This document shows, in pieces, positions 1-64,000 of a stretch of 64,000 nt of DNA; the first letter of the stretch is position 1, and each line of letters opens with the position of its first letter. The translations under genes and the position numbers were made by a program. A model generated the notes under the pieces. It had not been told where the DNA came from, ran no database searches, and saw nothing but the letters and a program-made list of their open reading frames with translations. The DNA comes from Flintibacter faecis (GTDB lineage Bacteria; Bacillota; Clostridia; Oscillospirales; Oscillospiraceae): positions 123,384 through 187,383 of the forward strand of contig NZ_JACOPN010000007.1 in the NCBI RefSeq assembly GCF_014287875.1. Direction: 5' to 3'.

Positions 1-140
1 GACAGGCCGCTCTTCTCCGCCGTCTTCAAGATCAGGGTCCGGTCATAGCAGGGGATGCCCAGGCGGGCCGCCAGCTGCTTTCCGATCAGACGGCCGCCGC
101 TGCCAAATTCCCGGCTGATAGAGATGACATAGTTGCTCAT
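1..140 (-). CDS. Cytidylate kinase-like protein (N-terminal part, runs off the window)
   Basis: The visible 46 residues begin MSNYVISISREFGSGGRLIG and continue with a segment matching the start of the cytidylate-kinase-like family: a beta strand followed by an EFGSGG nucleotide-binding loop. Family members resemble cytidylate kinase, but many have no proven substrate. A strong ribosome binding site (AGGAGG) lies about 7 bases upstream of the ATG. The gene is divergent from malQ and has its own promoter. The rest lies outside the window, so catalytic residues further on cannot be checked. Confidence 0.75.
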   Translation of the reverse strand, partial: MSNYVISISREFGSGGRLIGKQLAARLGIPCYDRTLILKTAEKSGL

Positions 141-191
141 GCGATTTCCTCCTGCTGATACCAGTTGCCGGGCGCAGCCCGGTTTTCATAT

Positions 192-220
192 ATTATAGCG
201 GACCGCTTGAAAAATGACAA
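192..220 (-). promoter_or_regulatory. Sigma-A-type promoter for the cytidylate-kinase-like gene
   Basis: Read leftward: TTGTCA (-35), 17-base spacer, TATAAT (-10), about 50 bases upstream of the ATG at 140. Confidence 0.65.
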
Positions 221-312
221 CGAAAATCTGTCCCTTTTTCCGGCATTTCGGGTAATTTTTCGTGGCCGAAGGGCGGTGATTTTCGGAACAGTTCATAAAA
301 TCCCTCCAGCCC

Positions 313-341
313 TTGCATCACGGCGGCAGAGCGGGTATGAT
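313..341 (+). promoter_or_regulatory. Sigma-A-type promoter of malQ-glgP
   Basis: TTGCAT, 17-base spacer, TATGAT, ending about 60 bases before the malQ start. Confidence 0.6.
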
Positions 342-403
342 AAACCCATAGAAACAGATCCAGTCAGGCGCGCTGCAAGCGCTTTGGAAAGGCGGCGGTA
401 TCC

Positions 404-1918
404 ATGTCTGTGCGGAGCTCGGGCGTTCTGATGCCCATTTTCTCCCTCCCCTCCCCCTACGGGGTGGGCACCCTGGGGCGGCAGGCCCGGGAATTTGCGG
501 ACTTTTTGGCCCGGAGCGGGCAGAGCCATTGGCAGATCCTGCCCATCGGCCCCACGGGATATGGGGACTCCCCCTATCAGTCCTTCTCCTCCCGGGCGGG
601 CAACCCCTATCTCATCGACCTGGACGAGCTGGAGCAGCAGGGGCTGCTGGAGCGGGAGGAGTACGCCTCCCTCCCCTGGGGGGACGACCCGGAGCGGGTG
701 GACTATCAGACCCTCTACCGCCTGCGGCTGCCTGTGCTGCGGCGTGCCTGCGACCGGCTGCTCTCCCGCTCCCCGGCGGCCTTTGACCGGTTCTGTCTGC
801 TCCACCAGGCCTGGCTGGATGACTATGCCCTGTTTATGGCCCTGAAAGAGCGGTACGGCGGCACCCCCTGGCTGGAGTGGCCGGAGGACATCCGCCTCCG
901 CCGCCCCCGGGCCATGGCCCGGGCGAAAAAAGAGCTGGAGGACGACATCCGCTTCTGGCAGGGGGTGCAGTACCTCTTCTTTGGCCAGTGGCAGGAATTC
1001 AAGTCCTATGTCAACGGAAAGGGCATCTCCATCGTGGGCGACCTGCCCATCTATGTCGCCGGGGACAGCGCCGACGTGTGGGCCGCCCCGGAGCAGTTCC
1101 TGCTGGACGACCAGGGCCGCCCCACCCTGGTGGCCGGGGTGCCCCCGGACGACTACTCCGCCGACGGCCAGCTGTGGGGCAACCCTCTGTTCCGGTGGGA
1201 CCGGATGAAACAGGACGGCTACGCCTGGTGGCTGGACCGGGTGGCCTTTCAGTTCAAAATTTACGACGTGCTGCGGCTGGACCACTTCCGGGGCTTTGAA
1301 TCCTATTACGCCATCCCCTACGGGGAGAAGACCGCCCGGAACGGCCAGTGGCTGCCCGGGCCTGGGATGGACTTCTTCCGGGCCCTCCGCCGCAGCCTGG
1401 GCCCCCGGCCCATCATTGCCGAGGACCTGGGCTTTCTCACCCCGGAGGTGTACCAGCTGCTGGCGGACACGGGCTTTCCCGGCATGAAGGTGCTGGAGTT
1501 CGGCTTTGGCGACCCGGGGGAGGACAGCGAATACCTGCCCCACAACTACCCCGTCCACAGCGTGGCCTATCCCGGCACCCACGACAACGACACCATTCTG
1601 GGCTGGCTGGACAGCCTGACCCCGGAGCAGGCGAAGTTCGCCCGGCACTACCTCCGCCTGTCCCGCCGGGAGGGGCTGCACTGGGGCGTGCTGCGTTCTC
1701 TCTGGGCCAGCCCCGCCCAGCTGACCGTGGTGCAGATGCAGGACCTGCTTGGCCTTGACCGCCGCGCCCGGATGAACACCCCCTCCACCCTGGGGGGCAA
1801 CTGGCAGTGGCGGGCACTGCCGGAGGCGATGAGCGCCGGCCTGGCCCGGCGGCTGTACCGGGAGGCCGCCGCCTATCAGCGTCTGCCCCGGGGCGGCGCA
1901 GCAAAGAACGAGGAGTGA
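404..1918 (+). CDS. malQ: 4-alpha-glucanotransferase (amylomaltase)
   Basis: 504 residues, normal length for the GH77 family. MalQ moves alpha-1,4-glucan segments between maltodextrins and releases glucose, feeding glycogen/maltodextrin phosphorylase in the cytoplasm. The N-terminus carries the family start (GVLMPIFSLPSPYGVGTLG). GH77 landmarks follow: LRLDHFRGF with the nucleophile Asp, AEDLGFLTPEV with the acid/base Glu, and GTHDNDT with the third catalytic Asp. It ends 6 bases before glgP, so the two are surely co-transcribed. The start chosen is the ATG closest to the promoter that keeps the whole conserved N-terminus. Confidence 0.95.
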   Translation: MSVRSSGVLMPIFSLPSPYGVGTLGRQAREFADFLARSGQSHWQILPIGPTGYGDSPYQSFSSRAGNPYLIDLDELEQQGLLEREEYASLPWGDDPERVDYQTLYRLRLPVLRRACDRLLSRSPAAFDRFCLLHQAWLDDYALFMALKERYGGTPWLEWPEDIRLRRPRAMARAKKELEDDIRFWQGVQYLFFGQWQEFKSYVNGKGISIVGDLPIYVAGDSADVWAAPEQFLLDDQGRPTLVAGVPPDDYSADGQLWGNPLFRWDRMKQDGYAWWLDRVAFQFKIYDVLRLDHFRGFESYYAIPYGEKTARNGQWLPGPGMDFFRALRRSLGPRPIIAEDLGFLTPEVYQLLADTGFPGMKVLEFGFGDPGEDSEYLPHNYPVHSVAYPGTHDNDTILGWLDSLTPEQAKFARHYLRLSRREGLHWGVLRSLWASPAQLTVVQMQDLLGLDRRARMNTPSTLGGNWQWRALPEAMSAGLARRLYREAAAYQRLPRGGAAKNEE

Positions 1919-1924
1919 ACTGAC

Positions 1925-4189
1925 ATGCAACTAAGTGAAGAAATTTTCCAGCTGACCCAACAGCACTTTGGCCGGGCCCCCGACCAGTGCGACGACCGGC
2001 AGCTGTATCAGGCCCTGCTCATCCTGGCCCGGCAGCGGGCCGGGGAGCGCCCCGCTCCCACGGGGGAGCGGAAGCTCTATTACTTCTCGGCGGAGTTTTT
2101 GCTGGGCAAGCTGCTGTCCAACCAGCTGCTGGCCCTGGGGCTGTATCAGCCGGTGAAGGACTATCTGGCCGGAATGGGCCGGGACCTGGGGGTGCTGGAG
2201 TCCATGGAGCCGGAGCCCTCCTTGGGCAACGGCGGTCTGGGCCGCCTGGCCGCCTGCTTTCTGGACTCCATCGCCGCCCTGGGACTGCCCGGAGACGGCG
2301 TGGGCCTGAACTATCACTTCGGCCTGTTCCGCCAGGTGTTCTCCCGGTGCAAGCAGACGGAGGAGCCGGACCCCTGGCTCCAGCCCGACGGCTGGCTCAT
2401 CCCCACCCGGCGCGCCTTCCCCGTCTCCCTGGGAAACACCCAGGTGACGGCTGTCATGTATGACATCGCCATCCCCGGGGCGGGCAGCGGCTGTGCAAAC
2501 CGCCTGCATCTGTTCGACCTGGCCGACCCCGCCCACGCCCCCTGGGTGGGCATCGACTTTGACAAGGGGGACATCGCCCACAACCTGACCTCCTTCCTCT
2601 ACCCCGATGACAGCGACCGGGCAGGGCGGCTGCTGCGGGTGTATCAGCAGTATTTCCTGGTGTCCGCCGGGGCCCAGCTCATTCTGGCGGAGCTGGAGGA
2701 GCGGGGCTTTGCCCCGGACACCCTGGCCGACCATGTGGTCATCCAGATCAACGACACCCACCCCTCCATGGTCATCCCGGAGCTGGTGCGGCTGCTCATG
2801 GACCGTGGCCTGACCTTTGACCGGGCGGCGGACCAGGTGACGGCGGCCTGCGCCTACACCAACCACACCATTCTGGCCGAGGCCCTGGAGACCTGGCCCA
2901 TGTCCTATATCCAGACCGCCGCTCCCCAGCTGGTGCCCATCCTCCGCCGTCTGGACCAGCGGGCCAAGGCCGCCCACCCCGATCCCAGGGTGGCCATTCT
3001 GGACGGGGAGGACCGGGTCCACATGGCCCACCTGGACATCCACTACGGCTTCTCTGTCAACGGCGTGGCCCAGCTGCACACCGACATCCTGAAACACACC
3101 GAGCTGAAGCCCTTCTGCGACATCTATCCCCAAAAGTTCTCCAACAAGACCAACGGCGTCACCTTCCGCCGGTGGCTGGAGACCTGCGACCAGCCCCTGG
3201 TCTCCCTCATCGACGACTGCATCGGCCCGGACTGGCGGCGGGATGCCCAAAAGCTGGAGGGGCTGCTGCAATTTCAGCACGACCCGGCGGTGCTCTCCCG
3301 TCTGCTGGAGGTGAAGCAGCAGAACAAGGACCGCCTGTGCCGCCTGCTGTGGTCCGAGCAGGGGCTGGACCTGGACCCCTCCTCGGTGTTCGACGTGCAG
3401 ATCAAGCGCTTCCACGAGTATAAGCGCCAGCAGATGAACGCCCTGGCCGTCATCCATCAGTATCTGGAGATCAAGGCCGGCCGTTTGCCCCAGCGCCCGG
3501 TGACGGTGCTCTTCGGCGGCAAGGCCGCCCCCGCCTATGTGATGGCCAAGCACATCATCCACCTGATCCTGTGCCTGCAGAAGCTCATCGAGCAGGACCC
3601 CCAGGTCCGGCCCTGGCTGCGGGTGGCCATGGTGGAAAACTATAACGTCACCTGGGCCGAGGCCCTCATCCCCGCCTGCGACCTCTCCGAGCAGATCTCC
3701 CTGGCCTCCAAAGAGGCCAGCGGCACCGGAAACATGAAGTTCATGGCCAACGGGGCCGTGACCCTGGGCACCATGGACGGGGCCAATGTAGAGATCGCCG
3801 GGCTGGTGGGGGAGGAGAACATCTACACCTTCGGGGCCTCCAGCGACCAGGTCATCGCCCTGTACCGGGACCGGAGCTATGATCCCCGCGCCTGTTATCA
3901 CCGGCCCCAGGTGGAACGGCTGGTGGACTTTTTGGTCTCGCCGGAGCTGCTGGCCATCGGCGACCCGGCCAGCCTGTCCACCCTGTGGCACGACATGAAG
4001 AGCAAGGACTGGTTTATGGCCCTGCTGGACGTGGAGGACTATATCCGTACCAAGGCCGAGGCGCTCCGGGACTATGAGTGCCGCACCGCCTGGGCCGAAA
4101 AGATGCTTGTGAACATCGCAAGATCCGGCTACTTCTCCTCCGACCGCACCATCCGTCAGTACAACGAGGACATCTGGCATCTGAACTGA
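1925..4189 (+). CDS. glgP: Glycogen/maltodextrin phosphorylase
   Basis: 754 residues, slightly short for GT35 phosphorylases (often 790-830) but with both ends conserved. It releases glucose-1-phosphate from alpha-1,4-glucans using pyridoxal phosphate. The C-terminal half contains the PLP-lysine region (KEASGTGNMKFMANGAVTLG). The glucan-binding/catalytic core includes NDTHPSMVIPELVRLLMD and VQIKRFHEYKRQ. The malQ-glgP pair is a typical bacterial unit for breaking down stored glycogen or imported maltodextrin. A strong intrinsic terminator follows. Confidence 0.96.
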   Translation: MQLSEEIFQLTQQHFGRAPDQCDDRQLYQALLILARQRAGERPAPTGERKLYYFSAEFLLGKLLSNQLLALGLYQPVKDYLAGMGRDLGVLESMEPEPSLGNGGLGRLAACFLDSIAALGLPGDGVGLNYHFGLFRQVFSRCKQTEEPDPWLQPDGWLIPTRRAFPVSLGNTQVTAVMYDIAIPGAGSGCANRLHLFDLADPAHAPWVGIDFDKGDIAHNLTSFLYPDDSDRAGRLLRVYQQYFLVSAGAQLILAELEERGFAPDTLADHVVIQINDTHPSMVIPELVRLLMDRGLTFDRAADQVTAACAYTNHTILAEALETWPMSYIQTAAPQLVPILRRLDQRAKAAHPDPRVAILDGEDRVHMAHLDIHYGFSVNGVAQLHTDILKHTELKPFCDIYPQKFSNKTNGVTFRRWLETCDQPLVSLIDDCIGPDWRRDAQKLEGLLQFQHDPAVLSRLLEVKQQNKDRLCRLLWSEQGLDLDPSSVFDVQIKRFHEYKRQQMNALAVIHQYLEIKAGRLPQRPVTVLFGGKAAPAYVMAKHIIHLILCLQKLIEQDPQVRPWLRVAMVENYNVTWAEALIPACDLSEQISLASKEASGTGNMKFMANGAVTLGTMDGANVEIAGLVGEENIYTFGASSDQVIALYRDRSYDPRACYHRPQVERLVDFLVSPELLAIGDPASLSTLWHDMKSKDWFMALLDVEDYIRTKAEALRDYECRTAWAEKMLVNIARSGYFSSDRTIRQYNEDIWHLN

Positions 4190-4205
4190 GTTTTCCCAAA
4201 AATCT

Positions 4206-4245
4206 CTCCCGCTCCCCCGGTTTTTCCGGGGCGGCGGGAGTTTTT
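4206..4245 (+). terminator. Intrinsic terminator after glgP
   Basis: GC-rich inverted repeat (CTCCCGC...GCGGGAG) with a small loop, followed by five T residues. Confidence 0.85.
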
Positions 4246-4374
4246 CTGTTCTCCGCCGGAAAAAGTTTTGCCGCTGTTTTGAAAATGTTTCGATTTTGGC
4301 CGTGGTTCGTTTAAAGTCTGCCGCTACAATAGGGGACGATATCACTCGTTTCAAACGGAAAGGATGGTCCCAAC

Positions 4375-6399
4375 ATGAAACTGCCCCTTCTCAAGCGGTC
4401 CGCCCCCTCTGCCGCAGGGGAACCCAGCGCCGCAAAAAAGAAGCGCCCGTCCCTGAAAAAGCTCCTCGCTCTGGCCGCAGCGGCGGCCCTGGTCATCGGT
4501 CTGGGCGGCCGCACCCTGCTGGGCGGCGGAGCCCAGGCCGCCAAAACAGGCGACGGCGGCTATACCACCGCCCAGGTGACCCGCCGGGACGTGACCGCCG
4601 CCATCACCGGCAGCGGCACGTTAGAGGCCGCCGACTCCTACAACGTCACCACCCTGCTGGAGGACACCATCCTCACCGCCAACTTTGAGGAGGGCGACCA
4701 GGTGGAGGAGGGCACGGTGCTGTACACCCTGGACTCCTCCGACGCAGACAGCTCCCTGGAGCAGTCGGAGATCTCCCTTCAGCAGGCCCAGCGCAGCTAC
4801 AGCAGCCAGCTGGAGGACCAGGCCGACCTGAACGTGGCCGCCACCGCCGCCGGTCAGGTGTGGTCGGTGGACGTGGAGGTGGGGGACGAGATCCAGGCCG
4901 GCCAGACGGTGGCCACCATCCGGGACTCCGCCACCATGGAGCTGAAGGTCCCCTTCCCCGCCGATGACGCAGCGGGTTTCTCCCTGGGCCAGAGCGCCGC
5001 CGTCACCCTGGACAGCACCTTCGAGACCCTGTCCGGCACCATCACCAAAGTGAACGGCAACACCGAGGTCCGCTCCGGCAACGTGCAGGTGCGCACCGTC
5101 ACCATCGCCGTGACCAACCCCGGCGGCCTGTCCACCGACCAGAGCGCCACCGCCGCCGTGGTCAGCGCCGACACCAAGGGCCCCTATGTGGCCGACAACG
5201 GCGGCGGGCTCACCCTCCCCTTCACCCCCACCGCCGTCTATGTGGACGGCGCTCTGTCCGGCCAGAGCCAGGTGAAGCAGTATGACGTGTACTACTACAA
5301 CTCCGGCCTGCGCACCGTGTGGGTGTACACCGACCGGGCCACCGGCACCCTCACCGACCTCTCCCCCAGCAAAACGGCCCCCACCTCCGCCACCGTGGCG
5401 GGCGTGACCTACTCCATCGGCAGCTCCACCGCCAGCTATAAGCTGTCCAGTCAGGGCCAGTTCAGCCAGGGCGACGTGGTCACGGTGCTGCTGGGTATGG
5501 ACGGGGACATTGTGGACGTGGTCTCCGCCCAGAACAGCGAGACCACTTACTACGGCGTGGTGATCGCCAGCACCAAGGCGGCCTCCTCCTCGTCCACCTC
5601 CAGCTCCTCCACCACTTCCGCCCAGGCCCAGACCCAGGTGGCCTGCAGCGACGGCACCGTGCGCACCTTCTATCACAGCGGCGGGGCCCAGTCCGTGGGC
5701 AAGCTGGTGTCCGTCGCCGTCACCCAGTCGGGCACGACCCTGTCCGCCATCCCCAGGCGCAGCCTGTCCGGCACGGTGAACTCCGCCGGCACCCGCTTCG
5801 CCGGATACAGCTTTGCCGACAATGTGGAGATCCTGGACACGGACGGCGACGGCGGCTATGCCCGCATCTACCCCTCCCGCCTGGCGGGGTATTCCCTCAC
5901 CGACGACGACGTGCTGTTCTATTCCCTGGACAGCACCGGAAGCATCGACTGCCTCATTCTGGACGAGGCCACCGGGGACACCTATACCTACGCCTTCGTC
6001 ACCCAGGCCACCAGCAAGACAGACGGCAACAGCCTCTCCGGCAGCTACACCTATCTCCAGAACGGCCAGAGCCACTCGGTCAGCGGCCAGCAGACCTACA
6101 GCGTGAAGGTGGGCGGGGCCCGGCTGACCTTCTCGGACAACGGCTCCCTGAAGGGGATGCGCCAGCTGTCCTCGGTGAACCTCACCGGCCTCACCAGTCT
6201 CACCGCCACAGCGGGCAGTAGCAAATACGCCCTGGCCGAGGACGTGACCGTCCTCCTGCGGGACGGCAGCCAGCAGGGCTATTACCCCACCACCCTGTCC
6301 GCCGTCAACAGCACGGACTACTCCCTCGTGGGCTGGTACGACAACCAGGGGGCCTCCGCCGGCGGCCGCATCCGCATCTTAGTGGCTACCAAGAAATAA
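4375..6399 (+). CDS. HlyD-like membrane-fusion/adaptor protein with long C-terminal extension
   Basis: 674 residues. A basic N-terminus is followed by one membrane anchor (about residues 25-42). Next comes a biotinyl/lipoyl-like hairpin fold typical of periplasmic adaptor proteins: GSGTLEAADSYNV near residue 79, EEGDQVEEGTVLYTLD near 102 and VEVGDEIQAGQTVATI near 165. A Ser/Thr-rich linker near residues 400-415 separates a further extracytoplasmic region of about 260 residues that I do not recognise. Gram-positive adaptors of this type usually serve ABC exporters, but no exporter is adjacent, so the gene is an orphan here. The bordering terminators suggest a single-gene unit. Confidence 0.8.
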   Translation: MKLPLLKRSAPSAAGEPSAAKKKRPSLKKLLALAAAAALVIGLGGRTLLGGGAQAAKTGDGGYTTAQVTRRDVTAAITGSGTLEAADSYNVTTLLEDTILTANFEEGDQVEEGTVLYTLDSSDADSSLEQSEISLQQAQRSYSSQLEDQADLNVAATAAGQVWSVDVEVGDEIQAGQTVATIRDSATMELKVPFPADDAAGFSLGQSAAVTLDSTFETLSGTITKVNGNTEVRSGNVQVRTVTIAVTNPGGLSTDQSATAAVVSADTKGPYVADNGGGLTLPFTPTAVYVDGALSGQSQVKQYDVYYYNSGLRTVWVYTDRATGTLTDLSPSKTAPTSATVAGVTYSIGSSTASYKLSSQGQFSQGDVVTVLLGMDGDIVDVVSAQNSETTYYGVVIASTKAASSSSTSSSSTTSAQAQTQVACSDGTVRTFYHSGGAQSVGKLVSVAVTQSGTTLSAIPRRSLSGTVNSAGTRFAGYSFADNVEILDTDGDGGYARIYPSRLAGYSLTDDDVLFYSLDSTGSIDCLILDEATGDTYTYAFVTQATSKTDGNSLSGSYTYLQNGQSHSVSGQQTYSVKVGGARLTFSDNGSLKGMRQLSSVNLTGLTSLTATAGSSKYALAEDVTVLLRDGSQQGYYPTTLSAVNSTDYSLVGWYDNQGASAGGRIRILVATKK

Positions 6400-6423
6400 G
6401 TCATATCACCGGCGATCAAATTC

Positions 6424-6463
6424 TGTCATTGCGAGGTGGGCGAAGCCCGACGTGGCGATCCGT
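6424..6463. repeat. Dispersed palindromic repeat, family A (copy 1)
   Basis: Begins TGTCATTGCGAGG and ends CGTGGCGATCCGT around a short palindrome. The same ends recur near 32584, 34031, 45213 and 45293. The copy lies between two convergent genes. Confidence 0.8.
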
Positions 6464-6476
6464 CCCCCCAATTCTA

Positions 6477-6520
6477 AAAAAATGATCCACAAAAGCCTCG
6501 GCTTTTGTGGATCATTTTTT
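6477..6520. terminator. Bidirectional terminator between the HlyD-like gene and trmO
   Basis: A 16-bp perfect stem (AATGATCCACAAAAGC and its complement) with a 4-base loop and A/T runs on both sides. It serves the convergent genes on each flank. Confidence 0.9.
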
Positions 6521-6526
6521 CTTGTT

Positions 6527-7228
6527 TCAAGGCTCCCGCTCCACGCTGACCACCCGCAGCCGGTCGCCCTGCACCTGAAAGCGCACCTCCATCCCGGCAA
6601 AGGCCATGCCATACACCCGCTCCGGGTCGTGCTGATAGGAGGGGCGGGGGTCCTGACTGAGCACCCCGGCCAGGGCGGCTCGCTTGTCCTCCGGCACCCG
6701 CTCCAGCAGCTCCGGGGGGATGTCCACCGCCAGCCGGGCCCCGGCGGGGGCGGGGGCAAAGCCCCCCAGCGCCTCCGGGCGGCAGTCGGCATAGGGCAGA
6801 TAGGGCTTGATGTCATAGATGGGGGTGCCGTCCATCAGGTCGGCCCCCGCCACGGTGATCACCGGCCCCTCCGGGGTGTGCAGGTCGATACCCGCCAGAC
6901 GCACACAGCTCAGCCCGATGGGATTGGGCCGGAAGGGGGACCGGGTGGCGAACACCCCCAGCCGCTGGTTGCCCCCCAGCCGGGGGGGCCGCACCGTGGG
7001 GGACCAGTCCTCCCGCCGGGCTTTTGAAAACTCCCAGATGATCCACAGGTGGGAAAAGCCCTCCAGCCCCCGCAGGGCCGCCTGGCTGCGATAGGGCGGG
7101 GTAAATACGATCCGGGCCGTCAGCTCGTCCACCAGGCCGCTCTGCCTTGGAATCCCGAATTTTGTAGAAAAATCGCTGCGGATGTGGGCGATGACCTTTA
7201 CCTGTGCCGTCTCTGTCTCCATGTCCAT
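6527..7228 (-). CDS. trmO: tRNA (N6-threonylcarbamoyladenosine-37 N6)-methyltransferase, TrmO/YaeB family
   Basis: 233 residues, the usual family length. TrmO transfers a methyl group from SAM to t6A37 of certain tRNAs. Family signatures are clear: an N-terminal IAHIRSDFSTKFGIPRQSGL stretch, GLEGFSHLWIIWEF, ATRSPFRPNPIGLS and GADLMDGTPIYDIKPYLPY. The first ATG was chosen because AGGAGG sits 7-8 bases upstream. It is convergent with the HlyD-like gene and apparently monocistronic. Confidence 0.93.
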   Translation of the reverse strand: MDMETETAQVKVIAHIRSDFSTKFGIPRQSGLVDELTARIVFTPPYRSQAALRGLEGFSHLWIIWEFSKARREDWSPTVRPPRLGGNQRLGVFATRSPFRPNPIGLSCVRLAGIDLHTPEGPVITVAGADLMDGTPIYDIKPYLPYADCRPEALGGFAPAPAGARLAVDIPPELLERVPEDKRAALAGVLSQDPRPSYQHDPERVYGMAFAGMEVRFQVQGDRLRVVSVEREP

Positions 7229-7312
7229 GGGATATCCTCCTGCATTCTTCTGATACCGGAATCATATCCCGCCGGACGTGGAACTGTCAAGAGCGGCCGT
7301 CCGCCCGGGTAT

Positions 7313-8035
7313 TCACGCCTGGTCCAAAAAGCTGGCCGGGTCCATGGGCTGGCCGTCCATGCGGGTCTCCAGATGGAGGTGGGGGGCCAGGCCGCTCTCG
7401 GCGATGGCGGTGTCCCCCACCGCGCCCAGAATATCCCCGGTGCGCACCGTGTCCCCCTCCTTCACCGTGGGCTTGGCAGCCAGATTTGCATAGGTCGTGC
7501 GCAGGCCGTCCCCCTGGTCCACCACCACCGTGGTACCCATCAGGCCGTCCTGTTTGATTTCAGCCACTGTGCCCGGGCCCATGGCCAGCACCTCGGTCCC
7601 AATGGCGGCGGCCAGGTCCACCCCGCCGTGGGTGCGCCAGTCCCCTAACGTCGGGTCCAGGGTCAGCGCCTCCACACTGAAGGGCCGCAGCACCTCCCCC
7701 TTCACCGGGCGGGTGTACACCACCGGCTCCTGTCCCCTGGCCGCGGGTTCCGGGTCGTCTGAACCAGCTGCGGGAGCGGGAGCCGGGTCCGGCTGCCTGG
7801 CCTGGGTATCCGGCTTGACCACCGGTGCAGGCTCTTCCGGTATCTCGGGCAGATCGGGCAGGACCACCGACGCGCTCCCCCCTGCCGGGGAGGATGCCGC
7901 CGGTTTGGCGGTAAAATTGTGGATCAGGGCATAGCCCGAAACGCCAATGGTGGCGACGCACAGCAAAAGGACGATGTAAAAGCCCTTCCCCAGCACAAAG
8001 TCGCCCAGCTGTTCCAGCCTGCTTCGTTTTTTCAC
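7313..8035 (-). CDS. Membrane-anchored M23-family protein, SpoIIQ-like
   Basis: 240 residues from a GTG start preceded by GGAGGTGG. One membrane segment lies near residues 17-38, then a Pro/Ala-rich linker, then a C-terminal lysostaphin-type (M23) domain. Both metal motifs are visible: HGGVD (His...Asp) and HLHLE. SpoIIQ is the forespore protein that meets SpoIIIAH across the intermembrane space during engulfment. The size, single anchor and M23 domain fit, and spoIID lies 2 kb away. A general cell-wall endopeptidase is the alternative. An upstream ATG extension lacks a ribosome site and looks spurious. Confidence 0.8.
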   Translation of the reverse strand: MKKRSRLEQLGDFVLGKGFYIVLLLCVATIGVSGYALIHNFTAKPAASSPAGGSASVVLPDLPEIPEEPAPVVKPDTQARQPDPAPAPAAGSDDPEPAARGQEPVVYTRPVKGEVLRPFSVEALTLDPTLGDWRTHGGVDLAAAIGTEVLAMGPGTVAEIKQDGLMGTTVVVDQGDGLRTTYANLAAKPTVKEGDTVRTGDILGAVGDTAIAESGLAPHLHLETRMDGQPMDPASFLDQA

Positions 8036-8201
8036 GGGAAAACCACCTCCGTGGTGAAAGTTTGTCCGCCCACCGGGCGAACTATACCCCCTTGGAAAAC
8101 TTTTTCGCCGCCGAAAGCTCCCCCTGTTCTGGACGGAGCCCCGCATTTGTGCTATGCTGACCTGGACGGGCCTGTGAATGGCCCCATTGGAGGTTTTTAT
8201 C

Positions 8202-9452
8202 ATGTATCAGCAGATCACTCTGCCCAACGGCGCGCGGCTGCTCACGGAGGAGGTCCCCGGGGCCCGCTCCGCCGCTCTGGGCTTTTTTGTGGGGGTGGGC
8301 TCCCGCCACGAGCGCCAGCGGGAGAACGGCGCGGCCCACTTTATCGAGCACATGCTCTTCAAGGGCACCCAGCGGCGCTCCACCGCCCAGCTGGCCCGGG
8401 ATATGGACGCCATCGGCGGCCAGGTGAACGCCTATACCACCAAGGAGCACACCTGTTTTTACGCCCGCAGTCTGGACAAACACCTGGACATCAGCCTGGA
8501 TATCCTGTCCGACATGCTGTTCCACTCCCGCTTTGACCAGGGGGACGTGGAGACCGAGCGGGGCGTGGTGCTGGAGGAGATCGGCATGTACGAGGACAGC
8601 CCGGAGGACCTGGTGTCCGAGCGGCTGGCCGCCGCCGTGTACAAGGGCAGCCCCCTGGCCCGGCCCATTCTGGGCACCCAGGCCACCCTGACCCCCATGA
8701 CCGGGGAGTGGCTGGCCCAATGGCAGCGGGAGCACTACCGCCCCGGGGCCCTGGTGGCCGCCCTGGCGGGCAGCTTTACCCAGGGGCAGGTGGACCGCCT
8801 AAAGGACTGCCTGGCCCAGCTGGAGCCCGGCCCCGTGGCCCAGACCAAGCCTGCGGCCTATCGCCCCGCCGTCACCGCCCGGAAGAAGGCCATCGAGCAA
8901 AACCACCTGATCCTGGCCTTCCCCTCTCTCACCTATCTGGATGCCCGGCGGCCCCAGCTGCTGCTGCTCAACGCCCTGCTGGGCGGGGGCTGCTCCTCCC
9001 GCCTGTTCCAGGAGCTGCGGGAAAAGCGGGGTCTGTGCTATACCGTATACTCCTATGTGTCCGACCACGCCGATGCCGGCTTTTTGGGGGTGTACGCCGC
9101 CCTGAATCGGGAGCAGGAGGGCCAGGCCCTGGATGCCATGCGGAATCTGGTGTGCGAGCTGGCCGACCACGGCCCCACCCAGGAGGAGCTGGACCGGGTG
9201 CGGGAGCAGGCCAAGGCCAACCTGCTCATGGGCTCTGAGTCCATCCAAAGCCGCATGAGCCAGCTGGGGGCCTCCGTCCTGCTGTATGGCCGGGTGCGGG
9301 AGATGGACGAGCTGCTCGCCCAATACGATGCCGTCACCCGGCAGCAGCTCCGGGACCTGGCGCAAAATATCTTCCAGATGGACCTGGCCTCCCTGTCCGC
9401 CGTGGGCCGGGTAAAGACCGCCGCCGACTATTCCGCCTGGCTTGGCCGATGA
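8202..9452 (+). CDS. M16-family zinc metallopeptidase (processing-peptidase/insulinase type)
   Basis: 416 residues. The N-terminal domain has the inverted zinc motif HFIEH (near residue 47) with the downstream Glu region (ERGVVLEEIGMYEDSPEDL). The C-terminal M16 domain has GGGCSSRLFQELREKRGLCYTVYS, the usual substrate-contact R/Y region. The size matches the single-chain Bacillus MlpA/YmxG-like group. The start at 8202 is preferred because GGAGG lies 8 bases before it. It is probably cytoplasmic, since no signal peptide is present. Confidence 0.92.
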   Translation: MYQQITLPNGARLLTEEVPGARSAALGFFVGVGSRHERQRENGAAHFIEHMLFKGTQRRSTAQLARDMDAIGGQVNAYTTKEHTCFYARSLDKHLDISLDILSDMLFHSRFDQGDVETERGVVLEEIGMYEDSPEDLVSERLAAAVYKGSPLARPILGTQATLTPMTGEWLAQWQREHYRPGALVAALAGSFTQGQVDRLKDCLAQLEPGPVAQTKPAAYRPAVTARKKAIEQNHLILAFPSLTYLDARRPQLLLLNALLGGGCSSRLFQELREKRGLCYTVYSYVSDHADAGFLGVYAALNREQEGQALDAMRNLVCELADHGPTQEELDRVREQAKANLLMGSESIQSRMSQLGASVLLYGRVREMDELLAQYDAVTRQQLRDLAQNIFQMDLASLSAVGRVKTAADYSAWLGR

Positions 9453-9470
9453 GACCCGCATAAAAAAGCG

Positions 9471-9516
9471 CCCCTCCGGGCACACTGAACGCAGAAGACG
9501 TTCCAAACCGGAGGGG
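9471..9516 (+). promoter_or_regulatory. Long-range hairpin that would cover the ribosome binding site of the CBS gene
   Basis: CCCCTCCGG at 9471-9479 pairs perfectly with CCGGAGGGG at 9508-9516. The second arm contains the Shine-Dalgarno of the next gene (ATG at 9526) and is followed by a short T-run. It could be a terminator for the M16 gene, a translational switch, or both. Confidence 0.55.
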
Positions 9517-9525
9517 TGATTTTTT

Positions 9526-9960
9526 ATGGAAGTAAAGGAACTGATGAACCCCGGCGTGGTGTGGGTGGAGCCCACGGCCACCGCCGCCCTGGCCGCCCGG
9601 CTGCTCAGCCGCCACAATCTGGGGGCCCTGCCCGTGTGCGCCGGAGACGGACGGCTGCGGGGGATGGTGACGGACCGGGACATCGTGCTGCGGTGCGTGG
9701 CGGCGGAGGAGGACCCGGCCCAGACCATGGTGCGGGACATCATGACCCGCAGCTGCACCGCCGTCTCCCCCCACGCCGACTGCCGCCAGGCCGCCCGGCT
9801 CATGTCAAAGCAGCAGGTCCGCCGCCTGCCCGTGGTGGAGGAGGGGCGGCTGGTGGGGATGCTCTCCCTGGCCGACCTGGCCCGCAGCCACCGCTACGAC
9901 ATGGAGGCCGCCCAGGCCCTAAGTGAAATTTCTGAGAACATCCTCTGGGGCGGGGAATAG
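9526..9960 (+). CDS. Two-CBS-domain protein
   Basis: 144 residues made almost entirely of a CBS pair (residues about 5-62 and 72-125). The repeat signatures are visible: GALPVCAGDGRLRGMVTDRDI in the first and VRRLPVVEEGRLVGMLSLADLA in the second. Free-standing CBS pairs usually bind adenine nucleotides and act as regulatory modules; the partner is unknown. The ribosome binding site is inside a predicted stem (9471-9516). Confidence 0.9.
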   Translation: MEVKELMNPGVVWVEPTATAALAARLLSRHNLGALPVCAGDGRLRGMVTDRDIVLRCVAAEEDPAQTMVRDIMTRSCTAVSPHADCRQAARLMSKQQVRRLPVVEEGRLVGMLSLADLARSHRYDMEAAQALSEISENILWGGE

Positions 9961-10011
9961 CCCGCCCCGCCCCCGCATACCCTGTACCATCTGGACAGGG
10001 AGGGTATGGCC

Positions 10012-11061
10012 ATGGGAGCGGAACGAAAGAAGACAGGGGGCGGGGCCGGGAGCGCCGTCCGGGGGGCGGCGGCGGCCCTGGCGGTGACGGGGCTGCTGTT
10101 TCTGCTGCCCGGTCTGCTGGTGCCGGGGCCGGAGGCCAAGGGGGACGGACAGTCCGCCGTCAGCGGGGAGAGCGCCCCGTCTGGCACAACGACCGCTGTC
10201 CCAACAGGAAAACGGGACGGGGGGCGGACGGTGCGGCTGCTGAAGAAGGACGGCACGGTGGAGGAGCTGACCATGGCCGACTATCTGTGGGGCGTGGTGG
10301 CGGCGGAGATGCCCGCCTCCTTTGAGGAGGAGGCGCTGAAGGCCCAGACCTGCGCCGCCCGGACCTACACCGCCGTGCTGCAAAAGAGCGCCGGGCACAA
10401 GCACCCGGACGCGGACATCTGCGCCGACAGCACCTGCTGTCAGGCCTACATCGAACGCTCGGATGCCCAGGCCCGGTGGGGGCTGAACGCCCAGAGCTAC
10501 AGCGAGAAGATCGCCCGGGCCGTGGCGGACACCGACGGCCTGGGGGTGACCTATGGCGGGGAACCCATCCAGGCTCTGTTCTTCTCCTCCTCCCCCGGGC
10601 GGACCGTGGATGCGGCGGCGGTGTGGGGCAGCCGGGTGGACTATCTCACCGGGGTGGACAGCCCCGAGGGGGAGGAGGTGCCCAACTACCACACCCAGGT
10701 GGACAAGACGGCCCAGGAGGTACACCGGGCGGTGCTGGATGCCTATCCCGGGGCCGACCTATCCGGGGACCCATCGGGCTGGTTCGGCCCGGCAGACCGG
10801 GACGCGGGTGGCACGGTGCGCTCTATCCCCCTGGGAGGCATAACCCTCACCGGAAGCCAGGTGCGCGGCCTGTTCTCCCTGCGCTCGGCGGCCTTCACCG
10901 TATCCTGGGACGGGAGCAAGTTCACCTTCTCCGTCACCGGCTATGGCCACGGGGTGGGTATGAGCCAGTATGGGGCCAACGCCCTGGCCAAAGAGGGGAA
11001 GGGCTTTCGGGAGATCCTAACCTGGTATTATACCGGAACGGCGGTGGAGGAATTGTGGTGA
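10012..11061 (+). CDS. spoIID: Stage II sporulation protein D (SpoIID/LytB family)
   Basis: 349 residues. A membrane anchor/signal region lies at about residues 15-40, then a spacer and a SpoIID catalytic domain. AAEMPASFEEEALKAQ carries the catalytic Glu and ARTYT follows. Further on is SSSPGRTVDAAAVWG, and the domain ends with GYGHGVGMSQYGANALA. SpoIID is the lytic transglycosylase that drives engulfment with SpoIIM/SpoIIP. The ATG at 10012 has GGGAGGG at proper spacing, while the one 6 bases earlier is too close. The SpoIIQ-like gene is nearby. Confidence 0.92.
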   Translation: MGAERKKTGGGAGSAVRGAAAALAVTGLLFLLPGLLVPGPEAKGDGQSAVSGESAPSGTTTAVPTGKRDGGRTVRLLKKDGTVEELTMADYLWGVVAAEMPASFEEEALKAQTCAARTYTAVLQKSAGHKHPDADICADSTCCQAYIERSDAQARWGLNAQSYSEKIARAVADTDGLGVTYGGEPIQALFFSSSPGRTVDAAAVWGSRVDYLTGVDSPEGEEVPNYHTQVDKTAQEVHRAVLDAYPGADLSGDPSGWFGPADRDAGGTVRSIPLGGITLTGSQVRGLFSLRSAAFTVSWDGSKFTFSVTGYGHGVGMSQYGANALAKEGKGFREILTWYYTGTAVEELW

Positions 11062-11093
11062 AGCATCGTGATAAAAATAAAGCCCAGCTTGTC

Positions 11094-11194
11094 GAAAAAG
11101 TGGCTTCGCCGCTTTTTTGCCAAGCTGCAAACATTTTAACTGCGTTAAAATGTTGTTGATTTCAAGGAAAGGGAACCCTGACGGTTCCCTTTCC
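11094..11194 (+). terminator. Two successive hairpins after spoIID
   Basis: AAAAAGTGGC/TTCG/CCGCTTTTTT at 11094-11117 is a compact terminator. A second perfect 12-bp inverted repeat (GGAAAGGGAACC with its complement) spans 11166-11194. Confidence 0.65.
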
Positions 11195-11245
11195 AACTAT
11201 CCCTCCCTCCGAATCCTTCGGCTGGAAGGACTTTTTCGACAGCCT

Positions 11246-11478
11246 GGCCTTCCCCCCGCAGGGGGGAAGGTGGCATGGCGCAGCCATGACGGATGAGGGG
11301 GACCACGGGGGCGCACATGTCAACGACGGGCCGACACGGAGGTCGGCCCCTACGGCGTGTCACGTAGGTCGTCTGTAGGGGCGGACCTCTGTGTCCGCCC
11401 ACGATGACCACCGCATCCACGATACTCACCCTCATCCGGCCCTGCGGGTCACCTTCCCCCAGGGGAAGGCGAAAAAGC
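11246..11478. repeat. Composite of dispersed repeats, family B and associated units
   Basis: Left part: CCTTCCCC...GGGGAAGG followed by GTGGCATGGCGCAGCCATGACGG and a GATGAGGGG tail. Right part: an inverted version ending in ACCTTCCCCCAGGGGAAGG. Between them are smaller palindromes built on GGGGCGGAC/GTCCGCCC. No gene is seen here. The same unit recurs at 23.1 and 25.0-25.3 kb. Confidence 0.8.
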
Positions 11479-11509
11479 GGGCGGGCCAGGCGGCCCGCCC
11501 GTTTACATG

Positions 11510-12895
11510 TTATTTCCCCACGCAGAATTTGGAGAAGATGCGGTCGGTCACGTCCTCCCGGACGGACTGGCCGGTGAGCTCGCCCAGGGCCTCCAGGGCC
11601 TCCTCCACGTCGGTAAGGAGGGCGTCGGGGGTCACTCCGTCGGTCAGAGCCTGACCCGCCCGGACCACGCAGTCCAGGGCACGGCCCGCCGCCTCGGCCT
11701 GGCGGGCGTTGGTGATGAGCTCCCCGGCCTTGTCCTCGCTCCCCTGGGGGAACAGCTCTTCCACCGCCCGGCCCAGCTCGTCCAGGCCCTCCCCCGTTCT
11801 GGCGCTGAGGGAGACCAGGGGCGCACCCTCAGCCAGGGCGGCCAGATCGTCGGCGTTCTCCCCGGCGAGGTCCCCCTTGGAGCGGACCAGGACCCAGGGC
11901 TTGCCCGTCCCGGCGATGGCCCGGGCCAGGGCGGCGTCCTCCCGGGTGGCCTTCTCTGTGCCGTCCACCACCAGCAGCACCAGGGCGGCCTCCTCCATGG
12001 CGGCCCGGCTGCGCTCCACCCCCAGCTGCTCGATGGGGTCGTCCGAGTCCCGCAGGCCGGCGGTGTCGATGAGCCGCAAGGTCACGCCCCCCAGCTCTGC
12101 CCGCTCCTCCACCGTGTCCCGGGTGGTGCCGGGGATGTTGGTGACGATGGCCCGGTCAAAGCCCACCAGGGCGTTGAGCAGGGAGGACTTGCCCGCATTG
12201 GGGCGGCCCACGATGGCGCAGGGCACCCCGTCCCGGATATACTGCCCCCGGCGATAGCTCCCCGCCAGGGCGCGGAGGGCGGCCTCCTGCCGGGACAGCT
12301 GCCCGCTCAGTTCCTCCATGCGGAAGGGGTCGATGTCCTCGTCAGGGTAGTCCAGCACGGCGTGGAAGTGGGCCATGATATCCACCAGGGCGGAGTAGAC
12401 CCCGGCAATGCGCCGGGACAGGGCCCCGGTGAGCTGACCGGCGGCGTGGCGGGCTCCCTCCCGGCTGCGGGCCTCCAGCAGGTCGCCCACCGCCTCGGCC
12501 TGGGCCAGGTCCAGCTTGCCGTTGAGAAAGGCCCGGCGGGTAAATTCCCCGGCCCGGGCCTGGCGGGCCCCCCGGGAGAACAGGGCCTCCAGCCCCAGGG
12601 ACAGCACCATGGGGGAGCCGTGGCACTGAAATTCTGCCGTGTCCTCCCCGGTGTAGCTCACCGGGCCCCGGCTGAAGGTACACAGCACCCGGTCGATGGG
12701 CTGGCCATCCCGGTCCAGCAGGTCGCCGTACACCAGCTCGTGGGGGCGGTGCTGGCTGAGGGGCATTTTGTTCAAGGGGCGGAAGCTGGCCTGGGCCACC
12801 TCCACGGCCCGGGGGCCGGACAGGCGCAGAATGCCGATGGCCCCGGGGCCCGGGGGGGTGGAGATGGCGGCGATGGTATCAGCGGGCAGAGACAT
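11510..12895 (-). CDS. mnmE: tRNA modification GTPase MnmE
   Basis: 461 residues. With MnmG, MnmE makes 5-carboxymethylaminomethyl-uridine at tRNA wobble positions. Domains in order: N-terminal formyl-THF-binding fold (starting TIAAISTPPGPGAIGILRLSG), alpha-helical domain, and an inserted Ras-like G domain with GRPNAGKSSLLNAL (G1), GTTRD (G2) and DTAGLR (G3). The C-terminus is FCVGK, the invariant cysteine tail that is usually FCIGK. GGAGGT precedes the ATG at 12895. The customary neighbours jag and mnmG are absent. Confidence 0.97.
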   Translation of the reverse strand: MSLPADTIAAISTPPGPGAIGILRLSGPRAVEVAQASFRPLNKMPLSQHRPHELVYGDLLDRDGQPIDRVLCTFSRGPVSYTGEDTAEFQCHGSPMVLSLGLEALFSRGARQARAGEFTRRAFLNGKLDLAQAEAVGDLLEARSREGARHAAGQLTGALSRRIAGVYSALVDIMAHFHAVLDYPDEDIDPFRMEELSGQLSRQEAALRALAGSYRRGQYIRDGVPCAIVGRPNAGKSSLLNALVGFDRAIVTNIPGTTRDTVEERAELGGVTLRLIDTAGLRDSDDPIEQLGVERSRAAMEEAALVLLVVDGTEKATREDAALARAIAGTGKPWVLVRSKGDLAGENADDLAALAEGAPLVSLSARTGEGLDELGRAVEELFPQGSEDKAGELITNARQAEAAGRALDCVVRAGQALTDGVTPDALLTDVEEALEALGELTGQSVREDVTDRIFSKFCVGK

Positions 12896-13048
12896 AATGA
12901 CCTCCGATCTCAAGGGAGAATTTCGACGGCGGGCCGGGACCGTCCTGCAAAAAAGGGGCCAGTCAAAGTTTGTCGAATTTTCACCCTTGACAAATGTAAT
13001 GAAACGGTTAAGAGCGGGTAAAGTTGTATTTCCGTTGACATAACGTGC

Positions 13049-13078
13049 TGTGGAAAACCCTGTGGAAAATGTGGATAA
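13049..13078 (+). promoter_or_regulatory. Cluster of three DnaA-box-like 9-mers upstream of mnmE
   Basis: TGTGGAAAA at 13049 and 13061, and a perfect DnaA box TGTGGATAA at 13070, in the same orientation with 12- and 9-base steps. The 12896-13219 gap holds no other recognised feature. Confidence 0.5.
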
Positions 13079-13219
13079 CCGTTGCAAACAGGGCGCATTT
13101 CACCTGAACATTTTTCCGCCGGGGACGATGGTAAAGTTGCATAGCCCCCGGAAACAAAACCGGGGCGCGTTCTGAAGGAGAGAAACCCGCCCGTCGAAAA
13201 TGACGGAAAAAATGCAGAT

Positions 13220-13252
13220 GCGCCGCCCCGCCGGGGATGGACGGGGCGGCGC
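13220..13252 (-). terminator. Terminator of the flavoprotein gene
   Basis: An 11-bp GC stem (GCGCCGCCCCG and its complement). Reading leftward, a T-rich stretch follows about 10 bases later. Confidence 0.6.
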
Positions 13253-13272
13253 GCCGAAGGGACTTATCCCGG

Positions 13273-14664
13273 TCAGCCCATGCGGCGGACCACCGCCCGG
13301 GCGGCCTGAACGCCGGAGGCTCCGGCCTGGGCCAGGCCACGGGTGACGCCTGCGCCGTCACCGGCGGCGAAGAAGCCGGGCAGGGCGGTCTCCAGCTCGG
13401 CGGAGAGCTGCAGGCGGGCAGAGTAGAACTTCACCTCCGCCCCGTAGAGCAGGGTGTCGTAGTTAGCCGTGCCCGGGGCGATCTTGTCCAGCTGATAGAT
13501 CATCTCGATGATGTTGTCCAGCTGGCGCTTGGGCAGGGTCAGGGACAGGTCGCCGGGGACGGCGGCGGTGAGGGTGGGCCGGACGAAGGACTTGCTCATC
13601 CGGTGCTCGTTGGTGCGGCGGCCCCCCACCAGGTCGCCAAAGCGCTGGACCAGCACGCCCCCGGCCAGCATGTTGGACAGGGAGGCCACATGCTTGCCGT
13701 AGCGGTAGGGCTCGTTAAAGGGCTTGGTGAAGCGGTTGCTCACCAGCAGGGCGAAGTTGGTATTCTCCGAGCGGAGGGCGGGGTCGGCATAGGAGTGGCC
13801 GTTCACCGTGTTGATGCCCTCCACGTTCTCGGCCACCACGTGGCCATAGGGGTTCATGCAGAAGGTGCGCACCTGGTCGCCATACTGCTTGGTGCGGTAG
13901 ACCAGCTTGGACTCATAGACCACATCGGTGATGTGCTCGAACACGCTGGCGGGCAGCTCCACCCGCACGCCGATGTCCACCTGGTTGTTCAGCAGCTCCA
14001 GACCCAGCTCCTTGCACTGGTTGGAGAACCACTCCGCACCGGAGCGGCCGGGGGCGGCGATGAGGTAGCGGCAGGAAATTTCTTCCCCGCTGGCGGTGGT
14101 CAGGCGATAGCCCCCGTCGGCCTGGGCGATGTGGGTCACCTCGGTGTTAAAGCGGAACTCCAGCTTGTCCCGCAGCCCCTCATAGATGTTGGTGAGGATG
14201 CGCAGGTTGTTCTCAGTGCCCAGGTGCTTGCACCGGGCCTGAAGCAGGTGCAGATCGTATGCCAGGGCCCGGCGCTCCAGGGCCTTGGCCTCGGGGGTGG
14301 CGGTGGAGAAGCACTGGGTGGTGGCCCCGTGGGCCACATTGATGGAGTCCACATAGTCGATGAGGTCCATCACTTCCTTGGGCTCAATAAAATCGGTGAG
14401 CCAGCCGCCGAACTGGGTGGTAAAGTTGAACTTGCCATCGGAAAAGGCACCCGCGCCGCCGAAGCCGCACATGGTGTGGCACACGGGGCAGTGGATGCAC
14501 TCCTTCACCTTGCCCGCCACAATGGGGCAGCTGCGGTGATAGATATCCTGACCCTGGTCCAGGGCCAGGACCTTCAATCCGGGGTGCAGGTGGGTCAGCT
14601 CGTAGGCGGCGAAGATACCGGCCTCGCCGCAGCCCAGGATGACAACATCATAATTGGGGCTCAT
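13273..14664 (-). CDS. FAD-dependent dehydrogenase (COG2509-type flavoprotein)
   Basis: 463 residues. An N-terminal dinucleotide-binding loop VVILGCGEAG is followed by a cysteine cluster (CIHCPVCHTMCGFGGAGAFSDGKFNF) typical of this uncharacterised flavoprotein family. The C-terminal FAD motif AGDGAGVTRGLAQAGASG has a Gly-rich turn. The reaction is unknown. The ATG at 14664 has GAGGAGG about 11 bases upstream; an ATG at 14691 is a weaker alternative. It stands alone between terminators. Confidence 0.85.
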   Translation of the reverse strand: MSPNYDVVILGCGEAGIFAAYELTHLHPGLKVLALDQGQDIYHRSCPIVAGKVKECIHCPVCHTMCGFGGAGAFSDGKFNFTTQFGGWLTDFIEPKEVMDLIDYVDSINVAHGATTQCFSTATPEAKALERRALAYDLHLLQARCKHLGTENNLRILTNIYEGLRDKLEFRFNTEVTHIAQADGGYRLTTASGEEISCRYLIAAPGRSGAEWFSNQCKELGLELLNNQVDIGVRVELPASVFEHITDVVYESKLVYRTKQYGDQVRTFCMNPYGHVVAENVEGINTVNGHSYADPALRSENTNFALLVSNRFTKPFNEPYRYGKHVASLSNMLAGGVLVQRFGDLVGGRRTNEHRMSKSFVRPTLTAAVPGDLSLTLPKRQLDNIIEMIYQLDKIAPGTANYDTLLYGAEVKFYSARLQLSAELETALPGFFAAGDGAGVTRGLAQAGASGVQAARAVVRRMG

Positions 14665-14791
14665 GTAAGGGAACTCCTCCTCAAATCTCATTTGGAAACA
14701 CGGTGCGCCGTTTGGGACGAATGCCCACAACAACACAGGTTAAGCATAGCACAAGTTCCCGCAAAAAGGAAGCCCCGCAGGCAGAAAAGAG

Positions 14792-14827
14792 CCGCCGTGC
14801 CCCGCTTTTCCAAGCGCCGCACGGCGG
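14792..14827 (-). terminator. Terminator of the zinc-ribbon membrane protein gene
   Basis: 9-bp stem CCGCCGTGC/GCACGGCGG, with a T-rich tail when read leftward. Confidence 0.6.
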
Positions 14828-14850
14828 TTCTTTGTAAAATGATCGGAAAT

Positions 14851-15246
14851 TCAGCTGTTTTCCTGAAAGCTGGCCCCGCAGCCCCGGCAAGTGACGGTGA
14901 TCTTGCCCTTTCCCCGGGGCACCCGCAGCATCTGGCCGCAGTTGGGGCACTTGAAATATCGGTGCTCCTTGTCCCGGCGGATGGTACGGTGCAGCCGCAG
15001 CCAGCGCACGGCGGGGTCGACGAGACACAGAAACCTGTCGTTCTCCTCCCGGCGGCGGGTCAGGTTCCGGGACAGGGTACGGAACAGGGCCGCGAGAATC
15101 AGCACCACCGTCAGCCAGTAAAGGGGCACAAAGCGGGTGGCGGCAAAGAGCAGATAGAGCGCCAGATATAAAACGATCAAAAACAGGTTCAGCTGGTCGT
15201 TTCCATATCGGCCATACATAAATCGCCGGATGGCGTTTCGGATCAT
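14851..15246 (-). CDS. Small membrane protein with C-terminal zinc ribbon
   Basis: 131 residues. Two closely spaced membrane segments (about residues 18-33 and 38-55) precede a basic cytoplasmic stretch. The C-terminal zinc ribbon has CPNCG and CRGCG as the two knuckles. The function is unknown; such proteins are usually annotated as hypothetical. The start at 15246 is supported by GAGGGGG. An upstream extension of the frame lacks both a ribosome site and conservation. Confidence 0.75.
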   Translation of the reverse strand: MIRNAIRRFMYGRYGNDQLNLFLIVLYLALYLLFAATRFVPLYWLTVVLILAALFRTLSRNLTRRREENDRFLCLVDPAVRWLRLHRTIRRDKEHRYFKCPNCGQMLRVPRGKGKITVTCRGCGASFQENS

Positions 15247-15450
15247 AAAAAGGGCCCCCTCTAGTGAAGAGCGGCAGGCGAGATACGCCTGCCGAAATAC
15301 TAGAATAATGATAGCGCGTTCCCCGGAATGCGTCAAGGAGACATTCGTAAACAAAATGTAAATTCACCCCCATCTCCCCGTTGCGCCTGGGAGAAAGATG
15401 GGCTATACTGGTCTCAATCAAAAATTCGTTCCGGGAAAGGAGTATTTTTC

Positions 15451-15945
15451 ATGATAAAGCGAATGGACCGCATCGACAAAGAGAATTACTATCTGGACAT
15501 CGCCGAAACGGTGCTGGAGCGCTCCACCTGCCTGCGCCGGTGCTATGGGGCCATCATCGTCAAGAACGACGAGATCGTCTCCACCGGCTATAACGGCGCG
15601 CCCCGGGGCCGAAAAAACTGCATGGACCTGGGCTATTGCGCCCGGGAGGCCATGAACGTCCCCTCCGGCCAGCGGTACGAGCTGTGCCGCTCCGTCCACG
15701 CGGAGATGAACGCCATCATCTCCGCCGCCCGGCGGGACACCCTGGGCTCCACCCTCTATCTGGCCGGGCGGGAGGCCAAGGACGGCAGCCTCCTCCACGA
15801 TGCCACCTCCTGCTCCATGTGCCGCCGGGTCATCATCAACGCGGGCGTGGCCCGGGTGGTCATCCGCAACACCCAGCGGGAATACTCCGTGGTCCAGGTG
15901 GAGGACTGGATCCAGGAGGACGACTCCCTGCCCCGGCAGGTCTGA
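15451..15945 (+). CDS. Deoxycytidylate (dCMP) deaminase family protein
   Basis: 164 residues. Zinc-dependent cytidine-deaminase fold with HAEMN (zinc His and catalytic Glu) and SCSMCRR (two zinc Cys). The N-terminal TCLRRCYGAIIVKNDEIVSTGYNGAPRG is typical of dCMP deaminases, which make dUMP for thymidylate synthesis. The same family includes ComEB. The ribosome site AAAGGAG precedes the ATG at 15451. Single gene with its own terminator. Confidence 0.9.
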   Translation: MIKRMDRIDKENYYLDIAETVLERSTCLRRCYGAIIVKNDEIVSTGYNGAPRGRKNCMDLGYCAREAMNVPSGQRYELCRSVHAEMNAIISAARRDTLGSTLYLAGREAKDGSLLHDATSCSMCRRVIINAGVARVVIRNTQREYSVVQVEDWIQEDDSLPRQV

Positions 15946-15978
15946 GCGGGCAGCGCCATTGTTTTTGAATACAGAACG

Positions 15979-16018
15979 AACCGGGTGGTTTTTGGGGGAA
16001 AACTGCCCGGTTTTTTCC
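15979..16018 (+). terminator. Terminator after the dCMP deaminase gene
   Basis: AACCGGG...CCCGGTT stem with an internal A/T-rich stem and a run of six T. Confidence 0.75.
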
Positions 16019-16050
16019 GCTCTGGCGGCGGCTTTACCCGGGAATTGTCC

Positions 16051-16079
16051 TTGACAGAAATGCCCCGTGCCCTTAAAAT
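16051..16079 (+). promoter_or_regulatory. Promoter of rny
   Basis: TTGACA, 17-base spacer, TAAAAT. The resulting 5' leader of about 165 bases contains a CTGGGGCGG/CCGCCCCAG hairpin at 16201-16219 just before the ribosome site. Confidence 0.75.
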
Positions 16080-16249
16080 ATATATTAGGACAAAAGATGA
16101 AAAACCTGGGGATGTTTTTCAGCGGCCGCGGGGGCGCATCGTCGCTTGCGGCTCATTTTTATGTACAAGCCCCGTGGGGGATGTTGTCCACACACGGGCG
16201 CTGGGGCGGTCCGCCCCAGCTAAATTTTTCTGGAGGTGTAAATAACGCG

Positions 16250-17797
<1,548 letters not shown>

Positions 17798-17811
17798 TAT
17801 CGACAAAAAAG

Positions 17812-17847
17812 ATTCCCGGATGCTTCCCCAGCATCCGGGAATTTTTT
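17812..17847 (+). terminator. Terminator after rny
   Basis: 13-bp perfect stem (ATTCCCGGATGCT and complement) with a 5-base loop and six T. Confidence 0.92.
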
Positions 17848-17881
17848 AATCTTGCAAGGCACCTTTTCCAAAAGGATTTTC

Positions 17882-17910
17882 TTGCCAATCCATACATATT
17901 ATGCTATAAT
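17882..17910 (+). promoter_or_regulatory. Promoter of type I toxin mRNA 1
   Basis: TTGCCA, 17-base spacer, TATAAT. It predicts an mRNA start near 17917 and a 5' leader of about 113 bases. Confidence 0.75.
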
Positions 17911-18029
17911 TCTCATGGCGCATGGGTATGCGCTGGCGCTGCCAGTACACGGTAGGCGGGAGGCCCCTTCTTCGGGAGGAGGCCGCTCTTCTTTGTACCT
18001 CCTCCACTACATCGGAGGGGGGTGATGTC

Positions 18030-18116
18030 ATGGTCACTTATTCCGACCTGTTCCAGCTCGGCATTTTGATCGTCAGCATCATTTCTCTGGTCCTCCAGAT
18101 CAATAAAAAGAAGTAA
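18030..18116 (+). CDS. Putative holin-like small membrane toxin 1 (type I toxin-antitoxin)
   Basis: 28 residues: MVTYSDL, a hydrophobic stretch of about 18 residues, then a KKK tail. This is the pattern of the holin-like/TxpA-BsrG group of type I toxins, which insert into the membrane. The ribosome site GGAGGGGGG is strong. Promoters face each other across the locus (17882 rightward, 18225 leftward), and the leftward transcript overlaps the toxin 3' end. A second homologous locus lies at 38.7-39.0 kb. The gene is too short for routine ORF calling. Confidence 0.8.
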   Translation: MVTYSDLFQLGILIVSIISLVLQINKKK

Positions 18117-18191
18117 CCGCCAAAGCTTTCCCGGCTAACGGTTACTTCTTGTAATCGCGGGGACTCCCGTCTACCGGCAGCGCCCCTCTTT
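18101..18191 (-). ncRNA. Antisense antitoxin RNA 1 (predicted)
   Basis: Predicted to start near 18191, 7 bases from the TATACT box. It ends at a hairpin with arms 18108-18119 and 18139-18150 followed leftward by TTTTTATTG. The RNA of about 90 nt covers the last codon and stop of the toxin gene. This is the overlap arrangement of known type I systems. Confidence 0.7.
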
Positions 18192-18197
18192 GTGCTC

Positions 18198-18225
18198 AGT
18201 ATAACATGATTTGGAAAATTGTCAA
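18198..18225 (-). promoter_or_regulatory. Promoter of antisense RNA 1
   Basis: Read leftward: TTGACA, 16-base spacer, TATACT, one of the best promoters in the window. Confidence 0.75.
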
Positions 18226-18251
18226 TCCCCCGGCAGGGTATCTTCTTTTCT

Positions 18252-18286
18252 AACCCCCTCAGCCGCCCCAGGCGACTGAGGGGGTT
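18252..18286 (-). terminator. Inverted repeat after the lepA-end repeat array, possible terminator
   Basis: Perfect 11-bp arms AACCCCCTCAG/CTGAGGGGGTT. The T-run on the left side is weak. Confidence 0.5.
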
Positions 18287-18295
18287 ATAGGTCTC

Positions 18296-18777
18296 ACTCC
18301 TCGTCCAGTTTGAGCACCGCCATAAATGCCTCGGTGGGCAGCTGGACAGAGCCCAGAGAGCGCATTTTCTTTTTGCCGCTCCCACCCGGCCCTGCCGGGC
18401 GGGCTCCCTCTTTTTTCAATGCTCGGGCGAAGTGAATTCGCCCTGCGCAAATTCTCCGCTGCGCTGCGAATTTACGGTGCTTATCGCACCGCCCCATCTG
18501 CGATGGGGCCCCAGAGGGCCAAAAGAAAATGCAGTTACTCCTCGTCCAGTTTGAGCACCGCCATGAATGCCTCGGTGGGCAGCTGGACAGAGCCCAGAGA
18601 GCGCATTTTCTTTTTGCCGCTCCCACCCGGCCCTGCCGGGCGGGGTCCCTCTTTTTTCAATGCTCGGACGAAGTGAATTCGCCCTGCGCAAATTCTCCGC
18701 TGCGCTGCGAATTTACGGTGCTTATCGCACCGCCCCATCTGCGATGGGGCCCCAGAGGGCCAAAAGAAAATGCAGTT
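18296..18777 (-). repeat. Two tandem 241-bp repeats carrying the lepA 3' end
   Basis: Units at 18296-18536 and 18537-18777 are nearly identical. Each holds about 83 bp equal to the last 27 codons of lepA, ending LKLDEE and a stop, plus 158 bp of spacer. The real lepA end (18778-18860) forms the third, partial unit. The two extra ends resemble each other more than they resemble the genuine gene end (GGC TCT versus GGG TCC codons). Confidence 0.9.
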
Positions 18778-20584
18778 ACTCCTCGTCCAGTTTGAGCACC
18801 GCCATAAATGCCTCGGTGGGCAGCTGGACGGACCCCAGAGAGCGCATTTTCTTCTTGCCCTCTTTCTGCTTCTCCAGCAGCTTTTTCTTTCGGCTGATGT
18901 CGCCGCCATAGCACTTGGCCAGCACGTCCTTGCGCATGGCCTTCACCGTCTCCCGGGCGATGACCTTGCCGCCGATGGCGGCCTGGACGGGCACCTCGAA
19001 CAGCTGGCGGGGGATGTTCTCCTTCAGCTTTTCGCAGATGCGCCGGGCCCGGGCATAGGCCTTGTCCTTGTGGACGATGAAGGACAGGGCATCCACCTGC
19101 TCGCCGTTGAGCAGCAGGTCCACCTTCACCAGCTGGCTGGGCTGATAGCCCTCCAGCTCGTAATCCAGGCTGGCATAGCCCTTGGTATTGGCCTTCAGGG
19201 CATCGAAGAAGTCATAGATGATCTCCCCGATGGGCATGGAGTAGTGCAGCTCCACCAGGTTGGTGTCCAGATACTGCATGTCCTTGAACACGCCCCGGCG
19301 GTCCTGGCACATGGGCATGATATTGCCCACATAGTCGGGCGGGGCGATGATGGTCACCTTGGCAAAGGGCTCCCGTGCCTCGGAGATGGCACCGGGGTCG
19401 GGGTAGTTGTGGGGGTTGTCCACCCGAACCACCTCGCCGTCGGTCTTGGTCACCTCGTAGATGACAGAGGGCAGGGTGGTCACCAGGTCCAGGTCAAACT
19501 CCCGCTCCAGCCGCTCCTGGATGATCTCCATGTGGAGCATCCCCAAAAAGCCGCATCGGAAGCCGAAGCCCAGGGCCACGGAGGACTCCGGCTCAAAGGA
19601 CAACGACGCGTCGTTCAGCTGCAGCTTCTCCAAAGCGTCCCGCAGGTCGGGGTATTTGCTGCCGTCCTCGGTGTAGATGCCGCAATAGACCATGGCCTGG
19701 GCGGGGCGATAGCCGGGCAGGGGCTGGGCCGCCGGGTCCTCCACGCCGGTGATGGTGTCGCCCACCCGGGTGTCCTTCACGTTTTTGATGGAGGCGGTGA
19801 ACCAGCCCACCTCTCCAGCGGTGAGCTGGCCGGAGGACTCCATGCCCAAGGGCCGCAGATAGCCGCAGTCCAGCACCTGATACGCAGCGCCGGAGGCCAT
19901 CATCTTCACGTTCATGCCCTTTTGGATGGTGCCGTTCATCACCCGGAAATAGACGATGACACCCTGATAGGGGTCATACTGGCTGTCGAAGATCAGGGCT
20001 TCTAATGGGGCGCTGGGGTCCCCCTCCGGGGCGGGGATGTTCTGCACGATGTCCTCCAGCACGGCGGGGATGTTGATGCCCTGCTTGGCGGAGATCTCTG
20101 GGGCGTCCTGGGCGGGCAGGGCTAAAATGTTCTCGATCTCGTCCTTCACCCGCTGGGGGTCGGCGGCGGGCAGGTCGATCTTGTTGAGCACAGGCAGGAT
20201 CTCCAGGTCGTGCTCCATGGCCAGATAGGTGTTGGCCAGAGTCTGGGCCTCGATGCCCTGGCTGGCATCCACGATGAGCACCGCGCCCTCGCAGGCGGCC
20301 AGGGACCGGGACACCTCATAGTTAAAGTCCACATGGCCCGGGGTGTCGATGAGGTTCAGGTGATAGGTCTCCCCGTCCTGGGCCTTATATTCCAGGCGGA
20401 CGGCCCGGGCCTTGATGGTGATGCCCCGCTCCCGCTCCAGGTCCATGTTGTCCAGCAGCTGGGACTCCATCTGCCGCTGCTCCACGGCGTGGCACTGCTC
20501 GATCAGCCGGTCGGACAGGGTGGACTTGCCGTGGTCGATGTGGGCGATGATGCTGAAATTTCTGATCTTATCTCGTTCGGTCAT
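18776..20584 (-). CDS. lepA: Elongation factor 4 (LepA), back-translocating GTPase
   Basis: 602 residues, full length. The G domain shows [10 protein letters not shown] (G1), DTPGHVDF (G3) and NKIDLP (G4). EF-G-like domains II, III and V follow, with the EF4-specific C-terminal domain ending LKLDEE. It binds ribosomes and GTP. GGAGG precedes the ATG. Its last 27 codons are repeated twice immediately downstream, but the gene itself is intact. Confidence 0.97.
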
Positions 20585-20629
20585 AGATATCCTCCAGAAG
20601 TTAAAACAGGCTCCGCATATCTTGCGGTC

Positions 20630-21331
20630 TTACTTTTTGCCGCTCTGTCGGGGGGGCAGCAGGGCGGCCACCCGCTCTCCGGCGCTGTGGACCACCTGGA
20701 GCAGGGAGGGGTAGAGGGTGGGGCAGCTCTTCACCAGGTCATTGTTGGACATAGACGGCATTGGGCCCTTCTCCTTCACCCGGGCGGCCAGGGCATCCTC
20801 CAGCTCGGCCAGGGAGCACTTCATGTCCGCATCGGCCAGACCGGCGTGGAATTGCTGGGGGGAGACAGAGAAAAAGTCCGGGTTGTTGTCCGGGTTGGCC
20901 TGATATAGGTGGCGATAGACCACATACAGGGCGGTGGACAGATAGTTGGAGGCGGTACGGATGGCATCCCGGCTGCCCGTTTTGGCCAGCAGGTCGAACA
21001 GAGCGCCCACCGAGTTCACCAGCAGCTTTTTGGACAGCAGGGCCAGCACGCCCCCCCGCACGGAGTTGTCCTTCTCGTCGCTCAGGTCATACAGCTCCTC
21101 CGGGGCGATGGTGGTGCCCTGGCGGCTGAGGGTGCGGCCCAGCAAAAAGTCGGCGGACACCCCGTAGTAGTCGCAGGCCTTTACCACAAAGGACAGACCC
21201 GGCTCCCGGATGCCGTTTTCATAGTGAGACAGCAGCGCCTGGGAGATGCCCAGCACCCCCGCGGCGGCGCGCTGACTGACCCCCTTCTCCTGCCGCAGCA
21301 GGGACAGGGTGCGGGAAAATTCTTCATTCAC
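20630..21331 (-). CDS. XRE-family transcriptional regulator
   Basis: 233 residues from a GTG start with GAGGTGA upstream. An N-terminal Cro/CI-type helix-turn-helix (residues about 7-62; SQRAAAGVLGISQALLSHYENGIREP) is followed by a long alpha-rich region of unknown function. It lies 45 bases downstream of lepA in the same direction and is divergent from the DUF1846 gene. It may control itself through the palindrome at 21364. Confidence 0.8.
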   Translation of the reverse strand: MNEEFSRTLSLLRQEKGVSQRAAAGVLGISQALLSHYENGIREPGLSFVVKACDYYGVSADFLLGRTLSRQGTTIAPEELYDLSDEKDNSVRGGVLALLSKKLLVNSVGALFDLLAKTGSRDAIRTASNYLSTALYVVYRHLYQANPDNNPDFFSVSPQQFHAGLADADMKCSLAELEDALAARVKEKGPMPSMSNNDLVKSCPTLYPSLLQVVHSAGERVAALLPPRQSGKK

Positions 21332-21363
21332 AAGCAGTCACCTCAAAAGTTTGCAATACACTT

Positions 21364-21376
21364 GGTATAGTATACC
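21364..21376. promoter_or_regulatory. Palindromic operator candidate in front of the XRE gene
   Basis: GGTATAGTATACC, a 13-base palindrome containing a TATACT-like -10 for the leftward gene and lying about 35 bases before its start. Confidence 0.45.
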
Positions 21377-21473
21377 TGAAAGCATTACCAACAGTAAAGA
21401 GGAAAACAGAAAAATCATCGAAATTTTCCCGGAAATTCCGCCGGACTTTGGCCGCCGCCCGGCGGAAAACCTC

Positions 21474-21502
21474 TTGACGCTGTTCTCCAGGCGGGGTAAA
21501 AT
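21474..21502 (+). promoter_or_regulatory. Promoter of the DUF1846 gene
   Basis: TTGACG, 17-base spacer, TAAAAT, ending 43 bases before the TTG start. Confidence 0.7.
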
Positions 21503-21545
21503 ATTTGATGATTGTGTAGTTTTTTGTTAAGAGGGGGAGATCGCC

Positions 21546-23033
21546 TTGGCAAAAGTCGGCTTTGACAACCAACAGTACCTGCAAATGCAGTCTCAGCACA
21601 TCCGGGACCGCATCTCTAAGTTCGGCGGAAAGCTGTATCTGGAGTTCGGCGGAAAGCTGTTTGACGACTACCACGCCTCCCGGGTGCTGCCCGGGTTCGA
21701 GCCTGACAGTAAGATCCGCATGCTGGAGCAGCTGAAGGACAAGGCGGAGATCATCATCGCCATCAACGCCGGAGACATCGAGAAGAACAAGGTCCGGGGC
21801 GACCTGGGCATCACCTATGACAGCGACGTGCTGCGGCTCATCGACATCTTCCGCAGCCGGGGCCTGCCGGTGGGCGGCGTGGTGGTCACCCGCTATACCG
21901 GCCAGCCCGCCGCCGACCTGTTCCAGGCCCGGCTGGAGGGCCTGGGCATCAAGGTCTGCCGCCACTATCCCATCGAGGGCTATCCCCACAACATCTCCAA
22001 GATCGTCAGCGACGAGGGCTTTGGCAAAAACGAGTATCTGGAGACCAGCCGCCCCCTGGTGGTGGTCACCGCCCCCGGCCCGGGCAGCGGCAAAATGGCC
22101 ACCTGCTTGAGCCAACTCTACCACGACCACAAGCGGGGCGTGGTGGCGGGCTACGCCAAGTTCGAGACCTTCCCCATCTGGAACCTGCCCCTGAAGCACC
22201 CGGTGAACCTGGCCTACGAGGCGGCCACCGCCGACCTGGACGACGTGAACATGATCGACCCCTTCCACCTCCAGGCCTATGGGGAGACCACGGTGAACTA
22301 TAACCGGGACGTGGAGGTCTTCCCCGTCCTGTCCGCCATGTTCCAGCAGATCCTGGGCCGCTGCCCCTATCAGTCCCCCACCGACATGGGGGTAAACATG
22401 GCGGGCAACTGCATCGTGGACGACCAGGCCTGTCAGCAGGCCGCCCGGCAGGAGATCATCCGCCGGTATTACGACGCCCTGTGCGAGCGCCGCCAGGGCA
22501 AGGGCAGCGACAGCGCCGTCTATAAGCTGGAGCTGCTCATGCAGCAGGCCGGCGTTACCGCCGACATCCGCCCCGTGGTCACCGAGGCCAACCGGGTGGC
22601 CCGGGAGACCGGCGAGCCCGCCATGGCCATCGAACTGCCCGACGGCAGCCTGGTGTGCGGCAAGACCTCTGACCTGATGGGCTGCTCCGCCGCCGCCCTG
22701 CTCAACGCCCTGAAAAAACTCTCCGGGGCCGGGGGACACGGGGTCCACCTCATCGCCCAGTCGGCCATCGAGCCCATCCAGACGGTGAAGGTGAAATACC
22801 TGGGCTCCAACAACCCCCGCCTGCACAGCGACGAGGTGCTCATCGCCCTGGCCTCCTCCGCCAACGCGGAGCCCAAGGCCGCCGAGGCCCTGCGGGCCCT
22901 GGCCGATTTAAAGGGCTGCCAGGCCCACTGCTCCGTCATCCTGTCTCCGGCGGACGAGATCACCTACCGCAAGCTGGGACTGCAGCTCACCTGCGAGCCC
23001 CAGTATCAGACCAACAAACTCTATCACAGATAA
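21546..23033 (+). CDS. DUF1846-family protein
   Basis: 495 residues from a TTG start preceded by a GAGGGGGAGA ribosome site. The whole length matches the DUF1846 family common in Clostridia and streptococci: FDNQQYLQMQSQHIRDRI at the start, GGKLYLEFGGKLFDDYHASRVLPGF, and a P-loop-like PGPGSGKMATC near residue 178. No reaction is established for the family. It is monocistronic and bordered by repeats downstream. Confidence 0.92.
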   Translation: MAKVGFDNQQYLQMQSQHIRDRISKFGGKLYLEFGGKLFDDYHASRVLPGFEPDSKIRMLEQLKDKAEIIIAINAGDIEKNKVRGDLGITYDSDVLRLIDIFRSRGLPVGGVVVTRYTGQPAADLFQARLEGLGIKVCRHYPIEGYPHNISKIVSDEGFGKNEYLETSRPLVVVTAPGPGSGKMATCLSQLYHDHKRGVVAGYAKFETFPIWNLPLKHPVNLAYEAATADLDDVNMIDPFHLQAYGETTVNYNRDVEVFPVLSAMFQQILGRCPYQSPTDMGVNMAGNCIVDDQACQQAARQEIIRRYYDALCERRQGKGSDSAVYKLELLMQQAGVTADIRPVVTEANRVARETGEPAMAIELPDGSLVCGKTSDLMGCSAAALLNALKKLSGAGGHGVHLIAQSAIEPIQTVKVKYLGSNNPRLHSDEVLIALASSANAEPKAAEALRALADLKGCQAHCSVILSPADEITYRKLGLQLTCEPQYQTNKLYHR

Positions 23034-23084
23034 GCGCAATGGGGCGCCCGTTGGGAGAAGGTTCTCCCAGGGGTGCCCCTCCCC

Positions 23085-23268
23085 TTTTTTGGGGGGGTAA
23101 TGTTTTGCCTTCCCCTGGGGGAAGGTGCCCCCGAAGGGGGCGGATGAGGGGAACGCCAAAGGGCTTTCCGCTCTTCCGTCGAAAATGCTTGCTCATCGGC
23201 AGCGTTCCCCTCATCCGTCGCAGCTGTGCTGCGCCACCTTCTCCCAGGAGAAGGCTTTCATACGGTCT
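23085..23268. repeat. Pair of inverted family B repeats upstream of pyrG
   Basis: CCTTCCCCTGGGGGAAGGTGCC...GGATGAGGGGAACGCC in one direction and GTTCCCCTCATCCGTCGCAG...CACCTTCTCCCAGGAGAAGGC in the other. No gene lies in 23034-23307. Confidence 0.8.
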
Positions 23269-23307
23269 CTAATTTTATTATTCCAATTCTAAAACGGAGG
23301 AATCTAT

Positions 23308-24918
23308 ATGGCAGTCAAGTATATTTTCGTCACCGGCGGTGTGGTGTCCGGCTTGGGCAAGGGCATTACGGCGGCCAGCCTGGGCCGTCTGCTGAAGCAG
23401 CGGGGCCTGCGGGTCAAGGTCCAGAAGCTGGACCCCTATCTCAACGTGGACCCCGGCACCATGAGCCCCTATCAGCACGGGGAGGTGTTCGTCACCGACG
23501 ACGGGGCGGAGACCGACCTGGACCTGGGCCACTACGAGCGGTTCATCGACGAGAACCTGACCTTCAACTCCTCCGTCTCCTCCGGCAAGGTCTATTGGAA
23601 CGTGCTCAACCGGGAGCGCCGGGGGGACTATCTGGGGGGCACCGTGCAGATCATCCCCCACATCACCAACGAGATCAAGCGGAACATCTACTCCCTGGAC
23701 ACCCCCGACACCGACGTGGCCATCGTGGAGATCGGCGGCACCGTGGGCGACATCGAGTCTCAGCCCTTTTTGGAGTCCATCCGCCAGGTGGCCGCCGAGC
23801 GGGGCCGCCAGAACGTGATGTTCCTCCACGTCTCCCTCATCGTGTCCATCCCCGGCACCGGCGAGCTGAAGAGCAAGCCCACCCAGCACTCGGCCAAGGA
23901 GCTGCTGTCCCTGGGCATCCAGCCCGACGTGATCATCTGCCGCAGCGATTCCCCCGTGCCCCGGGACATCCTGGAGAAGATCTCCCTCTTCTGCAACATC
24001 CCCGTGGAGAACGCCATCCCCAACCTGACGGCGGACATCCTGTATGAGGTCCCCCTGATGCTGGAGCGGGAGGGGCTGGCCGACGTGGTGGTCCGCCGCC
24101 TGGGGCTCATCTGCCACATGCCCGACCTCACCGAGTGGGCCACCATGGTCCATCGGGCCAAGCACCCCACCGGCACGGTGGAGATCGCCCTGGTGGGCAA
24201 GTATGTGGCCCTCCACGACGCCTATCTCTCCGTGGTGGAGGCCCTGACCCACGGCGGCATTGAAAACCAGCAGAAGGTGAAGATCCGCTGGGTGGACTCC
24301 GAGACCGTCACCGACGAGAACGCCGCCCAGCTGCTGGCGGGGGCAGACGGCGTGCTGGTTCCCGGCGGCTTTGGCGACCGGGGCATCGAGGGCAAGATCT
24401 CCGCCGTGCGCTTTGCCCGGGAGAATCAAGTCCCCTTCCTGGGCATCTGCCTGGGGATGCAGATGGCCGTGGTGGAGTTTGCCCGCCATGTGTGCGGCAT
24501 GGCCGACGCCCACTCCAGCGAGCTGTCTCAGACCACCACCCACCCGGTCATCGACCTGATGCCCGACCAGCGGGGCGTGACGGACAAGGGCGGCACCATG
24601 CGCCTGGGGGCCTATCCCTGCTGCATCACCGACCATGACAGCTTTACCTATCGGGCCTATGGCGCAGACGAGATCGCCGAGCGCCACCGCCACCGCTATG
24701 AGTTCAACAACGACTACCGCCAGGAGCTGACCCAGGCCGGGTTGAAGCTGGCCGGCCTCTCCCCCGACGAGCGCCTGGTGGAGATCGTGGAGCTGCCCGA
24801 CCACCCCTGGTTCGTGGGCGTCCAGTTCCACCCCGAGCTGAAGAGCCGCCCCAACAAGGCCCACCCCCTGTTCCGGGACTTCATCGCCGCCGCCAAGCGG
24901 TACCACGGCGAACAGTAA
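23308..24918 (+). CDS. pyrG: CTP synthase
   Basis: 536 residues. It aminates UTP to CTP with ATP and glutamine. The N-terminal amidoligase starts [23 protein letters not shown] (P-loop) and has [16 protein letters not shown]. The C-terminal class I glutamine amidotransferase has GICLGMQ with the nucleophile Cys, and HPEL near the end for the catalytic His-Glu pair. ACGGAGGAA precedes the ATG. A strong terminator follows. I see no reiterative-transcription leader. Confidence 0.97.
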
Positions 24919-24926
24919 TAGACAGC

Positions 24927-24958
24927 AAAAAGCTCCGCCGACGTGGCGGAGCTTTTTT
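24927..24958 (+). terminator. Terminator after pyrG
   Basis: AAAAAGCTCCGCC/GACGT/GGCGGAGCTTTTTT, a compact perfect stem. Confidence 0.93.
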
Positions 24959-24960
24959 AG

Positions 24961-25323
24961 CCTTCCCCTGGGGGAAGGTGGCGCGGCGCAGCCGTGACGG
25001 ATGAGGGGAAGGGTTGCGATATCCGAGCATTCCCGTCAGAACAGGTCTAGCCTTCGCCCCGCAGGGGAGAAGGTGGCATGGCGCAGCCATGACGGATGAG
25101 GGGGACCACGTGGGTGCATCCGTTGTCGACGGGCGGACACGGAGGTCCGCCCACGATGACCACCGCACCCACGATACCCACCCTTATCCGGTCCCTTCGG
25201 GACCACCTTCCCCCTGGGAGGGGGAAGGCTCTACTCGTTCTAACGCGAGAACTCACTGCCCTTCGGCGTTCCCCTCATCCGCCCCAGTGTGCGCACTGGG
25301 GCACCTTCCCCCAGGGGAAGGCT
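24961..25323. repeat. Cluster of family B repeats
   Basis: At least three CCTTCCCC/CCTTCGCC-type units with GTGGCGCGGCGCAGCCGTGACGG or its A-variant and GATGAGGGG tails, in both orientations. One GGTCCGCCC palindrome lies between them. No coding signal is seen. Confidence 0.8.
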
Positions 25324-25329
25324 TATTTT

Positions 25330-25974
25330 TTACCCCTTTGCATTCAGCCGATACCCTGCGCCCCACACGGTCTCGATGATGCGGGGCTTGGAGGGGTCGT
25401 CCTCGATCTTGTCCCGGATGCGGCCCACGTGGACGGTGACAGTGGCGCTGTCGCCCACATAGTCAAAGCCCCAGATGGTCTCGAACAAGCGGTCCTTGGA
25501 AAAGACGATGTTGGGATGCTCGGCCAGGAACTTTAAAAGCTCAAACTCCCGGTTGGGCATTTTGAGCTCCCGCCCGGCCTTATACACCTTCCAGCTCTGG
25601 GGATAGATCTCCACATCGGCCACCCGGATGACCTGGCCGTTTTCCGCCCTTTGACCGCCCTGGGTCAGGCGCTGATACCGGGCCAGGTGGGCCTTCACCC
25701 GGGCCACCAGCTCCGCCGGGTCAAAGGGCTTGGCCACATAGTCGTCCGCCCCCAGCCCCAGGCCCCGGATCTTGTCCACCGACTCCGTCCGGGCGGTGAC
25801 CATCAAAATGGGCACGTCGGTCTTGTCCCGGATGACCCGGCACACGTCATAGCCGCTGCACCCGGGCAGCATCAGATCCAGCAAAATCAGGTCATAGTCC
25901 CCGGTCACCGCCTGGGTGATGGCCATGGCCGTGACCAGGGCAAAGGTATGAAAGAAAAACAGCTTCTTCTGCAT
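25330..25974 (-). CDS. OmpR/PhoB-type response regulator, N-terminus abnormal
   Basis: 214 residues. The receiver domain contains the phospho-acceptor Asp (LILLDLMLPG, residue 33), the Thr switch (VTARTE) and the Lys (DDYVAKPFD). The C-terminal winged helix is complete (KMPNREFELLKFLAEHPNIVFSKDRL...VHVGRIRDKI). The first about 20 residues expected of the family, including the acidic pair that binds Mg2+, are missing; the start MQKKLFFFHTF does not match. No histidine kinase is adjacent. It may be a decayed gene or a phosphorylation-independent regulator. Confidence 0.75.
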   Translation of the reverse strand: MQKKLFFFHTFALVTAMAITQAVTGDYDLILLDLMLPGCSGYDVCRVIRDKTDVPILMVTARTESVDKIRGLGLGADDYVAKPFDPAELVARVKAHLARYQRLTQGGQRAENGQVIRVADVEIYPQSWKVYKAGRELKMPNREFELLKFLAEHPNIVFSKDRLFETIWGFDYVGDSATVTVHVGRIRDKIEDDPSKPRIIETVWGAGYRLNAKG

Positions 25975-26111
25975 CGTATCCCACCGTCTCGCCCCTTGCA
26001 GGGCCGTGTTTTCTCGTTCTGCCCCTATTGTAATGCAAAAGGATAAACGGCGAAACCATAAAATCTAAACTTTCTGAAAACTTCCCACGATCCCGGCGCA
26101 GAATGTGGAAA

Positions 26112-26140
26112 ACCCCCGCCTGTTCCATCACAGGCGGGGG
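26112..26140 (-). terminator. Terminator of the GGDEF-EAL gene
   Basis: CCCCCGCCTGT/ACAGGCGGGGG stem followed leftward by TTTTCC. Confidence 0.75.
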
Positions 26141-26160
26141 TCATATGGATCACAAAATGA

Positions 26161-28275
26161 TCATATCCGGTGCTCCTGCATCCCCGGCCCAAACCGGGAG
26201 AAGAACTCCTCGGGGGGCATGGGGCGGCCGAAGTAATAGCCCTGCAGGCGGTCACAGCCCAGGCTTTTCAGCAGCTGGCCCTGTTCCTTTGTCTCGATGC
26301 CCTCGGCGACACAGCCCAGGCCCAGCTTGTGGCACAGGTCGATGAGGGAGCCGATGACCGCCTGTTCCCGGGGGCCGTGGTCGGCTTTGGAGATCAGGCT
26401 CCGGTCGATCTTGACCAGGTCCAGCTGGGGCAGATAGAGCATCTCCAGGCAGGAGCACTCCGTGCCCATGTCGTCCACGGCCACGGCGATGCCCCGGGCC
26501 TTCAGGGCGTTCAGCCGGTCCTCAATGCTCTCCAGCTGCAGCCCCCGGGAGGACTCGGTCACCTCGAAGATAAGCTGGCTGTGGTCCACGCCGGTGCGCG
26601 TCAGAATATCGTCGATGCGGTCTAAGTAATCCAGCTCCGCCAGGGTGTTCCGGGACATGTTGCATGCGAGCTGAAAGCCGGGCCACCTCTGCCCCACGTC
26701 CCTCAGCAGGCGGCAGGACTGCTCCAGCATCTCATAGTCCACCACGGAGATCAGGTTTTCCTCCTCCATCATGTGGACAAATTCAAAGGGGGCGCAGACA
26801 CTGCCGTCCTCACCGATCCTCCGCACCAGGGCCTCCGCCCCGATGACCGCCCCCTGCTCCACCCCATACAGGGGCTGGAGATAGACTACGAACTTGCTCT
26901 GGCGGAACTCCCGCAGCAGCCCGTCCAGATACTCCGGGCGGCCCGGGCGGCGGGGGCTGCTGTCCCCCCGCATGGCGTATTTTCGCCGCTGGGCATACAT
27001 CACCTGCTCCGCTTTGTGGAGCAGCTCGTTTAAGTCCTCTGTCTCCGACCCCCAGGCATAGCCAAAGGTGGCCAGGCCCTCCTGGCTGTTTTTCAGTTCC
27101 TTTTCCATGGCCCGGCAGGCAGACCAAAAGGGGCGGTAGCCCATGTCGGAGCAGATTATCACAAATTCGTCCCCGCTGACCCGATAGATCTGCTTCTTGG
27201 GAAAGAACCGGCACATGACCTGGCAGGCCTTTAAGATCACCTGGTTGCCATAGGCGTGACCCAGGTGGTCGTTCACCCATTTCAGGCCGTTGATGTCCAG
27301 ATAGCCCACGCCGGTGGGCAGTTCTCTGCCCTGCAGGCTGTCGATGGTCTCGTCATAGGACAGGCGGTTGGGCAGACCGGTGAGGGTGTCGGTATAGCTG
27401 TTGGCCAGCAGCCGGGCGTGCAACTCCCGCTTTTGTACCTCGTCAGAGATGAAATAGGCGATGTGGGTCAGCAGCTCGGTGGACTCCATGCCCCCCTGCG
27501 GGTCGTCCACGCCCAAAAAGCCATAGAGCTTGTCCTTGCAGAAGATGGGCACCTCGGCCACCGCCTGGATGCCCTGGGCGGACAGACACGCATACTCCTC
27601 CTGGCGGCCCGGAATATCTTTCAGGGCCTCAATGCTGTGGATGGTCATCAGCTTGCCCTTCCGTTCCTTCAGCACCTCCAGCCATTCCCGCATGTTCTCC
27701 AGGGGCACGGCCTGGAGATTCTGGATCTCCGACGTGACCCCGGGGGCGCACACCTCATAGGTGTTGGTGGCCGTCCCCTTATCCCAGTCGATGCGGAACA
27801 CATAGGCCCGGGCCGCCTGATACTGCTGGCGGATGATCTCCAGCACCTGGTCCATGGCGGCATCAAAGTCGTCAGACAGCACCAGCTTGTCAATGCACTC
27901 CACCAGCTTCTGCTCTGTGGCCAGACTCAGCTCCGCCTCAAAGATGTGGGCATAGCGGGTCACATTCACCGCCAGCTCCATGCGGCAGGGGCGGCCATTC
28001 ACCGTGACGATGCTGTCGTGGAGCAGCAGATGACCTATGCCCGGCAGTTTCCGGTGCCAGGTATAGCGGTGGTCCGGGTCCTCCCGCAGGCGCTGGTTGG
28101 TACAGAAGGCACAGGGGGCATCCACGCCCTGCAGATATTCATAGCATTTTACCCCGGGTGTCACCGGGCCATACTGCTTCTTCCCGCAGCGATTGACAAA
28201 TATGACTTCGCAGGTATCTAAATCACTGAGATAGATCACCTGGTCGATCTGATCCAACACATCATATAGTTCCAT
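26161..28275 (-). CDS. PAS/GAF-GGDEF-EAL cyclic-di-GMP protein
   Basis: 704 residues, no membrane segment. The PAS-like N-terminus has a Cys cluster (CGKKQYG...CYEYLQG...CAFC). A GAF domain (about 130-290) follows. The GGDEF domain has SGDEF in place of GGDEF, so cyclase activity is uncertain. The C-terminal EAL phosphodiesterase domain keeps EALVR, the FEVTES Glu, DDMGT, KID and AEGIET, so c-di-GMP hydrolysis is plausible. The Cys-rich sensor may hold a metal or react to redox state. Single-gene unit. Confidence 0.9.
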   Translation of the reverse strand: MELYDVLDQIDQVIYLSDLDTCEVIFVNRCGKKQYGPVTPGVKCYEYLQGVDAPCAFCTNQRLREDPDHRYTWHRKLPGIGHLLLHDSIVTVNGRPCRMELAVNVTRYAHIFEAELSLATEQKLVECIDKLVLSDDFDAAMDQVLEIIRQQYQAARAYVFRIDWDKGTATNTYEVCAPGVTSEIQNLQAVPLENMREWLEVLKERKGKLMTIHSIEALKDIPGRQEEYACLSAQGIQAVAEVPIFCKDKLYGFLGVDDPQGGMESTELLTHIAYFISDEVQKRELHARLLANSYTDTLTGLPNRLSYDETIDSLQGRELPTGVGYLDINGLKWVNDHLGHAYGNQVILKACQVMCRFFPKKQIYRVSGDEFVIICSDMGYRPFWSACRAMEKELKNSQEGLATFGYAWGSETEDLNELLHKAEQVMYAQRRKYAMRGDSSPRRPGRPEYLDGLLREFRQSKFVVYLQPLYGVEQGAVIGAEALVRRIGEDGSVCAPFEFVHMMEEENLISVVDYEMLEQSCRLLRDVGQRWPGFQLACNMSRNTLAELDYLDRIDDILTRTGVDHSQLIFEVTESSRGLQLESIEDRLNALKARGIAVAVDDMGTECSCLEMLYLPQLDLVKIDRSLISKADHGPREQAVIGSLIDLCHKLGLGCVAEGIETKEQGQLLKSLGCDRLQGYYFGRPMPPEEFFSRFGPGMQEHRI

Positions 28276-28388
28276 GCTTTAAGTTCTCCGCCGCACTTAG
28301 AATTTTTGCATACGCACGGCAATGATAGCATTTCTCTCGGCTGTATGCAATGTTTTTCATTTATTCTGTATGATTATTCCCAATATAG

Positions 28389-28420
28389 AAACCCCCCGGG
28401 GCATTTTCCTCGGGGGGTTT
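28389..28420 (-). terminator. Terminator after rplL
   Basis: AACCCCCCGGGG...CTCGGGGGGTT stem with a T-run leftward. It separates the ribosomal genes from the next unit; rpoB/rpoC do not follow here. Confidence 0.85.
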
Positions 28421-28442
28421 AAGCACATATGGGGGAAAAAGC

Positions 28443-28820
28443 TTACTTCAGCTCGACCTTGGCGCCGGCCTCTTCCAGCTTCTTCTTCATCTCCTCGGCC
28501 TCGTCCTTGGACACGGCCTCCTTCAGGGTCTTGGGAGCGCCCTCGACCACGCCCTTGGCCTCAGCCAGGCCCAGGCCGGTGATCTCGCGGACAGCCTTGA
28601 TGACCTTGATCTTGGCAGCGGCATCGAAGCCAGCCAGGACAACGTCAAACTCGGTCTTCTCCTCAGCAGCCTCAGCAGCAGCGCCGCCGGCGGCGGGAGC
28701 GGCCATAGCGGCGGCGGAAACGCCGAACTCCTCCTCCAGAGCCTTAACCAGCTCGGACAGCTCCAGAACGGTCAGGGCCTTCACTTCCTCGATCATAGCG
28801 GTAATCTTCTCGCTAGCCAT
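28443..28820 (-). CDS. rplL: Ribosomal protein L7/L12
   Basis: 125 residues. N-terminal dimerisation helix ([19 protein letters not shown]), Ala-rich hinge, and the C-terminal factor-binding domain ([40 protein letters not shown]). It forms the ribosomal stalk that recruits GTPase factors. Last gene of the L10 operon; AGGAGGT is close upstream. Confidence 0.98.
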
Positions 28821-28895
28821 GGTGAAATACCTCCTAAAATTGGTTTTTTTAAAATTTAAATGTGCGCTTTTTTAAGCGCCGTGTGCCGGGAAAAT

Positions 28896-29426
28896 TTACT
28901 CGGCAGCGGAGGCCTCGGCCTCGGCGGGCTCGCCATTCTTCTCGGCGATGGCCTTCAGGACGATAGCCAGGCTGGTAATGGGAGCCAGCATCATGCCCAG
29001 AGCCTGAGCCTGCAGGACCTCCTTAGAGGGCAGCTCGGCCAGAGCCTGGATCTCCTCCAGGGAGATCACCTTGCCGTCCATAAAGCCGCCCTTGATCTCA
29101 AACTTACCGTTGAGCTGCTTGACGTACTTATTGACGACACGCATGGGGGCGATGGGATCGCCGGCGCTGGTGGCCAGAGAAGTGGTGCCGTTGAGCACGT
29201 CATCCAGACCCTCCAGGCCCACGTTGTTCAGCGCAAAACGGACCAGGGTGTTCTTCACCACGCCGTACTGCACCTCGTTCTGGCGCAGCTCGGTACGAAG
29301 GGCGGTGTCCTCGGCCACGGTGATACCCTTATAGTCCACCAGCACGCCGCTGGAAGCGTTCTTCAGCTGCTCGGTCAGCGCGGCCACCACGGCCTGCTTC
29401 TCGGAAAGAACCTTTGCGTTAGGCAT
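28896..29426 (-). CDS. rplJ: Ribosomal protein L10
   Basis: 176 residues. The L10 N-terminal rRNA-binding domain (SSGVLVDYKGITVAEDTALRTELR) and the C-terminal helix that carries L7/L12 dimers are both recognisable. The start at 29426 has GGAGGTGAATCC just upstream. It is preceded by an L10 leader and its own promoter, so L10 can bind its mRNA and repress rplJL. Confidence 0.97.
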   Translation of the reverse strand: MPNAKVLSEKQAVVAALTEQLKNASSGVLVDYKGITVAEDTALRTELRQNEVQYGVVKNTLVRFALNNVGLEGLDDVLNGTTSLATSAGDPIAPMRVVNKYVKQLNGKFEIKGGFMDGKVISLEEIQALAELPSKEVLQAQALGMMLAPITSLAIVLKAIAEKNGEPAEAEASAAE

Positions 29427-29559
29427 TTTGGATTCACCTCCAACAAAATAAAAATCCTCCGCGTCAAAAGACAGGAGGACAGTACCATTCAAACTATGTC
29501 GTTGAATGCACTCTCGGCAGGGATTACGCCCGACTGGGGCACCTGCTGTCTTTGAACGC
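29427..29559 (-). ncRNA. L10 leader (autoregulatory 5' UTR of rplJL)
   Basis: The leader between the rplJ promoter and ATG has the family layout. The conserved 3' segment GACGCGGAGGATTTTTATTT lies next to stems that present the L10-L12 binding kink-turn. An internal pairing of GACAGGAGGAC with GTCCTCCTGTC-like sequence is also present. I identify it by position and motif, not by covariance. Confidence 0.75.
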
Positions 29560-29565
29560 TAGAAT

Positions 29566-29594
29566 ATTCTATCATCCGGGACAGGCTTTGTCAA
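29566..29594 (-). promoter_or_regulatory. rplJ promoter within a palindrome
   Basis: Read leftward: TTGACA, 17-base spacer, TAGAAT. The promoter overlaps a perfect CCGGGACAGG/CCTGTCCCGG inverted repeat at 29576-29610 that may end rplA transcripts or bind a regulator. Confidence 0.7.
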
Positions 29595-29666
29595 GCAAAA
29601 CCTGTCCCGGTGAGAGAAACAAATTTGTGCTCCCGACTGATGTCAGGAACGCTGCCTTTGTCAAGC

Positions 29667-30359
29667 TCAGACCAGCTTAGCGCCGTTGATCTTGATGCCG
29701 GGGCCCATGGTGGCGGCCACGGTGCAGCTTCTCACATACTGGCCCTTGGAAGCGGAGGGCTTGGCCTTGATGATCGCGCCCATGATGGCGTTAAAGTTCT
29801 CAGCCAGCTTCTCGGCACCGAAGGACACCTTGCCGATGGGGCAGTGGATGATGTTGGTCTTGTCCAGACGATACTCCACCTTACCGGCCTTGATCTCGTG
29901 GACGGCCTTGGTCACGTCCATGGTCACGGTGCCGGCCTTGGGGGAGGGCATCAGGCCCTTGGGGCCCAGGACCTTACCCAGACGGCCCACAACGCCCATC
30001 ATGTCGGGGGTAGCCACGACCACGTCGAAGTCGAACCAGTTCTCCTTCTGGATCTTCTCCACCAGGTCCATCTCGCCCACATAGTCAGCGCCGGCGGCAC
30101 GGGCCTCGTCGGCCTTGGCGGCCTTGGCGAACACCAGCACGCGCTGGGTCTTGCCGGTGCCGTGGGGCAGGACGATGGCGCCGCGGACCTGCTGGTCAGC
30201 GTGGCGGGAGTCAACACCCAGCTTCACGTGCAGCTCGACGGTCTCGTCGAACTTAGCGGTAGCGGTCTCAACGACCAGGCCCATGGCCTCGTTGGCATCA
30301 TACTGCGCGTTCTTGTCGATCTTCTTGGCGCTATCCTGATACTTCTTGCCTCTAAACAT
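29667..30359 (-). CDS. rplA: Ribosomal protein L1
   Basis: 230 residues, usual length. Motifs include [27 protein letters not shown] and the central [11 protein letters not shown]. It binds 23S rRNA at the L1 stalk. It lies 13 bases after rplK in a two-gene L11-L1 unit. Confidence 0.98.
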
Positions 30360-30372
30360 TCTCTACCCCTCC

Positions 30373-30798
30373 TTACTCGCCCACGACAACGCCCATGGAG
30401 CGGGCAGTACCGGCGATCATGCTCATGGCGGCCTCGACGCTGGCGGCGTTCAGGTCGGGCATCTTGGTCTCAGCGATCTTGCGCACATCTTCCTTGCTGA
30501 TGGTGGCGACCTTGGTCTTGTTGGGCACACCAGAGCCAGACTCGATGTTGCAGGCCTTCTTGATGAGAACGGCCGCGGGGGGGGTCTTGGTCACAAAGGT
30601 GAAGGAGCGGTCGGCGTACACGGTGATGATGACGGGGATGATCATGCCCACGTCGTTCTTGGTGCGCTCGTTAAACTCCTTGGTAAAAGCGGCAATGTTC
30701 ACGCCGTGCTGACCCAGGGCAGGACCAACAGGGGGGGCGGGAGTCGCCTTGCCGGCGGGGATCTGAAGCTTTACATATCCAGTTACTTTCTGTGCCAC
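30373..30798 (-). CDS. rplK: Ribosomal protein L11
   Basis: 141 residues with a GTG start behind GGAGGTG. The N-terminal [29 protein letters not shown] and the C-terminal rRNA-binding domain are fully conserved. Part of the factor-binding site near L7/L12. Confidence 0.98.
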
Positions 30799-30946
30799 GA
30801 AAGAGCACCTCCATTGAAAAAATGTGGTTGGGTTGGGCGTTCTCTGCCCAGTTTGGCGGGACGTTTCCGGCGTCCCTCCCACGTTTCGGCGGGGCATTTA
30901 CGGCTGCCGCGCCTGTCCCCTCTTAAAAAGGGGACTGCCGGGAAAA

Positions 30947-31471
30947 TCAGTCGTTGGCGGGTTCCACCTGGTCCAGCTCCAGCTCCACGGGGGTCTCGCG
31001 TCCAAACATGGACACCACCACGCGGACCTTGCTGCGGTCCAGGTCGATCTCCTCCACCGTGCCCAGGAAGGACTCCAGCGCGCCGTCGGTGATCCGAACG
31101 GTGTCGCCCTCCTGATAGCTGACCACCACCTCGCGCTTTTCCACGCCAAGGGCGGCCACATCGGCCTCGGACAGGGGGATGGCCTTGTTGCCCTCGCCCA
31201 AAAATCCAGTGACGCCGCGGATGTTCCGCACCACATGCCAGGTCTCGTCGTTCATGACCATCTTCACCAGCACATAGCCGGGGAACACCTTGCGCTCCAC
31301 TTCCTTGGGGCCGTTGTCCGTGATCTCGGTCACGGTCTCCAGGGGAATGCTGATCTCGTGGATGAGGTCCTGCATCCCGCGGTTTTCCACGTACTTCTCG
31401 ATGGTCGCCTTCACCGTATTCTCATAGCCGGAATAGGTGTGGACCACATACCAATTCGCATTGTCAGCCAT
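30947..31471 (-). CDS. nusG: Transcription termination/antitermination factor NusG
   Basis: 174 residues. NGN domain (WYVVHTYSGYENTVKATIEK...VFPGYVLVKMVM) then a C-terminal KOW domain (EGDTVRITDGALESFLGTVEEID). It binds RNA polymerase to control pausing and coupling. It starts 4 bases after secE, the usual order. Confidence 0.98.
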   Translation of the reverse strand: MADNANWYVVHTYSGYENTVKATIEKYVENRGMQDLIHEISIPLETVTEITDNGPKEVERKVFPGYVLVKMVMNDETWHVVRNIRGVTGFLGEGNKAIPLSEADVAALGVEKREVVVSYQEGDTVRITDGALESFLGTVEEIDLDRSKVRVVVSMFGRETPVELELDQVEPAND

Positions 31472-31475
31472 TCCG

Positions 31476-31763
31476 TTACCTCAGGAGAGTGAGGAGCACG
31501 TCGATGGCGCTGCCGGCGATATAGTCAAAGATCCAGATGAACACGCCGACCACGATGACGCAGGCGATGACGATCAGCGTGTTGTTGATGGTCTGCTTGC
31601 GGGTGGGCCACTGGACCTTCTTCAGCTCGCTCTTCATATCCTTCAGCCATCTGCCGACCCGGGCGAACAGACTGGGCTTGGCCTTTTTGTCGGCCTTCTT
31701 GTCCTTCTTCACCTTGTCGGAACCGGCCTGGGCAGCCTGCTCCAGCTTTTCGTTCTCAGCCAT
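31476..31763 (-). CDS. secE: Preprotein translocase subunit SecE
   Basis: 95 residues. A charged Lys-rich N-terminus is followed by the SecE signature (FARVGRWLKDMKSELKKVQWPTRKQT) and one C-terminal membrane helix. The start at 31763 matches the family better than the longer frame. Confidence 0.95.
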   Translation of the reverse strand: MAENEKLEQAAQAGSDKVKKDKKADKKAKPSLFARVGRWLKDMKSELKKVQWPTRKQTINNTLIVIACVIVVGVFIWIFDYIAGSAIDVLLTLLR

Positions 31764-31802
31764 TTGCGTTACCCTTCTTTCCTTACATCCTGAAAGACGC
31801 AA

Positions 31803-31967
31803 TTACTTGGTCTCATTGTGGACAGTGTGCTTTCTGCAGAAGGGGCAATACTTGTTCAGCTCAAGACGGTCGGGGGTATTCTTCTTGTTCTTCATGGTGT
31901 TGTAGTTTCTCTGCTTGCACTCAGAGCACCGAAGGGTGATCTTGATGCGCGCGCCTGCCTTTGCCAT
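31803..31967 (-). CDS. rpmG: Ribosomal protein L33
   Basis: 54 residues. Zinc-binding type with CSEC and CPFC knuckles. GGAGGTG sits before the ATG. First gene of the rpmG-secE-nusG unit. Confidence 0.96.
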
Positions 31968-32225
31968 TTGTCGGCACCTCCTTTTGGTGTGGCGGTCCCG
32001 GGGAACCGCTTCGTTTGGACCGCACACGAACGCCGCCTGAAAAAGCAAAACGCCGGGTCCGGCTCTTTGGCCGGACCCAGCGAAACAAACGCAAAAAATC
32101 ACGTCAGCGCGATACGGTGGGCTCCGGCGATCTGCCTCCCTGTGTCCGTCCAATGCGGGAGGGGGTCATGCGTCAAACACCGTAAAAATGCGCACAACAA
32201 AAAAGCCCCTTTCACAGGTATAGCA

Positions 32226-32255
32226 ACTATACCACGCCAAGCCCCTGCCCGTCAA
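32226..32255 (-). promoter_or_regulatory. Promoter of rpmG-secE-nusG
   Basis: Read leftward: TTGACG, 18-base spacer, TATAGT. The leader of about 250 bases includes a GGGTCCGGC/GCCGGACCC hairpin near 32073-32097. Confidence 0.65.
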
Positions 32256-32285
32256 GGGTTTTTTTGATTTTTTTGCGGGCAGCCC

Positions 32286-32740
32286 TCTCAGTCACGGCTG
32301 CGCCGTACCAGCTCCCCCAGGGTGGGAGCCAAGGGGCAGGGGATTCCGGGCGGATGATATCCGCCCCTACACCTGCTCCACCGGTCTCCTGTAGGGGCGG
32401 CTATCAGCCGCCCGTCGTCGGCGCACAAAGCTTTCCGGGCGGATGGGGACATCCGCCCCTACGGAATCTGACGAACCTTGTCCGTAGGGGCCGCTGTCCT
32501 CAGCGGCCCGCCGGGGGCGTATGCACCCACAGTAACCCCGTCCAGCAGCCTCCCTTTAACAAGGGGGCCAAGGGACGGGGGTTACGGATTGCCACGTCGG
32601 GGCGATGCCCCTCCTCGCAATGACAGGTTTTTTGACCGCCTTGGCTCCCCCTGTGGGGGAGCTGGCACGGCGTCAGCCGTGACTGAGAGGGCAGCCTCCC
32701 TTGTCAAAGGGAGGTACCCAGTGCGCACACTGGGCGGAGA
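32286..32740. repeat. Mosaic of at least four dispersed repeat families
   Basis: A 'CTCAGTCACGGCTGCGCCGT...GGGAGC' unit lies at 32288 with an inverted partner at 32645-32700. GGGCGGAT...ATCCGCCCCTAC palindromes lie at 32349 and 32441. Units of the form TAGGGGCCGCTG...CAGCGGCCC lie near 32394 and 32487. A family A copy is at 32584-32627. No gene is seen. Confidence 0.8.
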
Positions 32741-32746
32741 GGGCCG

Positions 32747-33859
32747 TTACTGCGGCAGGGTCAGATCCCCCTCGCCGATCCAGCCCATCTTGCGGAACAG
32801 CTGCCCGAACAGCCAGCACAGCACGGCGGGCAGGATGAAGCAGATGAGGGCCATGCCCACCCAGTCCATGGGGGTGATGGCGGCCTTCACGCCGGTGGCC
32901 ACGTCGTTGACCCAGCCGGCATACACGCCGATCTGGCCCACCAGGCCGCAGGTGCCCATGCCGGAGGCCACACCGCCGGCGGGGTCGTTCATCTGCAGGT
33001 GGAACAGGCAGGTGGCCATGGGCCCGGTGATGGCGGAGGTGAGGATAGCGGGCAGCCAGATGCGGGGGTTCTTCACGATGTTGGGCATCTGGAGCATGGA
33101 GGTGCCGATGCCCTGGCTCACCAGGCCGCCCCAGCCGTTCTCCTTAAAGGACAGCACCGCAAAACCCACCATGTTGGCGCAGCAGCCGGCCACCGCCGCA
33201 CCCCCGGCCAGGCCCGTGAGGGTCAGGGCGGCGCAGATGGCGGCGGAGGAGATGGGCAGGGTCAGGGCAATGCCGATGACCACGGAGACGATGATGCCCA
33301 TCCAGAAGGGCTGCAGCTCGGTGGCCCAGCGGATCAGCGCGCCCACCTGTGCGGCCGCCTTGCCGATGGCCGGGGCCCACCAGGCCGCCAGGGCCACACC
33401 GGCGAAGATGGTCACCAGGGGGGTGACCAGGATGTCCACTTTGGTCTCCTTAGACACCGCCTTGCCCAGCTCGGCGGCGATGATGGCGATGAACAGCACA
33501 GCCAGAGGGCCTCCCGCTCCACCCAGGGTGTTGGAGGCAAAGCCCACCGTGGCCAGGGAGAACAGCACCAGGGGCGGGGCCTGCAGGGCATAGCCGATGG
33601 CCACCGCCATGGCCGGGCCGCTCATGGCCGAGGCCAGGCCGCCCACGGTATAGCTGATGGTGTGGTCCCCGCTGCCCAGGGTGGCCACCACTTGGGTCAG
33701 GAAGGGGATGTGGAACTGGGTGCCAATGGTGTTGATGATGGTCCCGATGAGCAGGGAGCAGAACAGACCCTGGGCCATAGCCCCCAGGGCGTCGATGCCA
33801 TAGCGCTTGGCGGAGATGACAATGTTTTTTCGCTTCAGAAAGGCTTTCAGCTTCTCCAT
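32747..33859 (-). CDS. PTS EIIC-like (EIIC_2 family) membrane protein
   Basis: 370 residues, about ten hydrophobic segments. The N-terminus KRKNIVISAKRYGIDALGAMAQGLFCSLLIGTI and the Gly/Ala-rich helices match the EIIC_2 family, which resembles PTS sugar permeases. It lacks fused EIIA/EIIB domains and no PTS partners are nearby, so PTS coupling is doubtful. A 32-bp palindrome covers its promoter and a NiaR-like repressor gene follows 330 bases upstream in the same orientation. A role in niacin or related uptake is a possible inference. Confidence 0.8.
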   Translation of the reverse strand: MEKLKAFLKRKNIVISAKRYGIDALGAMAQGLFCSLLIGTIINTIGTQFHIPFLTQVVATLGSGDHTISYTVGGLASAMSGPAMAVAIGYALQAPPLVLFSLATVGFASNTLGGAGGPLAVLFIAIIAAELGKAVSKETKVDILVTPLVTIFAGVALAAWWAPAIGKAAAQVGALIRWATELQPFWMGIIVSVVIGIALTLPISSAAICAALTLTGLAGGAAVAGCCANMVGFAVLSFKENGWGGLVSQGIGTSMLQMPNIVKNPRIWLPAILTSAITGPMATCLFHLQMNDPAGGVASGMGTCGLVGQIGVYAGWVNDVATGVKAAITPMDWVGMALICFILPAVLCWLFGQLFRKMGWIGEGDLTLPQ

Positions 33860-33882
33860 TTACACACACTCATTTCAAAACA

Positions 33883-33914
33883 TGGTAGACACGTGTCAAG
33901 ACACATGTCTACCA
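33883..33914. promoter_or_regulatory. 32-bp palindromic operator upstream of the EIIC-like gene
   Basis: Arms TGGTAGACACGTGTC and GACACATGTCTACCA (one mismatch) around two bases. On the gene strand the centre reads GTGTCTTGACAC, so the operator includes a TTGACA -35. It is 24 bases before the gene start. Confidence 0.75.
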
Positions 33915-33949
33915 CATTTTACACGCCTATGAAAATTTGTCAAGCGTTT

Positions 33950-34188
33950 TATTTTGGGGGCGAGGCCCTCTCCGCCCAGTGTGCGCACTGGGCACCTCCC
34001 CCACAGGGGGAGGCAAGGGAGACGTTGGGAACGGATTGCCGCGTCGCTTCGCTTCTCGCAATGACAGTAGGGGCCGCTGTCCCCAGCGGCCCTTGGCTAT
34101 CGGGCGGATGGGGACATCCGCCCCTACTTGGCTCTCCCTGTGGGAGAGCTGGCGCGGCGCAGCCGCGACTGAGAGGGCTGCCCCAGGG
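33950..34188. repeat. Repeat mosaic between the EIIC-like gene and niaR
   Basis: Units seen: CCCAGTGTGCGCACTGGG palindrome, a family A copy at 34031-34068, TAGGGGCCGCTG...CAGCGGCCC, GGGCGGATGGGGACATCCGCCC, and a CTCCCT...AGGGAG unit with GCGGCGCAGCCGCGACTGAG. Confidence 0.8.
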
Positions 34189-34190
34189 GT

Positions 34191-34706
34191 TTACTTCTCC
34201 TCCAGCAAAAACCCCAGCTTACTCAAGCTCTCCTTCACCCGGTCATAGGCCTCCTGGCTGGGGCAGGCGACGGTGTGGAGGTGGATGCCCTCGGTGAGTT
34301 GGGACAGGGGGGCGGCCTCCTGGCGGCGGCAGCGCTGGACAAACTGGCCCACGTCATACCGGTTGGAAATTTGCAGTTGGCCGGTGAGCTGGCCATAGAT
34401 GGGGTGCTCCACGATCACGTCCAGCACGGTGCAGCCCTGGTCCACCATGGCGTTGAGCTCCTCCTCCATCTGGTCGGCCCGGTGGCGGCAGGCCAGGGTG
34501 CGCACCAGTCCGGCGGCGGGGGCGGGCAGCACATAGCCCCTGGGGGTGGCGGCAATGTCCATCCCCCCCGCCCGCAGCAGGGCGATGTCCCCCACGATGA
34601 TCTGGCGGCTGACGGAGTGCTCCCGGGCCAAAACGGCGGCACTCACCGGCCCGCTGGCCCCCTCCAGCCGCCGTGCGATGGCCTGCCTTCTCTCCTGCGC
34701 GTCCAT
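34191..34706 (-). CDS. niaR: NiaR-like transcriptional repressor (HTH + 3H domain)
   Basis: 171 residues. An N-terminal winged helix (about 5-60; SAAVLAREHSVSRQIIVGDIALLRAGG) is followed by a 3H domain with spaced histidines (ACRHRADQMEEELN, VEHPIYG, IHLHTVAC). In B. subtilis-type NiaR (YrxA) this domain binds nicotinate and represses NAD synthesis and niacin uptake genes. A half-palindrome (TGTCAAATGAGATGTCA) lies just before its own start. GGGGGAG supports the ATG at 34706. Confidence 0.88.
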   Translation of the reverse strand: MDAQERRQAIARRLEGASGPVSAAVLAREHSVSRQIIVGDIALLRAGGMDIAATPRGYVLPAPAAGLVRTLACRHRADQMEEELNAMVDQGCTVLDVIVEHPIYGQLTGQLQISNRYDVGQFVQRCRRQEAAPLSQLTEGIHLHTVACPSQEAYDRVKESLSKLGFLLEEK

Positions 34707-34811
34707 ATGCGCTCCCCCTTTTCGTGTCAAATGAGATGTCATGACCGAAGTATACCACGCCTCTCCCCTTCAAACAAGAGGGAAAATCCCCGCCGAACTT
34801 GCCCCAGGCGC

Positions 34812-34840
34812 TTGACTTTTTCCACCTGATTCCATACAAT
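34812..34840 (+). promoter_or_regulatory. Promoter of proS
   Basis: TTGACT, 17-base spacer, TACAAT. The leader is about 45 bases, too short for a T-box. Confidence 0.7.
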
Positions 34841-34891
34841 AAAGGACACGAGTTTTTTCGATGATTCTTATTTATAAAGGACTGAAATACT

Positions 34892-36337
34892 ATGGCTCAG
34901 AACTCCAACAAGAAGCAGGTGGAGCAGATCACCGACATGGAGGTGGACTTTGCCCAGTGGTACACCGACGTGTGCAAGAAGGCAGAGCTCATCGACTACT
35001 CCTCCATCAAGGGTATGTTCATCTATCGCCCCTATGGCTACGCCATCTGGGAGAACATCCAGCACGCCCTGGACCAGAAGTTCAAGGAGACCGGGCACGA
35101 GAACGTATATCTGCCCATGCTCATCCCCGAGTCCCTGCTCCAGAAGGAGAAGGACCATGTGGAGGGCTTTGCCCCCGAGTGCGCCTGGGTCACCATGGGC
35201 GGCAGCGAGAAGCTGGAGGAGCGCTACTGCATCCGTCCCACCAGTGAGACCCTGTTCTGCGAGCACTATAAAAACGTCATCCACTCCCACCGGGACCTGC
35301 CCAAGCTGTATAACCAGTGGTGCTCCGTCCTGCGCTGGGAGAAGACCAGCCGCCCCTTCCTGCGCCACCGGGAATTCCTGTGGCAGGAGGGCCACACCAT
35401 GCACGCCACCGCCGAGGAGGCCCGGGAAGAGACCATGCGGATGCTGAACGTCTATGCCGATTTCCTGGAGAACGTGCTGGCCATGCCCGTGGTCCGGGGC
35501 CGCAAGACGGATAAGGAGAAGTTCAACGGTGCCGAGGAGACCTATACCGTGGAGTGCATGATGCACGACCGCAAGGCCCTCCAGTCCGGCACCAGCCACT
35601 ATTTCGGCGACGGCTTTGCCCGTGCGTTTGACATCACCTTCACCGGCAAGGACAACCAGCTCCACCACCCCCACCAGACCAGCTGGGGCGTGTCCACCCG
35701 CATGATCGGCGGCATCATCATGACCCACGGCGACAACAGCGGTCTGGTCCTGCCCCCCCGCATCGCCCCCATCCAGGCCATGGTCATCCCCGTGGCCATG
35801 CACAAGCCCGGCGTGCTGGACGCCGCCGCCGCCCTGCTGGAGCGCCTGAAGGCCGCCGGTGTCCGGGCCCAGATGGACGACAGCGACCAGTCCATGGGCT
35901 GGAAGGCCGCCCAGTACGAGATGAAGGGCGTGCCCCTGCGGGTGGAGATCGGCCCCAAGGACATGGAGAAGAACCAGTGCTGCATCTGCCGCCGGGACTC
36001 CGGCGAGAAGGTCTTCGTCAGCCTGGACGAGCTGGAGACCCGCGTCCAGGAGCTGCTGGACTCCGTCCACAACGGCCTGTACGAGCGGGCCAAGAAGAAT
36101 CTGGAGGACCACACCAAGGTGTGCCACACCCTGGACGAGGTGAAGCAGTTCATGGACACCGAGGGCGGCTTTGCCAAGACCATGTGGTGCGGCGAGCTGG
36201 ACTGCGAGCTGAAGATGAAGGAGCAGGCCGGTGTCACCTCCCGCTGCATGCCCCTGAAGCAGGACAAGGTGGGCGATGTGTGCGTCTGCTGCGGCAAGCC
36301 CGCCAAGCACATGATCTACTGGGGCGTGGCGTACTAA
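34892..36337 (+). CDS. proS: Prolyl-tRNA synthetase, archaeal/eukaryal-type
   Basis: 481 residues. Class II synthetase of the short 'type 3' group. Motif 2 ([22 protein letters not shown]) and motif 3 ([21 protein letters not shown]) are clear, and the anticodon-binding domain follows. A C-terminal zinc-binding extension has CCICRR and CVCCGKP. It lacks the YbaK-type editing insertion of bacterial-type ProRS. Such proteins are usual in part of the Clostridia. Confidence 0.95.
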
Positions 36338-36376
36338 AGCCTCCCCACACGTCAACGCCAAATACAGTGAAAACGC

Positions 36377-36412
36377 AAGCTCGCCGCCCGACCGGGGCGG
36401 CGAGCTTTTTTG
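36377..36412 (+). terminator. Terminator after proS
   Basis: AAGCTCGCCGCC...GGCGGCGAGCTT stem followed by TTTTT. Confidence 0.9.
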
Positions 36413-36421
36413 TGCGCAAAA

Positions 36422-36448
36422 ACCCCCGCTCCTGTTGGGAGCGGGGGC
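36422..36448 (-). terminator. Terminator of the D-2-hydroxyacid dehydrogenase gene
   Basis: CCCCCGCTCC/GGAGCGGGGG stem with TTTTT when read leftward. Confidence 0.85.
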
Positions 36449-36479
36449 ATTTTGATCTATGCGGATAGTTCGGCTAACA

Positions 36480-37427
36480 TCAGCCCAGGTTCAGAGCTTC
36501 CTTCACCTTGGCGATGATGTGCTGGCCGATGTCCCGGGAGGCGTCCACGGTCTGAGCGCCGATGTGGGGGGAGACCACGAAGTTGTCCAGGTCGAACAGG
36601 GGGGAGTAGAAGCGGGAGTCCTCGGTCAGGCCGTCGCCGGCGACCTCGTTCTCCAGCACGTCGGTGGCATAGCCGCCGATCTTGCCGGCCTTCAGGGCTT
36701 CATACATGTCCTTCTCGTTGACGATGCCGCCGCGGGCCATGTTCAGCACAACGGCGTCGGGCTTCATCTCGGCGATGGAGGTGGCGTTGAACAGGTTGCG
36801 GGTCTCGTCGTTCAGGGGCATGTGGATGGTAACGAAGTCGGCGACCTCGCACACCTGGGCGATGCTCATAGAGGTGGCCTCGTTCTTGGTGAAGATCTCG
36901 GCGGGCAGATAGGGGTCATAGGCCACGACCTTCATGCCGAACACCCGGGCGATCTCGCCCACGCGCTGGCCGATGCGGCCAAAGCCCAGCACGCCCAGGG
37001 TCTTGCCCCGCAGCTCGCGGCCCACGAAGGCGTACTTGTCCCACTTCTGGTTCACAGTCACGTCCCGGTGAGCGGGGATGGTGTGGCGGGACAGCTCCAG
37101 CATCTTGCAGATGGTCAGCTCGGCCACGGCGTTGCCGTTCAGGCCGGGGGCGTTGAACACCTTGATGCCCTTCTCCTCGGCATACTTGGTGTCGATGTGG
37201 TTCAGACCCACGGAGCACACGCCGATGACCTTCAGGTTCTTGGCGGCATCCAGGACCTCCTTGTCGATCATGGGGTCAACGCGCATGATCAGCACGTCCA
37301 CATCCCCGATCATGGCCTTCAGCTCGTCCTTGGCGGGGGGCAGCTTCTCGCTGACCTTGACCTCCATGTACTTGCCCAGCTCCTGGGCAATGGCCTCGTG
37401 GACAACATCGATGATAAGGCACTTCAT
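36480..37427 (-). CDS. D-isomer-specific 2-hydroxyacid dehydrogenase
   Basis: 315 residues. NAD-binding GFGRIGQRVG near residue 145. Catalytic trio visible as Arg in MARGG, Glu in DVLENE and His in SPHIGA. The family covers phosphoglycerate, hydroxypyruvate and D-lactate dehydrogenases; the substrate cannot be read from the sequence. It lacks the ACT domain of classical SerA. It is divergent from a LysR-type regulator that probably controls it. Confidence 0.9.
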   Translation of the reverse strand: MKCLIIDVVHEAIAQELGKYMEVKVSEKLPPAKDELKAMIGDVDVLIMRVDPMIDKEVLDAAKNLKVIGVCSVGLNHIDTKYAEEKGIKVFNAPGLNGNAVAELTICKMLELSRHTIPAHRDVTVNQKWDKYAFVGRELRGKTLGVLGFGRIGQRVGEIARVFGMKVVAYDPYLPAEIFTKNEATSMSIAQVCEVADFVTIHMPLNDETRNLFNATSIAEMKPDAVVLNMARGGIVNEKDMYEALKAGKIGGYATDVLENEVAGDGLTEDSRFYSPLFDLDNFVVSPHIGAQTVDASRDIGQHIIAKVKEALNLG

Positions 37428-37579
37428 AGTGAAAACATCCTTCCTTATTAAAAATTATGATCCATCTATGTTCTGTGCAGGCAGCGCCGTCCGGGCGAAC
37501 ACATCCCTTTCAGCGCAGTGATCTATGGCTCTATTATGCCACGGATATTCTTTTGGGAACACCAGCTTTTTCCCGTGGG

Positions 37580-37608
37580 TTGCCACAGGCTTTTGATTGT
37601 GATACAAT
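37580..37608 (+). promoter_or_regulatory. Promoter of the LysR gene
   Basis: TTGCCA, 17-base spacer, TACAAT, in the 267-bp divergent intergenic region. Confidence 0.65.
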
Positions 37609-37694
37609 GCTGGTAACAGACCTTCCAGCATACCCGCCGGGCCCGCTCTGCGGGACTTTCCGGCTTCACCCCTTGTCATGATGAGGAGGCATCC

Positions 37695-38630
37695 GTGAAT
37701 TTTTTACACCTGAAATACTTTCTGATGGTGGCCGAGGAGCTGAACATCACCCGGGCTGCCGAACGGCTTTACATCTCCCAGCAGTCCCTGTCCAGCCACA
37801 TCAGCAACATGGAGCGTGAGCTGAACGTGAAGCTGTTTACCCGCTCCCCCAAGCTGGCCCTCACCTATGCCGGGGACCAGCTGGTGCAGACGGCCACCCA
37901 GATCATCGACCTGTACAGCCAATATCTCAGCAAGGTGGGGGACATCAACCGCCACTATCTGGGGGTGCTGCGGGTGGGCATCTCCCACACCTGTGGTCTG
38001 GCTCTGCTGCCTGACATCCTGCCCCGCTTCCGGGAGGAGTTCCCCATGGTGGACTTTTCCCTGTACGAGGGCAACTCCAACCAGTTGGAGGACGAGCTGT
38101 CCCACGGCAGGGTGGACCTGGTCATCTGCTTTCAGCCCATTATGCTCGACGGGGTGGAGACCGTCTCCCTCACCCAGCAGCGGCTGATGATGGTGGTGCC
38201 GAAGGCATTCACCAACCAGCTCTTTGGGGCCCAGGCGGATGTGGTCCGGGAGCAGTTTTCCAACGGAGCGGACATCGGAGCATTCCAGTCCATGCCCTTT
38301 GTGCTCATCAAGCGGGGCAACCGCACCCGCAGCATCGTGGACCAATATTTCAGCCGGTATTACTTCAAGCCCAAACTGATTCTGGAGACGGAGAACACCG
38401 TCACCACTCTGGCCATGGCCCAGGCGGGGGTGGGCATCACCATCTGCCCGGAGCTGTTCCTGCGGGCCATCCCCGCCGCCTCCGCCTCCTCCGCCGGAGT
38501 GGACTTCTTCCCCCTCACCGACCCGTCCACCTTCAGCTGTCTCATCGCCGGCTATCGCCTGGACCGCCCCCTGTCCCACTTCGGCGAGCGCTTCATCGCC
38601 ATCGCCCAGCAGGCCACGGCAAACGATTGA
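37695..38630 (+). CDS. LysR-family transcriptional regulator
   Basis: 311 residues, GTG start with AGGAGG 6 bases before it. N-terminal helix-turn-helix (LKYFLMVAEELNITRAAERLYISQQSLSSHISNMERELNVKLF) and a C-terminal substrate-binding-like effector domain. It is divergent from the D-2-hydroxyacid dehydrogenase, the classic LysR arrangement. The effector is unknown. Confidence 0.93.
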   Translation: MNFLHLKYFLMVAEELNITRAAERLYISQQSLSSHISNMERELNVKLFTRSPKLALTYAGDQLVQTATQIIDLYSQYLSKVGDINRHYLGVLRVGISHTCGLALLPDILPRFREEFPMVDFSLYEGNSNQLEDELSHGRVDLVICFQPIMLDGVETVSLTQQRLMMVVPKAFTNQLFGAQADVVREQFSNGADIGAFQSMPFVLIKRGNRTRSIVDQYFSRYYFKPKLILETENTVTTLAMAQAGVGITICPELFLRAIPAASASSAGVDFFPLTDPSTFSCLIAGYRLDRPLSHFGERFIAIAQQATAND

Positions 38631-38671
38631 GACAGGATAGGAAAGCGCATCCCCCGGCCCACGCCGGGGGA

Positions 38672-38700
38672 TTGACAAATCCTCTTTTTTACAGTAGAAT
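38672..38700 (+). promoter_or_regulatory. Promoter of antisense RNA 2
   Basis: TTGACA, 17-base spacer, TAGAAT. It is equivalent in position to the leftward promoter at 18198-18225. Confidence 0.75.
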
Positions 38701-38706
38701 AAAGAC

Positions 38707-38805
38707 AAGAGGAAGGCGCTGCCGGTAGACGGGAGCCCTTACACTAAGTAAGAAGTGATCGCTAAGCTTGGGGGCTTATTGGGGCGGTCACTTCTTCTTA
38801 TTATT
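38707..38805 (+). ncRNA. Antisense antitoxin RNA 2 (predicted)
   Basis: Its 5' part (GGCGCTGCCGGTAGACGGGAG at 38715-38735) is identical to that of antisense RNA 1. It ends in a hairpin with arms AAGAAGTGA (38750-38758) and TCACTTCTT (38788-38796) followed by a T-rich stretch, overlapping the toxin stop codon. Confidence 0.7.
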
Positions 38806-38880
38806 GTAGATATGGACAAACAAATTCAAGACGGCCACAATGAGCTGTCCGATCAAAATCAGATCCGAATAAGTTACCAT
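38788..38880 (-). CDS. Putative holin-like small membrane toxin 2 (type I toxin-antitoxin)
   Basis: 30 residues starting MVTYSDL like toxin 1. It has a hydrophobic middle (about residues 8-24) and an NNKKK tail. GGGGAGGTGG lies 7 bases before the ATG. The 5' leader shares a 'CGCATGGRTATGCGCTGGCGCTGCCAGTA' type block with locus 1. The order promoter-leader-toxin-overlapping antisense is the same, in the opposite orientation on the chromosome. Confidence 0.8.
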   Translation of the reverse strand: MVTYSDLILIGQLIVAVLNLFVHIYNNKKK

Positions 38881-39010
38881 ATGTACCACCTCCCCTCAGA
38901 AAAGAGGAGGCTTTTGTCAAAGAAGTCCGGCCTCCTCAAGGGACATTGCGAATGAGGGGCCCCCGCCTACCGCTACTGGCAGCGCCAGCGCATATCCATG
39001 CGCCATGGTC

Positions 39011-39039
39011 ATTATACCATATTATTCAAAATATAGCAA
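39011..39039 (-). promoter_or_regulatory. Promoter of type I toxin mRNA 2
   Basis: Read leftward: TTGCTA, 17-base spacer, TATAAT. Confidence 0.72.
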
Positions 39040-39040
39040 G

Positions 39041-39082
39041 AAAAAACATGGCCCTCCCATTTTTCGGGAGAGCCATGTTTTT
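39041..39082 (-). terminator. Terminator after RNase J
   Basis: AAAAAACATGGC...GCCATGTTTTT with an inner CTCCC/GGGAG stem. T-runs lie on both sides. Confidence 0.85.
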
Positions 39083-39085
39083 GTT

Positions 39086-40744
39086 TTACACCTCCATGAT
39101 GACAGGCAGGATCATGGGGGAGCGTTTTGTCTTTTTGTACAGGTAGTTGGACAGGTCGCCCTTGATGGTGCTCTTGATGGCGGACCAGTCGGTGGCATAG
39201 CGGGTGTCCACGCTCTGGATGGCCTCCATGGCCACCTGGCGCAGCTCCTCCATCAGGCCCTCCGACTCCTTTACATATACAAAGCCCCGGGTGATGATGT
39301 CCGGGCCGGAGACCAGGGCTCCGTCCTCCCCGGACATGGACAGCACCACCACGATCATGCCGTCCTGGGCCAGGTGGCGGCGGTCCCGCAGGACCACGCT
39401 GCCCACGTCGCCCACGCCGTAGCCGTCCACAAAGACCTGACCGGCGGTGACGGTGCCCGCCAGGCGGGCGGAGTTGGGGGTGAGCTCCATGACCCGGCCG
39501 ATGTCGCTGACCAGCACATGGTTGGGGTCCATGCCCATGCCCTGGGCCAGACGGGCGTGGATCTGCAGCATCCGCTGCTCGCCGTGGACGGGGATGAAGA
39601 ACTTGGGCTTGACCAGGGCGTGGACGATCTTCAGCTCCTCCTGGCAGGCGTGGCCGGAGACATGGAGGGCCAGCTCCCGCTCGTTCATCACCTCGGCCCC
39701 CTTGCGGTAGAGCTCGTTGACCACGTTGCCAATGGCGTTTTCGTTGCCCGGGATGGCGGAGGCGGAGATGATCACCCGGTCCCCGGGCATCAGGTCCACC
39801 TGACGGTGGGTGTTAAAGGCCATGCGGGTCAGGGCGGACATGGTCTCGCCCTGGCTGCCGGTGGTGATGATGCACACCTTGTGCTTGGGCAGGGATTTGA
39901 TGTGGTTCAAGTCCATCAGCACCCCGTCCGGCACATTCATATAGCCCAGCTCGGTGGACACCTTCATGATGTTCTCCATGGACCGGCCGGTGACGGCCAC
40001 CTTTCTGCCATAGCGGGCGGCCACGTCGATGATCTGCTGGATGCGGTCCACGTTGGAGGCGAAGGTGGTGACGATGATGCGCTCCTGGCAGCCCCGGAAC
40101 AGGGCATCGAAGGAGGCGCCCACGCTGCGCTCGCTGCGGGTAAAGCCGGAGCGCTCCACGTTGGTGGAGTCGGCCAGCAGGGCCAGCACCCCCTCCTTGC
40201 CCAGCTCGCCCAGGCGGGCCAGGTCCATCATCCCTCCCTGGATGGGGGTGGAGTCGATCTTGAAGTCGCCGGTGTGGACGCAGGTGCCCACGGGGCACTT
40301 GATGGCAAAGGCCACTGCGTCGGCGATGGAGTGGTTCACATGGATGAACTCCACGCTGAACTTGCCCGCCTTCACCACGTCCCCGGCCTCGCAGGTGATG
40401 AGCTTGGTCTTGGACAGCAGGCGGTGCTCCTCCAGCTTCAAGCGGATCAGGCCCATGCTCATGCGGGTGGCATAGATGGGGGCGTTGATGGAGCGCAGCA
40501 CATAGGGCAGGGCCCCGATGTGGTCCTCGTGTCCGTGGGTGATGAAGATGCCCCGGATCTTGCTCTGGTTCTTGATGAGATAGCTCACGTCGGGAATGAC
40601 CACGTCGATGCCATACATATCGTCATCCGGGAAGCCCATGCCGCAGTCCACCACGATGATGTCGCCGCCGTACTCATAGACGGTCAGGTTCTTCCCGATC
40701 TCGTTCAGTCCGCCCAGGGAAATAATTTTCAGTTTTTCTGCCAT
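39086..40744 (-). CDS. rnj: Ribonuclease J
   Basis: 552 residues. Metallo-beta-lactamase/beta-CASP nuclease with 5'-3' exo- and endonuclease activity on RNA. Zinc motifs: THGHEDHIGALPY, HTGDFK and the later beta-CASP motifs (GRSMEN, SGHACQEELK). A C-terminal domain is present. Together with RNase Y it supplies the mRNA decay machinery. A 5' leader of about 300 bases (40745-41044) separates it from the nearest promoter. Confidence 0.96.
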   Translation of the reverse strand: MAEKLKIISLGGLNEIGKNLTVYEYGGDIIVVDCGMGFPDDDMYGIDVVIPDVSYLIKNQSKIRGIFITHGHEDHIGALPYVLRSINAPIYATRMSMGLIRLKLEEHRLLSKTKLITCEAGDVVKAGKFSVEFIHVNHSIADAVAFAIKCPVGTCVHTGDFKIDSTPIQGGMMDLARLGELGKEGVLALLADSTNVERSGFTRSERSVGASFDALFRGCQERIIVTTFASNVDRIQQIIDVAARYGRKVAVTGRSMENIMKVSTELGYMNVPDGVLMDLNHIKSLPKHKVCIITTGSQGETMSALTRMAFNTHRQVDLMPGDRVIISASAIPGNENAIGNVVNELYRKGAEVMNERELALHVSGHACQEELKIVHALVKPKFFIPVHGEQRMLQIHARLAQGMGMDPNHVLVSDIGRVMELTPNSARLAGTVTAGQVFVDGYGVGDVGSVVLRDRRHLAQDGMIVVVLSMSGEDGALVSGPDIITRGFVYVKESEGLMEELRQVAMEAIQSVDTRYATDWSAIKSTIKGDLSNYLYKKTKRSPMILPVIMEV

Positions 40745-41044
40745 AATAGCTCCTTTACTATCAAAATTATATCAGTAAATTCCTGTTATCTCGAAAAAGC
40801 CCATGCCAAAACAGCCGTGCTCCTGGCACGGCGCAAGACCCTGTTCGGCCGGTCTCACCGGCCCTGCCTCGCCGGGGAGAGGGCCGCCCTGGGGTCCCTT
40901 TGGTCTGGTCTCTTTCGCTGTCTTTCCGCACGCCGTCCCCGCCTGTGATCGCGGCTTTGGCAAACGGAATATTTAAACGCCGAGGGGGCAAAAGGTCGCG
41001 TCAGCCGCCCCCGTGCGCATAAATCCAAGTCAATCAATGCTAAC

Positions 41045-41053
41045 AGTATAACA
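41045..41053 (-). promoter_or_regulatory. Extended -10 element, likely rnj promoter
   Basis: TGTTATACT read leftward (TG plus TATACT). No convincing -35. It implies a leader of roughly 290 bases holding a GCCGTGC/GCACGGC hairpin near 40819-40838. Confidence 0.45.
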
Positions 41054-41187
41054 CACCCGCCGATAAAAGTATACCATGACTTTCAGAAAAGAAGGTCGCT
41101 TTGTGGGGAGATACGCAGGATATTCCATCTCTGGACTTCTCTCTGTACGTCTGATATGATAATGACAGATTTTCCGCCGGAGGATGG

Positions 41188-41298
41188 ATGAACTTGCTGA
41201 TTTATTTGCAAATGATCGAAACAGAGGAGGAGCAAAGTAAATTTGAGGTGATCTACCCTGGGCCATCCAGTTGGACCAGCAGGCGCAGTGAAAGCTGA
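41188..41298 (+). pseudogene. 5' fragment of a sigma-70-family factor gene
   Basis: 36 codons starting MNLLIYLQMIETEEEQSKFE, the typical start of small Firmicute sigma-70 factors, with GGAGG just upstream. The reading then leaves the family and stops. A -10-like TATGAT precedes it. It looks like the retained start of a gene whose remainder was replaced by the neighbouring island. Confidence 0.55.
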
Positions 41299-41429
41299 AA
41301 AGCGGCCCATTTTGTTGAAAAAGCGTTAAAAAAAGGCAGATGTAAACTATATTTGCGCAGATGTCAGCTGAATGTGGTTTACTTTCTCACAGACTTCAGG
41401 CTAAACTAGCAGTGACAACAGGTGAAAAC

Positions 41430-41906
41430 ATGAAACTGAACGAAAAATTGGTCTCTCTGCGAAAAGCCCAAAAATTAAACCAGGCCCAGGCAGCCGAAGC
41501 GCTGAATGTCTCCCGCCAGGCCATCTCCACCTGGGAGACAGGCGCAGTGCTCCCATCCACGGACAGTCTGAAAGCGCTCAGCCGCCTGTATCAGGTTCCG
41601 GTAGATCATCTGTTAAACGATGACATGGACCTGCCGCAAGCCCTGGTTGCTGAAAAGGAGGTCGAGAAACAAGAAGAAGCGCCCTCGGAATTAGAACATA
41701 CAAATACAAGCAGTAAAATAATCCATCCAAATAAACGAAAAGCAATCATACTGATCTATCTGCTTACCATTCTCTTGGTCGTTGTGATTGCTGTTGCGGC
41801 AACATTGTTCGTACTTTGGGCAAGGGAACCCAGGGCCATTGATTTGTATGATTTGGATTCCGAGCAAGTTTCTCTTTCTGATATTGAAGTAGATGATTTT
41901 CTGTAA
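41430..41906 (+). CDS. XRE-type regulator with C-terminal membrane anchor
   Basis: 158 residues. An N-terminal Cro/CI helix-turn-helix (about 2-60; LNQAQAAEALNVSRQAISTWETG) is followed by a charged linker, one membrane segment (about 110-133) and an outward-facing acidic tail ending DIEVDDFL. Membrane-anchored XRE proteins often sense envelope signals or control adjacent secreted factors. Its last 11 codons and the following intergenic region are duplicated at 44504-44578. Confidence 0.85.
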   Translation: MKLNEKLVSLRKAQKLNQAQAAEALNVSRQAISTWETGAVLPSTDSLKALSRLYQVPVDHLLNDDMDLPQALVAEKEVEKQEEAPSELEHTNTSSKIIHPNKRKAIILIYLLTILLVVVIAVAATLFVLWAREPRAIDLYDLDSEQVSLSDIEVDDFL

Positions 41907-41944
41907 AAACGAAAAGAGAGGTTTTTTATGAAGCTAAAACATCT
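41871..41944. repeat. Direct repeat flanking the AT-rich island (left copy)
   Basis: 74 bases nearly identical to 44504-44578. It covers the 3' end of the XRE gene, the spacer with ribosome site, and the first codons MKLKHL of the next gene. Confidence 0.92.
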
Positions 41945-42389
41945 TTGCAGTGCGCTGTTGTGCGTCTTACTTTTAAACAGCGTAAATATCCCGGCATCGG
42001 CACTTTCTCAAGAATGCACCATCGTCATTCCGACCAACAGTGTGACCGAAATCTCTGATTTGGAGTTTGACGTTTTGGCTTGGACCAATCATTCGGCCAG
42101 AGCCACCAACCGCCTCAATTGGAGTATTTCTCCCAATAACATGAAAAGGGCCAGCACCACGTTTTCTTTAGATGCGAATGAAACTGTCACCTTCAACGGC
42201 ACCTACACCCCCACCGGCTCCAGTGTTGACTTTGGCCTTATCTCGTCCGACGGGACCTTTTATTATATAAATTCCGGCAACGGACGAATTAAGGCCACCG
42301 TTAAAGTTCCAAAGGCAGATAAGTATTATCTTGCGATTCGTAACAATTCCAGCACGACTGTCCAGGTCTCATGTACTGTTTCTTACTAA
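41928..42389 (+). CDS. Small secreted protein, family unknown (paralogue 1)
   Basis: 153 residues with a clear signal peptide (MKLKHLCSALLCVLLLNSVN, cleavage near ASA). The mature part is probably beta-rich and contains SVDFGLISSDGTFYYINS and a C-terminal NNSSTTVQVSCTVSY. The next gene is a paralogue. It lies 21 bases after the membrane-anchored XRE gene and is probably controlled with it. Function not recognised. Confidence 0.8.
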   Translation: MKLKHLCSALLCVLLLNSVNIPASALSQECTIVIPTNSVTEISDLEFDVLAWTNHSARATNRLNWSISPNNMKRASTTFSLDANETVTFNGTYTPTGSSVDFGLISSDGTFYYINSGNGRIKATVKVPKADKYYLAIRNNSSTTVQVSCTVSY

Positions 42390-42442
42390 GACAACTTAGT
42401 TTGAAAATATCACAAATACCAAATTAGGAAAGAGGTGCATGA

Positions 42443-42847
42443 TTGAAACTTAGAAAAATAGTGACGAGTTTATTGATGCTTGTAGTGACAGTGAGTTGTT
42501 GTACAGTTTCGACATATGCAGCAGAACTACCCGATTAAAGAGCATTTAGTTTTATGAGAGCGACTGGACACTTCGATATGGAAGTGCCAGGAAACTCTAC
42601 GGTAAAAGCAGACAAGGAGTTTCCGTTAGAGATTGGAGAGACGGTAGCTATCAATGCTGTATATTCTCCGCAGACTGCAAGTGTTGACTTTGGCCTGATT
42701 GCACCAGATGGTTTGTTCTATGGGCTAAATACAACAACAGGAAGCTTTGATAAGGCCATCAAAGTAAGCCAAAGAGGGCGTTATTATTTTGCAGTAAAAA
42801 ACAATTCTTCTGAAACTATCAATGTTTCTGGATATGTAAATTATTAA
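42443..42847 (+). pseudogene. Paralogue 2 of the secreted protein, interrupted by an in-frame stop
   Basis: A TTG-started frame encodes a 31-codon signal peptide (LKLRKIVTSLLMLVVTVS...TYAAELPD), then TAA at 42536-42538. Without any frame change the same frame continues as RAFSFMRATGHFDMEV... to 42847 with SVDFGLIAPDGLFYGLN and NNSSETINVSGYVNY, matching paralogue 1. Either it is a nonsense-inactivated gene, or translation restarts at the ATG at 42554 and gives a 97-residue cytoplasmic product. Confidence 0.75.
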
Positions 42848-42898
42848 GAAAATGGTTTGATAAAAAACTGATTAATTGTAGAATGGAGGTCAGATATT

Positions 42899-43774
42899 AT
42901 GAAACGAGTGATAAGCATTATACTATTTTTTAGTATTTCTACATCTATAATAGCGCCTACTTTTGCAGTTGATACAAACCTCACAACATATAAAACAAAT
43001 GAGAAAAATGTTACTGAATTGGAGATTTCAGAAGATATTACGTTAGTAGCAGAAGACTATGAAAATGGGGATGTAGTCTTTAAACAGATTGAAAATGGAA
43101 ACGTAACAGATACAGTTTTTGTAGATCGTCAGATGAATAAACTAACGTCTATTCATATGGAGCAAGATAAACAGATAAAAACAGAGCAGACATTTGTTCC
43201 TGTAAAAGCAAGTTATGAAGAAGAGAGTGCTACGCTGGCGGCTCCAGACTACACATATGTGGGAGCAATTGAGTATAGGTGTATTCCTATTAGTTATACA
43301 AGCGAGGTAACTCGATTGATGCATTTGGGGTATATGAGTAGATATGAGCCTAATGCAAAGTATGATATGTATGGCGAATATAAGAATCTTGCGACTTTAG
43401 CAGGGATTGTAACTTTAATATTTAGTATTCCAGGCGCAATTGCAAGCCAAGCGGTTCAGTGGCTTATTTGGGGATTGGGTCTTACAGCTACGGTTGGTCC
43501 ATTTGTTATCCCCCAAGGTACTATTCTTAATTGCCAGAAGACATCTTACCATTGGAGACTACAGGATGATGAGGACAGCAATCGATATACTATGTTCACT
43601 GGAGATCGTTATATAATTACTGAGAAAACTGCGGGAAAGACAGAATATAAAGACGACTTTTTCTATGTACCGGCTTCGTATAGAAATAGGGATAACGATT
43701 ATGCTTTGGAAATGTTCAGATTACTTTATGGGAGCATGAAAAGTGTAAGAGTGAGTGCGTGGAAGCCGGCCTAA
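42899..43774 (+). CDS. Secreted protein with internal hydrophobic segment; candidate antibacterial effector
   Basis: 291 residues. Signal peptide (about 1-23, cleavage after TFA), a polar domain, then a hydrophobic region (about 163-205; TLAGIVTLIFSIPGAIA...LIWGLGLTATVGPFVIP) and a polar C-terminus. It is AT-rich, unlike the core genes. The layout reminds me of large heat-labile bacteriocins such as the geobacillin 26 group, but I cannot confirm homology. A small membrane protein follows at 5 bases and could be its immunity partner. Confidence 0.75.
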   Translation: MKRVISIILFFSISTSIIAPTFAVDTNLTTYKTNEKNVTELEISEDITLVAEDYENGDVVFKQIENGNVTDTVFVDRQMNKLTSIHMEQDKQIKTEQTFVPVKASYEEESATLAAPDYTYVGAIEYRCIPISYTSEVTRLMHLGYMSRYEPNAKYDMYGEYKNLATLAGIVTLIFSIPGAIASQAVQWLIWGLGLTATVGPFVIPQGTILNCQKTSYHWRLQDDEDSNRYTMFTGDRYIITEKTAGKTEYKDDFFYVPASYRNRDNDYALEMFRLLYGSMKSVRVSAWKPA

Positions 43775-43779
43775 GTAGG

Positions 43780-43953
43780 ATGAAAAATGTAAGTAAATTG
43801 GCGTGGATAAGCTTGCTAATAATTAATGTTTTTGCTCTGGCCTATGCAGTTTTTGTATTTGATGGAGAGACAAAGTATTATAGTTGTTTTGTGTTAGGAA
43901 TGCTCTTGATTCTAAATTTGGTGAATTTAATAGGAAATTGGAAGAAGTCTTAA
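43780..43953 (+). CDS. Small two-helix membrane protein
   Basis: 57 residues with two membrane segments (about 5-25 and 35-50) and a KKS tail. Five bases after the secreted effector candidate. Size and topology are typical of bacteriocin immunity proteins. An ATG at 43759 that overlaps the previous gene is an alternative start. Confidence 0.6.
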   Translation: MKNVSKLAWISLLIINVFALAYAVFVFDGETKYYSCFVLGMLLILNLVNLIGNWKKS

Positions 43954-44010
43954 TTAAGAAATCAAAATGGACTGTTGCAAAATAGAATTTTGAAAAATCA
44001 GATTAAAGAC

Positions 44011-44056
44011 AAAGTTAGCGGGAACTGTCAAAGCGGCGGTTCCCGCTAACTTTTAT
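44011..44056 (+). terminator. Terminator of the secreted-protein cluster
   Basis: 15-bp arms (AAAGTTAGCGGGAAC and complement) with T-rich tail. Confidence 0.85.
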
Positions 44057-44109
44057 AATGCAAACATTTTCCGCTTGGGTCTGAAGACTGCATTTTGAAA
44101 CAGACATTT

Positions 44110-44153
44110 TATAACGGTTTACCCGTTTATATATAAACGGGTAAACCGTTATA
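44110..44153. repeat. Perfect 44-bp palindrome
   Basis: The left arm starts TATAACGGTTTACCC and reads to TTTATA; the right arm is its exact complement with no loop bases. The centre is TATATA. There is no T-run directly after it. Confidence 0.95.
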
Positions 44154-44159
44154 CAGTTA

Positions 44160-44503
44160 TTTTTCTACGTATGTTGTTGATTTCCTCGTTTATTTATGGC
44201 AGTATGAGAATGGATTAGTATAGTGTTTTTGTGGAGCTGCGGTCGGTGTCAGCTGAGTGCTGCAGCAGGATTCGATGCTCGTCTGGGCGAGGGTAAAGAG
44301 TGATTAGGCCCAGAGCGTCTTGGCCGGGAGCTGCCGGCTGGGGGTTCAGCAAATACCCATATAGAAGCCATGACAGGGTTGATACTCCTGTGTGGTGTGC
44401 GGGCTTACCACAGTAACCTTTGTGAAATGGAAAGCGCACCATGGACCCCAACACGAGTAATCCTTTTGAAAGTGATGGGCAAGCGAAATGTATCATGTCC
44501 CTA
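44160..44503. other. Unexplained segment between palindrome and right direct repeat
   Basis: GC content rises again here. A rightward frame contains short readable pieces ending at the right repeat, and a leftward 93-codon frame covers 44215-44496. Neither has a ribosome site or a recognised family. It may be the remains of a mobile element. Confidence 0.4.
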
Positions 44504-44578
44504 TCTCTTTCTGATATTGAAGTAGATGATTTTCTGTAAAAACGAAAAAGAGCGGTTTTTTATGAAGCTAAAACATCT
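44504..44578. repeat. Direct repeat flanking the AT-rich island (right copy)
   Basis: 75 bases matching 41871-41944 with one extra A and few changes. Begins TCTCTTTCTGATATTGAAG and ends in the codons MKLKHL. Confidence 0.92.
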
Positions 44579-45185
44579 ATTCTCACCTGTGAAACCGGAT
44601 ATGAACTCTAATTCTCGTTGGCATCGCGCGTTTTTCTTTCTCCATCGCTGGCTTTCCCTTTCCTTGATCCTGGAGGCATGTGCTTTCCTCTGGAAAACTT
44701 CGACCTCCGGCTACGGTTTTGCCATAGAAGAATTGTTCCCCTTTGCGATTTTCATGCCTTGGCTCGGTGTTCGTTTTCTCTTTTCCTATGGAACGGATGG
44801 AACACCTGAGCGGCGCAGGTCATGGTTCCCATGGTTTCTTCTGCTGTATGGCGTATTCCTAGCCGGAAGCTGGTATCTGGACATCCATATCTTCTATCTG
44901 ATGTGGCATCAGCTTTGGGGGCTTGGCCTGTTTGTGGGGAAAATAGCCATTGTCTGTTTTTTTGCTGCGATGCTTCTTCGCTTTCCCCGCGCTTCCTGTT
45001 CTCCGCCTGGAGAGCGGCCTATCTCCCCTTGGGGGCAAGCCGTCATCTGGTTTGGTTTACTGCTGTGCCTGCTGTTTCGCGTATTTTCAACCATGGACCC
45101 GTTGGTTTCGCTCCTTGTATCCTGCGCAGAATTTGGGCTGTTTCTTTACGCTTCCTGGGATGTAACGTATTTATCCCCCAAGTAA
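44562..45185 (+). CDS. Multi-pass membrane protein
   Basis: 207 residues starting MKLKHLFSPVKPD, about five membrane segments. No family recognised. Its first six codons come from the right direct repeat, so it may originally have followed the XRE gene directly, before the secreted-protein cluster came between them. Confidence 0.7.
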   Translation: MKLKHLFSPVKPDMNSNSRWHRAFFFLHRWLSLSLILEACAFLWKTSTSGYGFAIEELFPFAIFMPWLGVRFLFSYGTDGTPERRRSWFPWFLLLYGVFLAGSWYLDIHIFYLMWHQLWGLGLFVGKIAIVCFFAAMLLRFPRASCSPPGERPISPWGQAVIWFGLLLCLLFRVFSTMDPLVSLLVSCAEFGLFLYASWDVTYLSPK

Positions 45186-45212
45186 ATATGCAGCGTGTCA
45201 ATAAACCCGTTT

Positions 45213-45335
45213 CTGTCATTCCGAGGAGCGAAGCGACGTGGGAATCCGTAACCCAAAAGTCGGAAATGTGCTGATACTCGTGAGTTTTAGGAACGGATTG
45301 CCACGTCGGCCCGTTGGGCCTCCTCGCAATGACAG
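45213..45335. repeat. Two inverted family A repeats (copies 4 and 5)
   Basis: TGTCATTCCGAGG...GGAATCCGT at 45213-45249, and ACGGATTGCCACGTCGG...CCTCGCAATGACAG at 45293-45335 in the opposite direction, 43 bases apart. Confidence 0.85.
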
Positions 45336-45383
45336 GCTTTTTTGACAGTCTGAAATATGTTCTAACAAGCGGGCGGGAACCGA

Positions 45384-46277
45384 TCATTTTGTTCCCGCCC
45401 GCTGCGGTACCAGCCCAGCCAGCGTGCTCAATCTCTCCCCCGAGGCGGCCATTCTTGCGCAGATGCGGCCGGCGGCGGCGGGGGCGGACCACAGCCAGGG
45501 GCGGGCGGCGTACAGTCGGCGGGCCCGCTCCCCGTCCCGCTCCAGGGCCAGCACCTGCCCCCCATAGCACAGCGCTGCCGGGGCCGCCCACGGGGCCCGG
45601 ACCGAGGGCAGGGCGACGATCCCCCCGCCGTTTTCCATCTCGATCAGGGCCACCAGGGCCAGCAGGCGCTCCGGGGGGATGGGCGCTCCCGTCTCGTCCT
45701 GGGCCAGCAGGCAAAAGCCGCCCCGGGCGGTGAAAAAAGCGGGAATGCCGGGCCGCCACCGCTCCTCCACCTGCCAGCCCAGGGCGGAGAGCACCCGGCC
45801 CAAGTCCCGGTCCGCCCCCCGGTCTCCGGGCACCGCCGCCTGCCGATGCCGCCAGGGAGGGCCGCTCCGCCCCAGGGCCAGCTGCCGGGCGGTCTCCCCC
45901 GCCCACAGCCCTTCGGGAATATGGCGGACGGTCCAGGCTCCCCCCTCCGCTCCTGCCGCCGGGGGCTGGGACAGGGCCTCCTTTAACCGCCCCAGGGCCT
46001 CCGGGGCAAAGGGCAGCCCCAGGCGGTCGAACAGGTGGAGCCGGGGCGGGCCCTCCGTGTCAAAAAACAACAGGGCGGGCAGGCCCCACCGCCGGGCCGC
46101 CCAGCTCCCCTCCACCGGGCTGGTTAAATTGGGGAAGAGCTCCGCCCGGCCCCCCGCCGCCGCCACGCCCCCGGCGCAGGCTCTCACAAGATCCTCCCCC
46201 GCCCCGTCCGGGGTCCGGGCCAGGCCCACTCTCCCCCGGCGGGCCAGCACAAAACCCAGCTGCGCCAATTTTTCCAC
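45384..46277 (-). CDS. Hypothetical protein, possible degenerate phosphohexomutase relative
   Basis: 297 residues from a GTG start with AGAAGGGGG upstream, Arg/Ala/Gly rich. The middle (GGIVALPSVRAP, LLALVALIEMENGG) weakly recalls domains II-IV of phosphoglucomutase/phosphomannomutase, but the catalytic Ser-His loop and the metal-binding DGDGDR motif are absent. It could be a non-catalytic relative. A GC-rich inverted repeat at 45369-45402 overlaps its end and may terminate it. Confidence 0.6.
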   Translation of the reverse strand: MEKLAQLGFVLARRGRVGLARTPDGAGEDLVRACAGGVAAAGGRAELFPNLTSPVEGSWAARRWGLPALLFFDTEGPPRLHLFDRLGLPFAPEALGRLKEALSQPPAAGAEGGAWTVRHIPEGLWAGETARQLALGRSGPPWRHRQAAVPGDRGADRDLGRVLSALGWQVEERWRPGIPAFFTARGGFCLLAQDETGAPIPPERLLALVALIEMENGGGIVALPSVRAPWAAPAALCYGGQVLALERDGERARRLYAARPWLWSAPAAAGRICARMAASGERLSTLAGLVPQRAGTK

Positions 46278-46329
46278 ATGTTCGCCCCCTTCTGTGGATA
46301 ACCTGACGTTAGTATGGCTGAAAACCGCC

Positions 46330-46358
46330 TTGTCCCGGGGAGAAAAACCTGGTATCAT
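46330..46358 (+). promoter_or_regulatory. Promoter of the ArsC/Spx-like gene
   Basis: TTGTCC, 17-base spacer, TATCAT. A single perfect DnaA box (TGTGGATAA) lies upstream at 46293. Confidence 0.6.
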
Positions 46359-46389
46359 AGGGGAAACCAGACGGTGCGGGAGGACGACG

Positions 46390-46722
46390 ATGAACATTCA
46401 GATCTTTGGTGTGAAAAAGTGCTTTGACACGAAAAAAGCCCAGCGCTATTTCAAGGAGCGCCGGGTGAAGGTTCAGGATATCGACTTGAAGAAGATCGGC
46501 ATCAGCCGGGGGGAGCTGACCAGCGTCATCTCCGCCGTGGGTCTGGACGCTCTGGTGGACCCGGGGCACCCGGACGCCGCCCTGCTGGGCTATCTGGCCG
46601 ACAGTCAGGCGAAGGTCCAGCACATTCTGGAGGACCCCACCCTCCTGCGCACCCCCATCGTCCGCAACGGCCGCCAGGCCACGGTGGGGTATTGCCCGGA
46701 CGTGTGGGAGAGTTGGAAATAA
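46390..46722 (+). CDS. ArsC/Spx-family thioredoxin-fold protein
   Basis: 110 residues. N-terminal IFGVKKCFDTKKAQRYFKERRV with one active-site-position Cys, and LRTPIVRNGRQATVGY with the cis-Pro. The family includes arsenate reductase and Spx. There is no CxxC, so it is closer to the uncharacterised YffB-like group. No ars genes nearby. Confidence 0.88.
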   Translation: MNIQIFGVKKCFDTKKAQRYFKERRVKVQDIDLKKIGISRGELTSVISAVGLDALVDPGHPDAALLGYLADSQAKVQHILEDPTLLRTPIVRNGRQATVGYCPDVWESWK

Positions 46723-46757
46723 AAAAGTCTATTCGCCTTCCCCCAGGGGAAGCAAGA

Positions 46758-46789
46758 GAACCCCCCGCCGGGTGTCCGGCGGGGGTTAG
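46758..46789. terminator. Terminator between the ArsC-like gene and the lyase operon
   Basis: AACCCCCCGCCGG...CCGGCGGGGGTT stem in the convergent intergenic region. Confidence 0.75.
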
Positions 46790-46790
46790 C

Positions 46791-47036
46791 TTATTTGCAG
46801 AATTCCGATTTCCGAAACAGCGAGCGGAGCAGCACGATCCAGCCCCAGGAGATAGACAGGGTGGGCAGACAGGCCAGCAAAACGGCCTTCACCGGGTGGA
46901 TCTCGGAAAAGCAGATGGGTCCGAAAAACATGACGAACACCACCACCATCATCACCAGCAGGGTGATCTTCTCCATCCGGGTGTTGGGGGGCGTAAGAAA
47001 AATTTTCTTCAGATCGATCTCCACTTGCTTTTTCAT
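46791..47036 (-). CDS. Small two-helix membrane protein, third gene of the lyase operon
   Basis: 81 residues, basic/amphipathic N-terminus then two membrane segments (about 23-45 and 48-70). Its ATG follows the lyase stop by one base (TAATATG), so the two are translationally coupled. No family recognised. The position suggests a role in the same process, for example product export or transporter modulation. Confidence 0.65.
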   Translation of the reverse strand: MKKQVEIDLKKIFLTPPNTRMEKITLLVMMVVVFVMFFGPICFSEIHPVKAVLLACLPTLSISWGWIVLLRSLFRKSEFCK

Positions 47037-47037
47037 A

Positions 47038-48573
47038 TTACTTCAACGCTCCAGTCACAGATTCCACCGTGCGGATCAGACCGCCGGAGTGGATAAAGTC
47101 CTTCAGATACACGATATAGGGATACAGAAAGTCGTCCTGCTTCAGCACGGGCACATGCTTGGCGATCTCGTCCAGCACGGCCTGGGTGGCGGGGCTGCGC
47201 TTCACCTCCGGGTCCACGAACTGCTGCACCTGATAGGCGGACAGCAGCTCGATGGCCAGCACATACTCCAGCTTCTCCGCCATGGGGCCGGACTTCTTGC
47301 AGGCCAGATAGCCCATGGCCACATAGTCCTCCTGGTTGCAGCAGGTGGGGGTGTTGTCGATGGTGGCGGGGGTGGCCAGGCCGCGCATCTCGTTGATGAG
47401 GCCCGCCTGGGTATACTGGGGGATCATCAGGCCGGAGTTCAGGCCGGGGCTCGCAATGCAGAAGCTGGGGTAGCCGGACAGGGACTCGTCGATGATCCGG
47501 TTGTTCCGCCGCTCAGACATCTTGGCCAGAGAGACGGCGGCGATGCAGGCGGAATCCATCTCCATGCCCACATAGGCGGAGTCGGGGTTGCAGGCAGAGA
47601 TCACGTCCTGGCTGCCCTCCTCGGGCCACAGGATGGGGTTGTCACAGCAGGAGTTCATCTCGATCTCGATGGTCTCTTTGGCATCCCGGAAGGTCTTTTT
47701 GGCCGCACCGTGGAGCTGGGGGATGCACCGCAGGGACAGGGCATCCTGCACCCGGTGGCCCTGGTACTTCTCGATGATGCCGGAACCGGCCAGGATGCGG
47801 CGGACGTTCTCGGCGGTGTCCCCCTGGTCAGCGTGGGGGCGCACCTGCATCACCCGCGCGTCAAAGGCGTTCATCACGCCCTTCAGGGCCTCCAGCGACA
47901 TGGCCCCGACGATGTCTGCGGACTTGGCGGCCTTCTGGAAGTCGTAAAGGCCCAAAGCGGCCATGGCGGTGGCGGAGGTGGTGCCGGACACCAGGGCCAG
48001 GCCCTCCTTCGAGCTGAGGGTGATGGGCTCCAGACCGGCCTTTTTCAGGGCCTGGTCGCCGGGCAGCAGCTCGCCCTGGTAATAGGCCTTGCCCCGGCCG
48101 ATGAGCACCAGGGCCATGTGGGCCTCGGGGGACAGATAGCCCACGCTGCCGTCCCCGGGGGCCCAGGGGGTCAGACCCCGGTTCAGGAACTGGCGGTACT
48201 GCTCCAGCAGCTCCAGCCGCACGCCGCTGTAGCCCTGGCCCAGGTTCTGCAGGATCATCAGCATGATGCCCCGCACCCGCTCGATGCTCAGGGGCTCGCC
48301 CAGGGAGACGGAGTGGGACAGGATGATGTTCTCCTGCAGCTTGGCCGTCTCCTCCTTGCTGATGGCCTTGGTACACAGGGCGCCAAAGCCGGTGGTGACA
48401 CCGTACATCACCTTCTCCTCGTCCACCCAGCGCTCCACCAGCTGGCGGGACTTGTCCACCCGCCGGCAATAGTCGTGGGAGAACTCCACCTGTGCGCCCT
48501 CCCGGCACACAGCGATAAACTGCTCCATGGTGACGGGCTCACCCAGCACGATGGTTTTCTTTTCCGTGTTCAC
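47038..48573 (-). CDS. MIO-less histidine-ammonia-lyase homologue, candidate ergothionase
   Basis: 511 residues, GTG start with GGAGGT. The whole fold matches HAL/PAL lyases: YGVTTGFG (Tyr57), LSHS (His), SLRC (Arg) and NSCCDNP. But the MIO region reads GSVGYLSPEAHM near residue 142 where lyases have GSVGASGDLAPLAH, so the Ala-Ser-Gly that forms the cofactor is gone. The Asn of LxNGT is Ser (VSGTT), and the Tyr of QDxYSxR is Leu. Known ergothionases are HAL relatives without MIO that release trimethylamine from ergothioneine. The BCCT neighbour supports a trimethylammonium substrate. It is not expected to be a true HutH. Confidence 0.8.
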   Translation of the reverse strand: MNTEKKTIVLGEPVTMEQFIAVCREGAQVEFSHDYCRRVDKSRQLVERWVDEEKVMYGVTTGFGALCTKAISKEETAKLQENIILSHSVSLGEPLSIERVRGIMLMILQNLGQGYSGVRLELLEQYRQFLNRGLTPWAPGDGSVGYLSPEAHMALVLIGRGKAYYQGELLPGDQALKKAGLEPITLSSKEGLALVSGTTSATAMAALGLYDFQKAAKSADIVGAMSLEALKGVMNAFDARVMQVRPHADQGDTAENVRRILAGSGIIEKYQGHRVQDALSLRCIPQLHGAAKKTFRDAKETIEIEMNSCCDNPILWPEEGSQDVISACNPDSAYVGMEMDSACIAAVSLAKMSERRNNRIIDESLSGYPSFCIASPGLNSGLMIPQYTQAGLINEMRGLATPATIDNTPTCCNQEDYVAMGYLACKKSGPMAEKLEYVLAIELLSAYQVQQFVDPEVKRSPATQAVLDEIAKHVPVLKQDDFLYPYIVYLKDFIHSGGLIRTVESVTGALK

Positions 48574-48660
48574 AACGTACCTCCACACTGTGCTCCCCCG
48601 CCCGGGAGCACATTCTCCCAGGCGGCGGCACAGCAACTTCTTAACTTCAATGCTCCAAAC

Positions 48661-50244
48661 TTACTGCTCGATCTGGTCCACGCTGTCCACGATATCCTTC
48701 TTGGTCTCGGGGTCCAGGAAGAATACCTTGATGGCGGCAGCCACCTGAAGGATGAACACGATCAGGACCACCGCGCCGCCGCAGGCAGCCAGATACTTCA
48801 CGCCGTCCACGCCCTGGGCGCCGCCGCCGAAGGCCACCATGATGCAGGCAATGGCGCCGATGGACACGCCCCAGACGATCTTCTGCCACATAGCGGGCTC
48901 CTCGTCGTGGCGGGCGCCCTTGGTGCACAGGGCGGCGATGGTGGTGGACATGGTGTCAGCGGTGGTAGAGAAGGCGGCGATGAGGGAGATGATGACCACG
49001 GGGATGATGATCGCGCCCAGCGGCACATGCTTCAGGAACTCCCAGATACCGGCCACAGCGCCGCCGTCCTGGATGGCGGCAATGATGTCGGCCTTGCCGC
49101 TGATCTGCCAGTCCAGGGCGGTGCTGCCCCAAACGGCAAACCACACAAAGCCAAAGCCGGCGGGCAGCAGGAAGTTTACGGTCATGAACTGGCGCACGGT
49201 GCGGCCATAGGCGATCATGGCGAAGAAGATGCCCATCAGGGGGGCGTAGGCGATCCAGATGGCCCAGTCATACATGGTCCACCAGGTGACCAGGGCGGAG
49301 CCGCCCACCACATAGGGATCAAAGCCCCACATCCAGAAGCGGTCCAGCCAATAGCCCAGGCCCACGTTGGCCATGTTCAGGATATACACGGTGGGCCCGA
49401 TGATGAACAGCAGGATCAGCAGCACATAGAAGATCTTGGAGGTCAGACCGGCCAGCCACTTGATGCCCTTGTCCATGCCGGTCACGGAGGCGATGGTAAA
49501 GGTGGCGGTGATGATGGCGGTGAGGACGATCCACACCACAGGGCCCTGGGCCACGCCATAGGCGGCATACAGACCGGTGCCGATCAGCGCCAGGCCGGCA
49601 CCCAGAGAGGCGGCCAGACCCAGAGCGATGGCCAGCACGGACAGCACATCGATGAGCACCACCCAGATGCCCTTGGTGACCTTGTCGCCGAACAGGGGGG
49701 TGAGGGAGGCGGCCACGGTCAGGTCCTTTTTGCGGTTGAAGTACATATAGGCGATGAGCACGCCGGACAGGGCGTACATGGCATAGGGGATCACGGTCCA
49801 GTTATAGAAGCAGCGGCCCATGGCAAACCAGGCGGCCTCGTCAGACAGGGCCTCGATGCCATAGCCGTCCAGCTCGCCGTAGATGTTGCCGAAGTAGATC
49901 AGCACCTCGTTCACGCCATAGGTGATCAGGCCGGTGGCGATACCGCCGGTCAGGGTCATGGCGAACCAGGAACCGAAGGAGTACTTGGCCTTGGCCTCGG
50001 GGCCGCCGAAGCGGATCTTGCCCACCTTGCTGAAGGTCAGCATACAGGCCAGGACCAGCGTGACCATGGCCACCACCTGATACAGCCAGCCGAAGGTACT
50101 CAGGGACCAGCCGAAGATGGCGTTGGTCACAGAGGTCAGCCACTCGTTGTTGACGATGCCCAGAATGGCAGCGCCGCCGATGACCGCAAAGCAGGGAATA
50201 AATACATCCCAGCGGATCGGCTTCTGATTGGTTTCATGTTTCAT
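48661..50244 (-). CDS. BCCT-family transporter (betaine/carnitine/choline type)
   Basis: 527 residues, about twelve membrane segments. The BCCT signature region is present as TWWTMYDWAIWIAYAPLMGIFFAMIAYGRTVRQF, with Trp/Tyr residues that normally cradle quaternary ammonium groups. Family members carry glycine betaine, carnitine, choline and related trimethylammonium compounds by Na+/H+ symport or exchange. First gene of the operon; a sigma-54 promoter lies 80 bases upstream. In this context it probably imports the lyase substrate. Confidence 0.93.
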   Translation of the reverse strand: MKHETNQKPIRWDVFIPCFAVIGGAAILGIVNNEWLTSVTNAIFGWSLSTFGWLYQVVAMVTLVLACMLTFSKVGKIRFGGPEAKAKYSFGSWFAMTLTGGIATGLITYGVNEVLIYFGNIYGELDGYGIEALSDEAAWFAMGRCFYNWTVIPYAMYALSGVLIAYMYFNRKKDLTVAASLTPLFGDKVTKGIWVVLIDVLSVLAIALGLAASLGAGLALIGTGLYAAYGVAQGPVVWIVLTAIITATFTIASVTGMDKGIKWLAGLTSKIFYVLLILLFIIGPTVYILNMANVGLGYWLDRFWMWGFDPYVVGGSALVTWWTMYDWAIWIAYAPLMGIFFAMIAYGRTVRQFMTVNFLLPAGFGFVWFAVWGSTALDWQISGKADIIAAIQDGGAVAGIWEFLKHVPLGAIIIPVVIISLIAAFSTTADTMSTTIAALCTKGARHDEEPAMWQKIVWGVSIGAIACIMVAFGGGAQGVDGVKYLAACGGAVVLIVFILQVAAAIKVFFLDPETKKDIVDSVDQIEQ

Positions 50245-50325
50245 GTTGTGTCACCCGTATGTAAGCCGCAGCCGCGTCCTACATACACTCTCCTTTCTGT
50301 GTTATCCACACGCTTTATAAATACA

Positions 50326-50340
50326 GCAATTCCCGTGCCA
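50326..50340 (-). promoter_or_regulatory. Sigma-54 promoter of the BCCT-lyase operon
   Basis: Read leftward: TGGCACG, four bases, TTGC, an exact -24/-12 consensus. It lies 82 bases before the transporter start, facing away from the activator gene. Confidence 0.9.
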
Positions 50341-50501
50341 TTTCTTAAAAAATCACCTGAATTTTTTCTTTTTATTTATTTTATACAATTCCGCGCATTC
50401 TATTCTGTACATATTCGCCAGTTTCTTGCCACCTTGCTCCCTTTGTTTCGTGGGGACACATTCCCCGTCATCTCCGTCCTTTTTCGCTGTTCGTTCTTAT
50501 G

Positions 50502-50538
50502 TGCAATTTGTTTTTGCAGTATGCAAAAATAAATTGCA
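50502..50538. promoter_or_regulatory. Two 17-bp activator sites (UAS) between the divergent genes
   Basis: TGCAATTTGTTTTTGCA at 50502-50518 and TGCAAAAATAAATTGCA at 50522-50538. The second is the inverted form of the first with one mismatch; centres are 20 bases apart. They lie about 160-200 bases upstream of the -24 element and just before the activator's own -35. Confidence 0.8.
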
Positions 50539-50543
50539 TTTTC

Positions 50544-50572
50544 TTGACGAACAGGGGCGCGCGCTATATAAT
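50544..50572 (+). promoter_or_regulatory. Sigma-A promoter of the sigma-54 activator gene
   Basis: TTGACG, 17-base spacer, TATAAT. The adjacent UAS at 50522-50538 suggests autoregulation. Confidence 0.75.
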
Positions 50573-50625
50573 TCTATCATAAAATGCTCTGTCTCGTCTG
50601 GCCCTGTGTCAAAGGAGGATGCCCC

Positions 50626-52293
50626 TTGTACTTATTTGATGTCTTGTTCACCATCGGGCCCCGGGAGGAATTTCTCAGCCTGACCTGGGGCGGGGAGCAC
50701 GCCGCCCTGCCCTATCGCCCCATGTGTGAGCACTGGGTGGAGCAGCGCCACAAAATTTTTGAGGTGCTGCCCCTGCCCGACCAGCGCCCCGGCGGCAGTC
50801 TGGTGTGGAACGGGGAGCAGCTGGCCTATCTGCTGCTGCCCGCCCCGGAGGGAAAGCAATATCTGCTGCTGTCCTGGAACGCCAACACGGAGTTTCTGTA
50901 CACCCGGGCCCTGGATCAGCTCCCCTTCGGCGTGCAGATCTATGACAAGAACACCCACGCCGTCTATTTCAATCAGGCCAGCCGGGAGATCTCCCACATT
51001 CCCAGCGGCGTGAACATCACCGGGCGGCACCTGCTGGACATGTATGACCTGGAGGAGACGGTGAGCACCACCATGACCGCCCTGCGCACCCAGTCCCCGG
51101 TCATCGACCGGGTGGACCAGTTCTCGGTGGACAACGGCACGTTTATTGCCAGCGCTAACACCTCCTACCCCATTTTTCAAAACGGTCAGCTGTCCGGTGC
51201 GGTGACGTTTGAGCATACGGAAGAGACCATTCAAAAATATTATCAGAGCATCCAGGACACCCGCCAGGCGCTGAAGCACTTCTCCGGCAGCGCCGCCCCC
51301 GTCCGCTTCTCCGGCTATACCTTTGAAAACGTCATCGGCGGCAGCGAAAAGCTCCGCTCCGCCGCAGAGCTGGCCCAGCGGGTGGCCCCCCAGAACAGCC
51401 CCGTCATGCTGGTGGGAGAAACGGGCACGGGGAAAGAGATCTTCGCCCAGAGCATCCACCGCTCCAGCCCCCGGGCGGGGAAAAAATTCGTGGCCATCAA
51501 CTGCGCTGCCATCCCGGAGACCCTCATCGAAAGCCTGCTCTTCGGCACGGCCAAGGGCAGCTTCACCGGCAGCGAGGACAAGGCCGGCTATTTTGAGGAG
51601 GCCAGCGGCGGCACCCTGTTTCTGGACGAGCTGAATTCCATGAGTCTGGTCATGCAGTCCAAGCTGCTGCGGGTGCTGCAGGAGCGCACCTTCCGCCGGG
51701 TGGGCGGCAAAAAAGATCTGGAGCTGGACGTGCGCATCATCTCCTCCTGCAACGAGGACCCCTTCCAGACGGTGGAGGAGAACAAGTTCCGCCGGGACCT
51801 GTTCTACCGCCTGTCCTCCGTCATCATTGAGCTGCCCCCCCTGCGGGAGCACCTGGAGGACCTGGAGCAGCTGACCTGGTACCACCTGGAGCAGACCGCC
51901 TTTCAGTATGTCCACCGCATCACCCGCATCCAGCCCCAGGTCTATCAGCTGCTGCGGGCCTATCGCTGGCCGGGCAACGTGCGGGAGCTGTTCCATGTGC
52001 TGGACTACGCCCAGAACGTGGCCGACAGCGATGTGATGACGGTGGAGCATCTGCCCGCCTATCTCCGCAAGAACCAGGCCCCCGCTCCCCGGCAGAGCGC
52101 TCCTCTCACCCCCTCCGGCCATATCGACTTCTCCCACACCTCTCTCCAGGCCCTGATGGACGACTATGAGAAGGAGGTCATCACCCAGGCCCTGGACCGC
52201 TGCGGCTATAACATCTCCCAGACCGCCCAGGCCCTGGGCATCCTCCGCCAGAGCCTGCAATACCGCATCCGCAAATATGGGATCATCTTCTGA
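50626..52293 (+). CDS. PAS-containing sigma-54-dependent transcriptional activator
   Basis: 555 residues, TTG start with AAAGGAGG. A novel N-terminal segment (about 1-90) precedes a PAS domain (about 95-210; LPFGVQIYDKNTHAVYFNQASREIS). The AAA+ domain has Walker A GETGTGKE, GSFTGS in the GAFTGA loop that contacts sigma-54, and Walker B GTLFLDELNSM. The C-terminal Fis-type helix-turn-helix is NISQTAQALGILRQSLQYRIRKYG. It is divergent from the sigma-54 operon and almost certainly its activator, with the PAS domain as a possible substrate sensor. Confidence 0.95.
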   Translation: MYLFDVLFTIGPREEFLSLTWGGEHAALPYRPMCEHWVEQRHKIFEVLPLPDQRPGGSLVWNGEQLAYLLLPAPEGKQYLLLSWNANTEFLYTRALDQLPFGVQIYDKNTHAVYFNQASREISHIPSGVNITGRHLLDMYDLEETVSTTMTALRTQSPVIDRVDQFSVDNGTFIASANTSYPIFQNGQLSGAVTFEHTEETIQKYYQSIQDTRQALKHFSGSAAPVRFSGYTFENVIGGSEKLRSAAELAQRVAPQNSPVMLVGETGTGKEIFAQSIHRSSPRAGKKFVAINCAAIPETLIESLLFGTAKGSFTGSEDKAGYFEEASGGTLFLDELNSMSLVMQSKLLRVLQERTFRRVGGKKDLELDVRIISSCNEDPFQTVEENKFRRDLFYRLSSVIIELPPLREHLEDLEQLTWYHLEQTAFQYVHRITRIQPQVYQLLRAYRWPGNVRELFHVLDYAQNVADSDVMTVEHLPAYLRKNQAPAPRQSAPLTPSGHIDFSHTSLQALMDDYEKEVITQALDRCGYNISQTAQALGILRQSLQYRIRKYGIIF

Positions 52294-52317
52294 ACGTTTT
52301 CCCCTTTATCCCCATCA

Positions 52318-52354
52318 CAAAAACAGGGTGCCGCCTCAGCGCGGCACCCTGTTT
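52318..52354. terminator. Bidirectional terminator
   Basis: AAACAGGGTGCCGC...GCGGCACCCTGTTT between the convergent activator and GGDEF genes. Confidence 0.9.
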
Positions 52355-52356
52355 GC

Positions 52357-53421
52357 TTATTTTCCGGCGGTCTTATTTTCATACATCTCCCGGTCGGCCC
52401 GTTTGATGGCGCTGCCCGCGTCGGTCTCTGCCGGGTCGAAGGGGGTCATTCCCACGGCCACATCGGGCAGACAGGGCAGCTTCTCCCGCTCCGCCGCCAG
52501 CAGGGTCTTGAACTGCTCTGTCCGGGCCTGGGCTTGTGTCCGGTTCCCGTCAAAGATGACGCAGAACTCGTCCCCGCCGATGCGGTAGCATTGGCCCTCC
52601 CGGCCATAGGCCTGGTGCATGGCCCGGGCGATGGTCTGGAGCACCTGATCCCCCCGCTGGTGCCCATAGTGGTCGTTCACTTCTTTAAAGCGATTCACGT
52701 CCATCATCAGCAGGGTCACCGGGCAGCGGAGGCGGGCCAGCCGGCTGTCATAGCCCCGGCGGTTGCGCAGCCCGGTAAGGGCATCGGTGTTCTGCACCAC
52801 GCCGGAGTAATATAAATAGGTGAACATCACCGCAAAGGCCAGGCAGGGATAGTCCGCCCGGATCTGCCGGTTGCACAGGCGCATTCCCACCCCACTGACA
52901 AAAAACAGCAGGATCAGGGCCATGATATTGCCCCCGGCGGCCTGGTTCCGGCGGCTAAAGCACACCCCCTCCCAGATGAACACCAGGGCGGCGGTGAAAT
53001 AGACCGCCACGTAGATCCAATAAAGCTCCCCGTGGTAATAGGCATTGCGCTCGTCAAAGGCCACGATCAGGCCGAAGGGGGCGGCGGCCAGCTCCACCGC
53101 TACGTGGACGATGAGCAGCCATTTCAGCTGCCTGGCCCGGCCCTCCGCGTCCAGGGCCCGGAGAAATTCCACCGCCACAAAGGGGGCGATAGACAGCTCC
53201 AGCACCTTCACCCCCAGGTGCAGCCACCGCAGCCCGGGGCCGCTGCCGTCCAGAAGCACGGTCAGCCACTCCGCCCCGGCAGCGGCCACCACTGTGGCAA
53301 AAATCACCTGAAACTGCCGCTGCTTCTCCCGGTCCAGCCAGTCACTGCTTTGGACGATCAGGGCCATGATGCCCATGGCAAAGCAGGTGAGATAGATCAT
53401 CGCGCTGTAATAGGCCGTCAT
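52357..53421 (-). CDS. Membrane-bound diguanylate cyclase
   Basis: 354 residues. Seven hydrophobic segments (about 1-200) form a membrane sensor. A complete GGDEF domain follows: DALTGLRNRRGYD, DVNRFKEVNDHYGHQRGD, YRIGGDEFCVIF. It should make c-di-GMP from GTP; the signal is unknown. With the EAL protein at 26-28 kb it shows that the strain uses c-di-GMP. Confidence 0.92.
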   Translation of the reverse strand: MTAYYSAMIYLTCFAMGIMALIVQSSDWLDREKQRQFQVIFATVVAAAGAEWLTVLLDGSGPGLRWLHLGVKVLELSIAPFVAVEFLRALDAEGRARQLKWLLIVHVAVELAAAPFGLIVAFDERNAYYHGELYWIYVAVYFTAALVFIWEGVCFSRRNQAAGGNIMALILLFFVSGVGMRLCNRQIRADYPCLAFAVMFTYLYYSGVVQNTDALTGLRNRRGYDSRLARLRCPVTLLMMDVNRFKEVNDHYGHQRGDQVLQTIARAMHQAYGREGQCYRIGGDEFCVIFDGNRTQAQARTEQFKTLLAAEREKLPCLPDVAVGMTPFDPAETDAGSAIKRADREMYENKTAGK

Positions 53422-53538
53422 GGTGCTCCCCCTTTCTGTCCCATCCGTTGAAAAACGATCTCGCTTTTGTATCTTGTAAACAGCGCAATCATTTTACTGT
53501 ATCCTGTGGGAAGTTGCAAGAAGATTTTGCAAAAGCAC

Positions 53539-53576
53539 CCCCGGCTCACTGGTCCCGAAACCGGTGAGCCGGGGGC
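53539..53576 (-). terminator. Terminator of the lipoprotein gene
   Basis: CCCCCGGCTCAC...GTGAGCCGGGGG stem, T-rich leftward. Confidence 0.8.
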
Positions 53577-53588
53577 GTTTGTTGTCTG

Positions 53589-54161
53589 TCAGCCGAAGAA
53601 GCCGTAGCCCATATCCACGTTATAGAGGCCATAGAAGTCCAGCGTGTCCGCCTGATCCTCCTGATACTGGCCGGGCCACCAGGAGAGGAACTCCTCGTTC
53701 AGGCCATCTGTGGGTGTGTCGGGCAGATAGAGAATGAAATCCTTTCCCTGCTCCACACCATAGGGTTCCGAGGAGACGTAGCGCACGCCGTCCTCCACCC
53801 ACTCCTTGCCCTGCTCATAGTCGCTGGAGAGCTCCTCCAAGGTCAGGGAATAGCTGTGGTCGTCCAGCTGCTTGATATCCGTAAACTTCCCGGAAAAATT
53901 GCACAGGTACACGGTCCCGTCGGGGTAGTCGTCCCCGCTGTCCCCCATGTCAGAATCGTGGTACTCCCCAGAGAAGGAGCCGTCCGCCGCCAGGGTCAGA
54001 CCCGTGCCCCAGGCCCCCACGCCGCTGGAAAACTCCAGGTCGATGGGCAGACTGTCCGCCAGTCCGCCGTCGATCCTCTCCCCGCTGCTCTTCTCTCCGC
54101 ATCCCGCCAAAAGCCCGGTACACAGGGCCAGCGCCGCAGCCGCCGCAAAAACTTTCTTCAT
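53589..54161 (-). CDS. Lipoprotein of unknown function
   Basis: 190 residues. Signal peptide with lipobox LLAGC (Cys21), then an acidic domain with Asp-rich repeats (GEYHDSDMGDSGDDYPDGTVYL). The start at 54161 has GGGAGGG upstream. It is probably surface-exposed; no family assigned. Confidence 0.8.
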   Translation of the reverse strand: MKKVFAAAAALALCTGLLAGCGEKSSGERIDGGLADSLPIDLEFSSGVGAWGTGLTLAADGSFSGEYHDSDMGDSGDDYPDGTVYLCNFSGKFTDIKQLDDHSYSLTLEELSSDYEQGKEWVEDGVRYVSSEPYGVEQGKDFILYLPDTPTDGLNEEFLSWWPGQYQEDQADTLDFYGLYNVDMGYGFFG

Positions 54162-54234
54162 GGTCCGCCCTCCCAATATGGTCTTTTTCCACATTATAAT
54201 CTGTCGGGATGGCGGTGGCAAGGATAAATTGGCA

Positions 54235-54744
54235 CTAGTCCAGGCTGATCTCCCGGCGGGTCATTTTTGCGTCGCTCCGCTGGTTTTTGGCCACGTACAG
54301 GTCCTCCCCCAGGTCAGCCAGCTCCACCTTCTCCACCTCGCCCCTGGCCAGCAGCCGCTCCAGGACCAGAGATGCCAGCCGCCGTCCGCTCAGGCCCAGT
54401 CTGCGGACCGCGTCCGCCTGGGCACATACCTGGGCAAATTCCTGCTTCGTCGCCGCGCCCTCCTGCAAAAAGAGCGCCTCGCAGCCCGTGACGAAGGTCC
54501 CGGTGAGATAGCGCTGCTCCTCTCCCTGCCCGGAATAAGGCAGCAGTTGCCCTTCCTTAAAAAAGATGACCGTGTCCTGCTCCTTCGCCGTTTGAAACAG
54601 GCGGCTTAAATTTTTGGAGGTCTCCCCCACGTACTTTGACTCGATCTCCGCATAGTCCACGCAGATCATCTGCTTCTCCAGGGCGCTGGTGATGGCGTGG
54701 GCGGCCATGGTCTTGCCTGTGCCCGGCGGCCCGTACAGATTCAC
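54235..54744 (-). pseudogene. Truncated AAA-family ATPase
   Basis: 169 codons. Walker A is intact (YGPPGTGKTMAAHAI) and ESKYVGETSKNLSRLFQTA is typical of AAA ATPases. Walker B is altered (VIFFKEG instead of FFDEA), and the sequence then skips about 40 expected residues. The region before Walker A is missing because a divergent HTH gene starts there. Probably non-functional. Confidence 0.65.
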
Positions 54745-54761
54745 CGCCAGGCCGCTCTGAG

Positions 54762-55097
54762 GTGATATTCTTGACTGATGCCGTGAAAACCCAGATCGGC
54801 CGCAGGCTCCGGGAAAAGCGGGAGCAGGCGGGATATACCAGAGAGCAGTTGGGGGAACTATGTTCCCTCAGTCCCCGCTTTCTCGCCAATATTGAGCTGG
54901 GCGATTCCACGTTCAGCCTGGATTCCCTGATGACAGTATGCCGGGTCCTGTCGTGCAGCAGCGATTATCTCCTGTATGGACGGTCTGTAGATGCCGGGGC
55001 CTGGAATGAGACAGTCGGCAAGATACAGCACCTGGACATCCGCTATCAAGCCAGCGTTGACAAGGTATTGCAAGGGCTGGTAGAGGCAATCCTTTAG
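54762..55097 (+). CDS. XRE-family regulator
   Basis: 111 residues. Cro/CI-type helix-turn-helix at residues about 10-65 (IGRRLREKREQAGYTREQLGELCSLSPRFLANIELG). GTG start at 54762, or TTG at 54771, which has better spacing to GAGGTG. It sits directly against the AAA fragment, divergent, in a decayed region. Confidence 0.8.
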   Translation: MIFLTDAVKTQIGRRLREKREQAGYTREQLGELCSLSPRFLANIELGDSTFSLDSLMTVCRVLSCSSDYLLYGRSVDAGAWNETVGKIQHLDIRYQASVDKVLQGLVEAIL

Positions 55098-55120
55098 GCG
55101 GAACCCAAATAAAACGGAAA

Positions 55121-55161
55121 CGCCCCTGCGGCAGAGCGTTCCATACGCTGTCGCAGGGGCA
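55121..55161 (+). terminator. Inverted repeat after the XRE gene
   Basis: GCCCCTGCG...CGCAGGGGC with an inner AGCGT/ACGCT stem. Confidence 0.6.
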
Positions 55162-55214
55162 ATGTCATTTAAGAAGCCTGAATTGTTGGAGTCTGTCAAG
55201 AAACTTCAAAATAT

Positions 55215-55243
55215 TGTCTAACTTTTCGGGGTCACTTCAGACA
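55215..55243 (-). mobile_element. End fragment of an IS3-family (IS150-like) element
   Basis: Read leftward it is TGTCTGAAGTGACCCC followed by GAAAAGTTAGACA, the characteristic terminal sequence of IS150-type elements. No transposase follows. Confidence 0.55.
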
Positions 55244-55590
55244 ATGCTGTACGTTTCTCTTTTGCCTTATCTGCCCCGCTATATCGGGGACGTATTCATC
55301 ATCCTGAAAATAGAAGTTTCCTTCGTACGAATAGAAACGAACTTCAAGTTGCAGGGCATAAACTGCTATGCTTCCAGAGTTCCTTTGGCTGCTTGGACGG
55401 CATCTGTTCTTTTCCTCTAATACAAGGATCTTCTTAGTGACCCTCCAGCTTGCTTACCTCATTTTTCATGGTTTGCTTCACCTTCGTTATGCAGATAATT
55501 TGTACTATCTTTTTCGATAAAAATGTTCGAAAAACGGGTTCCATTTACGTGACGCACAGGCTAGTAACAAACAATTTTGAATTACCAAAC
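55244..55590. other. Non-coding AT-rich stretch
   Basis: I find no convincing gene here. A 68-codon rightward frame has no ribosome site and resembles nothing I know. It is probably debris next to the IS end. Confidence 0.5.
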
Positions 55591-55591
55591 T

Positions 55592-56509
55592 CTAAAAAAT
55601 ACTTAGGTAAAGCCGATTAGATAAACGCTCCAGCAGCTGGATCCCCGCCAGACTGTTTCCCTTCTCGTCCAGGCCGGGGGAGAAGATGCCAATGCCCATC
55701 CGGGTGGGCACCACCGCCATGATGCCGCCTCCCACGCCGCTTTTGGCGGGGACGCCCACGTTCACTGCGAAGGCCCCCGACCCGTCGTACATACCGCAGG
55801 TCATGAGGATGGCGTTGACGTAGTTGCCGTACTCCCGGTCAAAGACCCGCTCCTCGGAGTCGGGCAGGGTGCCGTGGCTGGACAGCACCGACCCGATCAC
55901 CGCCAGATCCTGGCTGGTCACCGAGATGGAGCAGGCCTTGAAGTAGAAGTCCAGCACCTCCTCCACGTCGTCCTCCAGCATTCCGTAGGTTTTCAGCAGA
56001 AAGGCCAGGGCCCGGTTTTTGTAGCCGGTGTGCTTTTCCGACAGGTACACGTCCTGGTCCAGCTGGATGTCCGGGTTTCCCGCCAGCTTCCGGGTCAGCT
56101 CCAGCAGACGCTGGAACTTCTCCTCATAGCTGGCCCCATGAATGAGCCCGCAGATGGCGATGGCCCCCATGTTCACCATGGGGTTCAGGTGGTCGCTGAG
56201 CAGGGTCTGGTCGGTCACATTGATGGCGTCAAAGGGCTTGCCGGTGGCCTCCACCCCCACCCGGGAGCGGACATACTCCTCCCCGTTGTCCATCAGGGCC
56301 AGCAGCAGCAGGATGGGCTTGATAACACTCTGGATGGCAAAGGGCTTGTTCCAGTCTCCGGCGTGAAAGTGCTGCCCGTCGCTGCGCAGCACGTAGATGC
56401 CCAGGTCGTCCAGATTGGCCTTGGCCAGTTCGGGGATGTAGGTGGCCACCTTTCCCTGGCGGGCGTAGGGGCGGCACTGCTCCAAAAGTTCTTCTAACAA
56501 CGCTTCCAT
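55592..56509 (-). CDS. glsA: Glutaminase A
   Basis: 305 residues. Serine beta-lactamase-like glutaminase hydrolysing glutamine to glutamate and ammonia. Markers: FAIQSVIKP (Ser-x-x-Lys), NPMVNMGAI, YKNRALAFLLKTYG, GVPAKSGVGGGI and the usual ending LSIF. GAGG precedes the ATG at 56509. The MFS fragment upstream may be a remnant of a partner transporter. Confidence 0.95.
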   Translation of the reverse strand: MEALLEELLEQCRPYARQGKVATYIPELAKANLDDLGIYVLRSDGQHFHAGDWNKPFAIQSVIKPILLLLALMDNGEEYVRSRVGVEATGKPFDAINVTDQTLLSDHLNPMVNMGAIAICGLIHGASYEEKFQRLLELTRKLAGNPDIQLDQDVYLSEKHTGYKNRALAFLLKTYGMLEDDVEEVLDFYFKACSISVTSQDLAVIGSVLSSHGTLPDSEERVFDREYGNYVNAILMTCGMYDGSGAFAVNVGVPAKSGVGGGIMAVVPTRMGIGIFSPGLDEKGNSLAGIQLLERLSNRLYLSIF

Positions 56510-56570
56510 ATAAACCTCATTTCTTCTTTCCCGGTGCAGCCCTGAACCGGGCCCTGTCCGGAGTTTAAAA

Positions 56571-56600
56571 TTGCCGCGCATCCATGGGATGCGCGGCAAT
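56571..56600 (-). terminator. Terminator after the MFS fragment
   Basis: ATTGCCGCGCAT/CCATGG/GATGCGCGGCAAT, T-rich leftward. Confidence 0.8.
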
Positions 56601-56625
56601 GGGTTTTCTGAGTGGTCTGCCCCGC

Positions 56626-56961
56626 TCAGGCGTTGGCATCTTCCCCGTGCAGCTTGCGCATGGGGGCCAGCTGCATGGCCAGCAGGCCCATGATAATGGC
56701 CACCACCATCATGCCGATGGCCAGCAGCAGGGGCACGGTCCAGTCCCCCTGCTGCTCGGCCAGGGTGGGCAGCAGCAGCACGCCGAACAGCCAGGTGCCA
56801 GCAGCGCCGCCAAACCCGATGCAGGCGATGGCCACGCCCAGGATGGATTCCCGCTTGTCAATGAACCACTGGCGGATGAAGGCGCTCATGCCGCAGGTGA
56901 ATGTCATCAGCGCGGCAAGGAAGGCCTGAAAATAGCCGGAAAATTTCGGTTGGTTGGTCAT
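56626..56961 (-). pseudogene. MFS transporter remnant
   Basis: 111 codons with three to four hydrophobic segments and an MFS-like central loop (RQWFIDKRESILGVAIACIGFGGAAGTWLFG). MFS carriers are about 400 residues, so most of the protein is gone. The start and an internal helix appear fused. Confidence 0.6.
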
Positions 56962-57225
56962 AAAAATTAGATCCGTCCATTGTGATTCACCTGCTCTGCT
57001 CAGATTCTGGTGTGGTGCGGCTCTTGTTTCCATTAGAAACGGTTAAAGGTTGTCAAAATAATAACATAATCTCTTCAAAAGTCAATGTAGAAAAGCATAA
57101 CACATCAGAATACTGATTCCTATTCTATTCTGGAAATCTGAATATATCCACATCTTACAACTAATTTCTATGTGCAAATTATATTTCAATGTATTTTGTC
57201 TCACTAATTTTTCTTGATAATCAGC

Positions 57226-57696
57226 TTATCCGCATATCAATACCTTGTGAATAATTTGGGAAAGCACCCCTCGGCATCCTTCCTCCACATCCCGCCAAGT
57301 TGTATCGAAATCATCAGTGTACCATGGATCAGCCACTTCGCCGGGGTGGTCGGTGAAGTCCATTAGCAGATGCATTTTGTCAGCAAAATCGCCGCCGCAG
57401 ATCCGATACATATCCCGTAGATTGGCGCGATCCATCCCGATCAGCAGATCATATTTCTCATAGTCGCTGTTCTGAAGCTGGCGTGCCCTCTTGCCAGAGC
57501 AGTCGATCCCATGCTCGGCCAGCTTGCGGCGGGCCGGTGGATAGACAGGATTTCCAATCTCTTCGGTGCTGGTAGCTGCCGATTCGATAATGATTTTCTG
57601 TTCTAAACCTACCTTCTTCACCAAATCTTTCATAATAAACTCGGCCATCGGGCTTCTGCAAATATTGCCGTGACAGAGGAAAAGTATCTTGATCAT
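57226..57696 (-). CDS. Low-molecular-weight protein-tyrosine phosphatase
   Basis: 156 residues. CHGNICRS at residues 8-15 carries the nucleophile Cys and Arg (C-x5-R-S) and the distal DPWY has the general acid Asp. Cytoplasmic phosphatase of the Wzb/YwlE type. The 57034-57225 region downstream is AT-rich and shows no gene. Confidence 0.93.
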   Translation of the reverse strand: MIKILFLCHGNICRSPMAEFIMKDLVKKVGLEQKIIIESAATSTEEIGNPVYPPARRKLAEHGIDCSGKRARQLQNSDYEKYDLLIGMDRANLRDMYRICGGDFADKMHLLMDFTDHPGEVADPWYTDDFDTTWRDVEEGCRGVLSQIIHKVLICG

Positions 57697-57916
57697 ACTC
57701 TGTACGCTCCAATGACAACCTTGCATAAAGCATGACAAGAAAAACAGCGGTGCAGACAATTAGAAATCGAAAAAGCCACATTCCGATGACTGGGCGATCC
57801 AGCACATCAGAGTGTGGCTCTTTTTCATAGGCGGTCAGAGTTGATTTCGGTTTTCTTTTGTAAGGCCGTTTTTTCACTTTTTTCTGCCGCCGTTTAGCAA
57901 CCACTCTGCAAGACAT
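57458..57916 (-). CDS. Possible small basic membrane protein overlapping the phosphatase gene
   Basis: A frame of 152 codons. The first about 73 lie upstream of the phosphatase: a Lys/Arg-rich N-terminus, then one membrane segment (VIGMWLFRFLIVCTAVFLVML). The rest overlaps the phosphatase in another frame and is unlikely to be selected. It may be a truncated gene; low certainty. Confidence 0.3.
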   Translation of the reverse strand: MSCRVVAKRRQKKVKKRPYKRKPKSTLTAYEKEPHSDVLDRPVIGMWLFRFLIVCTAVFLVMLYARLSLERTEYDQDTFPLSRQYLQKPDGRVYYERFGEEGRFRTENHYRIGSYQHRRDWKSCLSTGPPQAGRAWDRLLWQEGTPASEQRL

Positions 57917-58016
57917 CGTTTGCCGTTGTTGGGTTATCCGTTATCGAGAAAATTCACGCGCCAATGAAATAATTTCAAAAGAAAGAATTATTGGCTCCAT
58001 AAATTATCCATCTATT

Positions 58017-58454
58017 TTAGCGATGCGCGTTTTCGTATGCTTTTCGGATCCCCTCCGGCAAGCGGTCAGGAATCAGTGCCTTTAGTCTGTCCTCGCTGCC
58101 GTCTTGGATCGCCTGTTCATAGTACCAGCATTTGAATTTCAGCATATCCAGCGCCCGGTTCATGTGCGCGATCTCTGCTTCCATGTGGGCTTTCCGCTCC
58201 TCAAACATGGCTTTGCGCTGGGGATAGGTGGTCGGCCCTTCTGCACACCAGTCCATGAACTGCCGAATGTCCTTGATCTCCATGCCGGCCTTTTTCAGAC
58301 ACTCGATGACTCGGAGCGCCTCAATCTCCTGATCGCTGAATCTGCGGATGCCGGACACCCGCTCCATGTTCGGAAAAAGCCCCTGTTTGTCATAATAGCG
58401 TAGTGTGGAAATGGGCAGATCAAACATCTCTGCCACCTGTCCGATCATGTACAT
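58017..58454 (-). CDS. MerR-family regulator
   Basis: 145 residues. N-terminal MerR helix-turn-helix (YMIGQVAEMFDLPISTLRYYDKQGLFPN) and a dimerisation coiled coil. It lacks the Cys pattern of metal or SoxR sensors. Divergent from the oxidoreductase operon, with a MerR-type promoter between. Confidence 0.93.
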   Translation of the reverse strand: MYMIGQVAEMFDLPISTLRYYDKQGLFPNMERVSGIRRFSDQEIEALRVIECLKKAGMEIKDIRQFMDWCAEGPTTYPQRKAMFEERKAHMEAEIAHMNRALDMLKFKCWYYEQAIQDGSEDRLKALIPDRLPEGIRKAYENAHR

Positions 58455-58486
58455 AAAATGCTCCTAAAAAATTTTTTAAAAAACTC

Positions 58487-58517
58487 TTGACCTAAAGTTA
58501 GGTTCATGTCTTATCGT
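58487..58517 (+). promoter_or_regulatory. MerR-type promoter/operator
   Basis: TTGACC, a 19-base spacer, TATCGT, with the palindrome ACCTAAAGTTAGGT (58490-58503) in the spacer. Over-long spacer plus palindrome is the MerR activation design. Confidence 0.8.
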
Positions 58518-58567
58518 ACTCAGTATAGCAGAAAAACAAATATTTTCAAGAGGAAAAGGAGCTTACT

Positions 58568-59107
58568 ATGAGTAAGAGGGTTCTGATCATATCGTCCAGT
58601 CCCCGCAAGGGTGGGAATTCGGAGACGTTGGCGGCAGCCTTTGCCAAGGGTGCGCAGGAAGCTGGTCATCAGGTAGAGACTGTGTTTCTGCGGGAAAAGC
58701 AGGTTGGCTTCTGCAAGGGCTGTCTTGCCTGCCTGAAGCTGGGGCACTGCGTCATCCAGGACGATGCCGTGGAAATTGCCGCCAAAATGCACGATGTGGA
58801 TGTGTTGGTGTTCGCAACGCCTGTCTACTATTACTGCGTCAGCGGTCAGCTCAAGACGATGCTGGACCGTGCCAACCCGCTGTTCGATACGGACTACGCC
58901 TTTAAGAAAGCCTATCTGCTTGCAACGGCGGCAGAGGACGCACCGGAGACTTTTGCGGGCACAGAGAAGGCTGTGCAGGGCTGGGTGGACTGTTTCCCCC
59001 GCTGTGCGCTGGTTGGCACAGTGTTTGCAGGCGGTGTGAACGGCGCTGGTGAGATCGCCGGACATCCTGCGCTGGAGCAGGCTTATCAGATGGGCAAGGA
59101 GGTGTGA
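58568..59107 (+). CDS. Flavodoxin-like NAD(P)H-dependent oxidoreductase
   Basis: 179 residues. FMN-binding SSSPRKGGNSETL near residue 8, a CKGCLACLK motif, and ATPVYYYCVSGQLKTMLDR. NADPH-dependent FMN reductase family. First gene of the MerR-controlled operon; GGAAAAGGAG precedes the ATG. Confidence 0.92.
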   Translation: MSKRVLIISSSPRKGGNSETLAAAFAKGAQEAGHQVETVFLREKQVGFCKGCLACLKLGHCVIQDDAVEIAAKMHDVDVLVFATPVYYYCVSGQLKTMLDRANPLFDTDYAFKKAYLLATAAEDAPETFAGTEKAVQGWVDCFPRCALVGTVFAGGVNGAGEIAGHPALEQAYQMGKEV

Positions 59108-59110
59108 GCC

Positions 59111-59875
59111 ATGGCAGTCAAACAAACGGCAGGCAGAGAGGCTCTGGGGGCATTTGCTCCCAAATTTGCGGAATTGAATGATGATGTGCTGTTCGGGCAG
59201 GTGTGGAGCCGGGAAGACAAGCTTTCCCTGCGGGACCGCAGCATTGTAACAGTGGTGGCGCTGATGGCGCAGGGGTTGACGGATTCGTCCTTTCAGTACC
59301 ACCTGACAACTGCAAAGAACAACGGTGTGACCAAAATGGAAATTGCGGAGATCCTGACCCACGCGGCATTTTATGCGGGCTGGCCCAAGGCGTGGGCGGC
59401 CTTCCGTATGGCAAAGGAGGTATGGGCAGAGAACGATGCCACCGATGCAAAAGCCAAGCATCAGAATGAAATGGTCTTTCCCATCGGCGCACCCAATGAC
59501 GCCTTTGCGAAATACTTTATCGGACAAAGTTATCTCGCACCTCTTTCTACGCAACAGGTCGGTATTTACAATGTGACCTTTGAACCGGGCTGCCGTAACA
59601 ACTGGCATATTCATCACGCCAAAAGCGGCGGCGGACAGATCCTCGTCTGCGTAGCCGGGCATGGTTACTATCAGGAATGGGGCAAACCGGCACAGGAGCT
59701 GCGCCCCGGCGATGTGGTAAATATCCCTGTTGGCGTAAAGCACTGGCACGGCGCTGCACCGGATAGCTGGTTCTCTCATCTGGCGGCAGAGGTTCCGGGG
59801 GACGAAACCTCCAATGAATGGTTGGAAGCCGTGGACAATACAGCATATTTTAAGGCAACAGCCAAGGAGGTCTGA
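59111..59875 (+). CDS. Carboxymuconolactone-decarboxylase/cupin fusion protein
   Basis: 254 residues. An N-terminal CMD/AhpD-like domain (about 20-110; SLRDRSIVTVVALMAQG...EIAEILTHAAFYAGWPKAW) without the Cys-x-x-Cys of AhpD. Then a cupin (about 145-230) with HIHHAKSGGGQILVCVAGHGYYQ, and HWH for metal binding. Commonly found in MerR-controlled stress or quinone operons. It starts 3 bases after the previous gene. Confidence 0.92.
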   Translation: MAVKQTAGREALGAFAPKFAELNDDVLFGQVWSREDKLSLRDRSIVTVVALMAQGLTDSSFQYHLTTAKNNGVTKMEIAEILTHAAFYAGWPKAWAAFRMAKEVWAENDATDAKAKHQNEMVFPIGAPNDAFAKYFIGQSYLAPLSTQQVGIYNVTFEPGCRNNWHIHHAKSGGGQILVCVAGHGYYQEWGKPAQELRPGDVVNIPVGVKHWHGAAPDSWFSHLAAEVPGDETSNEWLEAVDNTAYFKATAKEV

Positions 59876-59877
59876 AT

Positions 59878-60849
59878 ATGGAAAAACTGAATCTGACACA
59901 GGAATGGGACAAGGTGTTCCCGAAAAGCGACAAGGTGGATCACAAAAAAGTGACCTTTCATAACCGCTACGGCATCACACTGGCGGCGGATCTGTACACG
60001 CCGAAGGGCGCAGAGGGCAAGCTGCCCGCTATTGCCGTCAGTGGTCCGTTCGGTGCGGTGAAGGAGCAGTCCTCCGGCCTGTATGCGCAGAAAATGGCGG
60101 AATTTGGCTTTTTGACGATTGCCTTCGACCCGTCCTTCACCGGCGAAAGCGGCGGTATGCCCCGCTATGTCGCATCGCCGGACATCAACACCGAGGACTT
60201 CTGCGCAGCGGTGGACTTCCTCTCCGTGCAGGAGAATGTGGACGCTGAGCACATCGGTATCATCGGTATCTGCGGCTGGGGCGGCATGGCGATCAACGCC
60301 GCTGCCATTGACACCCGCATCAAGGCGACTGCGGCTATGACCATGTACGACTTGACCCGTGCGACTGCCACCGGCTACTTTGACAGTGAGGATTCTGAGC
60401 AGGCACGTTTTGAAAAGCGAAAAGCGCTGAATACGCAGCGCACCGAGGACTATAAAAACGGCAGCTACGCGCTGGCGGGTGGCGTAGTTGATCCGCTGCC
60501 GGAGGATGCGCCGCAGTTTGTGAAGGACTATTACGCCTACTATAAGACGCCCCGAGGCTACCATCCCCGCAGCTTAAACTCCAACGGCGGCTGGAATGTG
60601 ACGTCTTCGCTGTCGTTCCTGAATATGCCGATCCTGCAATACAGCAGCGAGATCCGCTCTGCCGTGCTGCTGGTACACGGGGAAAAGGCGCACTCCCGCT
60701 ATTTCAGTGAGACAGCATACAGCAAGTTGACCGGCGATAACAAGGAATTGCTCATGATCCCCGGTGCAAATCACACTGACCTTTACGATCAGATGGACAT
60801 CATTCCGTTTGGAAAGCTGAAAGCGTTCTTTGAGGAATATCTGAAATGA
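59878..60849 (+). CDS. Alpha/beta hydrolase, dienelactone-hydrolase-like
   Basis: 323 residues. Nucleophile elbow GICGWGG has Cys where esterases have Ser, as in dienelactone hydrolases. A late HTDLYDQ supplies the His. YcjY/DLH-like family. It starts 2 bases after the CMD-cupin stop, completing a three-gene operon. Confidence 0.9.
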   Translation: MEKLNLTQEWDKVFPKSDKVDHKKVTFHNRYGITLAADLYTPKGAEGKLPAIAVSGPFGAVKEQSSGLYAQKMAEFGFLTIAFDPSFTGESGGMPRYVASPDINTEDFCAAVDFLSVQENVDAEHIGIIGICGWGGMAINAAAIDTRIKATAAMTMYDLTRATATGYFDSEDSEQARFEKRKALNTQRTEDYKNGSYALAGGVVDPLPEDAPQFVKDYYAYYKTPRGYHPRSLNSNGGWNVTSSLSFLNMPILQYSSEIRSAVLLVHGEKAHSRYFSETAYSKLTGDNKELLMIPGANHTDLYDQMDIIPFGKLKAFFEEYLK

Positions 60850-60856
60850 GACATAG

Positions 60857-60895
60857 GAAAGCTCTGTGCTGCGTATTGAACGCGGCACAGGGCTT
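60857..60895 (+). terminator. Terminator of the MerR-controlled operon
   Basis: GAAAGCTCTGTGC...GCACAGGGCTTT with TTTT following. Confidence 0.8.
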
Positions 60896-60991
60896 TTTCC
60901 GTTTCTGGCGGTTTTGGTCGGCATATTTGATACCCTGTACGCAGGACGCACCTTTGTACTTCGCGGAATCGGACGATACTATCGTTCCCAT

Positions 60992-61492
60992 ATGTACGAA
61001 GAACCGCAAAAATGTATTCTGCGCTATGGCTCCGAGTATTATCTTCTGGCAGCTATGGGCATCGGCATTCTCCTGATTTATATGGCAATTCTGGTGCCCG
61101 CAGCAGCGGAGAACAGCATCATACAGCAGTTTCTGCAGGGTGATTTCTCCCAGAGGTTTGCGCTTTGGTTTGCACCTGTCTGCGGAGTCATCAGTATCGT
61201 GTTCCTGGTCGTGATGCTCAATACAAATATCCGGTATTCACAGGAAAAAATGACCATCAAATACCCACTGCACAGAAAACGTGAACTTTACTGGAGAAAC
61301 ATCCAAAGAATCGAAATGGCTGCAGTGAAAAAAACGGAAAAAGCGGAATGGATGAAGCTGCGGCTGTACACACGGGAAGGTACTTACAAGATCAGTTTCA
61401 AATTCCTGACACATGGAAAAGATGAATTTTTATCCATGCTTTTCAAGATGATTCAAAAATATAGAATTTCCTGCATGCAAACAGATAAATAA
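60992..61492 (+). CDS. Membrane protein of unknown function
   Basis: 166 residues with two membrane segments (about 16-36 and 62-82), then a cytoplasmic domain of PH-like flavour (YSQEKMTIKYPLHRKRELYWRNIQRIEM). No ribosome site is obvious at 60992. The same frame extends back to 60866 through the terminator of the preceding operon, so the 5' part may be lost. Confidence 0.6.
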   Translation: MYEEPQKCILRYGSEYYLLAAMGIGILLIYMAILVPAAAENSIIQQFLQGDFSQRFALWFAPVCGVISIVFLVVMLNTNIRYSQEKMTIKYPLHRKRELYWRNIQRIEMAAVKKTEKAEWMKLRLYTREGTYKISFKFLTHGKDEFLSMLFKMIQKYRISCMQTDK

Positions 61493-61514
61493 ACAGAGTA
61501 ATGGAGAAAAAACA

Positions 61515-61559
61515 ATGAAGCAAATTGAGGTACGAGGTGACCGTGTGCGCAACCTATAA
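61515..61559 (+). pseudogene. UvrA-like gene start, 14 codons
   Basis: MKQIEVRGDRVRNL then stop. The wording matches the start of UvrA-type ABC ATPases (IxVRGARVHNLKNI). The remainder was presumably lost when the neighbouring element inserted. Confidence 0.45.
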
Positions 61560-61589
61560 ACTTATACAATAAACTTCAACGCTCCCAAA

Positions 61590-61676
61590 CTAATAAACAC
61601 AGCTATCAATATCCACGGCACAGGGGTCTGCCTCGCACCCGGTCTGCTTACACTTCAGTTCCGCCCGAATGATCAT
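61590..61676 (-). CDS. Small Cys-containing ORF
   Basis: 28 residues with four Cys (CKQTGCEADPCAVDIDSC). Its ATGA overlaps the stop of the upstream frameshifted gene. Typical of tiny coupled genes in conjugative elements, but unproven. Confidence 0.4.
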   Translation of the reverse strand: MIIRAELKCKQTGCEADPCAVDIDSCVY

Positions 61677-62163
61677 CGTGAAAGCCCTCCCATCGCCATG
61701 CGGCTGCTCTGGCTGCCGTTCATCACTTCTTCCATGCGAAAAAAGCCCTTGTAGGCAACATAGCCACGGTCAGTGAACATCCCGTCCTCCTCATTCATGC
61801 GCTCCGTGCCGTACTTCTCATAGTCATAAAAAGCGTCGAGATTTTCGTCATAGTCGAAGTGACCGGACTGGCGGATCATGTACTTGCCGTAGTCGGGGGC
61901 AGCAGTCCGCCGACCTGGTCCATGAGCTCCGCCAGCTCCTGATCCCGTCCGCACGAAAGGGTTTCGTCTTGCTCGCGGACGAACGCCAGCGCGCGGTAGA
62001 TCTCCGTAAGCTGCTCCGGCTCGAAAAGGGCGCCTTTTGGAACGAGATTGCTGCGGACGGTGAAATCCCGCTTGGCGGCTTCGTAGTCGTCCTGAAAATA
62101 ATGTCCGTGATGGACGCCCTCTCGGTCGAAGTCCCACTCCCAAGTCACAAACTGGACGCTGCC
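61673..62163 (-). pseudogene. Frameshifted gene, probably from a conjugative element
   Basis: The 5' part reads FVTWEWDFDREGVHHGHYFQDDYEAAKRDFTVRSNLVPKGALFEPEQLTEIYRALAFV. A frame change near 61880-61900 follows, then YGKYMIRQSGHFDYDENLDAFYDYEKYGTERM to the end. Continuity is clear only across two frames. The 5' end is cut at the ISL3 junction. Confidence 0.6.
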
Positions 62164-62636
62164 AGGTCTATTGGGCCATGGAACGTGTCAGAAAAAACGA
62201 ACAAAAGAGACTCTCCTCCAGATTCCGAAAATACTTCAAAAAATCCAGATGTCTTCTGATGAAACCAATGGAAAAACTCTCGACAGAAGAAATGGAGCGG
62301 CTGGCCCTGATGTTTGAAATTGCGCCCAGGCTTGCGGATGCGTACCGACTGAAAAATGAGTTTCTTGACGGGATACGATCTAAATCATCTGTGGAAGGAA
62401 AACCGAAACTCATTGATTGGCTGGGAACCGTTGAGGCAATGGATCTGCCCGAATTTTCCGATTGTGCCAAAGCATATCGCAACTGGTTCCACGAGATTTT
62501 GAACTCCATGGATGTCCCTTGGTCAAACGGTTTCATCGAAGGATGCAACAACAAAACAAAGGTCCTGAAACGTGTTTGCTTTGGTATGCGTAATTTCTCC
62601 AATTTCAGAAGACGCATCCTGTTTTGCCACGCATGA
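62160..62636 (+). pseudogene. ISL3-family transposase, C-terminal fragment
   Basis: About 159 codons of a protein normally near 400. The DDE_Tnp_ISL3 ending is clear: RLADAYRLKNEF, WFHEILNSMDVPWSNGFIEGCNNKTKVLKRVCFGMRNFSNFRRRIL. The last catalytic Glu lies in FIEGCNNK. The N-terminal zinc finger and first Asp are absent. Confidence 0.85.
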
Positions 62637-62716
62637 AAGCAGTGCCGGGAATCCTCCCGACACTGCTTGAGATGATTTACTTTTTCTCTACCCCAACTAT
62701 TGACGTAGAACCAAAG
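62160..62716 (+). mobile_element. Truncated ISL3-family insertion sequence
   Basis: The 5' part is missing. The transposase C-terminus is followed by the right terminal repeat, which reads leftward GGTTCTACGTCAATAGTTGGGGTAGAG (62687-62713), typical of ISL3. Confidence 0.8.
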
Positions 62717-62719
62717 AAA

Positions 62720-62750
62720 AACCTTGAAGCCAAATGACTTCAAGGTTTTT
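62720..62750 (-). terminator. Terminator of the rRNA-tRNA operon
   Basis: AACCTTGAAG/CTTCAAGGTT stem with T-runs on both sides, just beyond the last tRNA. Confidence 0.85.
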
Positions 62751-62751
62751 G

Positions 62752-62827
<76 letters not shown>

Positions 62828-62834
62828 AAATAAA

Positions 62835-62911
<77 letters not shown>

Positions 62912-62949
62912 ATTTAAATCTATGAAAACGGAAGAACCGTAATTTACAA

Positions 62950-63025
62950 TGGCAGGGGCAGAAGGAATCGAACCCTCGGCACGCGGTTTTGGAGACCGCT
63001 GCTCTACCAGCTGAGCTATACCCCT
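62950..63025 (-). tRNA. tRNA-Trp (CCA)
   Basis: 76 bases with CCA. Acceptor AGGGGTA/TGCCCCT, anticodon loop CTCCAAA. Confidence 0.96.
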
Positions 63026-63028
63026 ATG

Positions 63029-63105
63029 TGGTGGGCCTTCACGGGCTCGAACCGTGGACCGACCGGTTATGAGCCGGCTGCTCTAACCAACTGAGCTAAA
63101 GGCCC
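63029..63105 (-). tRNA. tRNA-Met (CAT)
   Basis: 77 bases with CCA. Acceptor GGGCCTT/AAGGCCC, anticodon loop CTCATAA. It is not an initiator (no CGCGG start or GGG/CCC anticodon stem). An Ile2 tRNA with lysidine at CAT cannot be excluded. Confidence 0.88.
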
Positions 63106-63166
63106 AAACCGTTCAAACTTATTTCTTGAAAGAGCGGCTTGCCGTCGTTCTGGCGACAAGCCGCTT

Positions 63167-63242
63167 TGGCTCCCCAAGTTGGACTCGAACCAACGACCCT
63201 GCGGTTAACAGCCGCATGCTCTACCGACTGAGCTATTGAGGA
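63167..63242 (-). tRNA. tRNA-Asn (GTT)
   Basis: 76 bases with CCA. Acceptor TCCTCAA/TTGGGGA, anticodon loop CTGTTAA. Confidence 0.96.
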
Positions 63243-63250
63243 ATGTGAAA

Positions 63251-63275
63251 GGGTCCGGCCTGGTCGACCAGACCC
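63251..63275 (-). terminator. Hairpin between 5S rRNA and tRNA-Asn
   Basis: GGGTCCGGCCTGG/CCAGACCC imperfect stem. Possibly a processing site or a partial terminator inside the operon. Confidence 0.45.
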
Positions 63276-63279
63276 TTGT

Positions 63280-63394
<115 letters not shown>

Positions 63395-63424
63395 TTAATT
63401 TTTTGCGCTTTGTCTTACTTACTC

Positions 63425-63455
63425 AAATTTCAAACCAGCGCAGCGTTTGAAATTT
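63425..63455. repeat. Hairpin in the 5S-tRNA-Glu spacer
   Basis: AAATTTCAAA...TTTGAAATTT around a GCGCAGCG loop, in the 136-base spacer. Likely an RNA-processing structure. Confidence 0.5.
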
Positions 63456-63529
63456 GAAACGAGAAAACAGCGGTGGGAGCGAGCTTTCGTGTTTACACGG
63501 AAGCGAGCGATCCATAGCTTGTTTTCGAC

Positions 63530-63604
63530 TGGTGACCCGTACGGGAATCGAACCCATGTTTGCGGCGTGAGAGGCCGCCGTCTTAACCGCTTGACCAACG
63601 GGCC
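63530..63604 (-). tRNA. tRNA-Glu (CTC)
   Basis: 75 bases with CCA. Acceptor GGCCCGT/ACGGGTC, anticodon loop CTCTCAC. CTC reads only GAG, so a TTC isoacceptor must exist elsewhere. Confidence 0.93.
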
Positions 63605-63607
63605 AGA

Positions 63608-63683
63608 TGGTGCGCCTTCAGGGATTCGAACCCGGGACCCACTGATTAAGAGTCAGTTGCTCTACCAACTGAGCTAAAGGCGC
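63608..63683 (-). tRNA. tRNA-Lys (CTT)
   Basis: 76 bases with CCA. Acceptor GCGCCTT/AAGGCGC, anticodon loop CTCTTAA. Confidence 0.95.
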
Positions 63684-63757
63684 GTCGTCAGCACAAACTC
63701 CATATCCTTCGCTTCCACCTCCGGTGAAAGCTCACTCATTTCGTTGTGCTTCCTCTT

Positions 63758-63791
63758 CAAATCAGACTCGCTTCGCTGGGCTCTGATTTGA
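63758..63791. repeat. Hairpin in the 23S-tRNA-Lys spacer
   Basis: CAAATCAGA...CTGATTTG. The spacer 63684-63885 also holds a CCCTGAAAACCGAACAGTG stretch typical of Firmicute rRNA spacers. Confidence 0.5.
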
Positions 63792-63887
63792 GTTTGGGAT
63801 GCGCGATCCTGCACCCTGAAAACCGAACAGTGAAACAAACCTTTCCATCGCTTACAAGCGCCTGCGTATTTCTTCATAGCTTTTGTA

Positions 63888-64000
63888 GGTCAAGCCCTCG
63901 GCTTATTAGTATCGGTCAGCTCCATGCCTCACGGCACTTCCACCTCCGACCTATCAACGACATAGTCTACGTCGAGCCTTACTCCATAATGGATGAGAGA
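63888..64000 (-). rRNA. rrl: 23S ribosomal RNA, 3' end (partial)
   Basis: Read leftward it ends GACCGATACTAATAAGCC and GAGGGCTTGACC, the conserved 23S 3' end, preceded by GGTGGAAGTGCCGTGAGGC. The rest lies beyond the window. Confidence 0.95.

Follow-up and report, generated by a model that had tools for sequence, protein, structure and literature searches.

Described relatives of the cassette

The closest described systems are the ergothionase of Treponema denticola (PDB 6s7j/6s7q), the histidine ammonia-lyase (HAL) HutH, BCCT carriers such as BetP, CaiT and the trimethylamine transporter 8zw8, and PrdR and other sigma-54 activators. Both MIO and Tyr280 have roles in the ammonia-lyase action of HAL, and a lysine of ergothionase is catalytic. 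In a 2026 survey of ergothioneine-to-trimethylamine capacity, the query was one Burkholderia ergothionase and divergent homologs were not covered; the work of Zhou 2025 on ergothioneine metabolism in C. symbiosum and of Feng 2025 on a gut ergothioneine pathway is cited there (PMC13405746). Hercynine is given, in a study of volunteers dosed with ergothioneine, as the main metabolite (PMC7653990), and no hercynine-degrading enzyme was described in the titles or abstract openings of the literature searched.

The locus reported here lies in the window, a 64-kb stretch of DNA analysed as a whole, from an organism that by its sequence is a relative of gut Oscillospiraceae. It carries a cassette, likely under sigma-54 control, in which a BCCT transporter probably imports hercynine (histidine betaine) and a MIO-less lyase is predicted to cleave this compound to trimethylamine and urocanate. 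The lyase shares with T. denticola ergothionase the HAL fold without MIO, Leu280 and the equivalents of Tyr53, Arg283 and Glu414, and members of the ergothionase clade often stand beside a BCCT, as the window lyase does. It differs in clade, in its loop (GSVGYLSPEAH versus SSIGEGDITTLSH), in sequence (approximately 28% identity), in having Tyr at the clade-typical Lys383, and in the Hut context of its relatives, compared with the Mo-hydroxylase context of ergothionase. With HutH it has 35–36% identity, TM values of 0.91–0.93 to P. putida HAL, the NQED motif, Tyr53 and His83 in common, and in relatives it would likewise feed HutU; unlike HutH, it lacks Ala-Ser-Gly and Tyr280, has Ser at Asn195 and is partnered by a BCCT.

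Gene order and control signals

The features of the region are collected in the table.

Features of the cassette region, in window coordinates
Feature	Position	Strand	Basis
Terminator-like hairpin after the three-gene operon	46762..46785	-	10 G-C pairs, loop 4
Small membrane protein ORF, 81 aa	46791..47036	-	no Pfam or NCBIfam match
Predicted hercynine trimethylamine-lyase (HAL fold, no MIO), 511 aa	47038..48573	-	PF00221, 552 bits
Loop codons in place of the MIO tripeptide, residues 142–152, GSVGYLSPEAH	48118..48150	-	alignment
Predicted hercynine importer of the BCCT family, 527 aa	48661..50244	-	PF02028, 365.9 bits
Sigma-54 type -24/-12 promoter TGGCACGGGAATTGCT	50325..50340	-	exact match
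Operator 1 (predicted) TGCAATTTGTTTTTGCA	50502..50518		palindrome search
Operator 2 (predicted) TGCAAAAATAAATTGCA	50522..50538		palindrome search
Sigma-70-like activator promoter, directly next to the operator	50544..50572	+	TTGACG-17-TATAAT, 11/12
Sigma-54-dependent activator	50626..52293	+	PF00158, PF25601, PF02954
Terminator-like hairpin after the activator	52321..52354	+	14 pairs

The first-pass annotation had described one operon, behind an exact -24/-12 promoter, that encodes the BCCT transporter, a MIO-less lyase of the HAL fold and a small membrane protein, opposite a divergent sigma-54 activator; this arrangement was confirmed, with corrections. As read from the sequence, the lyase starts at a GTG with GGAGG 6 nt upstream, and not at the TTG at 48636, and TTG 50626, with an AGGAGG, is the likely start of the activator gene. 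The promoter was the only exact -24/-12 match in the 64 kb, and with one mismatch permitted two matches were found against 0.71 expected; a relaxed form occurred in 23 of the 34 upstream regions that are linked to an activator. Two features absent from the earlier annotation were also detected, namely a pair of 17-bp palindromes spaced 20 bp apart (0.01 expected) and the sigma-70-like site, found once in the region against 1.6 expected in shuffles. The 17-bp operator pattern TGCAWWWNNNWWWTGCA matched 20 times in 1.40 Mb, each time upstream of an activator-linked operon, and is a predicted mark of the regulon. Terminator-like hairpins numbered three in the region by consensus scan, compared with 4.3 in shuffles.

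The activator has the AAA+ domain and the Fis-type HTH of PrdR and other sigma-54 activators and differs from them in its operator. PrdR was its best NCBIfam relative, with a score of 352 bits that lies under the PrdR cut-off of 795, and the PAS domain proposed earlier gave no Pfam match at E 0.001. The small membrane protein is likely a BCCT partner; homologs were found in 28 fetched loci, mostly immediately 3' of the lyase gene, and one also follows the BCCT of the ergothionase-type locus L115 of C. symbiosum. Elsewhere in the window, the RNase J-like ORF 39086-40744 is 92–94% identical to its counterparts in three genomes (G201, G045 and G007), the basis for placing the organism near Oscillospiraceae.

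The PF02028 score of the BCCT transporter far exceeds the gathering score of 27, and the protein scores 202 bits against BetP, but it falls under every NCBIfam BCCT cut-off among the models listed. Most of the positions of the aromatic cage, or betaine site, are aromatic, as in BetP, CaiT and 8zw8; in the window's YDWAIWIAYAP, Asp stands where BetP has Tyr. The motif YDWAIWIAYAPLMG is common to most lyase-linked relatives. The nearest relative of the lyase (82–83% identical; locus L129, genome G045) adjoins a different BCCT, and at this locus, L009 and L010 the neighbouring BCCT is only about 34% identical to that of the window and has a different motif.

Affiliation of the lyase and choice between substrates

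The MIO loop of the window lyase reads GSVGYLSPEAH, three residues shorter than GSVGASGDLAPLAH of HAL, and the alignment showed neither an Ala-Ser-Gly nor a Ser-Ser-Gly MIO precursor; GSVGY, without the precursor, was present in 120 of 120 homologs among the matches listed. In PpHAL numbering, the lyase keeps Y53, H83, R283 and E414 and has L280, the HAL Tyr280 position being Leu279 of the window protein. Leu occupied position 280 in 87 of 94 loop-deleted rows of the alignment and in all 16 ergothionase-type rows, and Tyr in all 34 MIO rows. The ergothionase-type rows are set apart at position 383 (Lys in 13/16, versus Tyr in 87/87 window-type rows) and at position 62 (Asn in 16/16, versus mostly Leu). 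The AlphaFold2 model (pLDDT 91) matched the fold of 6s7j_A with a TM of 0.90, and by sequence the lyase scored 180 bits to 6s7j versus 306 bits to a MIO HutH. In quick trees, the 16 ergothionase-type rows made up one starred group that excluded the window lyase. Two independent losses of MIO, hinted at by the free tree, are not claimed, because holding all MIO-less lyases together in a single origin was not rejected (p-AU 0.647).

The link to histidine catabolism rests on relatives, since, among the loci examined, neither the cassette of the window nor those of its closest relatives showed an adjacent Hut gene. In Bacilli, relatives of the transporter–lyase pair form runs on a single strand together with HutU, HutI and HutG, in the orders AraC-BCCT-lyase-HutU-HutI-HutG (one strand; L049, L055 of Halobacillus, L056 and L080) and HutU-HutI-HutG-BCCT-lyase (L043 and L046), and these six runs, with the three Hut genes directly beside the pair, contain no extra ring-modifying enzyme. 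At L039 and L040 the order is HutH-symporter-BCCT-lyase-AraC-HutU-HutI-HutG, joining an amino-acid symporter (Na_Ala_symp at L039) and HutH to the MIO-less lyase and its BCCT. The Bacilli lyases are only 56–64% identical to that of the window, which leaves room for a shift of substrate. In a wider Bacilli survey at E 1e-160, the lyase was present in 3 of 44 genomes and in 1 of a further 41, and the one new locus (L137) has the BCCT–lyase pair with no Hut gene in 19 kb. Of 17 lyase-linked HutU, 11 were scored, and all of these exceeded the hutU cut-off, with none over the thiourocanate or S-methyl models. In genomes G245 and G247, the lyase-linked HutU sets are distinct from those linked to HutH. 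Genome-wide, HutU was found in 41 of 46 lyase carriers (38 over the cut-off) versus 23 of 200 genomes of the Pseudoflavonifractor family (22 over), a background that fits only some carriers because the 46 span several families; it was not seen in 5/46 and was nowhere over the cut-off in 8/46, several of these carriers being MAGs. HutU adjacency was dropped as a contrast with ergothionase-type loci, as its frequency within 6 kb (15/86 window-type versus 1/15 ergothionase-type rows) did not differ significantly (p 0.45); one ergothionase-type locus, L126, has HutU, HutI and FtcD nearby.

That the lyase is an ergothionase, with ergothioneine imported and split to trimethylamine and thiourocanate, is improbable. 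Leu280 and the loss of MIO, common to both enzymes, and the single MIO-less origin permitted by the tree test agree with it, as does a 77% identical protein in C. symbiosum, an organism with reported ergothionase activity (PMC13405746). However, the position outside the ergothionase clade and the lower score to 6s7j, the residues at Lys383 and Asn62 and the gene context (Mo-hydroxylase within 6 kb in 11/15 ergothionase-type versus 4/86 window-type rows) led to rejection of this assignment, made in the first-pass annotation, which had itself named a tree position outside that clade as a refuting outcome. Moreover, C. symbiosum carries a further two lyases from the ergothionase clade, A. massiliensis has a window-type and an ergothionase-clade lyase in the same genome, and the partner HutU proteins that were scored match urocanate hydratase and not the thiourocanate type. 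Activity on a different or wider range of aromatic or imidazole betaines (e.g., ergothioneine sulfonate, S-methyl-ergothioneine or more than one together) is unlikely, though less sharply so: sub-clades differ in their neighbours, which in some relatives are MttB-family or Mo-hydroxylase genes in place of Hut genes and which include tandem second lyases; close relatives differ in BCCT type; and a portion of the window BCCT motif recurs in BCCTs beside ergothionase-type lyases. Against this stand the six Bacilli runs and the retention of Glu414, the imidazole-binding residue of HAL.

A MIO-independent histidine ammonia-lyase would account for HAL being the closest solved relative by sequence and Foldseek rank, for the match above cut-off to NCBIfam PRK09367 (histidine ammonia-lyase) and for the Hut linkage; at E 1e-40, NCBIfam gave no ergothionase model for two ergothionase-clade proteins, so that this library offers no means of recognising that clade. 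This reading is very improbable given the loss of both the MIO precursor and Tyr280, a BCCT rather than an amino-acid permease as partner, and the presence of a MIO lyase in 30 of 32 carrier genomes searched, twice in the same run (L039 and L040). BCCTs often import osmolytes, but an osmolyte or sensing system with a non-catalytic lyase is scarcely to be expected where the equivalents of Tyr53, Arg283 and Glu414 are conserved, a sigma-54 activator adjoins the cassette and relatives are linked to Hut genes. Hercynine, one of the alternatives listed in the first-pass annotation, fits the gene context of relatives best because their HutU is of the urocanate type and ergothionase-clade lyases occur in the same genomes. 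The earlier interpretation is partly supported: what holds is a cassette, apparently inducible, that joins uptake to a trimethylamine-lyase and serves a trimethylammonium derivative of histidine; ergothioneine as its substrate is not supported.

Predicted pathway and its significance

In the proposed pathway, the BCCT would import hercynine, aided by the small membrane protein, and the lyase would eliminate trimethylamine to leave urocanate. Because the leaving group would be trimethylammonium, the reaction would not require the MIO electrophile; Tyr57 (HAL Tyr53) would abstract the beta proton, the imidazole and the carboxylate would be bound by Glu415 (HAL Glu414) and Arg282 (HAL Arg283), and Leu279 (HAL position 280) would leave space for the methyl groups. 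The activator would sense hercynine or a product, bind the paired palindromes and drive the operon from the -24/-12 promoter, and it may limit its own sigma-70 promoter. Urocanate would then pass to a HutU whose gene lies elsewhere, or leave the cell.

On balance, the comparative evidence favors a hercynine trimethylamine-lyase under the name of HAL that would give betaines a second way into histidine catabolism, by which gut Clostridia would convert hercynine to trimethylamine and urocanate and some Bacilli would encode every step to glutamate in a single operon. If true, a clade named histidine ammonia-lyase by a curated model would make trimethylamine, the TMAO precursor, from a histidine betaine, and one source of trimethylamine would thus far have been overlooked. 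The urocanate produced could feed histidine catabolism; urocanate can also feed imidazole propionate formation.

Architecture and control region of the cassette

The operon of the first-pass annotation (a BCCT transporter, a HAL-fold lyase lacking the built-in MIO cofactor and a small membrane protein) was recovered as a same-strand run (50244-46791, minus), with the proposed -24/-12 promoter matching exactly and the activator divergent, although a Pfam search found no PAS domain in the latter, which had been described as PAS-AAA+-Fis. The promoter is the sole exact match within the window; when one mismatch was tolerated, the window scan gave 2 matches versus 0.71 expected. The paired 17-bp palindromes (0.01 expected per window) are directly adjoined by a sigma-70-like activator promoter. 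Hairpins resembling terminators occur at either cassette end, with a scan total of 3 versus 4.3 in shuffles, i.e., no excess.

Coordinates of window features, and loci of two groups of related lyases
Feature	Position	Strand	Remark
BCCT transporter	48661-50244	minus	first gene of operon
MIO-less lyase	47038-48573	minus	GTG start; 3' of BCCT
Membrane protein, 81 aa	46791-47036	minus	3' of lyase
Sigma-54 activator	50626-52293	plus	start codon TTG
Sigma-54 promoter TGGCACG-N4-TTGCT	50325-50340	minus	exact match
Two 17-bp palindromes	50502-50518 and 50522-50538		20 bp apart; upstream of sigma-54 promoter
Cyclic-di-GMP phosphodiesterase-like ORF	26161-28275
GGDEF (cyclic-di-GMP) protein	52357-53421	opposite to activator	just beyond activator
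Glutaminase gene	55592-56599
Seven-tRNA gene cluster	62752-63683
Third MIO-less group	L009 7734-9290, L037 13370-14938, L067, L083, L121, L128
Ergothionase-clade loci with molybdenum hydroxylase	L013, L019, L115-L117, L119, L122-L126

The operator pattern TGCAWWWNNNWWWTGCA, designed after initial inspection of the window and upstream regions, was scanned across L001-L080 (1.40 Mb), the 80 loci ranking highest in similarity out of at least 583. All 20 matches fell within the 15.3 kb upstream of 34 activator-linked operons, and 16/34 of these loci contain it. Relaxed -24/-12 elements were found in 23/34 of the upstream regions (1.50 per kb versus 0.02 per kb overall). We infer that the activator may bind the TGCAWWWNNNWWWTGCA operator.

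The lyase and the ergothionase clade

The window lyase belongs to PF00221 and scored 532.5 against NCBIfam PRK09367 (histidine ammonia-lyase; cut-off 524) and 513.5 against the hutH equivalog, under the cut-off of 539. All 120 homologs among the matches listed (of 5,286), 68-99% identical to it, share GSVGY and lack the MIO precursor. A 146-row alignment was prepared, leaving out pieces shorter than 381 aa and five duplicates, and with two rows being start variants of one protein. Tyr280 and Asn195 (P. putida HAL numbering) occur in 34/34 MIO rows and Leu280 in 87/94 loop-deleted and 16/16 ergothionase-type rows, the residue-280 counts not being independent of the grouping, which was named partly by that residue. 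Equivalents of HAL Tyr53, His83, Arg283 and Glu414 are kept, with roles presumably as in HAL work. The AlphaFold2 model (pLDDT 91, pTM 0.92; 28-row alignment) resembles P. putida HAL (TM 0.91-0.93 at 35-36% identity) and, at 28% identity, ergothionase (TM 0.90).

The candidate ergothionase-like role given to the lyase in the first-pass annotation was not supported. In quick trees, a single starred group (99, or 98 when an aminomutase outgroup was added) united the 16 ergothionase-type rows, including the Treponema denticola structure 6s7j. The window lyase fell apart from it, inside the loop-deleted group, which scored 100 on 92 rows and 97 once the outgroup was included. Lys383 of 6s7j is Lys in 13/16 ergothionase-type and Tyr in 87/87 window-type rows; Asn62 is kept in 16/16 of the former and mostly Leu in the latter. 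Trees and residues place the window lyase outside the ergothionase clade; a single common origin of all MIO-less lyases was not rejected. Both types coexist in C. symbiosum, which encodes a window-type lyase (77% identical to the window's), two ergothionase-clade lyases (448 and 531 bits to 6s7j, from different searches) as well as one or more MIO lyases (L095), and in A. massiliensis, where the window-type lyase lies 3.8 kb from an ergothionase of 921 bits.

Other lyase variants were also observed. A third MIO-less group (7 rows) has the loop deleted alike, yet retains Tyr280 in 6/7, with a QEDP or QESP motif. Blautia loci L008, L014, L015, L016 and L027 bear a tandem second MIO-less lyase, which shares 55-59% identity with that of the window. 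In L088, L089, L091 and L094-L096, MIO-bearing HAL-like enzymes have Asp in place of His83 and a HutU-like protein (595-645 bits) within ~11 kb on the same contig. A K. pneumoniae plasmid typed as conjugative (L081) carries a MIO-less lyase (7980-9512), which has the loop GSVGYLIATA and is labelled an aromatic amino acid ammonia-lyase, along with a hut cluster and an ABC transporter. Of 15 ergothionase-clade lyases, 11 have a molybdenum hydroxylase gene (xanthine dehydrogenase family) within 6 kb, a candidate for acting next on thiourocanate.

Hut partners, transporter and proposed chemistry

The HutU protein cluster was represented in 17 of the same 80 loci, and the HutI cluster likewise in 17. 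Bacilli L049, L055, L056 and L080 show AraC-BCCT-lyase-HutU-HutI-HutG on a single strand, L043 and L046 show HutU-HutI-HutG followed by BCCT-lyase, and L039 and L040 hold MIO HutH, symporter (Na_Ala_symp in L039), BCCT, lyase, AraC, HutU, HutI and HutG in one run. HutG of L056 is an arginase-family protein and that of L040 scored 184, under the hutG cut-off of 229. In L080 the lyase gene (9977-11508) is broken across two frames, the rest of the run being complete. HutU was scored in 11 of the 17 loci (L022, L039, L042, L043, L046, L049, L050, L055, L056, L070 and L080): all exceeded the hutU cut-off of 375 (ten at 983-1022 bits, L022 at 432), and none reached the thiourocanate (930) or S-methyl-thiourocanate (880) cut-offs. 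Because these partners fit hutU and not the thiourocanate models, the lyase product would most simply be urocanate and its substrate one with a plain imidazole. Two genomes (G245, G247) have a lyase-linked HutU set plus a separate HutH-linked one; in G246 and G249 no HutU lies beside HutH in the 14 kb examined. HutU occurs within 6 kb of 15/86 window-type versus 1/15 ergothionase-type rows, a difference that is not significant; HutU, HutI and FtcD also occur nearby in one ergothionase-type locus, L126. Neither the window's own cassette, as far as the window reaches, nor an extra Bacilli carrier (L137; 19 kb) showed a neighbouring Hut gene.

Across 32 lyase-carrying genomes, only one thiourocanate hydratase passed the cut-off, at 1021 bits; it lies in the genome of L050 (G250, C26:224860-226461). 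MttB-family genes lie within 6 kb of 4/86 window-type rows, and Mo-hydroxylases of 4/86; the MttB-family methyltransferase genes near window-type lyases in L048, L065, L066 and L075 point to methylamine chemistry, that of L065 scoring 219.6 bits to TIGR02369 (cut-off 525).

Most lyase-linked BCCTs share [ML]YDWAIWIAYAPLMG, where BetP has FYWAWWISWSPFVG. The motif is internally altered in L007, L020, L030, L060 and L070, and L009, L018, L037, L067, L069 and L129 have a different BCCT type without it. Beside the nearest lyase relative (L129, genome G045), as in L009 and L010, the BCCT shares only ~34% identity with the window's and has a different motif. Most betaine-cage positions are aromatic in the window's BCCT type; an Asp takes the place of a BetP Tyr, as it does in several BCCTs beside ergothionase-type lyases. 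The small membrane protein probably belongs to the transporter, since homologs occur in 28 loci, and in L115, a C. symbiosum locus of the ergothionase type, one also lies 3' of the BCCT.

In the proposed pathway, hercynine would be taken up by the BCCT, the lyase would abstract the beta proton and expel trimethylamine without using a MIO electrophile, and urocanate would be passed to HutU or leave the cell. One paper describes ergothionase as confined to a small number of genera, adding a reservation about divergent homologs (PMC13405746); in another, hercynine is given as the principal metabolite following ergothioneine doses (PMC7653990). No paper on a hercynine lyase was found by title and abstract start in a search covering few subscription journals, so an earlier description is possible.

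Genome-wide, HutU was matched in 41/46 lyase-bearing genomes (38/46 above cut-off) and in 23/200 genomes of the Pseudoflavonifractor family (22/200 above cut-off). Among the 11 carriers nearest the window in the tree, picked once it had been seen and including several MAGs, 7/11 were above cut-off versus 22/200 (p 0.0001). A MIO lyase is also present in 30 of the 32 carrier genomes searched, all 30 that were read. Because orthologs at least 78% identical occur in just 2/200 genomes of the family, the cassette is an accessory trait.
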